From Opeltia flavorubescens (lineage: Eukaryota > Ascomycota > Lecanoromycetes > Teloschistales > Teloschistaceae): a stretch of 64,000 bases of DNA. Every line of letters begins with the position of its first letter. The stretch's first letter is position 1. The stretch spans positions 62,001 through 126,000 of the forward strand of contig KE546967.1 of NCBI GenBank assembly GCA_000442125.1, read 5' to 3'. The notes beneath the pieces are model-generated. The model ran no database searches. It was given only the letters and a program-made list of their open reading frames with translations, and was not told the DNA's origin. A program made the translations under genes and the position numbers. Shown here piece by piece: positions 1 to 64,000 of this stretch.

Positions 1-3000
1 TAAAAGAATATAGTTGGATGGATGTCAATCTGAAGGGGTGCCTGTCGCCGGGACGTGATCTTTTGATGAGGCTAGTAGGCTTCTAGCATTAGCCGGTTCA
101 AGTTTGAATGACAGCTATCAGACCTAAAAGAATTGTTAGGCGTGCAGCAATGATTCTCAATATGGGAGAATTATCGAGTCCGTTGTAATGGCCAGGTTCT
201 ACTAGAACCCTGCTATATGATGATGATCATATGCCGTGACGATACCACTATCGTCAGGAACGGACAAAACGTTCTCCGAAAACGAGCGTCCAATTCAGCG
301 ATCGTGCCCCGACTCGGTAAATCCATGTTCACGCCTGCAGCATCGGTGAGTCGATCAAGTTGACTCGTACTATCTGAAGACTATGTAGAATTTAATGGCT
401 AGTGGAGGGAATAACGAGATGATATTCACGGTAGTCATATTGGCCCATGGTCCTTGATTCTAACGTTGTTAGATAATGAAGCCTGAGGGGTGAATCACGA
501 TCTGCTTCATCAGATCGCCGGTAAATGGTAAACTCAAATCTAGAGTGGATGAAAATTCACTATGTTTGAATCCTTGGAGCTGTAATCATGACTGCATGCC
601 GACTCTTGCAATACTCTTCCATCTCGTTCAGACGAAGACGTCTTAGGCCTATATATGCTATATCCTCCTGACCACATTTCGCGAACATGCGAGTACTGGC
701 ACTAAATAATTCCCAGCAGTGAACCATATAGTGGCCTTGGGGATACCAATGCAACGATATCACGACTTCCCCTTGTAGAGATTTGTATCTATGGNCGAAA
801 GTCATCAACAATAGCACTTCTAGACTGAGCTTCTCTATTCATGATCTGAGGAGTGGGAACGGGCTATAGGTTGATCGAGTTATGAGACCACTGTCCATCA
901 CCTAGTAGCCAAATCATCTAGATCCTACAATCTGCGTGCTACACAACCTTCAGAACATTCTACATCATCTGCAATATCATGCTAAGTGGCAATGTGGGCC
1001 GTATTGATACCGTAGCGTGCCCATAAGGACACAATAGCCCCGATGAAACTGTAAAAAGTCTTTAAAATACTGTTACGATGCGGCAATCATGAGGTAAATC
1101 TCTCCATCCAAAATTTCATGACCTGAGACAAGATATAGCCTGCGACCTGGAAGCATATGTAATGATGACTCGAAATTCACCGAGCTGCATGGTTGAAGTC
1201 GAATTCAAATCTCCTGGAACTCAAAAGGGGTAATGAGAGTACTGATAGACATCAGTAGTATTTATGTGCATACATGAAGGAACTTTACGGAACACGAAGG
1301 TTTTGGGAAAACATGTCACGAAATATGCATGACGGTCATCATTATAAATAGGTTCTACAGGAATCACCAAGCCTCTCAAGAGTTTCCAATCACGTGCTAC
1401 CATTCCAAGTCTTCGATAGAGAGAAGACATGGCGAGCCCACAATGAAGTTTCCAAAAGCAACTCGCTCTATTGATTGGATTGTAAGTACCCGTGAAGTGA
1501 TTTGAAGATACGAGCAAGATGCCACATTAGTCGATCTATAGTATTTATTATGACAAGTGAACGCCCCTTTCACATTCTTATGAGATATCAGTGACTGCTC
1601 GGACTCAATGCCTTAAGTATGGAAAAGGGAAGACCTGAATCATCGATTGATAACATTCAAGCAAAAGGCCCGCGAGCCATGAATTTCCTCCTCTTTGCCC
1701 TTGCTAAGAAACTTTTCCTACAGATTCTCAGCCGCAAGCCATTCTCCAGCGATTTACACCTAAGAACTCGCAGCGAAAAGGTCCGTACTCTATGAAGTCT
1801 TAGAATTATAAATCTTGATTTCAGGGACAATAAAAAGGTCATGAGGTAGCAAAGTCCGCTCACTGGGTACTATTGTCCAATATTTTCCCCGTTCTCGCCC
1901 AACTCCGTCACGAAATCTTCTCTTAACTATTACATGGAGAAGACTAGGATGTGCTTTTAAGATCTACGCTACTATTTCGGCCATTATTTTTGTCAGGTTG
2001 GTCTTCGACGGTGTACCTCATGAGTCTCTCTGGCCTGCGATCTCGATCTCGAGCCCTAAAATTATGGACACGGTGTTGAACGATATCGTTGAAGTCTTGG
2101 TTATTCGCGTACATCTGTTAACGATGAGCTATGATGGAACGACAGTCTCGCATGAAATTCACTCCCCCTATCCTATATATCAGAATGAGATCGTTTCATA
2201 AGCTAGGTTTTGTAACAGAATTGTGAAGACTCCCAGCTCTTTTTCGGACTCACTTTGGGCAATGACTTGCCGCCAATATTGACACTGAATGAAGATCCAC
2301 GTTCTCAGCCGCCCGTGGTGAGACTAATGTCTTTAATAATCGATCTCCCAGATGAGCTTGAGAATGGTGAAACTTGCGGTCTAAAAAGTCAAGAGAAATC
2401 ATGTGAACATATAATCTTCATTCTCACACCTCTCATATCTCTCCACGACCGCATATCTCCACAAGGTTCGTATCTCAAATGGCGCTACCGTTTCACCTCA
2501 ACTAGCAGAAATTCATCACTCACAGCGTAAAAACTTTCCACGCGCAAACTAGATGATCAAAGGGCTCCAGGGGTTCACAAAACACCATTCAGATTATTCT
2601 TTGTCTATCTATCTTGAAAATACAAGCTAATAGAAATGTCCGCTGGACGATATTTCATTGTTTTGGTAAACTTCATTATGCAAACACTATAATTGGGCAC
2701 TTAGAATAATTCAAAGAGCGGTGGAGTTTGTTAAGGGTGTGTATATACTACGTAGGCAATGGTGTTTAGTTGCGATCGATGATAAATTTTCTACGGATAC
2801 CTCCAGTTATTGCATGCGGTGGCGGTCGCGGATTGATGTGAGAAATCAACACTGTAAACATTTACGTTTAAGTTTTCTATATATGAACAAACGCTGTAGT
2901 CTCCCAGGAGAGTGCGCACAATGCACATCTGCTGGTCGAGAGAATTTCACATAACAGGGACGAAAGGGGAATACGTCCCGCACTTGCGACTGTTGGTGGG

Positions 3001-3190
3001 ATCATCTTATACTCGCTGGCACGGGAGCTCGGGGCAAAGAGCCAGGATGTGGAACGGATCTTGGTAGTCAGATTTGGCGTTCCACATAAGCTTTCAAGTC
3101 TTCACGAAAGACCGTGGGAATAATGTTGCTGGTATATGTTGGAGTGTTTTTGTTGGAACATATATGGGGAGGAAGTCCATGAATTCAAGG
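1..3190. other. Gene-free stretch, no supportable gene
   Basis: Only short open frames (under about 100 codons) occur on both strands. None shows a recognisable motif, a signal peptide, or exon-like pieces that join across good splice sites. One ambiguous base sits at 794. The stretch may hold decayed genes or regulatory DNA, but I cannot support any call. Confidence 0.6.
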
Positions 3191-3418
3191 TAGCGTGCTC
3201 TTAAAAGAAAGAGGGGAGGACTTGGATCGAGAATTGAGAGTCCCAGGTATTGCTACCCTGACAGCATACCATTACAAAGGATGCACCGGCGTGGAATATG
3301 AGCTTTCGCACACGGTGTCCATGGAAAGTGACGCCCACTCTCCCAATCACGTTATATTCTCTCCAAGACGCCTTGACATCAAAACCCCAACCACCCCTCA
3401 CCGCCCCCCCAACATCCC

Positions 3419-4364
3419 TCAAGGATTCCAATCCAACCTCACCGCCCCCTCCGGCTGCCTCCACACAAACCCCTCCGGCATCTCCACCGCCCTACTCTTC
3501 AACCACCCCTGCAGAAAATCCCAATTCACACACCGATGAATCGTATTCCCATTCGGCGTCGGATTCTGATGATCCAGCACCCACGCAAACGGCATAACCG
3601 TAGTATCAAACTTGCACATAAGATTCTGCCTGATATAATCGACACAATGCTCATAATGCCTCTCGTACATCTCAGGGATGTCTTTTTTCTTTTGCTGGAC
3701 TTCGGGGAGGGAGGAGATGTAGTGGTCTTGCCAGATGTAGTGGAGGCAGTGGAGGGCGTGGGTGCCCATTGCGGTGGCGAGGTAGCCGCCGCCTGCGGAG
3801 GGGGGGTATTGGACGGAGGTTAGGTTGTGGCCGATGCGGAGGATGTCGGAGGCTGTGACGCTTAGTTGGCCGTCTGGTGGGTGGGGGTGTTAGTGATTGT
3901 GGGTTCTGGAAGAGGATTGATGACATACATTGCATTATACTGTGCCAGGCTTCTTCTACTGCGGGGGTAGGAGGACCTTTGAAAGGTGATTTGTACCACA
4001 GTGAGTATTTGAATCGTATGTCTTCATAGTCTGTGTCAATGGCATCGAGGACAGGGGCTAGTGATTAATCAGCGATAGTCCCGATCATTCAAGCCGATTC
4101 GGAGGCCTTACAGTATGCGTTGAATCTCTCAAGGCAGCTCCTCCGGCAACCCCGATTGATGTTTCTTATGTGAAGGAGTAGACTGACACAGACTATTATG
4201 CTGAGTCCGTGCAAAGTCCAGGAGATGATTTGTCCGAGGGATCGATGTGTTCTGCGCTCTTGATCGTATGTTGTAGAGCAGAGAGATTCCGTGTCTTCAT
4301 TCTCATCACGGGCTGCTGCCCTCTCTCGCGAGAGCGGAGAGTATGTGATCTTCTCGAACATCAT
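3419..4364 (-). CDS. UstYa-family (DUF3328) oxidase, candidate RiPP-cyclising enzyme
   Basis: Three exons (4364-4112, 4057-3929, 3873-3419) join in frame to give 278 residues. The N-terminus is cytosolic and charged. A single membrane segment lies around residues 48-66 (LHGLSIIVCVSLLLHI). The lumenal domain follows, starting with the family-typical YSPVLDAI and SPFKGPPTPAVEEAW stretches. Two HxxHC motifs, HALHC and HYEHC, are present; these pairs are the hallmark of UstYa/UstYb, which are copper-dependent oxidases that cross-link side chains of ribosomal peptides in the ustiloxin, phomopsin and asperipin pathways. Length fits the family (about 230-300 residues). It is divergent from the repeat-bearing precursor gene 980 bp away, which strongly suggests the two work together. 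The start is the first of two consecutive ATGs. Substrate and reaction are inferred. UstYa homologues also occur in non-RiPP pathways such as cyclochlorotine, so linkage to the precursor is the key argument. Confidence 0.9.
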
Positions 4365-5343
4365 GGACTTGCAAAGTAACCATCAATGGCGTCCGTTTGG
4401 TTCTACTCCAGCAAGGTACTGATCAGAGCATCGTCGCCTGTCCTCCAGATGTGCCAAACTCTGCGTAAGTACAAGCCCAGCAATGACGTGCCTTCTTCTC
4501 GAGGGAAAAGAGGGGTCGGCATCATGATTCTGTAAAGTACATTCCACTAATCATTCTTTCGAGACCGCAAGAGAATTTGATACGTACTTCTGCATCTGCC
4601 ATCGCTGCATTTCAAACCACCTCTTATCCATACGGTGTTATTGGATCGGATATCGAGGCAAACAGTTGTCACGGGCCGAAGCGACCGCATTGCAGTAGTC
4701 AGACTGTGATAACTTGCTAGTCAATTTAGTCAATCGAGCTCTCCCAACCCCTGACATTCACGATGCTGTGCATGACCGCGTACGCATTTTCGTGTGCTAG
4801 TCGGCCTAGATAGGAAACAGTAGGCTCTATTAGCTGTAGGATGTGAGACATCAGGCTATGCCGTCCAATCTAGGTCGACGTTCACGTCTCGTGGGCAGTC
4901 CATCAAGCGTATTCATTTGCCAAGGCTATAAAGGGTTGTGAGATGCCCAGCCGATCCAGCATCGTAGATGCTTGACCATTGCCATTACAGTTGCCTAATG
5001 CGGTCAGGGTTTGATGATGTCTTGCTTGACAGCATAAAGTACTGAATCCTGTTTGGAGAGCCCAAGTGGGGGGAAAGTTAGAGATAAGCTTTCTGTAGTG
5101 CTTCATAACCGCAATTCACATGCAGCGCGAATTCCTAACGCTGCATTTAAACATTCAGAATCGTCTCAATCATGCGAATGTTTCGTCATGGTTGGTTCCC
5201 CGCACGTTAGATCTCAGAAGTAGAAGCGATCAGTGATAAGAAGAACTCTCTGGCATATCCTACCAGTCTCTGTAGAACTACCATCCATCAAATCTCACGG
5301 TCGTAACATTCATTCAAGATCAGTACTCAGTGCAACCGTAAAC
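4365..5343. promoter_or_regulatory. Divergent promoter region between UstYa-like gene and RiPP precursor
   Basis: This 979 bp stretch separates the two divergent start codons and contains no plausible gene, only chance frames of up to 67 codons. It must hold both promoters, and a shared region would allow co-regulation. I did not identify a specific operator. Confidence 0.5.
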
Positions 5344-5921
5344 ATGCAATTCAAGGTTTTTGCTACCAGCCTGTTTGTGGCTTTGGCCGTGGCAGCGCCA
5401 GTGGCGCAACCAGCCAGTATGTCTCAGTCAAAGCGTTTGGGAACTACCAGACCCCAAGGGAATGTTAGCTAATGGTCTTTGATTTATTAGAATCTTTCGA
5501 AGCTGACTCGATGCTTGCTGTCGCACGAGACGCCGAGAGCTCTTACGCAACCAAAAAGCGAGGCAACTTCGAAGCTGATGGCATGCTCGCTGTTGCCAGG
5601 GATGCAGAAAGCTCGTATGCTACAAAGAAGCGAGGCAATTTTGAGGCCGATGGCATGTTAGCCGTTGCCCGGGATGCGGACAGCTCGTATGCTACGAAGA
5701 AGAGATCCAATTTTGAGGCCGACGGTATGCTGGCGGTTGCTCGCGATGCAGACAGCTCCTATGCCACCAAGAAGAGAGGCAATTTCGAAGCTGATGGTAT
5801 GCTTGCTGTGGCACGAGAGGCGGAAAGCTCGTACGCCACGAAGAAGCGTGGGAACTTCGAAGCGGATGGCATGCTTGCCGTTGCTAGGGAAGCCGAAAGC
5901 TCCTACGCTACCAAGGAGTAA
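5344..5921 (+). CDS. Secreted repeat precursor peptide of a dikaritin-like RiPP (UstA/PhomA-type)
   Basis: Two exons (5344-5416 and 5491-5921, intron GTATGT...TTAG) join in frame to give 167 residues. Residues 1-18 or so form a classic signal peptide (MQFKVFATSLFVALAVAA) followed by a short pro-region. The rest is six tandem copies of a 24-residue unit beginning FEADGMLAVAR and containing SSYAT. Copies 1-5 end in KKR, a Kex2-type processing site, and copy 6 ends in KE followed by the stop. An N-terminal signal, repeated cores and dibasic sites are the defining layout of UstA-type precursors. The intron also falls just behind the signal sequence. The single Tyr per unit, next to the processing site, is the natural target for the neighbouring UstYa-like oxidase. 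The exact core (SSYAT, YAT, or the whole 21-residue fragment) cannot be read from sequence. The stop codon overlaps a perfect splice donor (GTAAGT), so a further 3' exon is possible but not needed. Confidence 0.88.
5496..5918 (+). repeat. Six 72-bp coding repeats in the precursor gene
   Basis: Units start at 5496, 5568, 5640, 5712, 5784 and 5856, and the last is truncated to 63 bp. Amino-acid differences are confined to a few positions (Ser/Gly after Asp, Asp/Glu pairs in RDAE, RDAD or REAE, and Gly/Ser after KKR). Synonymous codons differ freely between copies. That pattern indicates selection on the peptide rather than a very recent DNA expansion. Confidence 0.95.
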
Positions 5922-7368
5922 GTCTAAAGTGAAGGGAGGGATTCTCGCTACTTTGGCATGGTCGTACGAGTTGAATATGTAGATGCCCTGTTCTGGAGCT
6001 CTACTACACCATTCCTGTGATCAACATAATGGATCGCGTACATAATCAGAGATCTTGCAATTTTGATCGAAATTATTTAAGCTCTCTAAATCACCTACGC
6101 GCAGCCTTGTATTCCATGATGTCGTGTTGATCTAGATGGGCATTTGACGCGTGCCAAAAGCCTAATCCCTTGGAGTAGCAGGTCTTACCGGATACGGAGG
6201 ATGCTCCGACAGCTGCTGAGGGGTGCAGCAAAAATCTATCAGGATTATCGACCACATAATACAGACGAATCTGCGCTTGTCATGCAAGCTTATCAGACAC
6301 CTTTCAAAATGGCAAAGGCTGGTCAGCTGTGAATGACCACAATACGCGAGGTCAACCGAGTTGGAGGTGGTAAAAGGTCTCGAGTGGAACGATTGAGCGG
6401 GCTGTGTTGTATGACTGCATGGGATTGCGTGGTGGATGCAAGCAATTCCTTGCGAACGAACGCACTGTGTCAGAATCGGGATTGTTGGTCAGTGTCGGCC
6501 GCTAGGAAGGATCTCTTTAACCTTATCTGGACGGCTTGTCATGTGACAGACGGATCCAACTTCTCCGACTTCGCCGTCCACTTGCCAGAGGATCCCATCC
6601 TGTTCCTTCCCATGCAAGCCCGCATGAAACACCAGCCGAAGCAGAAGCTCTGCAGTATGGCATACTACACAATCATTCCGTCAAACGTATCAAAGTACGG
6701 GTAGAACTTTATTTTCCAATTTAGGTTATTCAACCGTAGTGTCACCAGTTTGACTCAACGGGACCACCCGTGTGGAAAATCGTGTCGGTCAGTCGGCATC
6801 TTGGTTGAAACAGTCAACGAACCGCAAAGAGTTCTGCTTCAAACCTTAAATTGCCTAAGATCGCGATGGTGGTAAGCCGGACCGAGTCGTCGCTCGCTTA
6901 TCATTTGGCTGACCACACCACTTTCCATACAGCTCGGACCAATCATTTGAAAGAATCCTTCCCTTCCCACACGCTCTCTTTCCCGTCTTTTATACATCGA
7001 TTGTGCCTTGCTTGTGAAACTAGAGAGTAGACCATTTGAAAGCCACCATGTCTCAGCTTGCTGCACAATTGCGTCAATTACATCTCCTACAGCAAAGGCC
7101 ATGAATCTCTAGATCCTCGTGGACCATGGTCAATCGCCGGGTTCCTGCGGGAGGCACGGCCCAACCAAATGGCTTACTGGGCCGCCGGACGGCATGGAAA
7201 AGTGACGATGATGGGGGTGTATGGCCTTACGTGAAACTTGTACAACTTATTGTCTGACATGACGCTCTGATTTCCATGAACAAGCTTTGGATTTCGAGCA
7301 TTGAGACATCCTGATCTGAAAAAAATTCCCCTTTCGCGTTGATCCATCGCCCAAGGGCGAGCGAAATC
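5922..7368. other. Intergenic stretch, nothing recognised
   Basis: Contains the 3' end of the precursor transcript and the upstream region of the 7TM gene. Open frames at 6333-6704 (plus) and 6839-7102 (minus) have no recognisable motif or conserved-looking exon structure, so I do not call them. Confidence 0.5.
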
Positions 7369-8666
7369 ATGGTCTCTCACGATGGGGACCGGGGTCCTGA
7401 GTTTCTTGCTGTCTTCGGAACTGGAACCGCTATCGCAGCAATCGCTGTGATTTTGCGACTATGGGTCAGAGCTCGAATCATACGCAAAGTTGGGGCGGAT
7501 GACTGGATCGTTGCTGTTTCTTTGGTAAGAACCACAATGCGACATGCCTCCCTCGATCAAGCTACGAAATATCGAACATAGATGCAGTCTTGGTGTCATT
7601 GGCTAATGCCACTCCATTGGGACAGGTCCTTGTATTTGGGTCACTGGGCTGCATGTCTGCATCTGTACACCACGGCCTTGGCAGGCATACCGACGCCTTG
7701 ACCCCGAAACAAGTCTCGACGTCTCTCAAAATCCTTTGGGCCGGGTTCTGTGTCACTCCCTCTGCTGAAGCGACCGCGAAGATTTCCATCACTATTATGC
7801 TTATGCGCATCACCACGAGTGCTAAGTGGAAGTGGTTTTTCATCTCGCTTATTGTCCTCATGATCGCGATCACCATAGCAAGCCTGTTCGCAATTTTGAT
7901 GTCATGCTGGCCTATTGGACTTCTTTGGGACGCGACATTGGATGGTTCTTGCAATGTCCTGGAAAGGACAGTCGTTATATACTTCCAGGGTGGTGAGTAA
8001 TACCCGTCATTACAGTACTCATCAATGCTGAGAGGTTGACAGTCATGGCGGCTGGCTACGATGTCATTCTTGCAGCATCGCCCGTATTTCTGCTCTGGAA
8101 TGTGAAAATTAGTTGGTTCGATAAGTCACTTCTCTGCGGATTACTTGCGCTCGGCTTCTTGTAAGTGTGGATACTTCCGGCGGCTTATCAGAAAACTTAC
8201 ATGAATGGGAAATAGCACAAGCGCAGCTGGTATTGTCAGAACAGTCTACACACCCGAGTCTGAAAATACGAATGACCCTACATGTCAGTGCTTGAAACCC
8301 TATTCGTTACGGTAAACTGACCAGATCGACTAGATGCTGTACTGGATTTTCTAATCTGGAAGACGTAAGTATATGTCCTCGCTTGCTCCGACATAGCTGA
8401 CAGTTTCCAGCGTCGAGCTTCCCCTCAGTATCATTGTTGGATGCCTCCCCACTCTCCGCCCACTCTTCAACAGGTCGAAATCAGACCGAACACGCCCATG
8501 GGCAAAGCAAGAAGATACATATGTTCTGACTGATCCTCGATCCGACCACAAGATCAGAAAGACTACTTCCATCGAGATGGATGTATCGGGTGATTCAGGC
8601 GTCTCATCTAGCAATCTCCATGCAATGCCGTACAAGAATGCCTGGGATATTGAAGCCCGAGCTTAG
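7369..8666 (+). CDS. Pth11-like / fungal rhodopsin-domain integral membrane protein
   Basis: A multi-exon gene starting at the ATG of MVSHDGDRGPEF. Coding pieces, in order, include an N-terminal helix plus LWVRARIIRKVGADDW, the family-typical basic loop ending in a DDW motif. Next come GHxxD-like HHGLGRHTDAL, several helices (ISLIVLMIAITIASLFAIL), and the CWPIGLLWDATLDGSC loop before the next helix. ISWFDKSLLCGLLALGFL, SAAGIVRTVYT, and IEMPLSIIVG-like VELPLSIIVGCLPTLRPLF follow, and the protein has a polar cytosolic tail. This is the usual order of the fungal rhodopsin domain (PF20684-type) 7TM family, many of them receptor-like. Four or so introns are visible with GTAAG-type donors. Ligand and role are unknown. 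It sits between a RiPP cassette and an alcohol dehydrogenase but there is no direct evidence that it belongs to either. Confidence 0.8.
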
Positions 8667-9164
8667 GAATATTCCATGCTTTGATGAGGAGCTCGGTATA
8701 AGGATGGAAAGGAGGTCTATTGAATTATGGGGTTGTGGTATATACATTGGGAGAAGCAGACATGCGACTGCAGTGAACTGTCAATATTCTGTAAATCAAC
8801 ATAGCTGAATATATGTACACTATGAAGAGATTCTCACAGGCTTCTACCTCCAAACCAGAATAGATGTGCAGTAGGCAGATTGAATTGGATCTCATCTCGG
8901 CTCTAAAGACTTGTGGTAGCAGGGAACGGCTGGGTACAGCAGCAGGCAGCGTAGGGTTGGTTGCTCCCTGCATCTCTATCAGACATCGGCCCCACTTTCC
9001 GGCATAATCCAGGCACAGCAAAGTACATATCATATGCTTCATTTCCAATTCTCCGTTGAACTGAATAGCTGTGATTCAAGACTCATCCTCATAACAGTCA
9101 ACCAAACAAGCTCCCTGCGCTCGGAGCTACATTAACTGACCGAATCTCACCCGAATTCTACATC
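8667..9164. other. Intergenic, promoter side of alcohol dehydrogenase gene
   Basis: About 500 bp with no supportable gene. It contains the 3' flank of the 7TM gene and the upstream region of the dehydrogenase. Confidence 0.5.
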
Positions 9165-10332
9165 ATGGATTCATCTTCTAAAGGTATCAGCTTCACCGTC
9201 TACAAAGGCTCGCCGGATCGACGAATTGTCAAAGGGACTACCCATAGAGACGGGCTCGCGAAAGATGAAGTCCTCATCAGAATCACACACAGCAGTCTCT
9301 GCGGTACGGACGAGCATTACCTCAGCACAGACATGGTCCTCGGTCATGAAGGTGCCGGAGTAATCGAGCGCCTAGGCTCGGAAGTCAATGGATTAGCAAT
9401 GTAAGACAATGCTCCCCTTAATACCCAAAAGAAACCGTCAATGAAGATTGCCCATATATACCCTCAATGTCCAAGCATCATCAACCCAACCCTATCCCCA
9501 AGAATATTCACCTGGATACTCGATCCACCCCATACTAAAAACCTTGTGCAGAGGGGACAACGTCGCCTTCGGTTACCAACGCTCCTGCTGCGGCACCTGC
9601 ACCCAATGCCTCTCATCCCTAGAACCCTTCTGCCCCTCCCGCGGTTTCTACGGCTTCACAGAAAAAGACATCGGCTCAATGGCCACCCACATCCCCTTCC
9701 GCTCCTCCTTCGTCTACGCAATCCCCCCCTCAATCTCCAACGGCTCCGCCGCAGCCCTAATGTGCGGAGGCGCTACAGTCTTCAACGTCTTGGACATGTT
9801 CAACATTAAACCGACGGATAGGGTGGGTGTTGTGGGTGTAGGTGGCCTGGGGCATCTTGCAATACAGTTTTCGGCGAAATGGGGATGCGAGGTCGTTGTG
9901 TTTTCTGCGACGGAGGAGAAAAGGGAGCAGGCGATGGGGTTTGGAGCGAAGGAGTTTTATGTGACTACGAATGGGGTGGAGAGGTTTGAGGGGATTGAAC
10001 CGATTAATCACTTACTTGTTACGACGAGTCAGCAGATCCCCTGGGATCTTTATATTCCTATCATGGCGCTTCCGGGGACGATATATCCTTTGACGGTTTC
10101 GAATGAGGATTTGAAGATCCCGTATCTTCCGTGGCTGTTTGGGGGATTGCGGATTCAGGCGAGTATTGTGGCTCCGAGGGTGATTTATCGACGGATGTTG
10201 AAGTTTGCGGCGTTTCATGGGATAGGGGCGGTGTTGCAGGAGTATGGGTTGGATGAGGAGGGGATTGAGCAAGCGATGGGGGATTTGAGGGAGGGGAGGA
10301 TGAGGTATAGGGGGATTCTTTGTGCGGAGTGA
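9165..10332 (+). CDS. Zinc-dependent NAD(P)-alcohol dehydrogenase (cinnamyl-alcohol-dehydrogenase type)
   Basis: Two exons (9165-9400, 9552-10332; phase 2 junction reconstructs GLAIGDNVAFGY) give 338 residues. Catalytic zinc ligands are visible: Cys in SLCGTDEHYL, His-Glu in VLGHEGAGVIE, and Cys in ALMCGGATVF. The structural-zinc cluster CCGTCTQC...PFC follows. The dinucleotide fold carries VGVGGLGHLAIQF. The order and the LMCGGATVF form point to the CAD/YahK-type medium-chain dehydrogenases that reduce aldehydes with NADPH. It is convergent with the MFS transporter gene and lies in a stretch with ATP-grasp and PLP-decarboxylase genes, so a tailoring role in a small pathway is possible. Amine catabolism or aldehyde detoxification are alternatives. 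Cofactor and substrate are inferred from family only. Confidence 0.9.
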
Positions 10333-10671
10333 TGAACAGAATAGTTATTACTTTGAGTTCTTCATTCTTGGAACAAGTCTGTGTATAGTCTCGGCGATGA
10401 GTTACGCTGCATGTTTGCAATTATTTCTGAAACAGTGACCAAGTTGGCAGGAAACATGGAAGACGACTTTCGTCTGACCAGTGATGGCACCGAAGTAGAA
10501 TATCTTTCGTATTTCACGACTTTGATGGACTTGTTGAGAGAAAAAGAAAACGCGGTTACAAAGGCCCTTTTGCGATGTTCATCTTCCGTGTCCGCTCTAA
10601 TGTACATGCTCCCAATCCGTTCCCCCAGCCAACATCCCGTTTCATCCACCTCTCCCCCCAACTAGAAGAAT

Positions 10672-12825
10672 CTAAACCTTCTTCCAAATACTCGGTCCAA
10701 ACCTCTCCAACCTCGACCAAAGCAAAAACACCCCCCCAACACCCAACACAACCCCATTCCAAAGCTGCAAACCCATCCACCCCCCCTCATCCAAAATCGC
10801 CCCCGCAATCGGCGTCCCGAGCAACAAACCCAACCCACACATCCCTGTAATCATCCCCAGACAACTCCCCAGCACCTGAAGATCGTCCGTTAGGCTGAAA
10901 ACAACAGGCCCCCCGAGGGAGACAAAAGCCCCCGACACAAAACCGTAGAGAATAGCAAACACAATAATCCCCGGCGTACTATGAACAGCAATCCAAACCA
11001 ACACCAGCGCCGTCGCCGCAAACGAAAACAGCGTATGTAAATTAATACTCCCCAAATACCGATCCGCCAACCACGTCGGCACCAACCTCCCCGCAAAACT
11101 CCCCGCATTAGTAACCACAAGCACATACGCCGCCAAATCCCTCTCCGTCCCACACTTCTGCAGCGCAAACAGCTCGATATAGAAAAACGAGATATATATC
11201 CCCATATACCCGAAAAGCATACCAAGCATGACGTGGACGAAAGACCAATTTTTGAAGAGGGAGATGTCGATGAGGTGTCGGAGGGTGGTGGGGGGAGTGC
11301 GTTCGCGCATGCTGAGGATGGAGGGGAGGAGGAAGAGGAGTTGGAGGAGGGCGATGAGACGGGTGGACCAGGGGAATGTGAGGTGGGGGAGGGTGTGGCG
11401 GAGGAGGGNGGGGAGGATGATACCACCTAGAAAAGCATTTAGCTAGCATCAACAATCAATCCGCGTCAAGAATCGATACAGGGGAGTGGAAACCCGAAAG
11501 GAAGAACGAACGCAAAATGCCATCCTCCACAGCGAAAAAAATATCATCTTCCACCTCTCTCCCCCTTTCCCCACGTTCCGACAAAAGAAGACGCAGAAAG
11601 AAAAAGCAAGCGCAGGAGAACAACAAGAAAGCCCAGATTCAAACCCAGGTTCGAATGAAGGCTCAAAAGGAGGAAGAGGAAGAGAGAGAAATTGCAGGCA
11701 CACTTACCGAGACTACTCCCCACACTGGCGATTCCGAATGCCCAACCCCTCCTCTCGCGGGGGAACCACTGCCCTATCACGCTCGCGCCGGGGAGATATA
11801 GACATCCGCTTCCCACGCCGACCATCACACCTAGAACGCCACCTCGTCGTCAGCAAAAACTATCCTCATCTCATGCCTTTCAATTCTCACCCCCTTCCAC
11901 GGTCGTTTCCACTCCCCACTCCCTCTTCTCCCCTCCCCACTGTCTTTCCCCCATCCTCAAAATCTTCCCCTTTTCCCCGAACCAGACAGACACCCCCACC
12001 TGAAAACCAGAAATATTAAACTCACCTTGACAAAGCACCAACTCCCAATACCCCCCACACCACCCCACCGCCACCATCCCCCCCACATTCAGCCCCGCGC
12101 CCACCCATATCAACGTTCGAAAATATCCTAAATCGGAAATAGGGCCGGCGAGGAAGGCTGTTAGGAATAAAAGGCCGGATTGGAGGGAGCCGATCCAGGC
12201 GATTTGGGAGGCGGAAGGGAGGTTTGGGGACTGTGGAGGTGGTTGGTGGTGGTTGGTTTGAGGATGAGGGAGAGGGAGAGGGAGAGGAAAGGTGGAGGAA
12301 GGGAGGAGGGGAGAACGGGGTTAAGGGAAAAGGGGGTTTACGCTGGTGTGAAAGAGGGGATTCGTTGAGGAAGGAGAAGTGTAGAGGGTTTGAAAGGAGC
12401 CGTAGGAGGAGGATAGACCCCTGGATTGGAAAAGGGGGTTAGTAACTAATGGGAGGACAAAGAAGGGGGGAGAGATGAAGGCAGCGGGTGGAGATCGAAA
12501 GGGAATGGGGGCAAAGGGGTATTTCCAGACGCGGAGAGAGGGGTGCATTAAGACTAGGGTGGGGGGTTTGTTGCTTTCTTTAGCGTTGTCGCTGCCTTTC
12601 CGGTTTTTTTTTGCCCTTTTATGTTTTTCTTTCTTTCCTCGTATGTTTTTTGGAGATATTAAGTGAAAGATATTTGACTTACCAAGTCGTGAAATTAATC
12701 CCAAAGGCACCGGCGACTTGTAACCAGGCAGTAAGGCCCGGCGTGGGGATATCATCCACGGATGTTTCGATGTCGAGCGTTGCTGTCGACGAGTCAGGTG
12801 ATGATAATTTCTCTGGGTCGGTCAT
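10672..12825 (-). CDS. MFS transporter, monocarboxylate-transporter (MCT) type
   Basis: A multi-exon gene starting with MTDPEKLSSPDSS at 12825. The soluble acidic N-terminus leads into PTPGLTAWLQVAGAFGINF, the family-typical first helix. The next exons give SYGSFQTLYTS, then SQIAWIGSLQSGLLFL with LAGPISDLGYFR. They continue with GVGSGCLYLPGASVIGQWF and RRGWAFGIASVGSSLG. The last exon (from about 11430) holds helices 7-12, including NWSFVHVMLGMLFGYMGI, AGRLVPTWLADRYLG, and a C-terminus ending in WKKV. These are the conserved elements of fungal MCT-like permeases, often found in metabolite clusters as importers or exporters. An ambiguous base at 11409 falls within coding sequence. It is oriented back-to-back with the PLP decarboxylase side and convergent with the dehydrogenase. 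Substrate unknown. Confidence 0.85.
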
Positions 12826-13065
12826 CGTGCGGGAGATCAGTTAGATTATCCGGTTTGGTTGGTGGAGTCTAATTATTTTGCAAATATACAACAACAACGT
12901 TGGATTTTTGGGCCGAATGTATTTTTCGTACTTTTCATTGTGAAATCCTTCCCCATCTTGCCTCACAAGCAAACCAGTCACACTTCCTTCTTCCGCATCC
13001 TTCCTCCCCCAGCACACTTCTGTCTGCCTAGAAACGGCACAGCACGTACACCCTCAGAAAATTGT

Positions 13066-13395
13066 AGCAGTGATGTATGGAGTACTATAGCTGACTACAT
13101 GAAGCTACCTCTCAAATCCGCCCCACCAGGATCGATTTTCCGCCCGAGATACATATGTCTCAGACGTCTCATCTTCCATCAATGGAAAATGCGCAATCGC
13201 ACGGCACGCTCACACCCTCAAGAAACCTTGTATTAGTGGATGTATGGAATGACCATAGCTGACTACATATGTGACTAAGTGATCTTCGATCCACATCGTC
13301 CATGGATCTCTCAGCCCGAGAGATGGCATGTCATGTCTCAGATGTCTCACATACCCATGTCGCGAAATCGCAATCGCACGGCACGGGGATCGGCC
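13066..13395. repeat. Diverged direct repeat, about 170-bp period, upstream of MFS gene
   Basis: Two blocks (about 13066-13215 and 13235-13395) share, in the same order, GATGTATGGA, ATAGCTGACTACAT, CCCGAGA...ATGTCTCAGA-GTCTCA and CAATCGCACGGCACG. Spacing and substitutions differ, so the duplication is old or degraded. No coding potential. Confidence 0.65.
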
Positions 13396-13501
13396 CGTCC
13401 TGCCTTCCATTTCACCCATTGGCCTCAAACCCAAAAACCCTAACCTAAATCTAAATCTCACCCGATGTCCACCTTCCCCGTTCGGAACCCCTCCAAAAAA
13501 T

Positions 13502-14899
13502 TCATCCCGGTACCTCATGCACCTTGACCTCATCCACAAACCCCCTTAGCCTATCCCTCGTCTCCGCCGCCAAGATCAAACACGCAATACTGTTTTCTCC
13601 CCTCCGATCATGACACCAGCCACATATCACCATCCTCCCCTCCTGAAACCTATCCGCAAAGGCTCGCAAGAAATCCTCCCTCGTGCCTTTAAGGTACAAG
13701 GGGAAGAAAAGCACCGCTTCATGCAAATGTCTCCGAAGGGAGAAATGTCCCCGCAGTAAGCCGAGCGGATGCGACCCTCCAACCCGTGCGTTGAGATCAA
13801 CGACGACGTGTTGACCGTTGGCGTCAGTCATGATATCTGCGCTTATAGGTCCGTAGTACCCTTTGCTATGGACATAACCTGCCATATCCTCCAAAATGGG
13901 CCTGAACTTTTCCTTCAGAGAATCTTGCTGCTGATAAGAAATATACCCACCAGCCCAATGCCCGCTCTCATCCATAATCTGCTCAGTGCAAGACTGGAAC
14001 ACCATCTTGCCCGCTCTAGTCACGAAGAAAGAAAGAGAAGCAGTTGCGCTATCAATCATGGATTGGAGCACTAGACTACAAGGCCAAAGATGCTGATTCG
14101 AAGCGTTGAGCTGATGGAGCATACGCTCAACTTCCGGAGCGAGAGTTTCAAGTGCTGTACTTCGATGAGCTTCTGTACGTATGAGGAAGGTCCCCTGCCC
14201 CGATAAAGCTTGGGGCATTTTTACGGCGAAGGGTAATGGTTGTTCGGCTATCGGTTTCAGCATCCGTGCTACTTCTGCATGCACGAGCTCCGGGTCTTGG
14301 ATCTGGTGAGGTTCGAGTATAGTGTCGATGACTGTGGAGGTTGGTGTGGGGAGGCCCGAAAAAGCTAGAGCTCTCTTGGAAAGAACCTCGTAGTGCGCTT
14401 CTGGATCGACGTCGTGAGCGAAGCTGAGGAGACAGTCCATGGGACTTGTGATTGCGATTTTTGCTTTTGGAGGGAGGAGGATATCTTTTGCATTTGTAAC
14501 GAAGGACAGTTCTGGTCGCTGGGTTGGATGGAGCTGATGGAAAACTTGATCGGCATCGACTTGATGAGGTCGCTTGTCTTCTGTGAAGAGCTTCTTTTGC
14601 GAATTTTCAAGGTCGTTTGGATCGAGGTCGAATAGTATTAGAGGCATTGGTCCTGCAACGAATCCAAAGAGTTGGGGCACGATTTGGAGGAAGAGCCGAG
14701 CGAGTTCATCGCCATCGTGTGTATGGTTTAGTGGTGATTGGTATGTGAACTTCTTAGAAAGTGGGACGCCATCGCTCATTTGGATATCGGCGGTCGGAAC
14801 GGCGTAGACGAGGACGATCGGTCCATCTGAAGGTCCATCTAGAATGTAGAGTTCATCTAGCGTGGTGTCTAGGTAGATATCTTGCACATTTGAGTCCAT
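13502..14899 (-). CDS. Fungal ATP-grasp family enzyme
   Basis: A single open frame of 465 residues from the ATG at 14899. The N-terminal third (starting MDSNVQDIYLDTTLDELY) is a preATP-grasp-like region. The middle carries KMPQALSGQGTFLIRTEAH, which fits the ATP-binding lysine and glycine-rich loop. Further on are SADIMTDANGQHVVVDLNARVGG (Asp368-Leu-Asn370) and SHPLGLLRGHF. The DLNAR element corresponds to the metal-binding D/E-x-N of ATP-grasp ligases. Such enzymes activate a carboxylate as acyl phosphate and couple it to an amine or thiol. The gene is divergent from the tandem PLP decarboxylase 767 bp away. An amine maker next to an amide-bond maker suggests one pathway. Relatives in filamentous fungi are mostly uncharacterised, so the substrate is unknown. 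Confidence 0.82.
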   Translation of the reverse strand: MDSNVQDIYLDTTLDELYILDGPSDGPIVLVYAVPTADIQMSDGVPLSKKFTYQSPLNHTHDGDELARLFLQIVPQLFGFVAGPMPLILFDLDPNDLENSQKKLFTEDKRPHQVDADQVFHQLHPTQRPELSFVTNAKDILLPPKAKIAITSPMDCLLSFAHDVDPEAHYEVLSKRALAFSGLPTPTSTVIDTILEPHQIQDPELVHAEVARMLKPIAEQPLPFAVKMPQALSGQGTFLIRTEAHRSTALETLAPEVERMLHQLNASNQHLWPCSLVLQSMIDSATASLSFFVTRAGKMVFQSCTEQIMDESGHWAGGYISYQQQDSLKEKFRPILEDMAGYVHSKGYYGPISADIMTDANGQHVVVDLNARVGGSHPLGLLRGHFSLRRHLHEAVLFFPLYLKGTREDFLRAFADRFQEGRMVICGWCHDRRGENSIACLILAAETRDRLRGFVDEVKVHEVPG

Positions 14900-15666
14900 C
14901 TTTTTAGAATCATAGATGTTTCAAATGTCCGGTTGGAAGTGAGTAGATGTGGGGATAACGACCTTGCCGAGTTACGTAGGGCTTGTAGTGAGCACGTTTG
15001 AGTTCGAAAATGAGGGAATGCCCCAGTCCGCCATGTAGCGGCGTAGGCCAAACCACTTGTCAACGCCAAAAATGAACGGTATTGCGAATGGGTATCGTGC
15101 CGCTGTTGAGCGGTATCTCTACGCGTGCGCCTGCAGGTCATATGCAAGTGTCCTGCAGGCGGTTGATAGACTTCCGATTCGCCAATTCACGTCCGAGCAT
15201 GTGGTTCAGCCGTGTCGATCCTTCACTGATGTAATCACCATCGCACTCCGATTGTCTCAATCCATCGCAGCCGTTGATTCTTTCTGATGGAATTGAGCTA
15301 GCGAACCTTCTGGCAGACTGACATTCGCGATACCGCTAGCATTTGTCTCAGTCGTAATTTCACCTGCTAGGGGATTCCGTACGAATCCTCTAGAAATGGA
15401 TGGACAGAGGTGATCTGCGGGGTAGGCCCAGAATTACAACCAGGTGATGTCGTCTAGATTCCACAGCATTTTGTGATACCACTGGAGTGTGAGATTCCGA
15501 GCGCTTTCACCGGTCACCGGATTTTAGCAACGAGCAGAGTTTGAGAACTCGCAGTCGGCGCGCACGTCTCACATTGCATGAGGATTGATCATGAATAATT
15601 CGACTCTTCGCTGCCCTGCCAAACAATAGAAAACGCCTGAGGATAGCCTTCCACGATCAGCCAACA
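14900..15666. promoter_or_regulatory. Divergent promoter region, ATP-grasp / PLP decarboxylase
   Basis: This 767 bp lies between the two start codons without a supportable gene. It must carry both promoters. No specific binding site was identified. Confidence 0.5.
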
Positions 15667-18639
15667 ATGACGGAGATCGCCTTGGTTTCCGAGGAGCCTG
15701 GCAGACACCTCGATGGACTTAAAAAGGGACGAAGCATCCACGCGGTGCGTGAGGTTGCAACTCCCGAAAACGACTCTCCTCCCCTGAACGAGATTGAGAA
15801 AGCTTTTGAAAGGCGCGGACAATGGATTGAAGATCCCGTCTCGTCGCAATGGGATGTCAAAAGGCCAGACATCTCCGCCAAACTGAAAGAAATCAACGAA
15901 CTCTACAACCAATGGCGCACTTCCGGACCCGGTCCGTTCAGCCATTTCTCAGATCCCCTATGGCTGCAATCTTGCGAGGTACTTCGAGACGTCGGCTTAC
16001 CGTGGTTAAACAACAATCTCAATCTTCCAGACGATATCGATCCCAGCTGGCCATTCCAATTTAAGCGTTTTGAGAGGGAGGTAGTGATTGCCAAGGGCGC
16101 ACGAGTTGGTGCCAAAGATGTGTCAGGATATATCTGTACAGGAAATGAGGGGAATTTGTATGCGATTCGGGCTCTGCAACAGGAATTGCGACGGCAAAGA
16201 CCGGCGCAACGACCTCTGCTGGTGGCCAAATTCATGAATCCGGAGATCTTGAGGACTGCTGCGCAGATTTTTGGTTTGGAGACTTTCCAAATCGGGGATG
16301 ACTGGAAAAATGCAAGGAACGAACTCTCCGGGTTGACTACTGGCAGTCGACCTATCGTCTTCGCAGCCACTTTGGCGAATGAGAAAGGGCATTCAGATAA
16401 TTTCGATGAGATTTCTAAGCTCGCGACCGTCTTTCAGCTGTTCTTACACGTTGACGCATCTCGAAATTTCGATTTTGTGACAGCTCTTTCCGCATCCGCA
16501 AGACAGCGACTAGGCATACCTCAACTCAAACTTCTTCATCCAAATCTCGATGAGCCTCCACCCACATTTGAGGAGCCAACAATATGCGCTGCAACGATCG
16601 TGGCCGCGGGGATGAATTGTACAAACCCACCTCCAGTCGTGGTTATGAGGCCAAAAGACCTTGGAAATCCTCTATCACGCAAAGTTGAATATCTCAAGGG
16701 TTCAGATAACACTTTGTGTGGCTCGCGTGACGGTATAGGTCCTTTGTTGATGTATATTCAAGAAGAGCGTTTTGCTACCAATACACGGAAGAAAATCTAT
16801 GCACAATGCTTGGCCAACCACCAGAGGTTGATCAGCAAGCTGACTGATCATAAAGTAACGTTCCGGGCTTCTGCTATGTCATTGGATATCGTCGTTTACC
16901 CTGTACGACCAGATGTTGGCTCCTTGGAAAAAGAGACGGGTCTTCACCCACTGGACGATGGCGGGTTTATGCTTAGTATCCAACCGAGCGTGACCGCTGA
17001 GCAGATTGACTTTCTGGTGGAAGTTCTATGCGGAAATGGACTCGATGATGGCTTTTTAGTGCCATCTCGCCCAAATTTTTGGATGAACTACACTGTCCCG
17101 GAGGCTTTGATAAGTCATCTTCGTTCCACTATGGATAGTTGGCATCATTCGGCAAAAAGCTCCGGTGGGTATTGTCTGAATCAAGCAACTTATGCCGCCA
17201 TCGGACCAATCATTGGACCATTCCTCCCAGTATCTATTCCCCATGACTGGACAAGACTCCGTGGGGTCGAGATTCTCGAAGCTCGCAAGTCAAGCTTCGG
17301 TCTTTTGAAAGAGGAGCGTGAAGCTTTTGCTGCACGCTTCACCACAGGAAGTACCATGGGCAACCGAATCGGATTGTACACCGCGCTGGAGTATTGCCCA
17401 AACGCATGTATCTACTACTCCGAGTCCATCCACTACAGCATTAAAAAGATCGTGAGTGATAATGATATCTTGACCCGTCGATGGACTGATGGAGGACTAC
17501 CTCGATTCATGGAGATCGCTGCAGACGATCAAGGATGCATGATTCCTGAAGACCTAGCCAAGAAAGTAGCGGAAAATCAACATCTTTATGAAAGTCAAGG
17601 CCAACAGCACGAGGTGATCCTTCTCGTGACCATCGGCACAACATTCACAGGCGGGCGAGATAATATTTTCGGCTTACGTCAAGCGCTGGACGATGCTGGT
17701 CTGAGGGTTTCCTATATCCACGCGGACGGAGCCTTGGATTTCGGGTTCTCCTCCGATTCCGTATCTCTCGGGACGCCAGAAACAATGACCAAGAACGATC
17801 TTCCAGTTGTCCAAGGCATCACGATGAGCCACCACAAAGCTTTCGGATTCATGGTATCCGGAGAAGTCATATGCTACAGTCCAAGGAACCAGCAGCTAGC
17901 GCACGTGGTTGCTGAAGTTGATCCTCGAGTCGTGTTTGAGACTTGGCTCTTCCAGAAGATGTATTCGCCCTCGGATTGGGAAATAGTGAATCAATATTGT
18001 AAAGCAAATGCAAGACAACTTAGATCCGGCATGGAAGCTGCTGGATTGAGGATAAGGTATAATGAAGAAAGCTACATCACTGTGATGGAGCGTCCGCCAG
18101 CGTGGATTCTACATCAATACCATCTGGCCCCTGAGGGAGGCTGGGTGCATTACTTGACTATGCCTCACATATCTCCAAGCGCTGTTGATGAGTTTGTCGG
18201 GACAATGGCTCTCTTCGATCGAACCTATATAGCGGTCTTACGCCAGGCTGAGGCGAATTTGAACATGATCATCACCCAAGGCGTCAGTATTGTACGTATC
18301 TCATCTCTGGATTTTGCGGACTTTTCGAAGGTTTTTGCTTTCTATGAACGGACTCGCTCAATGGACTCCGAGTCACACAAGGAGAGTGAGAAATGTGGGG
18401 AAGAGGACTTCATATTGCGGTTCGCTCATAGCGCTGTATCGTTTGCGGCGCTCGATCAGGCTGGCGAGCCGTTGATATTGTTCCTATCGGAATCCCGGCT
18501 AGATAAGAGGATATACTCACAGCCAGTGTTGATACGCCGTAATCTCTGCAGTCACTTGATTGGGGTCCATTATATTTTCTCCGATGCCTTAGATACGCTC
18601 GCGGATGAGCTAGGCCTCGTTCATGTTCATGACCGCTAG
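15667..18639 (+). CDS. Tandem group II PLP-dependent decarboxylase-like protein with degenerate N-terminal copy
   Basis: One uninterrupted frame of 990 residues, about twice the usual length. Residues 50-450 resemble a group II amino-acid decarboxylase: TGNEGNLYAIRAL near 157-170, LHVDAS at 260-265, GSRDGIGPL after it. However, the expected SxHK lysine region reads TIVAAGMNC (Met316 in the Lys position by eye) and the cofactor-stacking His is also missing. Residues 480-860 form a second, intact copy. It has FTTGSTMGNRIGL (558-569), YYSESIHYS with His589, YIHADGALDFGF with Asp687, and MSHHKAFGF with Lys724, the Schiff-base lysine. A roughly 120-residue C-terminal extension follows. The active half most resembles histidine/aromatic-type decarboxylases, which make biogenic amines. 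The dead half may stabilise the fold as an internal pseudo-dimer. Divergent from the ATP-grasp gene. Amino-acid substrate not readable. Confidence 0.88.
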   Translation: MTEIALVSEEPGRHLDGLKKGRSIHAVREVATPENDSPPLNEIEKAFERRGQWIEDPVSSQWDVKRPDISAKLKEINELYNQWRTSGPGPFSHFSDPLWLQSCEVLRDVGLPWLNNNLNLPDDIDPSWPFQFKRFEREVVIAKGARVGAKDVSGYICTGNEGNLYAIRALQQELRRQRPAQRPLLVAKFMNPEILRTAAQIFGLETFQIGDDWKNARNELSGLTTGSRPIVFAATLANEKGHSDNFDEISKLATVFQLFLHVDASRNFDFVTALSASARQRLGIPQLKLLHPNLDEPPPTFEEPTICAATIVAAGMNCTNPPPVVVMRPKDLGNPLSRKVEYLKGSDNTLCGSRDGIGPLLMYIQEERFATNTRKKIYAQCLANHQRLISKLTDHKVTFRASAMSLDIVVYPVRPDVGSLEKETGLHPLDDGGFMLSIQPSVTAEQIDFLVEVLCGNGLDDGFLVPSRPNFWMNYTVPEALISHLRSTMDSWHHSAKSSGGYCLNQATYAAIGPIIGPFLPVSIPHDWTRLRGVEILEARKSSFGLLKEEREAFAARFTTGSTMGNRIGLYTALEYCPNACIYYSESIHYSIKKIVSDNDILTRRWTDGGLPRFMEIAADDQGCMIPEDLAKKVAENQHLYESQGQQHEVILLVTIGTTFTGGRDNIFGLRQALDDAGLRVSYIHADGALDFGFSSDSVSLGTPETMTKNDLPVVQGITMSHHKAFGFMVSGEVICYSPRNQQLAHVVAEVDPRVVFETWLFQKMYSPSDWEIVNQYCKANARQLRSGMEAAGLRIRYNEESYITVMERPPAWILHQYHLAPEGGWVHYLTMPHISPSAVDEFVGTMALFDRTYIAVLRQAEANLNMIITQGVSIVRISSLDFADFSKVFAFYERTRSMDSESHKESEKCGEEDFILRFAHSAVSFAALDQAGEPLILFLSESRLDKRIYSQPVLIRRNLCSHLIGVHYIFSDALDTLADELGLVHVHDR

Positions 18640-19278
18640 GGTCATGATCTAGTATCATTGTCCACGAATCTCTCTGGTTCAATATCATCAGCGAGGGAGG
18701 GTATTTTGGGGAATGTTCATTGACAATCTTCTTCACGGAGGGAGGAGCGAAGACATCTTTTACGACCCAGCGTGGATCGCAGAGCGGTGTGACATTAGCC
18801 CTTGGACTATACTCTTAGTGAGACAAAGATAGCCCTTGAAGTCACAATTCGAATCAGGCGATGGTACGGAGAATTCCGACATGACTCTTTACCCCAGTAC
18901 GAGGATTTCAGATGGTTCAACACTCTGGATCTTTTGATTTGATGTTCAAATCCATCCAATCTTTTAATGATGTGTCTAGGCGGGCAAAGAGTGAAAAAGT
19001 CACGGCATAATGGCAGTTGTTGACACTGCTCAGGTAGTGGATAGATTATGGTGGGAGAAGATTGCCGCCGAGTTAAGTGCCCAACCTGGAATGGACGTCC
19101 GTTTGCTTGACCGAGGACTTTGATGGCAACAGCTTCTTGCCGGACCAAACAATCCGTTCACATGACCGTTTCCGCCCAAGGACGTGTACATTCTTGGTGA
19201 CTCAAGCAGAAATTTTGTTGTATGAAGCCGTCCAAGGTTACCGGCGGGAACCTTGAAGGTATATTACCACCAGCTCTT
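18640..19278. other. Intergenic, nothing recognised
   Basis: Convergent 3' flanks of the decarboxylase and the small secreted protein gene. The 113-codon frame on the minus strand (18807-19148) has no recognisable feature. Confidence 0.5.
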
Positions 19279-19791
19279 TCACCGCCGTTGCTCACTCAAG
19301 CGTTTTTTCGACTTATCCCCCGCTTCAACCCTCACCTGCAGATTCTTATCTCTTCCCGTCTGCGTAAGCCCTCCTAAATGGTCCGCATGGAAAACGCAGC
19401 TCAACAGCACCTCGAAGGCCGCCCTCTTGATATCCATCAAAGATGCCATCGCAACCTGGGGATCCGCGCTCGGGATATCGATGGTAACATTGCACTCGTC
19501 GTCCTGAGACTTCCAGGTCTGCGGCAGTGGTAATTGGTAGGGGGTTGGACGGCGGGAGAAGGTTCTCATGCGATGAATGGTGGAAGGTGGTTTGGCGATT
19601 TGATGCTGGATTATGCGGGCGCAGTCGGCGAGGGTGGGAATATGGGATGCGTAGCGACTGTCGTAGCAGAGGACTTCCAAGGGGTTGGCTGTGACGTTGT
19701 CGGCGGAGGTCATAGCTTGGGTGTCCGGGGGGAGGAGAAGAGAGAGCACGAGAGCTGGGAAGAGGACGGTGAGGAATGCCAACAGCAGCAT
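19279..19791 (-). CDS. Small secreted protein, unknown function
   Basis: A single exon of 170 residues. The first ATG (19791) gives a strong signal peptide, MLLLAFLTVLFPALVLSLLL. The mature part contains four cysteines (LCYDSRY, LADCARI, DDECNVT, LLSCVFH), consistent with two disulfides. It ends in a basic, Lys/Arg-rich tail (SKKRLSEQRR). An Asn-x-Thr sequon occurs in the cysteine region. The pattern (Cys about 20 residues before the next Cys, aromatic-Arg segment, then Cys-x-V-x-I) recurs in many small secreted proteins of plant-associated ascomycetes, which I recall only as uncharacterised. Effector status is unproven. Confidence 0.6.
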   Translation of the reverse strand: MLLLAFLTVLFPALVLSLLLPPDTQAMTSADNVTANPLEVLCYDSRYASHIPTLADCARIIQHQIAKPPSTIHRMRTFSRRPTPYQLPLPQTWKSQDDECNVTIDIPSADPQVAMASLMDIKRAAFEVLLSCVFHADHLGGLTQTGRDKNLQVRVEAGDKSKKRLSEQRR

Positions 19792-20695
19792 GGCCTCAGC
19801 TGTGTGTGACAAGGGAGAGGCAGGCGAGGTAGAGTCAAAGCGTAGGATAAGGTGCTGGACATGGCGAACAGAGGTTTTTCACGGTGGGGCAGGATGGGAT
19901 TTGGAAACAACCGCATAGTTATGCGGATGCGCGTGTCGGGAGTTGTAGATAACATGGGAAATGATACGGATCACCGGGAATAGAATATCCATTGTCTAAG
20001 AATAGATGTTTGACTACGACTGAAGAAACGTATGTGTGAAAGGGAGTAATTCTGCTATTGCTAAAGGAAGAGGTCGTGCTAGTGCTCATGATAGCAATAT
20101 GATGATGTCCACTGATAGTATCTGCTAAACATAACCCTACTAAGCTTCTGGAGGCTAGGCTGCCAAGGATCATCCACCTCGGCATGTTCGGCATCTCGGC
20201 ACCTTGGCCCAGTCTAATGACATAACTCTTTACATACCACTAGCATGGAATTATGATATTGAACGTGCATACTGAAATGCAAAGGAGCGCAAGCATCATT
20301 TTACAGGTGCTCCTGGATTTTTAGCCGTCCACACGAATTACAGATGCGTAAGAATGGCTCTGCGGATACTCCGGATTCAATATCAAGAAGTCTGTTCAGT
20401 CGCTTCTCTGATTCCGGGATGAGACTATTAACATGCTACGAGAACTCTACAGGGACGACTGTCGCTACATATTAGATCGAAAAGACTATAATTGATAAAT
20501 CCACGGTTAGCGAGAGGTTTAGAGCTGCTGAACATGTCAAAAAAATGCTGGGCACGTAGTTTGTGTATGTCTTACTCATTGACAACCTTTAACCTATGAC
20601 TTTTCGATAATGAGAAGAATGAATTATGTCTCCATATCCTCTTACCTTATTGCATCATTTCCTATTTTACACTACTTTCTGCGCCAATGCAAACT
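19792..20695. other. Intergenic, nothing recognised
   Basis: Upstream of the small secreted protein gene and downstream of the sulfotransferase-like gene. No supported open frame; moderately AT-rich. Confidence 0.5.
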
Positions 20696-21690
20696 TCATC
20701 CAACAGTCTTAAAGACGACGGCACACATGAGTCCAAGGCCAGCGAAAATGGGCAACGCTCCTGTAGTAAGACTCTTCACCTGCTTCCACATCATCCCCTG
20801 TCTCATCTTCAAAAACTCTGGCGTGCTATTCACAGACGGAAACCCATGCTTCGGAATCGGCTTATCCAGAAACTCGCAAAGCGGAGCCCAACCCTGCTTT
20901 ACCTCATACTCTAGCAGATCGTTCGGCCGCGACGCCATGATACAGCGGATCTCTTCCCCGTGACTTTTGTAATAGCTTTTACCGTTCTTTCGGAAGTCTC
21001 CGTCGAAGATACGGTCCCACATCATGTTGGTCATTGTGTAGGTTCGGCGGACATCTGATACCAGGAAGCTCCAAAACCATTGGCCCCATGAATCCCGCGA
21101 TACTTGGATGGTTTGCATTACACTTCGATACCACGAATCGATATCGCGATTGGTCATGATGACCTTGGCATCAGGGTATGCAGCAATTAATTCTGGACCG
21201 AATGCCTGATATTGATTGGTGAGTACCTTTTGAACCATACGTTTGGTAAGCGATGGAACTTCTTACAGCGCATGGGACATCCGTTACAGCCATACAATTG
21301 CCCAATAGATCATCCCAGTCATCCTTTGTAAATTCGCCATCATCGTCGAATTTTGCTGCCAGAGCTTTCTTCCATAATTCACAATCGGCGATGTTCTCAG
21401 CGATAGCAGATTTCCTGACATAACGCAGTAAGCTTTTTTTCCTCTACTTCTGGGTAATGCCGCATACATATGGTACGTGTCTTGGTATCCTAGATCCTTT
21501 AAAGCGGCTCGAATGGACATGGTACCCGTCCTAAAAGTCTTTCTGTGAGATTGGACCAGAATTCTATTTTTCTGCACGGACAACTTAACCTGCAAAGTCC
21601 AAGTACCAGAACCTCCATTGGCACTTTACGCCCACCCTTACTCTGCGCCGCCGCAGACTCAGCCGGTGCCCCATTTGTCTTTGAATCCAT
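20696..21690 (-). CDS. Sulfotransferase-fold protein (fungal Sulfotransfer_4-like) with C-terminal membrane anchor
   Basis: Four exons. The first (21690-21590) ends inside the P-loop, and joining restores LGLCRTGTMSIRAALKDLGY, the PAPS phosphate-binding motif of this family, with Arg34. A second junction gives DTYHM then KSAIAENIADCELW, followed by KALAAKFDDDGEFTKDDWDDLL. The third restores VPCAAFGPELIAAYPDAKVIMTNRDIDSWY, the family-typical 3'-phosphate-binding stretch. The C-terminal exon carries YYKSHGEEIR, FLDKPIPKHGFPSVN and a hydrophobic end (LPIFAGLGLMCAVVF). Such proteins are often mislabelled as NAD-dependent epimerases. Whether it transfers sulfate is unknown. The hydrophobic tail suggests membrane attachment, probably ER. 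All three junctions keep frame. Confidence 0.85.
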
Positions 21691-22976
21691 CTTTGCAACA
21701 GATTAGATACAGAATCACAGATCTGTGTCTATCGAACAATGTCCCTCGAACAATGTCCCAGTCTCTGGTCCAACACAGGTCTGGGTGACACGAGGTTGTT
21801 TTATAAGAAAAACCCTCCAAACCGATGGCCGTGTGACGCCATGTGCATATCCTTCTCCGCAATGCGACGCGCCTTTGGAATGCCGGGATGCGAGGTATAT
21901 GCGTCAAGAAATAGTTCGCCGGAAATAAGCGTGTAACCTATCGCGTCAAAGGTCGGTCGATTCGGTGGTTCGATATACCGAGGCATTTTGACGAAGCAAA
22001 GAGACATACCATGCCCCACCAGATGCAGGAAAGCAAAAAAGTCAGCGGTCGCAAAAATGATCATATGCCAGTTGTGGACGTACGCTGACATCACAATGCA
22101 TAGTGAACGCAAGAGGTTGCCTGCAAGGGGGGGGNNNNNNNNNNNNNNNNNNNNNNNNNNNNNNNNNNNNNNNNNNNNNNNNNNNNNNNNNNNNNNNNNG
22201 GGGGGGGGAGCGGTCAATTACCTACAGTTCATGTATTTCCAAGATTCCCGATCGTATGTATTCCAATACGGGCATCCAGATGAGACACCCTACTGCACCG
22301 ATAAAATTTATACTAGCGTGCACGAGATGACAGCGTAGGACAATTTGCACAAGCATCCCAAAATCATAGACATATATCGTAGTCAATCCGAGGGTATTAC
22401 CTACCTCAATACCGCTTCACAAGCAAAGGTCAATAGATATTCGCTCTTCAAACATACAAGTCACTGGTCTAGATCAGACACTACAGCGGTAGGAAGGAAA
22501 GCGTCACATACCTCTCCAAGTCAAGCGCAAGACCAAGAAAAATCTAGGACAGAGAAAAAAAAGAATCTTGTAGATAGCTTTAATCCTCCCTTTCCACCCA
22601 GTTTATTCCTTGCACCAAAAGAGTGAGATCCCCAAAACTTCAAACATCAGAGAAACCCCAATGCGCACCATGTGAGCTAAATATTACGAGTCATTGTGAG
22701 AGGAGCAAACAGGTTTATAGCTCAAGAAGCATTTGATCTATCTACAGTATTCAAGTGCCCAGAATACATCTCTAGTTAAACACCAAGGTAAATATGTTCC
22801 ACCACAACGTACATCAGATACTTCGACAGCCTTCTACACACGTCTTCCACGTGGTTATTTTCGCACAGCTGCAAAAACCGATAGACCAACAACCACCACT
22901 CCTTCTCCCATCCACCCAGATATTCAACCCCAACCAAACCCCTCATACCTCACCACCCCCTTTCCACCCCCCGCAC
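21691..22976. other. Intergenic with assembly gap, nothing recognised
   Basis: No supportable gene. The stretch includes the run of N at 22135-22199. Flanking sequence contains only short frames and a C-rich downstream flank of the CFEM gene. Confidence 0.5.
22127..22208. other. Assembly gap inside a poly-G tract
   Basis: Eight G precede and nine G follow 65 N. The gap was probably caused by a G homopolymer or G-rich repeat that could not be assembled; the true length is unknown. Confidence 0.85.
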
Positions 22977-23785
22977 CTACCTCCCCTCCTTCGCCAACCT
23001 AGGAACCAACCCCTCCAACTCCCTCTCCCTAACCCCCACCCCACCCAACGTATCATTCAACGCCTTAATCTGCACTTCCCTACTCCCCACACCCCCCACA
23101 CCCGGTCGATTACAATTAACCTCCGCCAAAAACCCCGTGATCTGTAGATCTTGCGCCGAACAAGTGTTCTGTTCACATGGCGTCACTGCCTCAAAGAACT
23201 TCGCGCTCTGACAAACACATTTCGTGTTGTCGAAAGTCCCGCAGTCGCTTTCTAGAGCTTTGGAGACGCAGGAGCTTGCGCAGGGGGGGTAGGTTGTGTG
23301 GTCGGATGCGTTGTGGGACTTGCTGGCTTGGATTGCAGCACGCGTAGCTTCCGCGACAGCTTTATGCACCGCCGTGGGATCCAAGGTACCATTTTTGTAC
23401 AAGGGTTCGCAGATCTGGCGGGTGAAGTGTTGTTTCCTCGCGAAGTCTCGGGGAGAGCAGAGGAGGATTTCGCAAGACGTGACACCAGCTTGGAAGCGGG
23501 CGTCGCATTGGCATGTGAGGTTCTGGGGTGGGCATGGCTGCGGGAGGTATAGAGAATTAGCTTGGTGTGGTGAATTGGGTGAGAGAGAGCGTGTGGTTTG
23601 GGAGGGGGGGGAGGGGATGGACAAACGTAGAAGAGTTGAGTATCGATGATACATGGGATAGAACATGCTGAGAATGTTGAAGCAAGTGAGACGCCAACAC
23701 TTGAGCCAGGAGGTACACTGTCGGTTGAGACGACAAGGAGGGTTTGGAAGACGAGCAGAAGAAGACTAAGAATTGTGCATGCCAT
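22977..23785 (-). CDS. Secreted protein with two CFEM domains
   Basis: Two exons (23785-23627, 23537-22977) give 239 residues. The start is the ATG of MACTILSLLLLVFQTLLVVS, a signal peptide. CFEM 1 spans the junction: FSACSIPC, FYPCPPQNLTCQC, GVTSCEILLC, RQICEPL, eight cysteines in the CFEM spacing. CFEM 2 is canonical: YPPCASSC, DCGTFDNTKCVC, TPCEQNTCS, VNC. In CFEM 2 the Asp of TFDNTKC occupies the position that ligates haem iron in characterised CFEM haemophores; CFEM 1 has PQNLTC there, without Asp. There is no C-terminal hydrophobic GPI signal. The linker between the domains is Ala- and Lys-rich. Probable roles are haem or iron binding at the surface, or host interaction; which one cannot be told from sequence. 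Confidence 0.88.
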
Positions 23786-24891
23786 CGTGAGATGCAAGTG
23801 AGGATCAGTCTCAAGAGGTAAAAAATGGTAGATGTCACAGCCGTTAGTTTTATGTCTTGAGAGAGGCAGGCAGAATCTAACAAAAATATTTCAACAGAAA
23901 TGAAAAAAAGTTTGATAAGAAGTCTAGGAAAATTGTTCAGGATATAAGAAAACTTCTGATGATGTTCTTGACAGAAAGGCAAGCACACCCGATGAAACTG
24001 CCCGATATCAGAACAAAGAACGATCAAGATTGGAAGGCACGGCCATCGATCTTGAAACCGTAGTCCGAAGTCATGACGTACGTAATGATTGATCTTCCTA
24101 ATTATCTCTAGGACTTATGAGGCTCTGTGACTTGATGTCGAAGCTTCTTATCTCTCCAAAATTACTATCTATAATTCTCGGAAATGGCAGGAAAGCTATG
24201 GCGAGATTGCGGAAAGATGAAGAATTTCAGTCCATGATCCACACTGGGGCGTTGATATCCATCATCGTACTTCGCGATGGACTTTTGTGGCTCAGAGGTG
24301 TGTCCTTCCAGTAATAACTATTTATCATTGCTCATGTGTCGAGTTTTGTAACCCAAAAGTCCAGTTAGTCAGCTCAAAAGGACCACCAATGAGTCTGAGA
24401 CTAGTAAGCTGGGAGATTGAGTACGTTTTTTCTTCGTAAAGACTTTCTTCATTCAAGTATCTGTTTGCAAGGTTCTGCAACGCTCATGAAACGGATGAGA
24501 TGAATGACTGTTGAGAATTCAATACTATGGGATGCAGATATCCGCCTTGGCGTTAGGCCATTTTTCGTTTACAAACCTCTCCGCAAACAAAATACATCTG
24601 TCTTTGCTTATGTCTCAGCAAGATCGATGTACGATGATTCGGTGTAGGATAATGACTTGTTTGTGACAGAGACTCAGGACTCATGAACATCGATTATGAG
24701 CAAAGCACCCACGGCGTGATGTCTCTCTATGCATATAAAAATGCCTACCTACGCTTACAATTCTCAATCATCATACCAAGCACACTTTCAAAACGATTTC
24801 TCATCAAGATATTTCATGTCTTTATCGTGAGTTTTATCAAATTCTCCTCTCCTCATGCCGACCACTCATAACTGCATGTGCTGCCACAAGA
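23786..24891. other. Divergent intergenic region, nothing recognised
   Basis: Lies between the CFEM gene and the APH-like kinase gene. Short frames only. It contains both promoters. Confidence 0.5.
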
Positions 24892-26086
24892 ATGGATTCT
24901 GCCACCATCACCAAGAGCGATGCTCCATCCACCGAAAAGTCTTCTACTATCAGCTCGACACCACTGGCTTCCCCAAAAGATGCAAATTGTGCGATCGAGA
25001 AGGTAGGTGAACTTGTCAAAATGATCGAAAGAGGAACGTATGGCGATGATGTGGAATTATTCGCGAGTGGAGGCTACAACGATATCTGGCTCATTCAGCA
25101 ACCCATTGAAGATGCTGATCGATTCGTGCTACGGAAACCAAAGGAGAACATGTTACTGCCGGATCAGGTTCGAAATGAGGTCGCTTGCTTGAAGTATGTC
25201 AGGGAGAAATTACCGCATATTCCTGTGCCGAAGGTGTACGATTATCATTTCCATGGAACTTCCGCGGAAGGTATCTATATCGCCGAGGAATACATACAGG
25301 GTCAACGAATGAGTGACACATGGAGTACTTACGACGAACCCACCAAAACAAACCTTGCGTATCCAATCGCCAAGATCATCGTAGATCTTGGGGAAATATC
25401 CTTTGACGGAATTGGTGGATTGATGGTGGACGGAACACTCGGCCCAACTGTAGAAGGCATGAAATTATTCAAAGGCAGGGTTCGTGCTCCTGTCAGCCTC
25501 TTTTGCTAAATTTCCCATCCGAGTCATCTGACGAAAAACCACTATTCAGGATCGATTCCACTCCCCACAATTCTACAACATCGGTCCCTACACATCAACA
25601 AAACAATACGTCCTCGCCTGCCACGACAAGGAAATCTACTACTACACCCACGCTCCCTCTTCAGACATAGATTGGGATCTCTTCCAAACCACCTCGCGCG
25701 AAGACTGGATCCAGCAACTCATCACGGAACGCCAAGCAATCTCGCAAGACCCCTCCACCTTCCTTCCCGAAGAGCCCTTCGTCTTCGTCCACGGCGACTT
25801 GCACGGCCGCAACATCATGGTCAAAGACGGAATCATCAGTGGAATACTAGACTGGGAATTTGCAGGCGCGTATCCACTTAGTGAATTCCTTGGAGGCATG
25901 GGTGTTGATGTCCTTGACGCTGTGGACGAGGAGAGTGAGGAGGAGAATTCCAAGTGGAGTGACAAGATTGTAGATATGGCGGGGGATATAGCAAGGGAGA
26001 GGGGATGGGAGGAATGGAGGGTGGAGTTGCTGGTTGGGAATGGAAACCCGAAGTTGCAGAATGCGAGGGCTGAGATGTTTCCTTAA
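24892..26086 (+). CDS. APH-like phosphotransferase (aminoglycoside/choline kinase fold)
   Basis: Two exons (24892-25479, 25550-26086), phase 0, 374 residues. The N-lobe shows FASGGYNDIWLI (nucleotide loop) and RFVLRKPKE (ATP lysine), then NEVACLKYVREKL and PVPKVYDY, a highly typical APH stretch. The C-lobe has the Brenner-type catalytic loop FVHGDLHGRNIMV (His277, Asp279) followed by ILDWEFAGAYP, in which Asp binds metal. All catalytic residues are present. Fungal genomes hold dozens of these kinases; substrates are mostly unknown and resistance is not implied. The gene is downstream of a 1.1 kb divergent promoter region shared with the CFEM gene and convergent with the patatin gene. Confidence 0.9.
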
Positions 26087-26759
26087 GAATCGGATCACAG
26101 TAATAGCTTGAAAAAAAGGGGGGCCGGAGGATACTGGATTTTCCAGGCATGTTCGTTTTTAATTTAGATTTTCCGAGCGTGCGATGATAATTGAAATGCA
26201 ATTCAAAATCCAAATCCGAATTTTCTCTCCCCTAAAAGATCCACTCATCAAGAAGGTGACATTCTCCAACGTGCAAGCATTAATATCCCGTCACGCACAT
26301 CATGATCATACCCTGCACTCTTACCATCACAAAAAAAGAAAAACATGGGCAAGAAATTTTTCCCCTACAGCAGTCTCACCAGAATCATTCCGATGACAAC
26401 TAATTAGCAATCCGATCTTCCCCCCCCCCTAGCCCCATCATCACTCCATTATTCCCCCAACATTTACAACTCCCCAAAAGGTTTTTCATCCAATCTTCAT
26501 GGCCTGGAAAAATCCCAGCCTTTCTATCCCAGATCTTCGATCATACGAAAATGAGATCAACCATCATCGTCGTGATGACTCAATTTTCAACGAGCCAATC
26601 CCCTTATATTTAACACTGACCCCCGAATCAGTTATATACACGCCATGGCAGCGAGACAAGCGCGGTATATATTCCGTATCCCAAACCTAATCGACCAACT
26701 TTTCCCAAGGAAATCTTATTACCCAGCACCAAACACCCCCTTCTCCCCTCCCCCGCCCG
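26087..26759. other. Convergent intergenic region, nothing recognised
   Basis: 3' flanks of the APH-like and patatin genes. AT-rich with C-homopolymers (about 26421-26430); no gene supported. Confidence 0.5.
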
Positions 26760-29700
26760 CTACCGATAATACCACCACTCCCCCCTCCTTTCCCCACCGC
26801 CCACAATCGGTACATCCATCTCCCTCCTCTCGCCCTCTCCACCGGGCATCTCATGCCGTTCCTGCTCGAAACTCCCCTGAAGCTCCACCACCTCCGGCGG
26901 TTGCGGTTGCTGTTGCCGCTGAATCCAATCCTTCACATCATCTGCAGATTCCGGAAACTCATTACCGTCGAATCCCCCCACAGCCCGCCCATCCAACCCC
27001 CCCACAGCCCGCTCCTCAAGCCCCCTCGTAGCCCGCCCCTCAACACCCATACCACCCGCCCCACCCGGCCCAGCCGCAGCCTCAGGCGCAGAATTAGGCC
27101 TCGGTCTAAAATTATGAGTTTCCACGCTGGGAGAGACCGGATTTGGCGAGCCAGGCCACCTCAACTTCCCACTTCCACGTGAAGAGTTGGAGATAGACCG
27201 CTGCGGCGGGCTCGGTGACTGAAGGTGGAGTTTAGATTGCGCGTGGCGGATAGCCTCTCTCGTCGTTTTCTGTCTCGTAGCTATTTTTCCCATCCATTAG
27301 CGAAAACCCTTCGATATATTTTTCTACACTGTGTCCATGCAATTTTTACTAACCTTTAATCTCATCCTCATACATCAACTGCCTCGGAAACCCACTAATC
27401 GGCAATCCAACCAATGGCTCTGTATCTCTTAGGATGACAGCGATAGTCGTTCTAGCCTGCGGGCCCGAAATATGCACCACAGGTTCCTCGACGCAGAATT
27501 TGCTGAAATCGATCATCTCATCGATAGTTTTGCGGGTGATGACGACGCTGTCCATATGGTCTGGGTTGAAATCTTCTTCCACGACGGTGAAGCGGGGGGA
27601 GAAGTTTTGGTTTTGGAAGGATCGCAGGCAAGCTCCTAACCTACGGAGGTTTTCGGTGCCGTCTTCGAAGCGGCATTGGATTCGGCCTTGATGACAGTTC
27701 TTGTCAGTCCAGTAGGTTGGCAGTGATAGATATTGCATACCCATGACTTGATGTTCCAGAGTCTGCCCGCTTGCCTTTTCGTAATAAAAGCAGCTTGCCA
27801 CCAGCCGATCTGCTATCGCTCGGATGGAGGGATTCATGTTACCAAGACTTTTCTTCGCATCCGATTCCAAATTCCATATGTTATTCTTGTCGTCCAATGC
27901 CGGCACCCCATACCTCAGATCCGGATTGATACGAATATATCGTTGCGCCGCGACCTCCGCAGGTACTGTCTCGATGAATTTCTGCCACGTTTTCTCCGCG
28001 TCGAGTACATCATGCATCTTAGCGAACAGGATCTGTAGCGCTCTCGGAACCCACCGGAGCCATCTGGCTTCCTGTTCCTGTTTTTTCTGCTTTGCTTTCT
28101 CGGCCTCCAGATGATTTGAGCTTTTTCCAGTGCCAATTGAGAGAAGTAGATCTGGGTATAGATTATCCACGTCTGGCCAGATGTATTTCCTTTCTGCGTT
28201 CGCGACGTTGACCGGATTATTATGATGAACAGNACCATCAGCAAACTCTCTGCTGGATTGAGGTGGCCGAAATGTTTTGAAGTATGGAGGTGCTGCTGAT
28301 GTTGCGCGGGCTCTAAATGACGAATGATTAGCGACGACGAACTTGAAAGAAGAGACCCCTGTAGTTCCGGAGCTCTTGACGATTCTACACAATAGTGAAA
28401 TAATCGTGTTCTTTTGTGGTGATGTTTATAACCATAAATATCTCAGGCGAGAACATCGCGAGGGAATATTGGTCATTGAAAGAGTCTGATTAAGATCACA
28501 ATACTCAAGAAAAAACGTTTCAGACGTCTTAGGAAGCAGGAGTAAACGCAATAAGGTGGGAGGATTTTACGTACGCTTGCCAGACCTTTAGTTCCGATTC
28601 TTTCTTTTCAGGCCTCTCCAATGCGTATTCCGCTACACGCGGTTAGCCATCGCATACATGAGGTAGGGGCAGCGGACTTACGGTTCTCCATCTTCTGCCG
28701 ATTGTAGTTCGGTAATATTCGAGGCTCCGATCCTACCCCTGTTGTAGTCGTGACCGCAACATGTCTAGCATAGTGTTTCGAATTCACATAACCACCAAAC
28801 AGATCATCGTCCTCTCCAAATTCGGTTTTCAATGTTGCCTCAAATGGGCGACTCTTGTAAGCAGACCTGTGGTTGACCATTGCCCATTTGCCCAGGAGCG
28901 GATAATTGTGAAGCTCACGCTCGGTGAACGCTTGCCCACATAAGGCTTTGAATTTCGATATGCATTCCTCGACAGACCAATTCTGGACGCCGATGCCTAA
29001 CGCAATGATGCCGCCGGTACTATTTGAGAATTAATAAGTAATTCTTTTCTCGCTCGGCAATTGATCTTCAAACTCACCTAGTGCCCACTATTAGATCAAA
29101 GAAATCCTGCACCCGAAAGTTGTGACCAAGCTCATATTCGATTTCACGTAGAACCGCCAATTCAACGATACCACGGATACCGCCACTATAGGTATTAACG
29201 AGACGCTGATTGGGACACGGCAACAGCTTACCCATCCAAAGACAAAATTCGTACACCTGCTTGGTCTGGCTTAAGAACTATTTCAACCTTTCGCCTCCAC
29301 TGAACATGGCAGCGAAATGGACATCTCTTCAAGGTGATGAGTCTTTCCGATCCATTGGAGTTGAATGTACGAACGCACTTGGTACAGATGACGTGTCCGC
29401 AAGGAAGAGCGTGCTCTGGCATGTCCCCAAGACAAGATAAACATGCGACATTAGAGAAAAACCTCTGAGCGCCACCCATACCAGAGTAGAATGACTCCAT
29501 CCTTGCGAGGTGGACCTCCGCGGCTTCCCTAGCCTCGCCATTCTGCGAGTGCGAAACATCGGCCAGATTTCTTCGAATCATACTGTTATGAATTTCTTGC
29601 AGCATTTTTTCGAGGTGATTATGCCATTTCAAGCGGTATGTGTCGGCGCTGAAGCTTGACTTATATTCGCCAGGCCCGATTGGCCTTCCATTTTCGTCCT

Positions 29701-31544
29701 GATGACCTCTCGCGTGACCGTCTCTCGTATTGATACATCTTTTCCCTTTTCCGTTCCTGTAGCTGCACGGCCACCAGCCGTTACAGAAAGTATACAACGC
29801 GCCGTCTAGGAAAGGTTTGTAGTGCTCGAAAAGCTCCAATGGGGTACCTGGCATATATCAGTCCAGTCAATAGATAATACCGAAAAACGTACCCCTTTTG
29901 CGGTAGCGTACAAAGTCAAGCATGATACACGACGCAAGCATGTGGCTAAGGTATTCGAAAATCGCTTCAGGTTGCGCTTCCGGTGCACAATACTTCACCC
30001 CAAGCGCAAGGCGTAGTATGTTCCCTTCCAATCCTGGTGCTATTGGATTGAGGCCCCATGAGAAGCCTAGAAAATCAAAAGGCCTGTCCAAATCACTGGT
30101 GAAATGATCGAGGCCACTCTTCAAGCATTCCCCGAGCTCTTCCGCATTGAGATCTCGACGAGCTTGAAGCTTACCTTCATGCGAACCCTGACAATTCGAT
30201 GCAATGAGGTTGTGTAATTTCTTGATTTGCCTGTCCATTAACATCCAACGACCCCTTTGTGGTATGCGAACAACATTGACGGAACAGTAGAAACAGGCAA
30301 GAAGATCTTTGGCGGTCCGAATATCTCTCCCTTGCGATTGCCAAAATCGAACATGTCGATAAATGGAAGCATTCACTACCAGGGACTGATCGGCATCTGA
30401 CAGTAGTTTTTGAGTGGTCGCGTCAACGTCAAAGTCCTTCTCTTCAAGCTGATCATCGCTTTTGTTCAGAACCACAATAACATGTGGCAACACGCTCTGA
30501 TTGGTCGAACTTTGAACAGATGTGGCCGCCCAATCTAGTAATCGCACAAATGCATGTGACTCAAAGGTACTGTAGGGGAGATAAGTATGGTTTTACAAAG
30601 TGGAGATCAGGCATACCGTTCATTAGCAAGTACAAATACTACAACATTCGAGTAGGTGTAAAGAAGTCGAGGATACAGCTCCCGAACAGTATATTCTCGT
30701 TTGCGTTTTTCCTCGGTGGTAGCCCACTTGAGCTTACGTCGGGCACCTCTTTGGGCCTTTTCTCGCATCTTTCTAGTGATATTGTCATCTAGACGCAGCT
30801 CATTCCTCTTCTTAAGCACTTGTTCTTCGATCCATCCGTGGGCCACCGGCATCTTTTCGCCGCCTTCAAGGCCTTCGCAATCAGCATATATTCGAGGGAA
30901 TCTGGTGAGTTCTGACTCTGGTTCGATGTACAGGTGAATATCAGCCGACGTGGGTGTACTGATTCCACTCCCGCCAACAACAGGGGTAGGGAATTCGTCC
31001 TTTGATGTTTTACTCGCAAGACCTTGTGATTCTATAAGCATCTTGATAACAGTACTTTTTCCGTCACCTGGTTGCATCAGAATTTACTCTGGAAATCGGT
31101 CATCTCGTCCTATAGCCTACCCGTTTGACCAATGAACGACACGAATTGTGGCCAGCGTTCTTTCCATTGAGATGAAAAGCTAGCTTGCATAAGCTTTTTA
31201 TATCTGTCATATTCTTGAAGTTCGGGGTCTTGTCGAAATCCTTTTGTCCATTTCAACCATGTCGTCACTGAATCATCCAAGTGGAGCCTTCTCTGCGCAT
31301 CTTGATCCGTGGCAGGGGTCAGAATACCCTGCAATCGTTCAGTAATCTGTCGATCCGACTTCTCATGTCGTGGTTCGGCCGTGCTGTCCGGGTCGTGGGC
31401 TATTTGTGTGAACCAGCATTTATCACAGAAGTTGGCGCCACAATTTGAGCAGAAAGAGTACCCGCCGACTTCTTGCTTGCAAATCCTGCAGTGTAGCTTG
31501 GTTGGCGACTTGTCTGAAGCCTGTTTTTCGGAAACGGTCCTCAT
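26760..31544 (-). CDS. Multidomain zinc finger - GTPase - RING - patatin phospholipase-like protein
   Basis: About nine exons joining in frame to roughly 1,390 residues. (1) An N-terminal zinc-binding module, CRICKQEV...CSNCGANFCDKCW. (2) A GTPase-like domain: the exon 1-2 junction restores GQTGDGKST (Walker A/G1), with YADCEGL as G3 and VVLNKSDD as G4. That is a set like dynamin/GBP-type GTPases. (3) A RING-like finger, CLSCLGD...PCGHVICTKC...CPFRC. (4) A patatin domain rebuilt across junctions: SLDGGGIRG (oxyanion hole), VGTSTGGI (nucleophile Ser, GxSxG), KVWQAARATSAAPPYF, and FADGxVHHNNPV with the catalytic Asp; the x is an ambiguous base at 28233. (5) A low-complexity Pro/Gly/Arg tail. 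Patatins cleave lipid acyl chains. Coupling to a GTPase and zinc fingers resembles fungal immune or allorecognition proteins. All key residues are intact. Start at the first ATG (31544). Role inferred. Confidence 0.85.
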
Positions 31545-32937
31545 CGCGGCCGATTTCCACAAAGAGCTACAAGATCGGCGACCAATGGTACAGCGACACC
31601 GACCAACGCTCCTCTGGGCGCGAAGTCTTGATGTGAAAAGACCCTCGCAATACCGTCAATATAAAAATGGGCTATCTGTCGATTACAGACGAAATGTAAT
31701 ATTGAGAACGAGTAGAAAGTAGAGATCGACAAAAATTGGGCCGTAGAAAGAACTCAAAAAAGTCGTTGTCAGCCGCAGAGAAAGAGAGACATATAAGTAA
31801 AGAGGAGATATTTCACAGTTCGCGAATTCAATTCAAATCATTTTATGCAATGTGAAGTCTTGAGTCCTACGCGCTAAGAGAAACATTTTCGTCCACACCC
31901 CTCTCTACATCGAACCAGGCCAGGGTAGTCAATCCTGCCACGTTTGGTTTGTCGAGGGTGTCATGGCGCCTCAGCCGTGTCGTAAAATGGCCCTCCATTG
32001 GACGGTTCTAGCCCCCAATGCAGCTCCTGCGTTATAGCTTATGTCGATCACTCCAAGCCTCAAAGTGCTGGCGACTATGCACCACAGCCCAGCAACTTTC
32101 AGATATTTTGGGACGTCTAGACATACTCAGAGATCTCAGTGTGTGGTCGATGTTTTCTTCGGCACTTGACATATTCTCATCCTCCTGAAACTCTCGTACC
32201 TGAATAAAGTAGCCAAGATGTTCGTCGCAGCCCCTGGTGGCCCCCACAACACCCTCGTGGATAGGTGCTGCGGGTCGGTCATACTTGCCTAGGAATAGCA
32301 TAGTCGTGTGTTATATGCACCTAGAGCTCTGAGGTAGCATCCCTGACAAAATGCCGGCGCATCGCTTGAGGCTCTTATGTGCTGAAATCCATTGGTGATT
32401 CGTCTGGTCAAGATCCTTCAGCCTCGTGCCTCTCGCTACGACACTTTGACCAGATTCAACGCTCGTATGACAGTAGACTCAAGGCCTCAAACATGCGGTA
32501 CTGACAATGGACACGTTCACGACAATGAAAACATAATCCTCGAGGTTCTCTATGAGATTGTGCTGGTTTACGATGAGAGCAGATTCTTAGCGGCGGGGTT
32601 AGTCAGCAGATTGATCCTGACGTGCCAAGTATTTTGATATGTTCACTCAGCTATAGTCGTATTGAGTTAGTCCCAGTCTCCTGCCTTCAGAAAAGAGTCG
32701 ACAGATCTCACAGCTGCTACAAATATGTGCCATCAGAATAGCTCAGTCGCCTTTGAGACTCTACTAGGAAAGGCTTCTTGACTAGTGATATCAGAAACAT
32801 AATTGAAGATTTCCCTACACGACAACCATCCCCCAATCCCGTGAGATATCAACTGTGCAAATCAAAATAGGGACTTCACACAGATAATCAACACAGGGGA
32901 GTTTTCAATCTATTTTAGCCATCGAATAGGATATTCC
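31545..32937. other. Intergenic, one weak small open frame
   Basis: Upstream of the patatin gene and downstream of an unknown membrane-protein gene. Only the frame at 32032-32301 is listed separately. Confidence 0.45.
32032..32301 (-). CDS. Possible small hypothetical protein, 89 residues
   Basis: An ATG-initiated frame (MLFLGKYDRPAAPIHEGV) with mixed composition and an acidic middle (REFQEDENMSSAEENID). No signal peptide, membrane segment or known motif. It could be an exon remnant or a chance frame. The ordinary composition and ATG start are the only support. Confidence 0.25.
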   Translation of the reverse strand: MLFLGKYDRPAAPIHEGVVGATRGCDEHLGYFIQVREFQEDENMSSAEENIDHTLRSLSMSRRPKISESCWAVVHSRQHFEAWSDRHKL

Positions 32938-34574
32938 TTAAGCCGTCACATCCCCCTCCTCTCCCCCTCCCTGTCCCCCCTCGCCGTCCTCCACCCGATC
33001 ACCCCACCCCACAACAACCGCCATCACAGCCTGCCTAATCCCCCCCTCCTTCACAACCTCCGGCCTCAAATACCTCATCTCCCCCTCAACAGCCACACTA
33101 TTCCCCCACACCAACATCGCCCTCACAAGCCTATCCCAACTCAACCTCCACTGCCTCTCCGCATTCGCATCGGGATAGATCGAAAGATCGAAGCGATCAT
33201 TGCCCGCGCACGCAAAATGGTAAGTAACGAGTGAAGATTTGGGCGACATGCTGGGGTCGTTGGTGACGAAGTCCGAGGCGGAGTGTTGGATGAAGAAGAA
33301 GAGGACGCGGGAGAAGCAGGAGAGCCAGCGGGTTTCGATGGGTCTGGGGATAGAAATAGGGCTCCTGGATGTAATAGCTGTAGTAGTTCCGGGGGCAGGA
33401 TCCAGACTATTACTGGGTAAGGGGGCATTATCCACCCTCAGCGACCCAATATCCACACCAGGAAGCGTAGATGTATACGAGATCTTCGCCAACATATGTC
33501 CAGGCCAATGCCCACGACCGATAACATGATGTATGATATGACAAGTCGCGAGTCCCACCTTCAGCGGCGTGAGTTTAGTTCTCGGATTCGCGGACGGCGA
33601 GGTCGTGAATCGGAAGCGATTGAATGGCTGTTGCCGCTCTATGAGTGGAGTCGTGATGGGAAGGTTTGCGGTATCTTTCCAAGATTGGTAGAGACTGGTG
33701 GCGAGACTTGCGACTAATTCCACGCCACGTGGTGCATCCCTGTCGTCTAGGGTGACATCAATGATGAAATCGGGATGGTGGGGGTCAATTGGTAATGTCA
33801 AGTTGGCGGAGACATCACCGCTGTTGGTTATCGAAGTCCTGTATAAGAGTTTGGAGTCAGAAAAGTTTTCTTAAATAGGGTCTTTTGTAAGAGAGGTTTC
33901 CCGTACGATGGAGGAGAAACAGCAATCGGAAGATACTCTGCAGGAAACCCAGATGTTGCGTTCCATGAATCCAAAGGACTGATTTCTGGGACTGCTTGTG
34001 GCGCAGGCCTGGCCCAACAGATATTGACGACAAATGCAACACCTATAGCGATGGAATACAACATTGCGTAGGTAAGGAATGACACACCAGAAGACCCTCC
34101 TTGACTACGCCACGAATTATCAATGAAAGAATGGAAGAAATGAGATGTACATAGCCAAGCAAAATATGGAAACGCGCTCGTTGCGATAGCGATCAGGCGA
34201 TCAGAGGTATTAATACTTCTTACAATTGTCATAAAGAATTCCTCTAGCAAAATTCGAAAAAAGGGACACGCGACCCGGATACTTGGAGCAGCCGCAAGTG
34301 CGGCTACGAGAAGCGATTCGCGTGCCCGGGACATTGCTAAATATACAGTTGTAGAGGCGCCAATATCCAAAGCTTCTTCTTGTAAGGACCGTGCGATCCC
34401 TGCGTCAAACCAGATGCGATTTGATGACCAGGAACTGAGATCGTCATCTGATGCCGGAAAATAAGAAGCGCAAAGATTACAAGAAGTTTTCGGATAACGT
34501 ACATCTGCAAAGGCATCGTATTTGATGTAGTTTCCAAAAAGAGAAAAAAAAGGACGAAAGGAAACAACGAAGAC
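32938..34574 (-). CDS. Unknown membrane-associated protein, at least two exons
   Basis: The last exon ends at 32938 and begins near 33840 after a good acceptor (CTTATACAG). It joins the upstream exon at a GTACGG donor so that ...IAVSPPS runs into RTSITNSGDVSANLTLP. The upstream frame stays open back to 34574, where a stop occurs, without an ATG before MSRARESLLVAAL at 34334. A further 5' exon is therefore likely and the true start is uncertain. The N-terminal part has a Cys-x2-Cys (SCNLCASYF) and two or three hydrophobic segments (AIATSAFPYFAWL, AMLYSIAIGVAFVVNI). The C-terminal roughly 300 residues are soluble, with HIIHHVIGRGHWPG and a Gly/Glu-rich end. I do not recognise the family. Total length at least 460 residues. 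Confidence 0.55.
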
Positions 34575-35798
34575 TCAAACACCAAAGACGGAAACCAGAA
34601 GCCACGCGCTTTTTTGGCTGGTGAAGAAGTTAAGAGATACTTCCATATGAATGTCAACATAGTCCGGATGCCAGTGTTGGAGTAATGTACGTTACTTCGA
34701 CCGATAACTCGCCGTATTCCACTGGCTCAATGGAATTAATATGAGCAAGCACTTTGTGTTTTAGCAGTGTGATTGCAGAGGCATTAATGGACCCTTAAAA
34801 CGATTGATGAGTAAGAGAAATATAGCGGGTGATGGCAGAGAAGTCAACTAGTGAGATATCTTTACATGTTCGGAGCTGGTGCAAGCGATCTCAATCACAT
34901 GCCGTGAGCCGTTACACCAAATACCGGGCTTATCAGTCTTGTGAGACCCCGGACGAGTCTTGGGTAACGATGATCCTACGCTGTCAGCAAGAAACCATCA
35001 GGTAGACAAACGGGCGACTGTTTAGGAATGTGGATTTTAGGAACCATCGACCCCATGTCTTCGCCACTCGTTCGCCCATATCATTGATGGGTTACAACGG
35101 GTAGAACATCTCCACTAAAAGGAAATCCAGTAGCTCACTCAAGCTCGTGCGGCGCTGGTGCCGGCCCGTAATGGTGAAACAAGAAAAACAGTCAGACAAA
35201 CGGGTCGTCAAAATATCCTCATTAGCCAATGGTCAAAATCCAACAAAGACGAGATTGCGCAACAGCAAAACAACCTGCTTAGTTGAACCTAGATTTTTCG
35301 CGACGGGCCTGCCACGTTTTATGGTCTCTTTGAAGCAACCCACAACTTGAATAAGCTTTTCCCACGACAACAAACATAGACGAACCGGGCCGCAATCCGC
35401 AATGGTGTCAATCCCGAAAAATTCCTTCGGGATGGAAGGTCATTGGACCCCCAAGCCATGCATGAATCTGACATGCAGCTACGCCATGCAGATCAGCGAC
35501 ATTACAGGGCTGATTCTGACCAACATGGGTAAACGATTGGCCGCAATTCGGTATCTTTCGTGGGAGCGAAGGTCCGATAGGATTGATAGGATTGTCGTGC
35601 AGTGTGGAGGATTACCTGTGGATTCCAACATTTAGGCGGTCAGGGATACATACTCCAGATGCACGTCACTCAAAGTGCGTGCTGACTTACCGACTTCCTC
35701 CACTTTCCCCATGCCATTTCCGCGATTTCTTTTCTTGCGCATCTTCATCCTGTTCGTTGCGCGTGCGACTCGAAGGAAACAGTCGATAATGCTGCCAG
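34575..35798. other. Divergent intergenic region, nothing recognised
   Basis: Holds the likely 5' end of the unknown membrane-protein gene and the promoter of the second 7TM gene; no other gene supported. Confidence 0.45.
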
Positions 35799-37165
35799 AT
35801 GGATAGTCACCAGCAGCTTCCTCCAGGTGGCGATCGGAACCGAGGCCCGACATTCATCGCCGTCACCTCTGTGCTCACTGTTTTCTCCTCAATCACCATT
35901 TTACTGAGACTCTACACCCGCACGCAGCTTGTCCGAAGCCTTGGTTGGGATGATTATACTGTCTTCATCGCCTGGGTGCGTCGTTAATTCGAAAAATCCA
36001 TGCTAAGAGTATGGCTCACAGCTCGATAGGCACTTGGTTGGCTTGGACTGGCTTGTCATGTTGTTGAAGCCAATCATGGCACTGGTCGCCATGCCGCCTA
36101 TGTCTCAACGTCCAACTTGCAGGTGATCAAGAGATGGAGTTTGGTGTCGCAGACTCAGCAGATTTCTGCAGTGACATTCACCAAAATGTCCGCTACATTA
36201 CTGCTCATACGTCTCATCGCCGGGACCACGACGAAGACCCTTCGACTGTCGCTGTATGCCTTGATGATTGTTTTTGTAACAATCGCTCTCGCTACAATAT
36301 TTGCGACTTGGCTTCAGTGTATTCCGATCGACGCTGTGTGGGACAAAGGAGTAGACGGGAGATGTTTGCATGCACATCAAATACTTGCTTTCTTCTATAC
36401 CCTGAATGGTAGGCTTCCCGAACAGTGGACGTAAAGATCGAGCTGACTTCTCCAAAGCTTTTACCATCTTGACAGACGTGATCTGCGCGGCCTTTCCCAT
36501 TCTTGTGTTACAAAGACTGCAGATGAATCGTCGAAAGAAGATTGGATTAAGCATTGTAATGAGTTTGGGTCTGATGTACGCAACTCTAGCAGAGTTGAGC
36601 TAGCTGGATCCGCAGACTGACGTATTCCACTGACAGCACTGCTGCTTGCGCCGCAGTCAAAACCAGCTACCTTGGTGGAATCAGATCGAAAGATTATTCT
36701 TGTGTGATCTCTCTTTCCTGGTTGTCGTCAGGACGAAGCTTATTTTAATGCAGGGGATAGTCTGAACGTGAGCATGTGGGCGATGTAAGTCGAAAGAATA
36801 TAGTCTTCTGAGATTTCTGGCACTGTAGCTGACGAAGTTCCAGAATCGAAGAAGATGTTGGAATTATTGCGTGCTCGATACCAACTCTATATCCCCTCGT
36901 AAGATCAACCTTGAAATCCAGGAAAAGTGGAAATCCAGAAGCGACTCCAAAGAGCACCTTCGCGCCATCATGGGACTCCAAAAGAGCAAGAATCCTCGGT
37001 CAGCAACAACATCCCGCTTCAAATTCGGGTAAACCCAGATCCGAAACTGCCAGTGAAGAAAGAATCCTCGGTCCTGTCAGAGATGGAATCCGAAAGACCA
37101 CCGATATCAGATTAGACTACAGTAGCCACAAAAGGAAACAGGATGAATATATCGAAATGGTCTGA
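35799..37165 (+). CDS. Pth11-like / fungal rhodopsin-domain integral membrane protein (second copy)
   Basis: About six exons. Start MDSHQQLPPGGDRNRGPTF. The first helix leads to LLRLYTRTQLVRSLGWDDY, the family basic loop with W-D-D. The next junction (GTGCGT...GATAG) gives FIAWALGWLGLACHVVEANHGTGRHAAY, containing the G-x-G-R-H motif. Then come FTKMSATLLLIRLI, the CIPIDAVWDKGVDGRC loop, LTDVICAAFPILVLQRLQMNRRKK, and TAACAAVKTSYL. SLNVSMWAIIEEDVGIIACSIPTLYPLV and a basic Ser-rich tail end the protein. The WAIIEEDVGIIA stretch is a strong signature of this family (usually W-x-x-x-E). I checked the 3' junctions by frame, and no lesions were seen. Receptor-like role presumed from family; ligand unknown. 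Confidence 0.85.
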
Positions 37166-38489
37166 GAGGTACAAGCGCTGGCTGGATTTGTAGGACGGCT
37201 TTCTCGATATCTAAATCTTCAATTATCTAATGACACTTAGTTAATAGAGCTAGCAAAACTCATGATAGAATCATCGAGAACGAATCCTGAAGCATAATCA
37301 TACTATGATTTCTCTAATGATATCATTTATCACTCTCTTCGGTCGTCCTGCACGTACGATGTAGCGTCTTCATCTCAGCTAGTCCAGATGTTGTGATGGC
37401 AATCCTGGCAGTCGACTTCGCCAGACGATCCGGAATGACTTTGCATAGCTATAGTCACGATACATGCCCAAGCCATTAAGCTCAGCAGAAGGAGACATTG
37501 CATGTTCTACGTGTCCGAGCGAACGAGAGATGGGACATTGCCCAAAAGACGGTTCAAAGTTGAGTTGATACGACCGCAAGATTTTCGGTCTGAAACAAAC
37601 AGAGGAATGGCAAAGTCCGCGTCTAACCGCTTCCATCCTGTCTCTATCTCCAAACCATCCACGCCATCTTAGCTCCCACATCTCATCCAAATAATAAGCC
37701 CCTTCGAATCGCCTGTCCAGTTACCAAAAATAAAACGGACTCTCTACGATCGCCACAAGAATTCTATACCTAGATACTTCCCACTCAAGCCCCAAACACC
37801 ATAAGAAACCATCAAGATCAAAAATTCAAGTCACAATAAATCTACCATTCCACCCTACCCATCAAACGATCCCAATTTACCCCTTCTTATTTCCTTTCGA
37901 ATTTCTTCAGATAAAATCTGCTTCTCAGATGCATAGGCGCCTTTAAAGAAAGGTTGTTGAGGCTTGATGATATTTCATACCCTCATATGTGAACATGAAA
38001 TACCCGTAGTTCTCGCTGTTCGGTCAGTGGCAAAGCAAAACTTCACCGTTATTGTAACCCGCAAAGTAACAGATCTCTGCCTTAACGACAGGGATCTCTT
38101 CAACCAATGCGTCCCTAGTTCACTGCTTCGTGCTGCAACGCTAGGGCGCCAATGTGAAAAAATCGTGTGAAAGAGGACGAGTAGGCCGTGAGTGACGGCC
38201 TTTCGAGTATAAAAAGCAGAGTTCCATTAGTAGGGGCGACCAGGTTTGTTAGTGTGTCCTCCTTGGCATTGATATATAGATCTCATTGGGCGAAGATGTA
38301 TCCTGTCATTTGAGATGTCTCCCTCCGAATGTAATCCCGCTATGGTTCAATACCTTCGTCTTGGTCGCAACGTGCTTAAATTCGACTTCAGGATGAGCAC
38401 AGCGGTGTATCCCGGATCCGTCGTCTCGATATTGGCGAGTGTTGTCTCACTAGCAAGCTTCCAATGCAAGCCCAGTAAGTATTTCCAGA
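37166..38489. other. Intergenic, nothing recognised
   Basis: Convergent 3' flanks. Frames at 37379-37690 (minus), 37964-38170 and 38315-38527 (plus) lack motifs or credible context and are not called. Confidence 0.5.
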
Positions 38490-40391
38490 TCAAGGCTCAG
38501 CCCTCGGCAAGTGAAAAATATCCATAACCATACTAACCCTCCCCTTCTCCGCCATCTCCGGTCCGAACACCGAATGCCACGTCGGTCCATTCGGTGTGCC
38601 TGCAATGAAGGCATCCGCATCCCAACTCATAGCCTTCATCAATTGAAACCCATCCTTCACAACATTAACTCTTGACGCCTGCTCCGTGGCCGAATTCAAA
38701 ATGATCAGGCCAGGTGTATCCGAAGCCGCCAACTGCAGAATCCCCAAATCGACGTGAAAGCCACGGGGGTCGACGCCTGTGAGGGCTTCGTTTGATGGCG
38801 CAGTGTAGAAGAATTCGATTTCTCCTTTGATATCCTCCATTTGATCCGGCGTCAAATTTTGAAGCTGTGCGAGAATGTCTTTACCATGTTGGATGGCTAG
38901 GTTGGCGAAATCTTGGAGAGGTTTAAGAACAGGGTCGGTTTTTGATAGCCATTTCTTGCTCCATGTTTGCATGCGAAGCTTGCCATCGCGCTCTGATATT
39001 GCTAGCGCGGAGTAGAGGGGATCTGTTGGTGGGCCGGTGAAGACTTTGCGTAGCGTGCTGAATAACTTCTCGGAGGATGTCAGGGGCACGGTTGACGCCG
39101 AAGCTTCTGATGTCAGATATTCTGGGGGAGGAGACCAAGCTGCAAGCTCGCGAGACCAAGAAGTGACGGCTGTGCTATAACCGTTCAGATCTCTCTGAAG
39201 ATTTTGCAGGTTCGCAGTCCTCTGTAGAGCTTCCACATCATTACTGACGTCCCTAGCCAGAAAGTCCACAGGGGGTTTCAAGTCCTGGTTTGTGATTGTA
39301 TTGTAGTTTTCCGAGTCATGTACCGCAGACTGTGCAGCCTCTCCACCGGTTTCAGCCGGTTCCTCCCACGGCTCGTCATAATCTACACTCACTTCAGAGA
39401 TTGTTTGTGAAGGACGACAGCAAGCAGTCAAGACGTTGCCACGGGGGATAAGACGTGATCCCGTGCGACCCCTATCCCCCCTGGCAGTTATAATATTTTG
39501 TGGTGATGGCGGCGAACACAGATGACAATTCTCCTTTGCCCAATTTTCATCTTTCATACTATCCGCTACTCCTTGCGCTTCGGCTTCATTTGTAAAAGGT
39601 TCGGTCTTGGTCAGATCGTCACCGATCAACTTTGTCACGAGAGTTGTCTCTTCGCTACCGGGAATAGCAAGGTTGACAGCGTCTGTAGCTGCTACGCCTG
39701 CCTTCTCTTCGGCGCCGACTGGTACAAGTAGAGTTGCAATATCCGAAATCGTTGCACCAACCTTTTGGTTCGGTTCTATTTTGACTGGTTAGTAACAGCT
39801 AAAAAGGGAAAATGGAATCTCACCTGTGATGTTGAATATTGCTGGATTGGCAATCTGTTTCATTTTGGTAGAGAGGCAACGCTGTGCCATCTTTACGGCA
39901 TCAACATTCGTGGGGCGACCAGCTCGTTTCCGCTTTGTCGTAGCTGATTGCACCGCCAACTGAGCACCGCCCTTAATCATGCAGAAGGAAACATCACTCC
40001 AAACTGGCTGGCTGACCACCTGCACCAGATTGTATAATTGTGCCCCCTGATTGACAGACTCTTTTGTAAACCCAATGGTGACATCTTTGAAATCATTTAT
40101 TGTGTTCACAAGAGACTGACCTCTTTGCCCCTCTGGTGCAGAAAGAAAATTGTAGGCAATCGAGACTGGATTATGTGTCAAATCGAATTCAACGAGCTTC
40201 TTAGCGCTCTGCACAGCTTCATCGACAGCAGCGACGGTGGCGTCCTCGACCTCGTTCGTTTTCTCCGAATTGAAGTGACATATAAGGCCCACAACGGGAC
40301 TGATGATACCCCAGCCCAAGCAAACAAGGTCTGATTCTGCTTGAATCGTCACAACACCGAAGACGAATATCAATGGAACGATGAGATACAT
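38490..40391 (-). CDS. Secreted protein with candidate 2-oxoglutarate/Fe(II)-oxygenase-like C-terminus
   Basis: Two exons (40391-39824, 39775-38490; intron GTGAGA...AATAG) give 617 residues in frame. The first ATG yields a signal peptide, MYLIVPLIFVFGVVTIQA. Residues 20-190 contain several cysteines (DLVCLGW, LICHFN, SFCMIK) and a dibasic cluster TTKRKRAGRP that could be a proprotein-processing site. A variable, Cys/Pro-rich middle follows. The C-terminal about 200 residues contain GFHVDLGILQLA (His530-x-Asp532), PTWHSVFGPE (His590) and GRVSM (Arg602-x-Ser604). This order matches the metal- and 2OG-binding HxD...H...RxS of isopenicillin-N-synthase-type oxygenases, with spacing close to the usual (58 residues between Asp and distal His, 11 between that His and Arg). 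The fold assignment is inference by eye. A secreted or lumenal location would be unusual for that superfamily. Confidence 0.6.
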
Positions 40392-41695
40392 TTGAGTGAA
40401 TGAAATTGTGATTGGCAGCAACAGGGAAAGACATCAGTATTTGATTCCCGGTGGAATAGGGTTTCAGAATGCGATATAAAGGAAACATGATGGATCAGCG
40501 TTCCTATAGAGTCCAGATGCAAAATAGGCCAACGCGGAATGGCGCATACAGGGGTTTCATCGTCAAAAAGACAAACAAGCTAGGTGATAGTCCCAATTCG
40601 CAGCCACTAGATTCCAAATCGCCTACAGAGTGTGCGATGGTGACGACTAGTCTCGACGATATTCTCTCCAGGGTCTCAAGCTCCCGCACAGTAGTAAGAA
40701 GTCATACTTGCGGCTGAGAGTCCCTCGGAGCATCGCGCTTGCTGTCAAATCTTCCGATGAAAGGGTTTCATGTCAGATTCCATATTGGAAGCCAAATAGC
40801 TTGGATCAGAGCACATCCTTCTTTCGCAGCTTAACGAAGACTGAGACCCTGAGTCCAGTATCTGGATTTCCTTGGCGAGGCTTTAAACGATGAAGGGAAT
40901 ATGAAGAGGCGCATGACCGCGCATATATCACGAAAATAAATGCCTCGGTACGCGTCCCGTGAAACGAAACGCAGTTTATCGATTGCTTGTAGATGAAACG
41001 TGGGGGGCCAACGAGAAACAAATTCGGACACTAGAGCAAGACTAGAAATTGATGCTTGATCAGTCCGCCATGCTAAATGATTGTTCCGCAAACCTTGTCT
41101 GTCAGACTGTGAAATCTTCTGGCTTTGGTAATCAACAGAGGCGCAGCCCTTAATGACATGTTCCCTGTGATTAATGCAGATCAAGCCAGCAAAGAATTGG
41201 GGGCCAACAGTGAGCGGCCTCTCTATAGGCCAGGGTCATATTTCCTCATTGTCTTCCTCTATTGGCTTCTATGTCTCATACCACGTTATTGGTGAGTACT
41301 GTCCTTTTCAAGTAGTACTCTTTGTGAGACTGGTATCGACTTCCACTTTGATCTGATCTGATTATCGACACGATTGGTGAGCACAGCGGTCTGCTGAGTG
41401 GACGCGAACCGGCTCGCTCGGTTCATTTCGATCACCTCAGATCCAAAAGTGCCAGATTGATTAAGCGTCGTTGGGCTGAGTGTGTCCGTCGATATCATTG
41501 GCTGATTTATTGATGACATAAGCTCAGCCCTGACACGTCGTTGGCACCTGCACAAACCGTTCCGTCCGATTCAACGTCATCCCTGCACGGTTCAATTTCT
41601 CCTCATGAGTGGGGAAACTTCAGCTGGCTCAGCTAGCTGATCGTTAAGTACCAGGCTCATGTCCCAGTCTACATTGTTTATGATGGCACATCAAC
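40392..41695. other. Divergent intergenic region, nothing recognised
   Basis: Separates the accessory arm from the core-like right arm. Short frames only; promoter regions for both flanking genes. Confidence 0.5.
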
Positions 41696-43356
41696 ATGAT
41701 CTATCACACAGTTCATTTCCTCACCGCGCTTGCTGCTTGGCTTCTGCCCTGTGTGCTTGCTCTGGGCAGCACCAGCTACGATGGCCTGGCTAAGACACCA
41801 CAAATGGGCTGGGGTTCGTATCTGACCAGCCGTCTCTGTCTGCTTAATAAGCTAACATATCAATAGACAACTGGAACGGCACGTCGACCCTTCATCCGAC
41901 CTACAGACCCATGAAGAAAGAGAAGCTGACCTCTCGATAGCCTATGGATGCGACATAGATGCAGACACTCTCCTCGAAACAGCACAGAAGATGGTCGATT
42001 TCGGTCTTCGAGACCTCGGTTACCAATACGTAATCCTTGACGACTGTTGGTCCAACAAGGAGCGAAGCGATAACGGCTCCCTGGTCGCCAACTCCACCAA
42101 ATTCCCCGACGGCATGAAGGCCGTAGCGGATCAAATCCACAGTATGGGCCTCCTATTCGGGATGTACTCCTCTGCTGGCATGTACACTTGCGCCCAGTAT
42201 CCCGCCTCCTTGGACCACGAAGAACAAGATGCACAAACCTTCGCGGATTGGGGCGTCGACTACCTCAAATACGACAATTGCTATAATCAGGGGCGGGAAG
42301 GGACTTCTCAGCTCACATTCGACCGCTACAATGCCATGTCTGAAGCACTGAACAAGACGGAACGACCCATCTTCTATTCCATGTGCAATTGGGGCAGAGA
42401 TTATCCGTGGAATTGGGCACAGACTATGGCGAACTCTTGGCGTATCTCGGGTGATATTTATGACTCTTTCGACCGCCCTGATGATCGCTGTCCGTGTACG
42501 ACGTACGACTGCACTCTTCCGGGCTTCCACTGTTCTGTCATGAACATCCTTGGTAAGGTTGCTCCCATCGTCGACAAAGGACAACCAGGCGCTTGGAATG
42601 ACTTGGACGCGTTGGAAGTGGGTAATGGAGGCATGAGTGACGATGAATACAAAGCGCACTTTTCTATGTGGTACGTATTGAAGGGATCCTTACACGATCG
42701 AAGACTAATCCTGTGCTTCTAGGGCAATGGTAAAGTCACCCTTGATCATCGGTACCAACATCCCCAAGATGACAGCATCAACCTACTCCATCCTCGCCAA
42801 CCCCGCAGTAATCGCCATCAGTCAAGACTCGGCCGGTACACCTGCAGTCCGTATATGGAAGCGTCCGGCCGACGTAGACGAGTACGAACAAGGCGAACAG
42901 TCTCTATGGGTTATGGCCCTTTCGGGCGGTGATTACGCCATTGCTCTTCTGAACGCCGGAAACACGTCAATGGAGATGAGCGCAACATTGGAAGATATCT
43001 TCATCGACAAGGCTACAACGGGTGGAGGCGCAACCAGGGGACCGCTGCCATCATCGAGCGGATGGGATATCTACGACCTCTGGGCCAATCGGATGGATGA
43101 CATGACGGCGAGCTCCATTTTGCAAGGGAACGCAACTATGATGGCAAGTGCAGCAAATTCGACGACGACGTACAATGCCACCGAGACCCCGTATGCGGAT
43201 GGCATCAAAGCGAACAACACGGCGTTACTGGGTGTCAAGACAAGCTCGGTATCGGCAATGGGAACCATCTCTGCGATGGTGCCAAGGCATGGTATTGTAC
43301 TGTATCGTTTGAGGAAGCAAGCAGGAGGATCGATGAGCAAACGAGACGAATTGTAG
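41696..43356 (+). CDS. Alpha-galactosidase, glycoside hydrolase family 27
   Basis: Four exons (41696-41813, 41867-41878, 41941-42670, 42723-43356) give 497 residues. Signal peptide: MIYHTVHFLTALAAWLLPCVLA. The catalytic barrel shows TPQMGWDNWNAYGCDID (restored over two junctions), VILDDCW, DYLKYDNCYN with nucleophile Asp155, WRISGDIYDSF with acid/base Asp215, PGAWNDLDALEVGNGGM, and KSPLIIGTNI. A C-terminal beta domain follows, with numerous Asn-x-Ser/Thr sequons. The enzyme removes terminal alpha-galactose from galactomannan and raffinose-type sugars. Odd points: the 12-base second exon is followed by an intron that keeps frame only if its donor is GC rather than GT, and the protein ends in SKRDEL, a KDEL-like tetrapeptide. 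Family assignment is secure; final location (secreted versus ER) is open. Confidence 0.95.
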
Positions 43357-44052
43357 TAAAGCTAGAGTGTGGTGTTGACCGACCTTGATTCAGCCATCGA
43401 CTTTGACTATCTCAAATCAACGTAGAAACTTTACATAGACAGAAAGTTGAGACGTGCATTATCAAAAGTGGTTCCACCGACGTAAGACCGTTCCGTGGTT
43501 GTTCTGGTCTTGGCGGTGATCCGCCCAAGGATGCTAAAATTGGATTTTCACCTCTGAGTCCCACTTTATGTCCACTTTTCCATCGCCAACTGCTTTCCAC
43601 GACCCAGGAACAGCAACCATAGACTGAGGACTCCAGGTATTTGACGACCAGTGAGAAGCGACAAACTAAGTTTTCTAGATGGATTTCTCAATGCTGATTG
43701 CGACCGTTGAACGGCAGCTAAGTGCTAGTTGCGTCAAAAGCAGCATCGCATTCCTGGACTCTAACGTCCCACATCAAATGTGCTTCCCACTCGTTTAGGC
43801 TCCGCTTCGATTTGCGATAGATACCGCTTGACTTTTGTGATCTCTTCTTTTGGATATAATCTCGACTCTGAGTCTGGCGTGGTCTGACATGTGCTTTGTT
43901 TCATTGTGTGTCTTCGCCGCTTTCGGCATTCTCAGGCGAGACATCGATTCCCAACGAATACAATTTGCTCAATTACTGTATACATTCTCTTAATTCTCAT
44001 TCTGTGTACATGGTTCTTCTTCCATTCTCAATTTGAATTGACTTTGTAGAAT
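43357..44052. other. Intergenic / 5' region of PRM10-like gene
   Basis: Contains the 3' flank of the alpha-galactosidase gene and a pyrimidine-rich upstream stretch just before the next ATG; no gene seen. Confidence 0.5.
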
Positions 44053-46753
44053 ATGGCATCAACCAATCCTTCGTACACTCCTGTTTCGGGTGAAGATGGA
44101 GGCTCCCGCGAACAGAGCGCCGAATCCAGCGTTAATCCGTCGCGGGAGTCTTCGAGACCTCCAAAACCAAGGAACAAGGGAAAAGTCCACTTCACCCCAG
44201 CAGGAGAATCAATCGATCAGAATAACCAGCGTGCAGCTTTCGATGTACGAGATGAAAGCAGCCCACTAATAAGACCATCAATAAAACCGCCACCTTTCCC
44301 GAGACACGACCCTCTAAGCCAAAGGAGCCACAGCGCGGGAGTCATCCCTTCTACAATTGACACTAGTAACAGCAAGGATGTTACCGACTTATCGCCATCA
44401 GACAATGTTGGATCTGACTTGGTCCGAAGTACCTCGAGTGAGACCGAATCTGCAGATGAAGAGAGCGATGATGGAATATATATGAGCAATGAAGCTGCGG
44501 GTCGTAAAGCCTATTCCCAGCAGACGGCTCAGGACCGCGCTGAACGTCTGTCGAGGATGATGGGTAGCCGTTCAGCTCCTGCTTCACGCAATACTTCACC
44601 TTTACGTTCTGCACCTCTACGCTCTCCCCCACCCTCACCTCCCCTTGATCAGCAAGCACCTCCGCTAGACTTCGAGAACATCCCATTGGATAAGCTTCAA
44701 AGTCGCCGTACTTATGGGATTGAGGACGAGATAGACCAGGAAGACAAGAAGGAGCAAGAGCCTGCTGCCGGTAAGAAAATCAGATCTTTTCGAGAGGTCG
44801 CTGCACGACTGGTACGACATCATACTGTGAAACGCGCGGGAAAGAATGATCATTCACACAAGGTTTCGGCACCTCCAACACCACTTCGTTCAGGACAAGT
44901 CACGCCTGTTCAAGAAAAGAGTGATCGAGATTACGTACCCAGGCCAACAGAGTATCGTGAAGGCTTTCTGTCCTCCATCTTGAAGCTATATAATGAACAA
45001 GGTCTTGGATCGGCATTATCGCAGACTCCTGTGGGGAACGTAGGCACAACTTACAAAGAGCAGCGACAGAGTCAGACTCATGGAGCCTCTATATCATCTA
45101 CACCTTCTTCCGGTACTACGACGCCCAAGGGAACTCGCCAAAAATGGTACAGAAACGGACAATCTTCTTCAACCGGTTCGTTATCAAACCTCGCCCACTN
45201 CGCCATGATGTTAGCCCAACCTGCAGGATCGCCGGCAGCAGCGCCATCGAATGAAAAGGGGCATGCTCCAAGACCAAGCGCGGCGTTGAAAAGCAGGAGC
45301 GTAAGTGCTCTAGATACAGTTTTTGGAAGGAAAAAGCCCGAAGATCAGATCCATATTCAAGTTCATATTGCCGTGACGATGACGAGACAGGCATATTTGA
45401 TGAAGATGTGTAAAGCATTGATGAATTATGGCGCACCTACGCATCGACTGGAAGGTAAGTCCATTTTCAAATCTTCTCGATCTCCCATGCTGACAGGATA
45501 CAGAGCAAATGCGCATGTCCGCTCGTGTCCTCGAAATCGAAGGACAATTCCTATATATACCAGGCTGTATGATCATCTCTTTCGATGACTCCAGAACACA
45601 TACCACAGAAGTCAAGATCGTTCGGACGAATCAGGCGATTGATCTGGGCAAGCTCCGTGAAGTACATGAAATCTACAAAGAGACATTGCATGATATGATC
45701 GGTGTCGAGGAAGCCATGGTGCGGCTTGACAGAGTGCTGCAGCGAAAGCAACAATATGATCGATGGCTACTTGTCCCAGTATATGGACTTGCCAGTGCGT
45801 GTGTAGGTCCTTTTGCGTTCGGTGCTCGGCCTATCGACCTACCGATTGCATTCCTCCTCGGTTGCTGTTTGGGAATAATGCAACTCATCCTGGCCCCCAA
45901 ATCCGAATTGTACTCCAATATCTTCGAGGTTACGGCGGCCGTGCTAACAAGTTTCCTGGCACGTGCCTTCGGCTCCATCCGGAATGGTGAAGTATTCTGC
46001 TTCTCTGCGCTGGCGCAGTCGTCCATTGCGCTGATTCTTCCGGGATATACCGTGCTCTGTGGCGCTCTAGAACTACAGTCCCGGAACATTCTCGCAGGGT
46101 CAGTGCGCATGGTGTATGCAATTATCTATTCGCTCTTTCTTGGTTATGGTATCACTATTGGAACTTCATTTTACGGCGGTATCGATCCCCATGCTACATC
46201 AAAGGTTTCTTGCAACACCAAGACACCGACATGGTTTTCCTTCATCTTCGTTCCACCCTTCACGCTATGCCTCATCATCATCAACCAAGGCAAGTGGAAA
46301 CAAATGCCAGCTATGCTAATCATCGCCTTTACTGGATACGTGGTCAATCACTTCTCGGCGAAGCGATTTGCGTCCAATGCGCAGATTGCCAATACGCTTG
46401 GTGCTCTGGCAGTAGGTGTTATGGGCAACTTGTACAGCAGACTTCGACATGGGGTTGCAGCTGCAGCGCTTTTACCTGCAATCTTTGTGCAAGTGCCCTC
46501 TGGCCTGGCTGCAAGTGGGAGTCTGGTAAGTGGTGTAACGAGTGCGGATCAAATCACGAATCGGACGGATGTAAACGGAATCACGACGGTCAGCAACGGG
46601 ACTCAAGGAGCTCAGGCAACGGTCAACAGCATGGTATTTAATGTTGGATATAGTATGATTCAGGTTGCGATTGGGATTACGGTTGGATTGTTTCTGAGTG
46701 CGTTGGTGGTGTATCCCTTGGGTAAACGGAGGAGTGGTCTTTTTAGCTTTTGA
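44053..46753 (+). CDS. PRM10: PRM10/ThrE-like multi-pass membrane protein (DUF1212 family)
   Basis: Two main exons joined at about 45454-45504: HRLE|EQMRMSARVLEIEGQF restores the conserved family stretch. The N-terminal roughly 400 residues are disordered, rich in Ser, Pro and charged residues, typical of pheromone-regulated membrane protein 10 relatives. The conserved domain starts at LMKMCKALMNYGAPTHRLE and continues with FLYIPGCMIISFDD. Ten or so hydrophobic helices follow (VYGLASACVGPFAFG, LPIAFLLGCCLGIM, VFCFSALAQSSIALILPGY, MVYAIIYSLFLGYGI, MLIIAFTGYVVNHF, and MIQVAIGITVGLFLSALVVYPLG). The ThrE family includes bacterial threonine/serine exporters; the fungal function is not established. 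An ambiguous base at 45200 is in the disordered region. The start is the first ATG after a long pyrimidine-rich leader. Confidence 0.88.
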
Positions 46754-47489
46754 CCCATCTCGACAGGCGAATTGGGTTTGTCTTCGTATGCATCTGCGGA
46801 TCGGATCGTCCTGCAGGTCAATTTTACTGGATTAGGGTTGGGATCAGGGTCTGTGGAGTATGTTTTGACAGCGAGCGACGCATTGAATTGGCGCAAAGTA
46901 TGGGACAACGTTCGTCCGATCGACATATACAAGTATATCATTGAACAAGAAGCACTATCAGATTACTCCGCATATGCATCCTTCTGCGCCTATGAAACGG
47001 ATCATCCACTAATTAAATTCTGGGTAACTTACCCGGACGTGGCGGGGTAAGAATTTAATCCACCTTCGTCACCGCCATGAATTACATTACCCCCACTGGC
47101 TGGCGATTGCTAATCATGGTTTTGCGTTCCTTGACCATCGAAGATGCCTTCACTGATTCCATTGAAGAGGTCTTATCTACCACTCTATCAGACTCGATTG
47201 TTGCCCTGGAAATATCTTCACCGTGCCTGGAATCCGCCCCGCGTTGTCAAACGTGCAGGATCCCCTCGGCTCCTTCGGTCTTCATTCCGTCATCTACCAA
47301 ATTTCTACCCTGACTCCAAAATTGTTGCCATTGGCCATTGCGACATGAATCCTGAGGACAGCATGACACTTGCTCAAACCTGAGTCATTTGTCAGAGTCC
47401 ACAGCTTCTCTCGTTCAGCGACGACTGACAGCACCTTCCCACAAAAAGTCCCGTTCTGACGAAATACCATACTTGAAAAATCAAGCCTG
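46754..47489. other. Intergenic, nothing recognised
   Basis: Region between two tandem plus-strand genes. It holds the PRM10-like 3' UTR and the promoter of the glutamate-cysteine ligase gene; frames present look like chance. Confidence 0.5.
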
Positions 47490-49951
47490 ATGGGACTCTT
47501 GTGAGCAGCAACGCTACCCTACCCACGATGAATCGCTAACAAGAGACAGAGCGCTCGGCACCCCGCTCGAATGGCCAGAAGCAAAAAAGGCAGCGGATCA
47601 AGTTCGCGGGTGGGGCATCGAGGTGCGAAACGGTGCCTCGAACAGTGCCGGCTCTCCTCCGACTGACAATCGAGCTAGCAACTCCTATCAATATGGAGGC
47701 GCGCAAAGGGTAAAGAGAGGGATGTCCTACTTTGGGGAGACGAGGTGCGGACGATTTTTCCCATGAGATAACAAACTACTCACGATGGTGTAGATTGAAT
47801 ACCTTGTCATCGCCTACGACGATCAGAACCAAAAGGTCAAGCTATCCCTCCGACAAGCCGACATCCTCGATGCCCTGTCGAAAGACGAAGCGCTGCAGAA
47901 AAAAGGTGGTTGTGTGCCGGAGAAACAAAAGGTTGTGAGGTGCGTTACAATGTCCCCGAGACCGATCGTATATGGCTGAACGAGCTAGGGGAGGGGACTC
48001 TTTACCAACATTTCATCCCGAATTCGGTCGTTTTATGCTAGAGGCTACACCGGGAAAACCATGGGGGATCGGTTTGAAGGATCTTCTGGACGTGGAACCA
48101 AATATGAAGTGGAGGTCAGCACAGAATTCTCGATATTGGTGAATGGTTGCGGGCATGCACTAAGACGAATCTTGTAGGAGGAATATCGCGAAGGAACACA
48201 TGGAGCCTAACGAGTTCCCGATCACCTTGACCACCTTCCCACGTCTGGGTGCTGGAAACGACTATATCACGCCCTACTTCCCTCCTTCCGGAGAACGATT
48301 GCGATCGCAATTCCTTCCTGACGAGATTGCCAATCCGCATATCCGTTTCCCTACGCTCGCCGCCAATATCCGGTCGAGGCGAGGTCGTAAGGTAGAAATC
48401 AATGTTCCGATATATAAGGATGAAAATACTGCGTCACCATTCAAAGACCCCACCGTGGATTACGATTTGCATGAGTGGCCCGAAGACGATGATGTGCGTA
48501 ATGGGGCTGCCAAAGATAATAACATCTACATGGATGCTATGGCGTTTGGTATGGGTAGCTGCTGTTTGCAGATTACATTCCAGGCGAAGAACATTGTCGA
48601 AGGGCGAAAACTGTACGATCAACTTAGTCCTCTAGGACCAATCTTGCTGGCATTGACAGCCGCGACACCGATTTACAAAGGTTTCCTTGCAGATACGGAT
48701 GTACGGTGGAATCAAATCAGCAGGGCAGTCGATGATCGGACACCGGAGGAGCTCGGCGAGAAGGTACAGTCAATCAACTCAGACATCTGAAAGCAGTGCT
48801 CCACTGACTATTGGCAGCCACTCGAGAACGATCGATGGCGCGTGCCAAAATCCCGCTATGCTTCAAACTCAACATACATTTCCCAAGACCCCCGCTTACG
48901 AAAAGAATACATGGACCCCGACCTCGTAGTCGACTCAGATCTCAAGCAACGCCTAATGAACGGAGGAATGGACGACCTCCTAGCCACCCATTTCGCCCAC
49001 TTGTTCATCCGCGACCCGATCGTAATCTTCGACGAAGACCTAAAAGCCCTCGACCTCTCCAACACAGACCACTTCGAAAACCTCCAATCCACAAACTGGC
49101 AACACATGAGGTTCAAACCACCCCCCGCATCCTCCATTGAGAAAATCGGCTGGCGCGTAGAATTCCGCAGCATGGAGATCCAAGTTACAGATTTCGAAAA
49201 TGCCGCATTCTCTATATTCATCGTCCTGGTGACCCGGGCGATCCTATCCTTCGATCTAAACTTCTACATCCCCATCCCTCTCACCACTGAAAACATGCAG
49301 ACGGCACACGCCAGGGACGCGGTCTTGAATGAGAAATTCTATTTCAGGAATGATCCTTTTCCGGCTAGACCTCTTCGATCAACAGCGAATGGCGGCATAA
49401 GATCCGGCAGTACTACACCCTCCCGACCCCCCACGCCCACCGGTCCAGTCGAAGATGAATACTCCCTCATGACCGTCGATGAAATCATCAACGGCCAAGA
49501 ACCTTCCTCCACTACTTCAAAATCATTCCCCGGCCTCATCCCCCTAGTAGAATCCTACCTCTCAAGCATGAACATCGACGTCGCAACCCGCTGCTCCCTA
49601 GACCGCTATCTAGATTTAATCCGCAAGAGGGCGAATGGAAAAGTCTGGACGGCTGCGAGGTGGATAAGGCATTTCGTGAGGGGCCATGGGGAGTATAGGG
49701 GTGATAGTGTGGTGGGGGAGGGGGTTACTTATGATCTTGTGAAGGCGGTGGAGGAGGTTACGAGGTTTGAGGGGGTGGGCGGTGGGGGTGGTGGTGGGAT
49801 GGGCGGGGAGGGTGATGGGGAGGGGAAGAAAGAGGGGGGAATTGGGTGGCAGATGTTTATGGAGGAGAATGCGGGTGTGGGAGGAGGGAGGAAGAGGAAG
49901 GGAGAGAATGGTGGGTGTGGTGGGTCAGCGAAGCAGACAAAAGCTCTATAA
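47490..49951 (+). CDS. GCS1: Glutamate-cysteine ligase catalytic subunit
   Basis: This enzyme makes gamma-glutamylcysteine from Glu, Cys and ATP, the first step of glutathione synthesis. There are several short exons at the 5' end. Exon 1 is only 11 bases (47490-47500), and joining gives MGLLALGTPLEWPEAKKAAD. The next exons (47550-47622, 47679-47744, from 47794) add QLLSIWRRAKGKERDVLLWGDE and IEYLVIAYDDQNQKVKLSLR. Later pieces carry DSLPTFHPEFGRFMLEATPG, NEFPITLTTFPRLG, DAMAFGMGSCCLQITFQA and LLALTAATPIYKG. These are hallmark eukaryotic GCL motifs. The C-terminus retains RCSLDRYLDLIRKRANGKVWTAA, normally the conserved end, then has a Gly-rich tract and a basic end. No lesion was seen; the assignment is firm and cytosolic. 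Confidence 0.95.
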
Positions 49952-51030
49952 CGGGTATGGTGGGTCGAAGAATACGAAGGCTTGTATGTAGATAATATGT
50001 TGATTGGTTTGCTTTTGAAGAGTTTGTATATGAATACAAATGTGATATATTTCGAGGACATATCTCCTCTTTCCCTTCCCCATAGCACCGAAATAGCAAA
50101 AAAAACCCCGCAAGATATCTCGTAGACTAGACACAATTCACAAACGTAAAAAAAAAAGAAAAAAAAATCCAAGTCAAAGGGAAAAAAACCCACAAAATAA
50201 AAACCGGGATTCAAATGTAGCAATCAACCAAGTACACAAGCCCAAAAAGACCCTTCAAACCAGACAAAAAAAAATTAAAAAAGGGTTAAAGGCAGACAGG
50301 TACACATCCACAAAAACGCAAACAAGCAAGACCAACCAAGCGCTTTAAGGGTTTTTTCTAATCCCCCCCTATTTTGATAATATATATATTTCTACTATAT
50401 ACTTACCCGCTTCCTAGTAGTCAAGCAAAAGAATCAAACATCCGATCGTTGGAGAATTTGATTTTTGGACGACACACGGGAGTTGATTGAGAGCGAGTGA
50501 TGAAATATATCTTACTATACGGGGAGATTCTTATATCTTCTGTTGTTATTTTTTCTTGAATAATTCTCAAAGGGGCGGATTCAATTTCAGGGGTTCTCTC
50601 AGCGGTGATAAGTGATGGGAAGGTAGGATGGGGATGTAACAGAAAGGAGAGAAAAAGCAGCTACATAAATCGATACATCCAAAAAAAAAACACTCGAAAA
50701 TCATCAATGTAAATTAATCCCCATCTCAGTCTCTCTAGAAAAGAAGGGGGGAAAAGGTAATAATTTTACAAAAGTAGAAGTCTCGAGGAGAAAAAAAGCA
50801 CATTTTTCGATGATATTCGCCACAACGCCTTGCTTTAAAAATCCCTGATATCTATATACTTCTCCATAAAATCGACAATATCAATGAATAAAAATAAGCG
50901 AAGAGATAAAAAGGAAAAGAGAAGAAATTTTCAACAAGATGTCCCCTCCCACCCCGCCCACGACATCTCCGTCCCCCTTCCCTTTACACCGATTCGCCTG
51001 CCTACCGGCCCACTCGCCCATCCAATCTCG
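49952..51030. other. Convergent intergenic region, long AT-rich 3' flanks
   Basis: About 1.1 kb with A-homopolymers (for example near 50148-50170 and 50678-50690) and no supported gene. Probably long 3' untranslated regions of GCS1 and the bZIP gene. Confidence 0.55.
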
Positions 51031-52692
51031 TCAGCTCTTAAGTTTAAACGTCCCCTTCAACTGCGGGAACGCCTTCTCAAATGCCGGTCCCAGAGTCCAA
51101 TTCCCCAGATCCCGTAAATGCCGTTCGAAAACCGGGTTGATTTTAAACTCCTCCCCATTTCCACTGCCCTCCCCACCACTACTCGGCAAATTCAGTAGTG
51201 TATCACCCTCCTCATAACCCCAATTAAGACTCAAAGTAGTCGTATACGGCACAAAGAACTGATCCAATGAAATCTCCTCCCACAATCCCCCCACCATCCG
51301 ATCCCTCATCCTCGGCCACGGCAAATGATCCACCCAAGCCGGATGTTCCTCAAACAATTGACAAGGTCTCGGCGTAACCCACTCAGGCAATCTCTCGTAA
51401 TTCTCAGCCGTGGGTGCGATCTGCCATCGCATGATCAGGAACATGATGTAGAGGACGGCGACTTGTTCGGGGAGGTGGGATAGGTCGGGGAATTTGGAGA
51501 GGATGTCGGTGAAGACTTTTGATAAGGGGTGTGCGTAGATGTCGTGTTTTGGGTGGAGGAGGGTGGAGAATGAGGGGTAGGGGGGGCCGATGAGGGTGGA
51601 GAGGGAGGGGGAGGTTCGTGCTAGGGAACGACGTTCTGAGAGGAAGTCTAGGAGGATGGTGTCGAGGGGGCAGGTTGGAGAGTTGTTTCGGATAGGGACA
51701 GCGTGGGCGAGGAGAGTGGGGGAGAAGGTTGGTGGGGAGGCATGTTTTTGATTTTGGATTGCTGCGGGAAGGGGAGTGTTGGGGATGGATGGATGTTGAG
51801 CGTGGGCTGGGATGTGGTGGGCGGACTGAGGGCTTCCTCCGCTTTGATGTTGGGCGGTATTCTGGCCTTCGAGGATGAAACCAAGGTTTAGGCGCTCGCC
51901 CGAGGTGTTTATGTTCAGGCCATGGGTGAGGTTGTTACGTTGCTGATCGAGGGAGGCAGAGCCAGGTGGATAGACGGGACTTTGGGAGACGTAGGTGGGC
52001 GTTTGGAGTGGAGAATAGTTTTGCTGGGCTGGAGAGGAGGTAGCGAAGGTTGGAGATGCTGAAAGTCTGGTCCGAAGAGTGGCGGTGTCTGAGATCTGGG
52101 AGACGGATCGGGGGATGGGATGGCTGTGTGGCACTGATGATACAGCTGGATGAGACTTGATGGGCGATGCGGAGGATATATCTGGTAGAACCTGCTGTGA
52201 GGCTGCTTCACCAAGGTCAGCACTCACAAGCGATTCCGTCAGGATGATATTCTTACTCGGCGCTCCCCCTGCCTGAGTCCCGATCAACGGCTGCAGCAAG
52301 GACAGAGCAGCAGCCAACTTCTTCTTGATTTGTAGATTCTCGGCTTCAGCATGTTGCTTCTGTTTCAGGACAGTCTGAAGTTCCTGCTGTGGTTGCTGGT
52401 TCTTCAGATCCCTGACCTGTTTCTCCAGTGTCTCAATCTGGGTCTTGGTCCGCTCCCGGATAGCTCTCTGGGCTTCTCGGTCATTTGCCCTCTTCTTCGC
52501 CAATTGCTCCGGCGTGAGATTAGCGACGCCCCTCGAGGATGTGGTGGTGGAAGTGCGGCGCTTTTTGGGCGCGGAGCCATCGCCGTCGGAGGTATTGACA
52601 TTGTGAAAGGCAATGGGGACGGAGGAGTCCAACGGAGTCTGGACGGACTTTCGAGGAGGGTGGAAGTTTCTAGGCAAGGACTGGGAATCCAT
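51031..52692 (-). CDS. bZIP transcription factor with C-terminal DUF3425 domain
   Basis: A single exon of 553 residues. The N-terminus holds KKRRTSTTTSSRG and then the basic region LAKKRANDREAQRAIRERTK (about residues 66-85, N-x3-Q-R-x2-R), followed by a leucine-zipper-like coiled coil (IETLEKQVRDLKNQ). The central 200 residues are low-complexity Ser/Pro/Gln-rich. The C-terminal DUF3425 region begins near PTCPLDTILLDFLSERR and includes LPEQVAVLYIMFLIMRWQIAPT and LPEWVTPRPCQLFEEHPAWVDHLPWPRMRDRMV, characteristic of this fungal regulator family. It acts in the nucleus; target genes unknown. The gene is upstream of and in the same direction as MCM2. Confidence 0.93.
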   Translation of the reverse strand: MDSQSLPRNFHPPRKSVQTPLDSSVPIAFHNVNTSDGDGSAPKKRRTSTTTSSRGVANLTPEQLAKKRANDREAQRAIRERTKTQIETLEKQVRDLKNQQPQQELQTVLKQKQHAEAENLQIKKKLAAALSLLQPLIGTQAGGAPSKNIILTESLVSADLGEAASQQVLPDISSASPIKSHPAVSSVPHSHPIPRSVSQISDTATLRTRLSASPTFATSSPAQQNYSPLQTPTYVSQSPVYPPGSASLDQQRNNLTHGLNINTSGERLNLGFILEGQNTAQHQSGGSPQSAHHIPAHAQHPSIPNTPLPAAIQNQKHASPPTFSPTLLAHAVPIRNNSPTCPLDTILLDFLSERRSLARTSPSLSTLIGPPYPSFSTLLHPKHDIYAHPLSKVFTDILSKFPDLSHLPEQVAVLYIMFLIMRWQIAPTAENYERLPEWVTPRPCQLFEEHPAWVDHLPWPRMRDRMVGGLWEEISLDQFFVPYTTTLSLNWGYEEGDTLLNLPSSGGEGSGNGEEFKINPVFERHLRDLGNWTLGPAFEKAFPQLKGTFKLKS

Positions 52693-53212
52693 CCATACCC
52701 AAAGTAGCGCTTAGGCCAATGAGTGATGCAGTTCGAAATGGGAAAACCAGTCAGTCGTGGCTCCTTTCAGACGTTGACTCGAGTCATGTTGGATGCGTCC
52801 GCCCGCATGGAGAAGTGCCGTTACCGGAAATAACTTTTAAGCTCCTTGGCATGACTAGTGCAACAATCTTCCTCTTATCGGCACATCGGATGGAATTGCA
52901 CCGGCATACCATCACGGGAACTCGAATTCTTTCTCAACTAACAACGTGAGCGACAACAACAGCACCACCTGTTCAAGTAGGCTCAATCCCTCACAGCTTA
53001 TCTAGCAAAAAAGACCAATGCCAACAACAGTCACCGCAGTCCATTCAATAAGCAAGGCCAAAAGCCAATGATACCTACTGTATCTACTCGCGCTCGTCCT
53101 TCGTCTCCATCGTACACGCACTGTTCCTACATCCTCCTATCCCTTACCCCTGAACGCCTTTCCTCGTTTCTGACATGAGACTTCCTACACCATCAAGTCG
53201 ATGTATCCAGGC
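52693..53212. other. Intergenic, upstream of bZIP gene and 3' of MCM2
   Basis: Both flanking genes are on the minus strand. The 520 bp hold the bZIP promoter and the MCM2 3' UTR; no gene seen. Confidence 0.5.
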
Positions 53213-55992
53213 TTATCTCCTCCTCCCTGCACCAGCACCTCTCTGAGAATTCGGTTTTGCGAGGGTATACCTAAAATATGCTGAATTAGCGTTTGCTCAA
53301 GATCTAGACCTCTCCACCCCTTCTATTCCTTTGAAGAAAATCATGATTGAAAAGAGGGAACCTACTTTGCAAAAGCCCTCGCGAGTGCTTTCTTACAGCT
53401 AACTTTCTGCGCGCCCACAAAGCTGTCCACCGTGACGGCAATCNCGCGGTCAACATCTTGAGAAGTGCAGTAGTCGGAAAGGCGCATCTTGCAAAATGCT
53501 TCGCTGATACGCATGATGGCTTCGAGGTGGCGGATCTATTTTACATCTCGTCAGCCAGCTATATCGATATCGAAGCATCAAAACAGATAGAATAAAATAT
53601 GAATGAAATGAGAGGCTCACGGTAATGGGAAACGCCCCAGTCGCCAGACTTTCTCGTCTCATATCCGAGAATAATCTGGCCACTTTATCCTGATCGATCT
53701 GGTAAAGTTTTGGTCTGCACCGCTCACGCGCATACATGATATACTTCCTCAGTAACTCCTGGGGGATCTCCCCTTCCTGTCTCGGTTCACCGTTATTATT
53801 TTCCCCTCCCATTGAATGATCCATCATTCCTTGATTCGCATCCGTCGCCGTTGCCGAAGGATGAGCACGGCCATGACTCTGCACCACGAACTGCGCCAAC
53901 CGTTCATCTTCCTCCGGATCCACCGTATCCCGCACAACACACAGAATATCAAAGCGGGAAAGAATCGGTTCCGTAAGTTCGACATTTTGGGAAAAGGGGA
54001 TGGTGCTATTATATCTCCCACCGATAGGATTCGCAGCAGCGATGATAGCGCACCGAGCCTGTAGAGTCGTCACAATCCCTGCTTTTGAAATGGAGATGGT
54101 TTGTTGTTCCATCGCTTCATGGATAGAAGTCCGATCTTGATCATTCATCTTATCAAACTCATCTATCAAACAGGTTCCCCTATCCGCTAGGACCAGCGCC
54201 CCCCCTTCGAGCGTCCATTCTGCAGTGATGGGATCGCGGCGCACACTTGCTGTAAGACCGACAGCAGAAGCCCCCTGGCCAGTGGCGAAAACAGCACGAT
54301 GAGCCGTCTTCTCCACATACTTGAGGACTTGTGATTTCGCGGTCCCAGGATCACCGAGAAGGAGAATATTGATATCACCACGGATGTTGAGTTTTCCCTG
54401 TGCTTCTTTACTAACACCTCCGAAAAGGGATAGGGCCACGGCGGTTTTGATGTCCGTATGGCCATAGATGCTTGGAGCCATGGAGGCGATGATCTTATCG
54501 ACGATTTTCGGGTCGCGCGAAAGAGCACGAATTGCGCGCTCATCTTCTTCCGTAAGGCGGAAGCCGGCTAGTTGATCGTGAGACTTGACAACGTGGTTGG
54601 CCTCGAGGATGGTGGCGAAGACGGGGAAGCCATTGCGGTTATTGAGTTGAGCGTCATAGTTGTTACGGTAGATACCTGTGACTTCAATCTCTTCTCCAGG
54701 TTTAGCCGAGTCGATGAGATCCCACAGTAAGATGACCTCGCGGTGTCTGGGGAGACGGCCTGCAGGGACTGTGCCGGGAGATTCTTGGAGAGTGATCTTT
54801 TGGTAGTTGCGGTAAACAGTCTTCTCTGAGTTCAGGGTGAAAGGGCCTCTTGATTGGCAATTTTGGCAGTAGGAGATCTTGACTTCGACGTTGCTTTCTT
54901 GTTGAAAGGGGCCGAGGGTGACACCGCACTTAGTGCAGTCGAATTTGACATATTTCAATTGTGGAAATACACCCGTCCGTCGGGTCACAACGCCGGTGAC
55001 TCGAACGAGGCAATTGAGATGAGTTTGACGCAATTGCCGAAGGGTGTAATGCACGGGCAAGTCAGAGATACGAACGTGGATTTCTGAGTGGATTCGTTCA
55101 TAGTCGGGATAATGCAAGAGGGTCACGTCCATAGCAACTTGATCAAATATCTTGAGTACTTCCGCTGGAGCGTTTGCGAGAAAGTAAGCAAGGATGGCCT
55201 TGGATGCTGAGAGATGGTCGTAGGAAACCTCGAGGGACTCTGCGTTGACTTCTCCCAGCGTGCGTACTCGAGTACCATAGACTGATGTTCCATGTTCGTC
55301 CGTGTATTCAGTAAGGAAGGATTTGAACTCCCTGAAAATTGTTCGGTACACTGCCGGCAGCGCAACCCAATCCGTCAAGCTTGATGCTTTCACATCTTGC
55401 AATGTTTCCAGCGACAATTCTTCTTCCATAATATTATCGGCCATCTCTTCATCTTCCTGATCTTCGTCATAATGATGTCGCCTTCTTCGTGGTTGTCTGG
55501 TCAAGTCAAGCTCGGCCTCGTCATCCTCATCCTGAAGGAAAGCAGCAGGCATGCGCCTTCGTCTTGCAAGTTCTCTGTCACGCTTATTCAATCGAGCTTC
55601 AAGCTGTCTTCGAGTGGCCAGGTCGAGTTCCTCATTATCGCCTTCATCGTCGATGTCAGATCCCAGGTAAGCATCATTTTCTCGAGCGCGGTAGTCTCGC
55701 TCGAAATTATCGGCAAATAGATCAATTCCATCAGCATCTTCAGCTAACTCATCAACATCATCGATATCGCCAATCAGATCCGCATCAGGATCAATCCCTT
55801 CATCGTCATCATCGAGCGGCGGAATGGGAGGAGAGGAAGGAGGAGCTGTCGAACATTAATCGCGATTCGTTTCATGAAGAAGGACTACTGACGGCTTGAG
55901 GGAGCAGCAATTGAAGATGAAGGAATGTCATCGTCGGGTTCTCTGGAGCGCTTTCTTCTACTTCCAGTGACTCCACGATTTGCTGCCGACAT
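53213..55992 (-). CDS. MCM2: DNA replication licensing factor MCM2
   Basis: Four exons. The start exon (55992 to about 55893) reads MSAANRGVTGSRRKRSREP; the acidic N-terminal tail follows (DDDDEGIDPDADLIGDIDD). The N-terminal DNA-binding domain has a zinc finger CTKCGVTLGPF...CQNCQSRG. The AAA+ core carries Walker A GDPGTAKSQ, Walker B CLIDEFDKM, the arginine-finger motif SRFD and MEQQTISISKAG. The C-terminal exons (HLEAIMRISEAFCKMRLSDY, then a 3' exon to KPNSQRGAGAGRRR) are rejoined over two introns. An ambiguous base at 53443 falls in the penultimate exon. MCM2 is one of six subunits of the replicative helicase, loaded at origins in G1. It lies head-to-head with the UBR-box gene, 315 bp between starts. 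The stop is TAA at 53215-53213. Confidence 0.97.
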
Positions 55993-56307
55993 GCTGGGTC
56001 GAAGAGGGGAACTGCAATGAGTCGATAAGCAATCGTATCAAATCCAAGACTCGCGGAACGACCAACCTCATGTCGATAGTTGTCGTTCAATCTAGATATC
56101 TGGGTAGTATCAATTCATATACCTCGCAACTTCAATGGTAAAGAGAGGGAGGGGGGACGATTTACGCTGAAAAGCCTGGCGCGTAGAAGGCGCGTCACTT
56201 CGTGTCAAAACCACTTTACTACGGTGGCCGCGTTCTCATCATTGACGCAATTATCATTGCGCGCTCTCTCACCCTCACAAAACAACTATCTGCACTCGAC
56301 CAAGAAA
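55993..56307. promoter_or_regulatory. Short bidirectional promoter, MCM2 / UBR-box gene
   Basis: Only 315 bp separate the two divergent start codons, so core promoter elements must be shared or closely interleaved. It contains ACGCG-type motifs (GGCGCGTAGAAGGCGCGTCA, 56169-56188) resembling MluI-cell-cycle-box-like sequence that controls replication genes in yeasts. That resemblance is loose and unproven here. Confidence 0.55.
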
Positions 56308-58305
56308 ATGAACAGCATCGAGACTGATACCACTCGCGCAGTGCGTGCCGAGTCGCATGATTCCCAGACTGCTTCTGAGTATACCAAACCGCCTTGAGAA
56401 TTGGTTATTCGAGGCTGACAATTTCCTATAGATTCATCGACAACCAACTCCAGCTCGAGGCCGATGCGCGCGAAGCACTTCCATATGTATGTATCCTTCC
56501 ATTGTCTCAATTCAGCGATACTCACCTTTCTTTAGAACTTTGATCACTGCACACAACCTCTTGGAGCCCTCCGACAAAATCTCTACTCCTGCCTGACTTG
56601 CAACCCGCCTCCTGAATCGCCTTCGGATCCCTATACCCCTGCAGGTGTTTGCTATTCTTGCTCAATCGCCTGTCATGGCGAACACGAGCTTGTCGAATTA
56701 TTCAACAGGAGAAACTTCACCTGCGATTGTGGAACTACCCGATTGCCCAAAACTTCACCGTGCACTTTGCGGATAGATCCAGCCACAGGAGTCAAGGGTC
56801 CAGTACATTCAGCGCCGGCAGCACAAGGGAACACATACAACCAGAACTTTCGAAATAGGTTTTGCGGCTGTGGCGAAATCTACAATGCCCACACGGAGAA
56901 GGGGACCATGTTCCAGTGTTTGGGACTGGCGGGTGAAAGTGAGGGCGGATGCGGCGAGGATTGGTGGCATCCTGAATGTGTTGTTGGACTCGGCAGAAGC
57001 TGGAACCAGCGGGAAAAAGCTACGAATGGAAATGGACATGTACCCTCACCCCTTGCCACAACTGAAGCAGGGGAGAACCATGAAGAGGATGACGATCATG
57101 AGGAGCTACCCCCGGGGTTTCCAAAGGAAGACGACTTCGAGACTTTCATTTGTTACAAATGTATCGATGCCAACCCTTGGATCAAGCGATACGCAGCCTC
57201 TACCGGATTCCTACCACCGGTAATGAGAACGAGTGGTACGAATTCTTTGAACCCAGATCAGACTTCAACCAAACTGACCAACGAAGCTCATATAGGAATT
57301 GAACGAGCTGAGGAGCAGGAAGGTCAAAGCAGCTACTCAGGGTAATAAACGCCCTCCGCTCCCTGAAACACCACTGATTAGCTTTCTAGCCCCGACGAAG
57401 CCGAGCCACCTATTATTAACCATACTACCAACATTCCTCCTCTAGAAAACACTACCGGCATCGCCAACGAAATTGCTGACGACATAGCCAACGGCATCGC
57501 TAACAGTATCGCCAACAAGGTCGCCAATGAGGTCGCCAATGAGGTCGCCAACGAGGTCGCCAACGGCATCGCCAACGAGATGGCTAACAAGATGGCCTAC
57601 GATATGGCCAATGGCACCGCCAACGACATGGCCAATGACGTGGCTAGCGACGTGGCCAACGGCATCTCTAACATCGAAGCGACCATCGCACTCCCAGATC
57701 CTTCAGAGGACCAAGATTTACCCCCACTATCCCTCAAACGCAAAGCCTCGTCCATGGACCCCGAAGCATCCAGTTCGGACCCGGCAACCACCAAAAAACC
57801 CAAACCCTCCACCCCCCCAGAATGCTACTACTCCTCCCTCCCCCCTCCCCCTTCTCAGCAATTCTCCCTCTTCCTCCACCCCGACTTCCGAGACCATTTC
57901 TGCCGTTGCGCAACCTGCTACCCCAGTTTACGCCCCCATCCACAACTCCTCGAAGAGGAAGAATCTTACGAACCGCCCTTATCCTCTGAAAACGCCCACA
58001 ATGACGCACAAGGAAGAGGTAGCGTCGGCACCGGTAGCCTCTTGGACAGAGGAGAAGCAGCATTGAATAACGTGGACAGGGTGAGGGCGATTGAAGGCGT
58101 GATGGTTTATAATCATCTCAAGGATAAAGTCAAGAGCTTCCTACAGCCCTTTGCGGAGAGTGGACAGCCGGTCGGAGCGGAGGATATTAAGGCTTATTTT
58201 GAGAAGTTGAGGGGGGATGAGCAGGGGATTCGGGCTGCTGCTGCGGCTACGGGGGGTGCTGCTGATGGAGGAGGGGATAACCGGAGGGAGGAGAGTGGGT
58301 ATTAG
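56308..58305 (+). CDS. mlo2: UBR-box / PHD-like zinc finger protein (mlo2 / UBR7 family)
   Basis: Four exons (56308-56378, 56432-56486, 56536-about 57346, about 57390-58305). The junctions restore SQTASEFIDNQLQLEADAREALPY and NFDHCTQPLGALRQNLYSC. The UBR box is CLTCNPPP...VCYSCSIACHGEHELVELFNRRNFTCDCGT. A PHD-like finger follows: NRFCGCGEIYN, MFQCLGLAGESEGGCGEDWWHPECVVGL, FICYKCIDANPWI. A late segment FRDHFCRCATCYP and a helical C-terminus complete the family pattern. UBR7-type proteins are E3 ubiquitin-ligase candidates that recognise chromatin or N-degrons. Odd: between the PHD part and the C-terminus sits an 18-unit tetrapeptide array (see repeat entry). The gene is head-to-head with MCM2. 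Confidence 0.92.
57457..57672 (+). repeat. In-frame 12-bp repeat array (18 units) in UBR7-like gene
   Basis: Eighteen consecutive codon quartets encode x-[Ile/Val/Met]-Ala-Asn with few exceptions (GIAN, EVAN, DMAN, DVAN and so on). DNA units are GNNGTCGCCAAC-like and vary by synonymous and hydrophobic substitutions. The array spans 216 bp exactly in frame. Confidence 0.9.
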
Positions 58306-59656
58306 GAAGTGTCGGTCGAAAATGGGAAAGGGTTGGTATCGAGGCTAGGATAGAGGAGGAAAGGGCCGAGACTCAATGTCTTCACATACCACGGATGAAA
58401 GAACGTGAAGTGCATGTGAAAAAGAGAATCCCTTGCCTATAATTTCGTAAGATATTCATCATTTTCAATCTAACATTTTGGTCGTACCAATATCTCGCAA
58501 AAAAAAAACAGGACTTTTTCGCGACCGATGGAACATTACTCTAAATTGAAAGTCATACAATCAAGTCTCAAGCTTTCCTCTTACTCAGGGGCTTGAACAA
58601 GTATCTATCCAGCAGTAGTAAATAAGCCCCCATTCTCAACTCTAGCTCCAGTATAACAACGCAATCAACCAATCCCTTCCATTACTTACACACCAAAAAC
58701 CCCAATCACAACATTCATCCACGAATACAATCCTCCCCCATTCCCCATCTCCTCTCCAACCAGTCTCTCTCTTCCAACTTGCATGAAAATCCCCTCTCTC
58801 GCCCAGCGAAAGTACGATTACACAATAAATTCCTGCGGAAATCCCTCCAATCAAAACCTATAAAATTGAAGATCAAAAAAAAACGAGGCTTCGAACCCGC
58901 CCGATAATCCCTACTCTCCAGTTCCCAAACTTCTTATCGAGCTCACGAGATCCTCTGCCCAATTCCTCCCCTCTCCTTTTCACCCAAGCAGAGTAGAAAC
59001 ACTCCATCCCTGTAGAAAGGAAGGAGAAGAAAAAGAAGTAGAGCAAAGAACACTCCTTATAACAGGGGTAAGTAACTGATCTCATCTCCAAATCCCCTCT
59101 ACCAAGAAAATCATATATCACACTCCAGGCAACACTGTGAGCACCACTGATCCTCACGCTTTATACGTTAGATCAAGTGCAGTCATACGAAGATGATATA
59201 TCTGCCGTAGCATAGAACATGGAATCCCCGGAGCCATGAGAAGGCACAGTAGAGCAAGACGATGCGTCAATGATAAAGCGCTCTCTCCCTTCAGGAGTTT
59301 TTAGAGGTATGATTCCCATTTGGGCAAGAATATACGAAAGACTGTCTGTTCTCAAGGAAAGCTGGAAAGGGGGTATTAGTCGTAAAGTCGAGCGCAGAAA
59401 AAATTTGACTCCATGGGTTGAAATAAACGATCAACCGATCTAGGATCTCCCGATCCGTCGTAATCGACAGAAGTTGAATTGAAATGAAGCTATGACGCTT
59501 CGAAACGAGGGTATCTTCAGGAGAGATCTTGATATATCTCTCCCCGTAACCAAAACCATCCACCACCCGAAGTAAATATCTCCAAATCGTCTCTCCCCAA
59601 CCCCCGCCCTTCCCCCTCCCACCCTCACGAGTAGATATCCCAGCCTGTGAAAAAAT
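58306..59656. other. Convergent intergenic region, nothing recognised
   Basis: 3' flanks of the UBR7-like and transporter genes. Frames here are short and without motifs; a tRNA-like T-loop was considered and rejected. Confidence 0.5.
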
Positions 59657-61988
59657 CTACACAACCTTCTCCCCCTCACTCCCCTCGCTCCCCCCAACCT
59701 CCTTCCCAACCTCCTTCTCCCTCTCCGCCTCCCCACCCTTCCCACCACCCCCAACACCTACACTCCCCTTCCTCCCCCCTCCCGCAAAGAAACTGCCCTT
59801 CCTCCCACCCCCTTCAACCCCACTAACAACACTCTGATGCCTCTGCGCCGCCTGGACCAACTCCGGGTTCTCCTCCTTCAACTTCGCAAAAGTCTTCTCC
59901 GCATCCCAATTCCAGATGCTGTCTGCCGCAAAGAGGAGGTCCATTTCCTCGAGGGTGCGCTGGTTGGATTCCGGGTAGAGGGCCCAGACGATGGGGATGG
60001 AGATGAAGTTGCAGGCGCCGAAGACGTAGAAGGTTTTCTCGCTGATGTTCTTGAACATTGTTGGGAGGAGGAGCGTCTGAAATGTGTTTGGCGTTAGCGT
60101 GATCGGTTGTACTACATTTATAGGAGGGAAAGGAACAAAGGGCGAAATTTTTATGAGGGGTGAAAACAAAAAAGGGAATCATCCTAACCGTCCACCCATT
60201 CCCAATACTCCACCCCACTACACCCCAAGCATTCCCCTTCGCCCTCACCTGCAACGGAAAAATCTCCGCAGGATAAAGCCACGGAATAGTAAGCCAAGTC
60301 GCGCCAAAGCCAGCCGTGAAGACAAAAGTGAAAGCCGCGCCGGCGGCACCATAGGCTGCTTTTTTGGACTCGTTGTCGGCGTTATCCTGCGCGAGGCGGG
60401 AGAAGCCTCCGGCTAGGAACATGGAGATACCCATGACGATGTTGCCCCAGTAAAGACTTACGCGACGGCCGAGTCTGTCGAGGGTGAAGACTGCGATGAG
60501 GGTTGAGAACTTGGGAGAGTTTTAGTTTGGTGCAGGGAGGGAAGGGTTATGGAATGGATAGGAAGATTACCATGTAGAAAATATCGTTGATACCGGCGAT
60601 CCAGCGGGATTTGAAGACGGAGTATCCCGCCTGACTGAAGATATCGTTGGCGTAGATTGTCACACCCGCAATTCCAACTGTACAACCCAGTCAGCGGTGA
60701 AATGTTTCATAACGCGCTTGTTCGACTTACTCCACTCCTGTAAAATCTGAAGCCATATCACAAGTTGCACACGACGTCCAATATGAAGATTTCCAGAAGA
60801 ACCTCCACCAAGTTTCTTCGGCATAGCATCCCAGAGCATATGAAAGTAACTATTAATCTTTCCAGACTTCTTCTCCAATTCCGCAACATTACGAATATCC
60901 TGGAACTCAACTTCGGCAAGACCGTACTCATCCTCACCACGAAGACGTCCAAGAATATAACGAGCTTCCGCTTCTCGACCAACCTTGACAAGCCAACGGG
61001 GTGATTCGGGGAAGAACCAGACAATACAGAAGAGGAATAGCAATGGGAGGATTTGGAATGCGATTGGGAATCTCCAGACAAAAGGTGAATAGCCATCGTC
61101 GGCGAATGAGGTTCCACTGGATATTGTTAGTCATCTGATTTTGGCCGCATCGCTGATTGGGTCTCATACAATCCTAGCCAATAAGCGACAACAACTCCAA
61201 AGATATTCAACGTGAATTCAATAGCGACGAATTGCCCACGAGATGTATGAGATGCAGTTTCGGTGGCCTATGGTTTGTTAGTCACATGTACAGCGGCGAC
61301 GTAATATGGATCTGCATACCCAGACGGGGACGATGACGTTGAGCATGCCGGTGCCAATACCATTGATCAAACGAGCTAACTAAACTTAGCATCGAGAGGA
61401 ATAACATATTGATCTATGACTTACCGCAGATCATCCAGCTAGGATTCATAGCAGACCTACCACATATTAAAGTCAGCATGTCCATTGACTCTCCTAGGAG
61501 TAGGGGGTAGAGAAAATGCCTCACGTTTGTAGCGTTGCTCCAACGACACCCCAAATCGATCCGAGAGCCATGACTTTGATACGACCAACCTTTTCGCCAA
61601 TCCAGCCTCCAAGCAAACAGCCCACGAGAGTACCAAGATAGTATACAGAGACCTTTACAGCGTCAGCTAAAGTCAGATCATCCAGAGAAAGCGCGTTCGC
61701 TCACAATTCCGCCTTGAAGGGTTGAATTATTCACAGTGACTTGGCCATTTGCATCGTCAATACTACCGTATCCCATACGGTAGGCGCCATAATCTGGAAA
61801 TCGGTTAATCTTTCGGAGCTTCATATACTCAATTTGCCAGGCTTACCTATGGACACATTGACACTGCCCATCATACCCTGGTCATATCCGAAAAAGAAGA
61901 TAGCTAGACCAGCGACACAGTTGACCGCGATTAGAAGCTTGCGCTTCTCATATCTATGCACAATGTTGTGCTTTGAGATAAGATCCAT
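59657..61988 (-). CDS. MFS sugar transporter
   Basis: About eight exons, starting MDLISKHNIVHRYEKRKLLIAV at 61988 (ATG). First helices: AGLAIFFFGYDQGMMGSVNV, then SVYYLGTLVGCLLGGWIGEKVGRIK with the G-R-x-K signature of helix 2-3. Continuing: NGIGTGMLNVIVPVWATE, PESPRWLVKVGREAEA with LGRLRGEDE in the central loop, LQEW/VGIAGVTIYA, LDRLGRR, AGFGATWLTIPWLYPAEIFPL, VRAKGNAWGVV and YPESNQRTLEEMDLLF. These are the defining motifs of the sugar-porter family. The C-terminal cytosolic tail is unusually Gly/Lys/Glu-rich (ending EGEKVV). It imports a hexose, pentose or related sugar across the plasma membrane; specificity not readable. Confidence 0.92.
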
Positions 61989-64000
61989 GTTGACTCCAAT
62001 GCCCTCGACGATAGTGTGTTACAATGGAGATAGACACCAAAATGTTCAATATCACTTGTATATAGCTTGCTGAATGTGACGGCGCGATCCTTCGACCAAA
62101 GTAACAAATTGGAAGACGAGCCGAGGACTTCGTGGGGTCCTGCGTATTCCTAGATGGGATGAATGGGGGGTGGGAAACCCCAGGTCTTATACTCAGGTCG
62201 GGTATTGTACTTTCATTTTAGGCAAGAATCGGTTGCGATACCGTGCCGTCTCACCTGCGTTCTTCGTCTCGTATCATTAGAGTCACAGCGAAAGCTCAGC
62301 TTCGTGACAGAGTGAACCAACTAGATTGATGAACGAGACAATCTCGAGCGCTTAAGGGAGGATGCCATGTGGGACCGGAACGTACTCATTAGCCGCCCCA
62401 ATCATGGTGGGAGCACACTCCGTTGGTATTGACGTGCATCGACGCCCCACCCGCAGGCTGCCGGGGTCCCTAACAACACATCGTCGTCTTGGGACTCCTC
62501 ATTTCTGGGACTCCCGCATTTTAGCGGCGCACGGTCGGCTATTCGGTACCACGGCATTCGCATAGATTTCTTTTAGAGGACTGGCGAAAAAGCGTTGCGA
62601 CGCAATGTCACAGGAGTGAGATATCGAACCCAATATGGGATTTGTCAGGCGTGCCGACGTTTGATTCAGATTGAAATTGGATTGGCTTATGTTGAATCCT
62701 ACCAAACAACGCCGTGGCGGAAGTTGGAGACGTCGATTGGCTGCGCTTGGATAAAGGATGTTGATGCTTGCCCGTTGCCTGACTGTGGTTGTTTTGTTGC
62801 TGATCCCTTCATGGGAGCCGCAGGAGGAGTCGCCGCGCCCCAGCGAACACCTTTTAGATGGACAAGGCCCTGCGACGGAGCATCGCCTGATTGAGCAACA
62901 TGTGTAGTCAGATCTTTGTCGCATTGTCGGACCGCAATTCAAACAAACGTGCCAATAGTAGAAGGACGAGCTTATTCATCCTTATCGAATCTTTCTCGAA
63001 CTTTTCTTGAACATGATTCTTGGAACGCATAATTTCTCAATCAGCACAGCATGTATTGACAAATTGCTGGTATAATCGACGCACGACACGTAAGCAATTC
63101 CCAAGAGCCGCTGTTGTGCAACATCGAAAGCGTAGACATAGACGAGCCAGTAGACCTTTCTTTCAATGTATCAAGACGAGCATTCTGTGGTCGCCAGCTG
63201 ATTCCGACTGAATATCTAAGATCCTATCAAAGGTCCGAGCGCTAGAACATCAAGAGAACATGAGAATGAAGCGACGATACCTGCTGGGAGTTGAAAGTTG
63301 AAAGTTGAAAGACATGTAATGATTCGCGACTAGAACATCAAAAATCGCGCAAACGTGAAGATCCTCATCCGCAATGGCTATCTGCCCCTCAAAGGAGAAC
63401 ATCCCAACAGATCATACACGTAATCGCTGAGCTGTTGATAGCTCAATGATTCTATGAAGATGGCGTCTCTTCTCATGAGATCTTCATTTGGAGCAATAGT
63501 CATAGGATTTCTGTCACCGCGTTCCAATATCAATAATCATTAGAAGACAATCAACATTTCTAAAGGTCGACGATACATTCCAGGGGATTGCAAGACTATA
63601 TGAACGAAGTGGAATCAAGCAACGCCCAGCTATATCATCCCGCAAGCCCATCCCGTATTGCCGCTCTTTGGCGAAACCTTCAAGCAGCTTGGCGAAGCTT
63701 ACTTTCTCACACGTGGTAGGAGCGTGCAGATAAATATGGTGGAGTTCAGTGAAGATAACATCTTGATATGCTCGAATCATATCATGTTGGTGGTTGTAGA
63801 TTTACGTAGGATTAAGTTATGTATACATAACGATGTTCTCAGGATGACATCATCGCCGGTGTTTCGCCGCTAAAGATAGGGCACAACCCTACTTTATCTC
63901 TATCTTTGCAGGCTATCTCGACCATTCTGGCGAAATATTCAACACTGTCACGGTCTTGTGGGAGCTGCGAAATGCCGTAAGTATATAATGTCTATATCAT
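61989..64000. other. Terminal stretch without a supportable complete gene
   Basis: Upstream of the sugar transporter. Frames at 62499-62942, 62595-62894 and 63514-63873 have no motifs. A short tandem GTTGAAA repeat occurs near 63290-63310. A possible internal exon (63911-63978, between a CAG acceptor and a GTAAGT donor) reads YLDHSGEIFNTVTVLWELRNA and may belong to a gene running off the window, but nothing upstream confirms it. Confidence 0.4.

Follow-up and report, generated by a model that had tools for sequence, protein, structure and literature searches.

A conserved repeat precursor divergent from a UstYa-family gene in Opeltia flavorubescens and the modified peptide that it may encode

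What is made by a small gene of near-identical repeats that lies head to head with a UstYa-family gene? The pair occupies positions 3419 to 5921 of the window, the 64,000-nucleotide stretch that we analyzed (positions 62001 to 126000 of contig C3 in the 34.4-Mb, 23-contig genome of Opeltia flavorubescens), and this span, proposed in a first-pass annotation, agrees to the base with both of our gene models. We consider it moderately probable that the locus encodes a UstYa-modified ribosomal peptide (RiPP) in which a block beginning with FEAD is the recognition sequence and SSYA is the core. Fast-changing toxins of fungi are the best-known UstYa-type peptides. The sequence comparisons below point to the pair as an old, still uncharacterized family of modified small peptides.

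The repeat precursor and its UstYa neighbor

The precursor gene lies on the forward strand at 5344-5921 and encodes 167 residues. A splice scan combined with stop-to-stop frames gave one clean model, with exon 1 at 5344-5416, a 74-bp intron at 5417-5490 (GTATGT donor, TTATTAG acceptor end), and exon 2 at 5491-5921. Exon 1 encodes the N-terminus MQFKVFATSLFVALAVAAPVAQPA, which resembles a secretion signal on two grounds, its hydropathy (mean of 2.53 over residues 10 to 21) and the similar N-termini of several precursor relatives. Downstream, six units of the form FEADxMLAVARxAxSSYAT run from 5496 to 5912 on the same strand (positions worked out by hand on the spliced model), with the consensus FEADxMLAVAR(D/E)A(E/D)SSYAT and a period of 24 residues. 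Units 1 to 3 (5496-5552, 5568-5624, and 5640-5696) and units 4 and 5 (5712-5768 and 5784-5840) are each followed by KKR, a Kex2-type dibasic site that splits the tandem repeats after five of the six units; unit 6 (5856-5912) ends SSYATKE-stop and lacks KKR. SSYAT is present in every unit. The spliced model thus bears out what had first been read here, namely, a signal-like start and six 24-residue repeats, five of them followed by KKR and all containing SSYAT.

TRF reported a 72-nt array at 5495-5915, with 5.8 copies and 78% matches. Any two of the six 19-residue units are identical at 17 to 19 of 19 positions, and divergence over the 15 unit pairs amounted to a pS of 0.84, which is saturated, versus a pN of 0.05. 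In the SSYAT part, differences summed over these pairs came to 42 synonymous and 0 nonsynonymous, and the FEADxMLAVAR half had a pN of 0.045 within this gene. Strong purifying selection acts on the repeats. Near-identical units with saturated synonymous sites indicate a translated, selected repeat rather than a recent DNA duplication, and saturated pS together with low pN indicates that the peptide sequence has long been kept in the precursor's frame. A search of the organism's own genome found no second copy of the precursor beyond the two exons. The repeat protein also matched CENP_C_N (7.6e-7, 29.3 bits, cut-off of 27) and, below cut-off, RsgA_N (1.2e-5); we took both as chance matches of a repeated, low-diversity sequence. 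The CENP_C_N score, which is above the Pfam cut-off for the 5344-5921 protein, could mislead automatic annotation.

The UstYa/DUF3328 gene (3419-4364, reverse strand) encodes 278 residues in three exons (4364-4112, 4057-3929, and 3873-3419), separated by introns at 4111-4058 and 3928-3874 with the consensus donors GTAAGG and GTATGT, a splice model picked by consensus donor among 15 open combinations. The Pfam UstYa match (E value of 6.5e-45) and the HxxHC motifs at residues 166 to 170 and 200 to 204 confirm the earlier assignment of this divergent neighbor to the UstYa family with two such motifs. Residues 46 to 64 form a membrane-helix-like stretch. In an alignment of 49 UstYa relatives, the His and Cys residues of HxxHC and two further Cys residues were invariant or nearly so, and a search of solved structures with the window protein returned weak matches only (best E value of 0.044). 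The precursor therefore has an adjacent, divergent DUF3328 gene with a double HxxHC motif. By the two gene models, 979 bp separate the divergent start codons (4365-5343), and this stretch is likely a shared control region.

Conserved blocks and paired genes in other fungi

When 8000 candidates were scored against the single precursor sequence, eight proteins had E values of 0.01 or less. A seven-sequence profile returned 26 precursor relatives at E values of up to 1 (all but one below 1e-6), the first eight included. These relatives span four classes of Pezizomycotina; their sources include Gyalolechia and Acarospora (Lecanoromycetes), Setomelanomma and Alternaria (Dothideomycetes), Cudoniella (Leotiomycetes), and Moelleriella and Monosporascus (Sordariomycetes), and Hypoxylon is a further named source.

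The precursor family keeps two blocks at fixed spacing, SSYA and FEADxMLxV, the second of which was missing from the earlier description of the locus. We measured their conservation with one-sided anchors rather than a regular-expression census of units because such a census presupposed both blocks. With the window left out, and with apparent conservation inflated because the relatives were gathered by similarity to these very sequences, the anchor FE[AS][DSN] found 51 sites in 24 of the 26 relatives, with Tyr at position 17 in 39 sites and within positions 14 to 19 in 42. Tyr was absent from that range in the other 9 sites, at some of which the gene model runs off. The anchor SYA, subject to the same inflation, found 49 sites in 25 of the 26 relatives, with Phe at position -15 in 41. 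Positions 11 to 14, between the two blocks, are variable, and both Ser residues before the Tyr are nearly invariant. At the position after SYA, T stands in 22 of the 49 sites and E, S, N, K, G, or another residue elsewhere, with none in two sites. Because this residue is variable, we take SSYA as the conserved core; the first-pass proposal of a core around SSYAT or YAT stands as to a conserved, Tyr-containing core and fails as to the Thr. That such a core should be conserved across species had been set beforehand as one test of the proposal, and it is kept in relatives from four classes. In two relatives (P0005 and P0006), extra residues stand at the place of the window's intron and would fit read-through of an intron at the same position.

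Orthologous precursor/UstYa pairs, suggested at the outset as something to look for in related genomes, were found in two named genomes and one metagenome pair. A UstYa search returned 103 proteins among 457 candidates, and a partner was seen for 3 of the 26 precursor relatives. Two of the three pairs have consecutive locus tags and contigs of equal size, those of Cudoniella acicularis (precursor G7Y89_g2821, UstYa G7Y89_g2820) and Moelleriella libera (precursor AAL_02371, UstYa AAL_02372); in the metagenome pair (P0119 and P0056), both contigs are 4596 long. The other 23 relatives had no UstYa match on a longest contig of equal size, in a weak comparison that used one contig per 90% cluster, and this result could stem from the one-contig-per-cluster display, from genes that were not modeled, or from a true lack of the partner.

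The three partner UstYa proteins are 51 to 56% identical to the window's UstYa, and the paralogues in its own genome are 22 to 39% identical to it (13 rows). We built a FastTree phylogeny of 110 rows and 211 columns, which left out 4 of the 13 own-genome rows (those with fewer than 75 columns) and in which the C22 paralogue gave no row. The Cudoniella partner groups with the window's UstYa in a 22-member clade (support of 0.98), and all three partners fall with it within one 98-member clade (support of 0.91). An own-genome paralogue, own_L024 (96 filled columns), also lies inside the 98-member clade, which speaks against orthologs splitting off cleanly. Bogoriella megaspora supplies the nearest single relative (0.91), and many close relatives come from lichen fungi. 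Outside fungi, 44 prokaryote-genome and 22 viral-contig stretches fit the UstYa pattern, and none was confirmed as a relative.

The genome itself holds 19 UstYa matches, which we read as about 15 genes, and a repeat precursor of another type lies in 2 of the 13 other 10-kb regions that hold such matches. On contig C2, a second repeat precursor with a signal-like start (L023:3098-3601, forward strand; about C2:212997-213500) has about ten units of the (S/T)LPEPGVGFKR type that lack Tyr, near UstYa matches at C2:213867-214079 (reverse) and C2:215922-216131 (forward). A short one on C22 (L025:5792-6034, reverse strand; about C22:245291-245533), with DEPGRPWKR, PEPGSPWKR, and DEPGAKW units, adjoins a UstYa match at C22:244369-244803. 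An alpha-pheromone-like precursor with WCYRPGQQC and WCLRPGQTC units lies at about 1168 kb on C7 (L030:1435-2187, reverse strand).

A proposed route to the peptide and its alternatives

Starting from the genes, the repeats and their selection, the conservation and spacing of both blocks, and the adjacency in other genomes, we infer the following processing and chemistry. Judging from its N-terminus, the repeat protein would enter the secretory pathway, where a Kex2-type protease would cut after KKR, as the sites suggest, and trimming would follow to leave units of about 21 residues. The UstYa protein, if it resembles its family, would be membrane anchored, and its two copper-binding HxxHC motifs would face the lumen. 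It may recognize the FEADxMLxV block and oxidize the SSYA end, which lies a set distance away; the likeliest outcome is a link from the Tyr side chain to either of the two Ser residues before it and not to the residue after the Ala. The flanks would then be removed and SSYA-type products released. The calculated [M+H]+ values of linear SSYA, SSYAT, and GNFEADGMLAVARDAESSYAT are 427.182, 528.230, and 2174.966, and a cross-link would lower each by 2.016. We expect the partner of the Tyr to lie upstream because the two Ser residues are nearly invariant, whereas the residue after the Ala varies and at some sites is missing. The recognition block and the Tyr-Ser link are proposals drawn by analogy.

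The precedents are as follows. DUF3328 proteins are described as membrane anchored and dependent on dioxygen and copper, with two coppers at HxxHC(x)nHxxHC, and in one of them, CctR, the motif was demonstrated to bind two coppers (PMC12435403). In the ustiloxin, phomopsin, and asperipin pathways, such proteins link Tyr side chains to beta-carbons (PMC6514808, PMC9233826). Kex2 is reported to cut UstA into pieces of 13 to 14 residues that unknown proteases trim after cyclization; on either side of the UstA cores stand conserved ED and KR, which the enzymes are thought to read (PMC6514808). Plant BURP cyclases are reported to use a recognition block before the core, in which a Phe is flanked by charged residues, and a four-His copper site similar to that of UstYa (PMC12186524). 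The burpitides are thus analogous to our locus in having a repeated recognition block before each core, a charged-flanked Phe, and a four-His dicopper site (PMC12186524, PMC12435403), but BURP enzymes are an unrelated family from another kingdom.

The RiPP reading is supported by the selected repeats, the UstYa protein with both HxxHC motifs, the adjacency in other genomes, and the fixed spacing of the blocks; counting against it are the absence of tyrosinase and peptidase genes from the ORFs scanned around the pair and the 23 of 26 relatives for which no UstYa partner was seen. Since conservation is as high in the FEAD block as in SSYA, that block could itself belong to the product. The mature UstYa-modified peptide would then be the whole unit of about 20 residues, of the GNFEADGMLAVARDAESSYAT type, either linear or bridged between its conserved halves. 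Conservation of both halves at fixed spacing, with a pN of only 0.045 in the FEADxMLAVAR half, fits this arrangement, but we regard it as unlikely: the known UstYa-made cores, YAIG and FYYTGY, are short, the 13- to 14-residue pieces of UstA reportedly go on to lose their flanks (PMC6514808), and the variable stretch between the blocks suits a spacer.

Quite unlikely, in our judgment, is an unmodified, Kex2-processed signaling peptide of a pheromone-like kind, with the UstYa gene there by chance or acting elsewhere. Precursors of alpha-type pheromones have the same architecture, signals are typically conserved deeply, and 78% of the repeat precursors in Umemura 2020 have no DUF3328 gene nearby (PMC7329392). 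However, this genome's own alpha-pheromone-like precursor sits elsewhere, on C7, pheromone precursors are reported almost never to adjoin DUF3328 genes (Umemura 2020, PMC7329392), and the adjacency of precursor and UstYa recurs in two other named genomes. Identity with an alpha-pheromone of the WC..PGQ.C type was rejected, as such a peptide is absent from the repeat protein and present once on C7. We give little credence to a third course, in which UstYa carries out hydroxylation, dehydrogenation, or halogenation on the peptide and forms no ring; DUF3328 proteins do hydroxylate and halogenate besides cyclizing (PMC12435403), but the Tyr in the core is the residue that known RiPP-acting UstYa enzymes cross-link (PMC9233826, PMC7329392). 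The RiPP reading with SSYA as core can also be carried further, to a possible though doubtful picture of an ancient one-enzyme family across four classes of Pezizomycotina. FEADxMLxV, at a fixed distance of 14 residues, would position SSYA for a dicopper UstYa that links Tyr to an upstream Ser, and the constancy would be explained by a product that is an internal fungal signal and not a fast-evolving toxin.

Relation to known systems and surrounding genes

The asperipin-2a locus of Aspergillus flavus (aprA, aprY, aprR, and aprT) likewise combines a repeat precursor with a single UstYa homologue, and its few genes also include a transporter and a reductase (PMC6514808); here, reductase-like ADH and MFS frames lie 3 to 6 kb from the pair and are at most candidate members of the pathway. 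The asperipin-2a core is FYYTGY rather than SSYA, and unlike that system, the locus described here has no repeat-to-repeat core diversity and carries a conserved FEAD block before the core. With ustiloxin and phomopsin it shares a secreted repeat precursor, Kex2 sites, a UstYa protein with two HxxHC motifs, and a Tyr in the core. Those systems, however, need a tyrosinase and have more than one UstYa; the scanned ORFs hold neither a tyrosinase nor a second UstYa. Their core starts with a Tyr linked to a downstream Ile, whereas here the Tyr is internal, after two Ser residues, and the core has no Ile. Because the scanned ORFs hold no tyrosinase or cluster peptidase, we do not class the locus as a dikaritin of the ustiloxin/phomopsin type. 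In the epichloecyclins (gigA, Epichloe), also made from a repeat precursor, an internal Tyr is reported to link to an upstream residue, the direction that we propose, but the partner is an Ile at the core start and the products are nonapeptides of a different sequence (PMC9233826).

The KEP types of Umemura 2020 and Le Marquer 2019 have the same precursor architecture, and DUF3328 genes lie near 1758 of 7878 KEPs (PMC7329392). None of the conserved cores that Le Marquer 2019 names in its main text includes SSYA, and SSYA, SYAT, and FEAD do not occur in the main text of Umemura 2020, its supplement and logo figure excepted (PMC7329392). The FEADxMLxV/SSYA motif was not found in the literature searched, supplementary tables excepted. 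The kind is already known (a KEP with DUF3328, dikaritin-like); this family stands out by its conservation. A pair kept constant in lichen fungi, relatives of Alternaria, Helotiales, and Hypocreales would offer a minimal, well-defined UstYa system, whose two conserved blocks and variable spacer give direct predictions of what the enzyme reads in its substrate. The family also offers a searchable sequence pattern for lichen fungi, in which the text of a 2025 survey reports UstY homologues, with no repeated precursor in two main cluster groups (PMC12048977).

The scanned ORFs were those of at least 75 residues, 62 at C3:42001-62000 and 54 starting in window positions 1 to 16000, compared with Pfam at E values of up to 1e-5. 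Besides the UstYa gene and the chance matches of the precursor, the Pfam matches were HET, two fungal rhodopsin-like frames, an alpha/beta hydrolase, a zinc ADH, an MFS transporter, and a methyltransferase. These 116 ORFs yielded neither a tyrosinase nor a peptidase family, in a scan that short exons may escape, and within the same size limit the first-pass statement that the surroundings hold no P450 and only one UstYa is correct. Its further statement that no methyltransferase lies nearby was an artefact of the window edge, as one ends at window base 13. The 3' end of this SAM-dependent methyltransferase gene (window 1-13, forward strand) belongs to a frame at C3:61273-62010 with its stop at window 11-13 (Methyltransf_25, 2.3e-6; Methyltransf_11, 1.1e-5), and its first exon probably begins at C3:61092. 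The methyltransferase and UstYa genes converge, 3.4 kb apart, and the former is at most a candidate member of the pathway.

A KEP-like flag at 9405-9806 was dropped as an off-frame overlap with the ADH gene. Farther along, the window holds an ATP-grasp protein frame at 13505-14920 (reverse strand; Pfam, 3.7e-5) and, at 15595-18636 (forward strand), a frame of 1014 residues, two stretches of which resemble PLP decarboxylases (NCBIfam, 1.2e-37, below the curated cut-off), although it has no Pfam match at 1e-4. An MCM2 replication helicase gene lies at 53453-55855 on the reverse strand.
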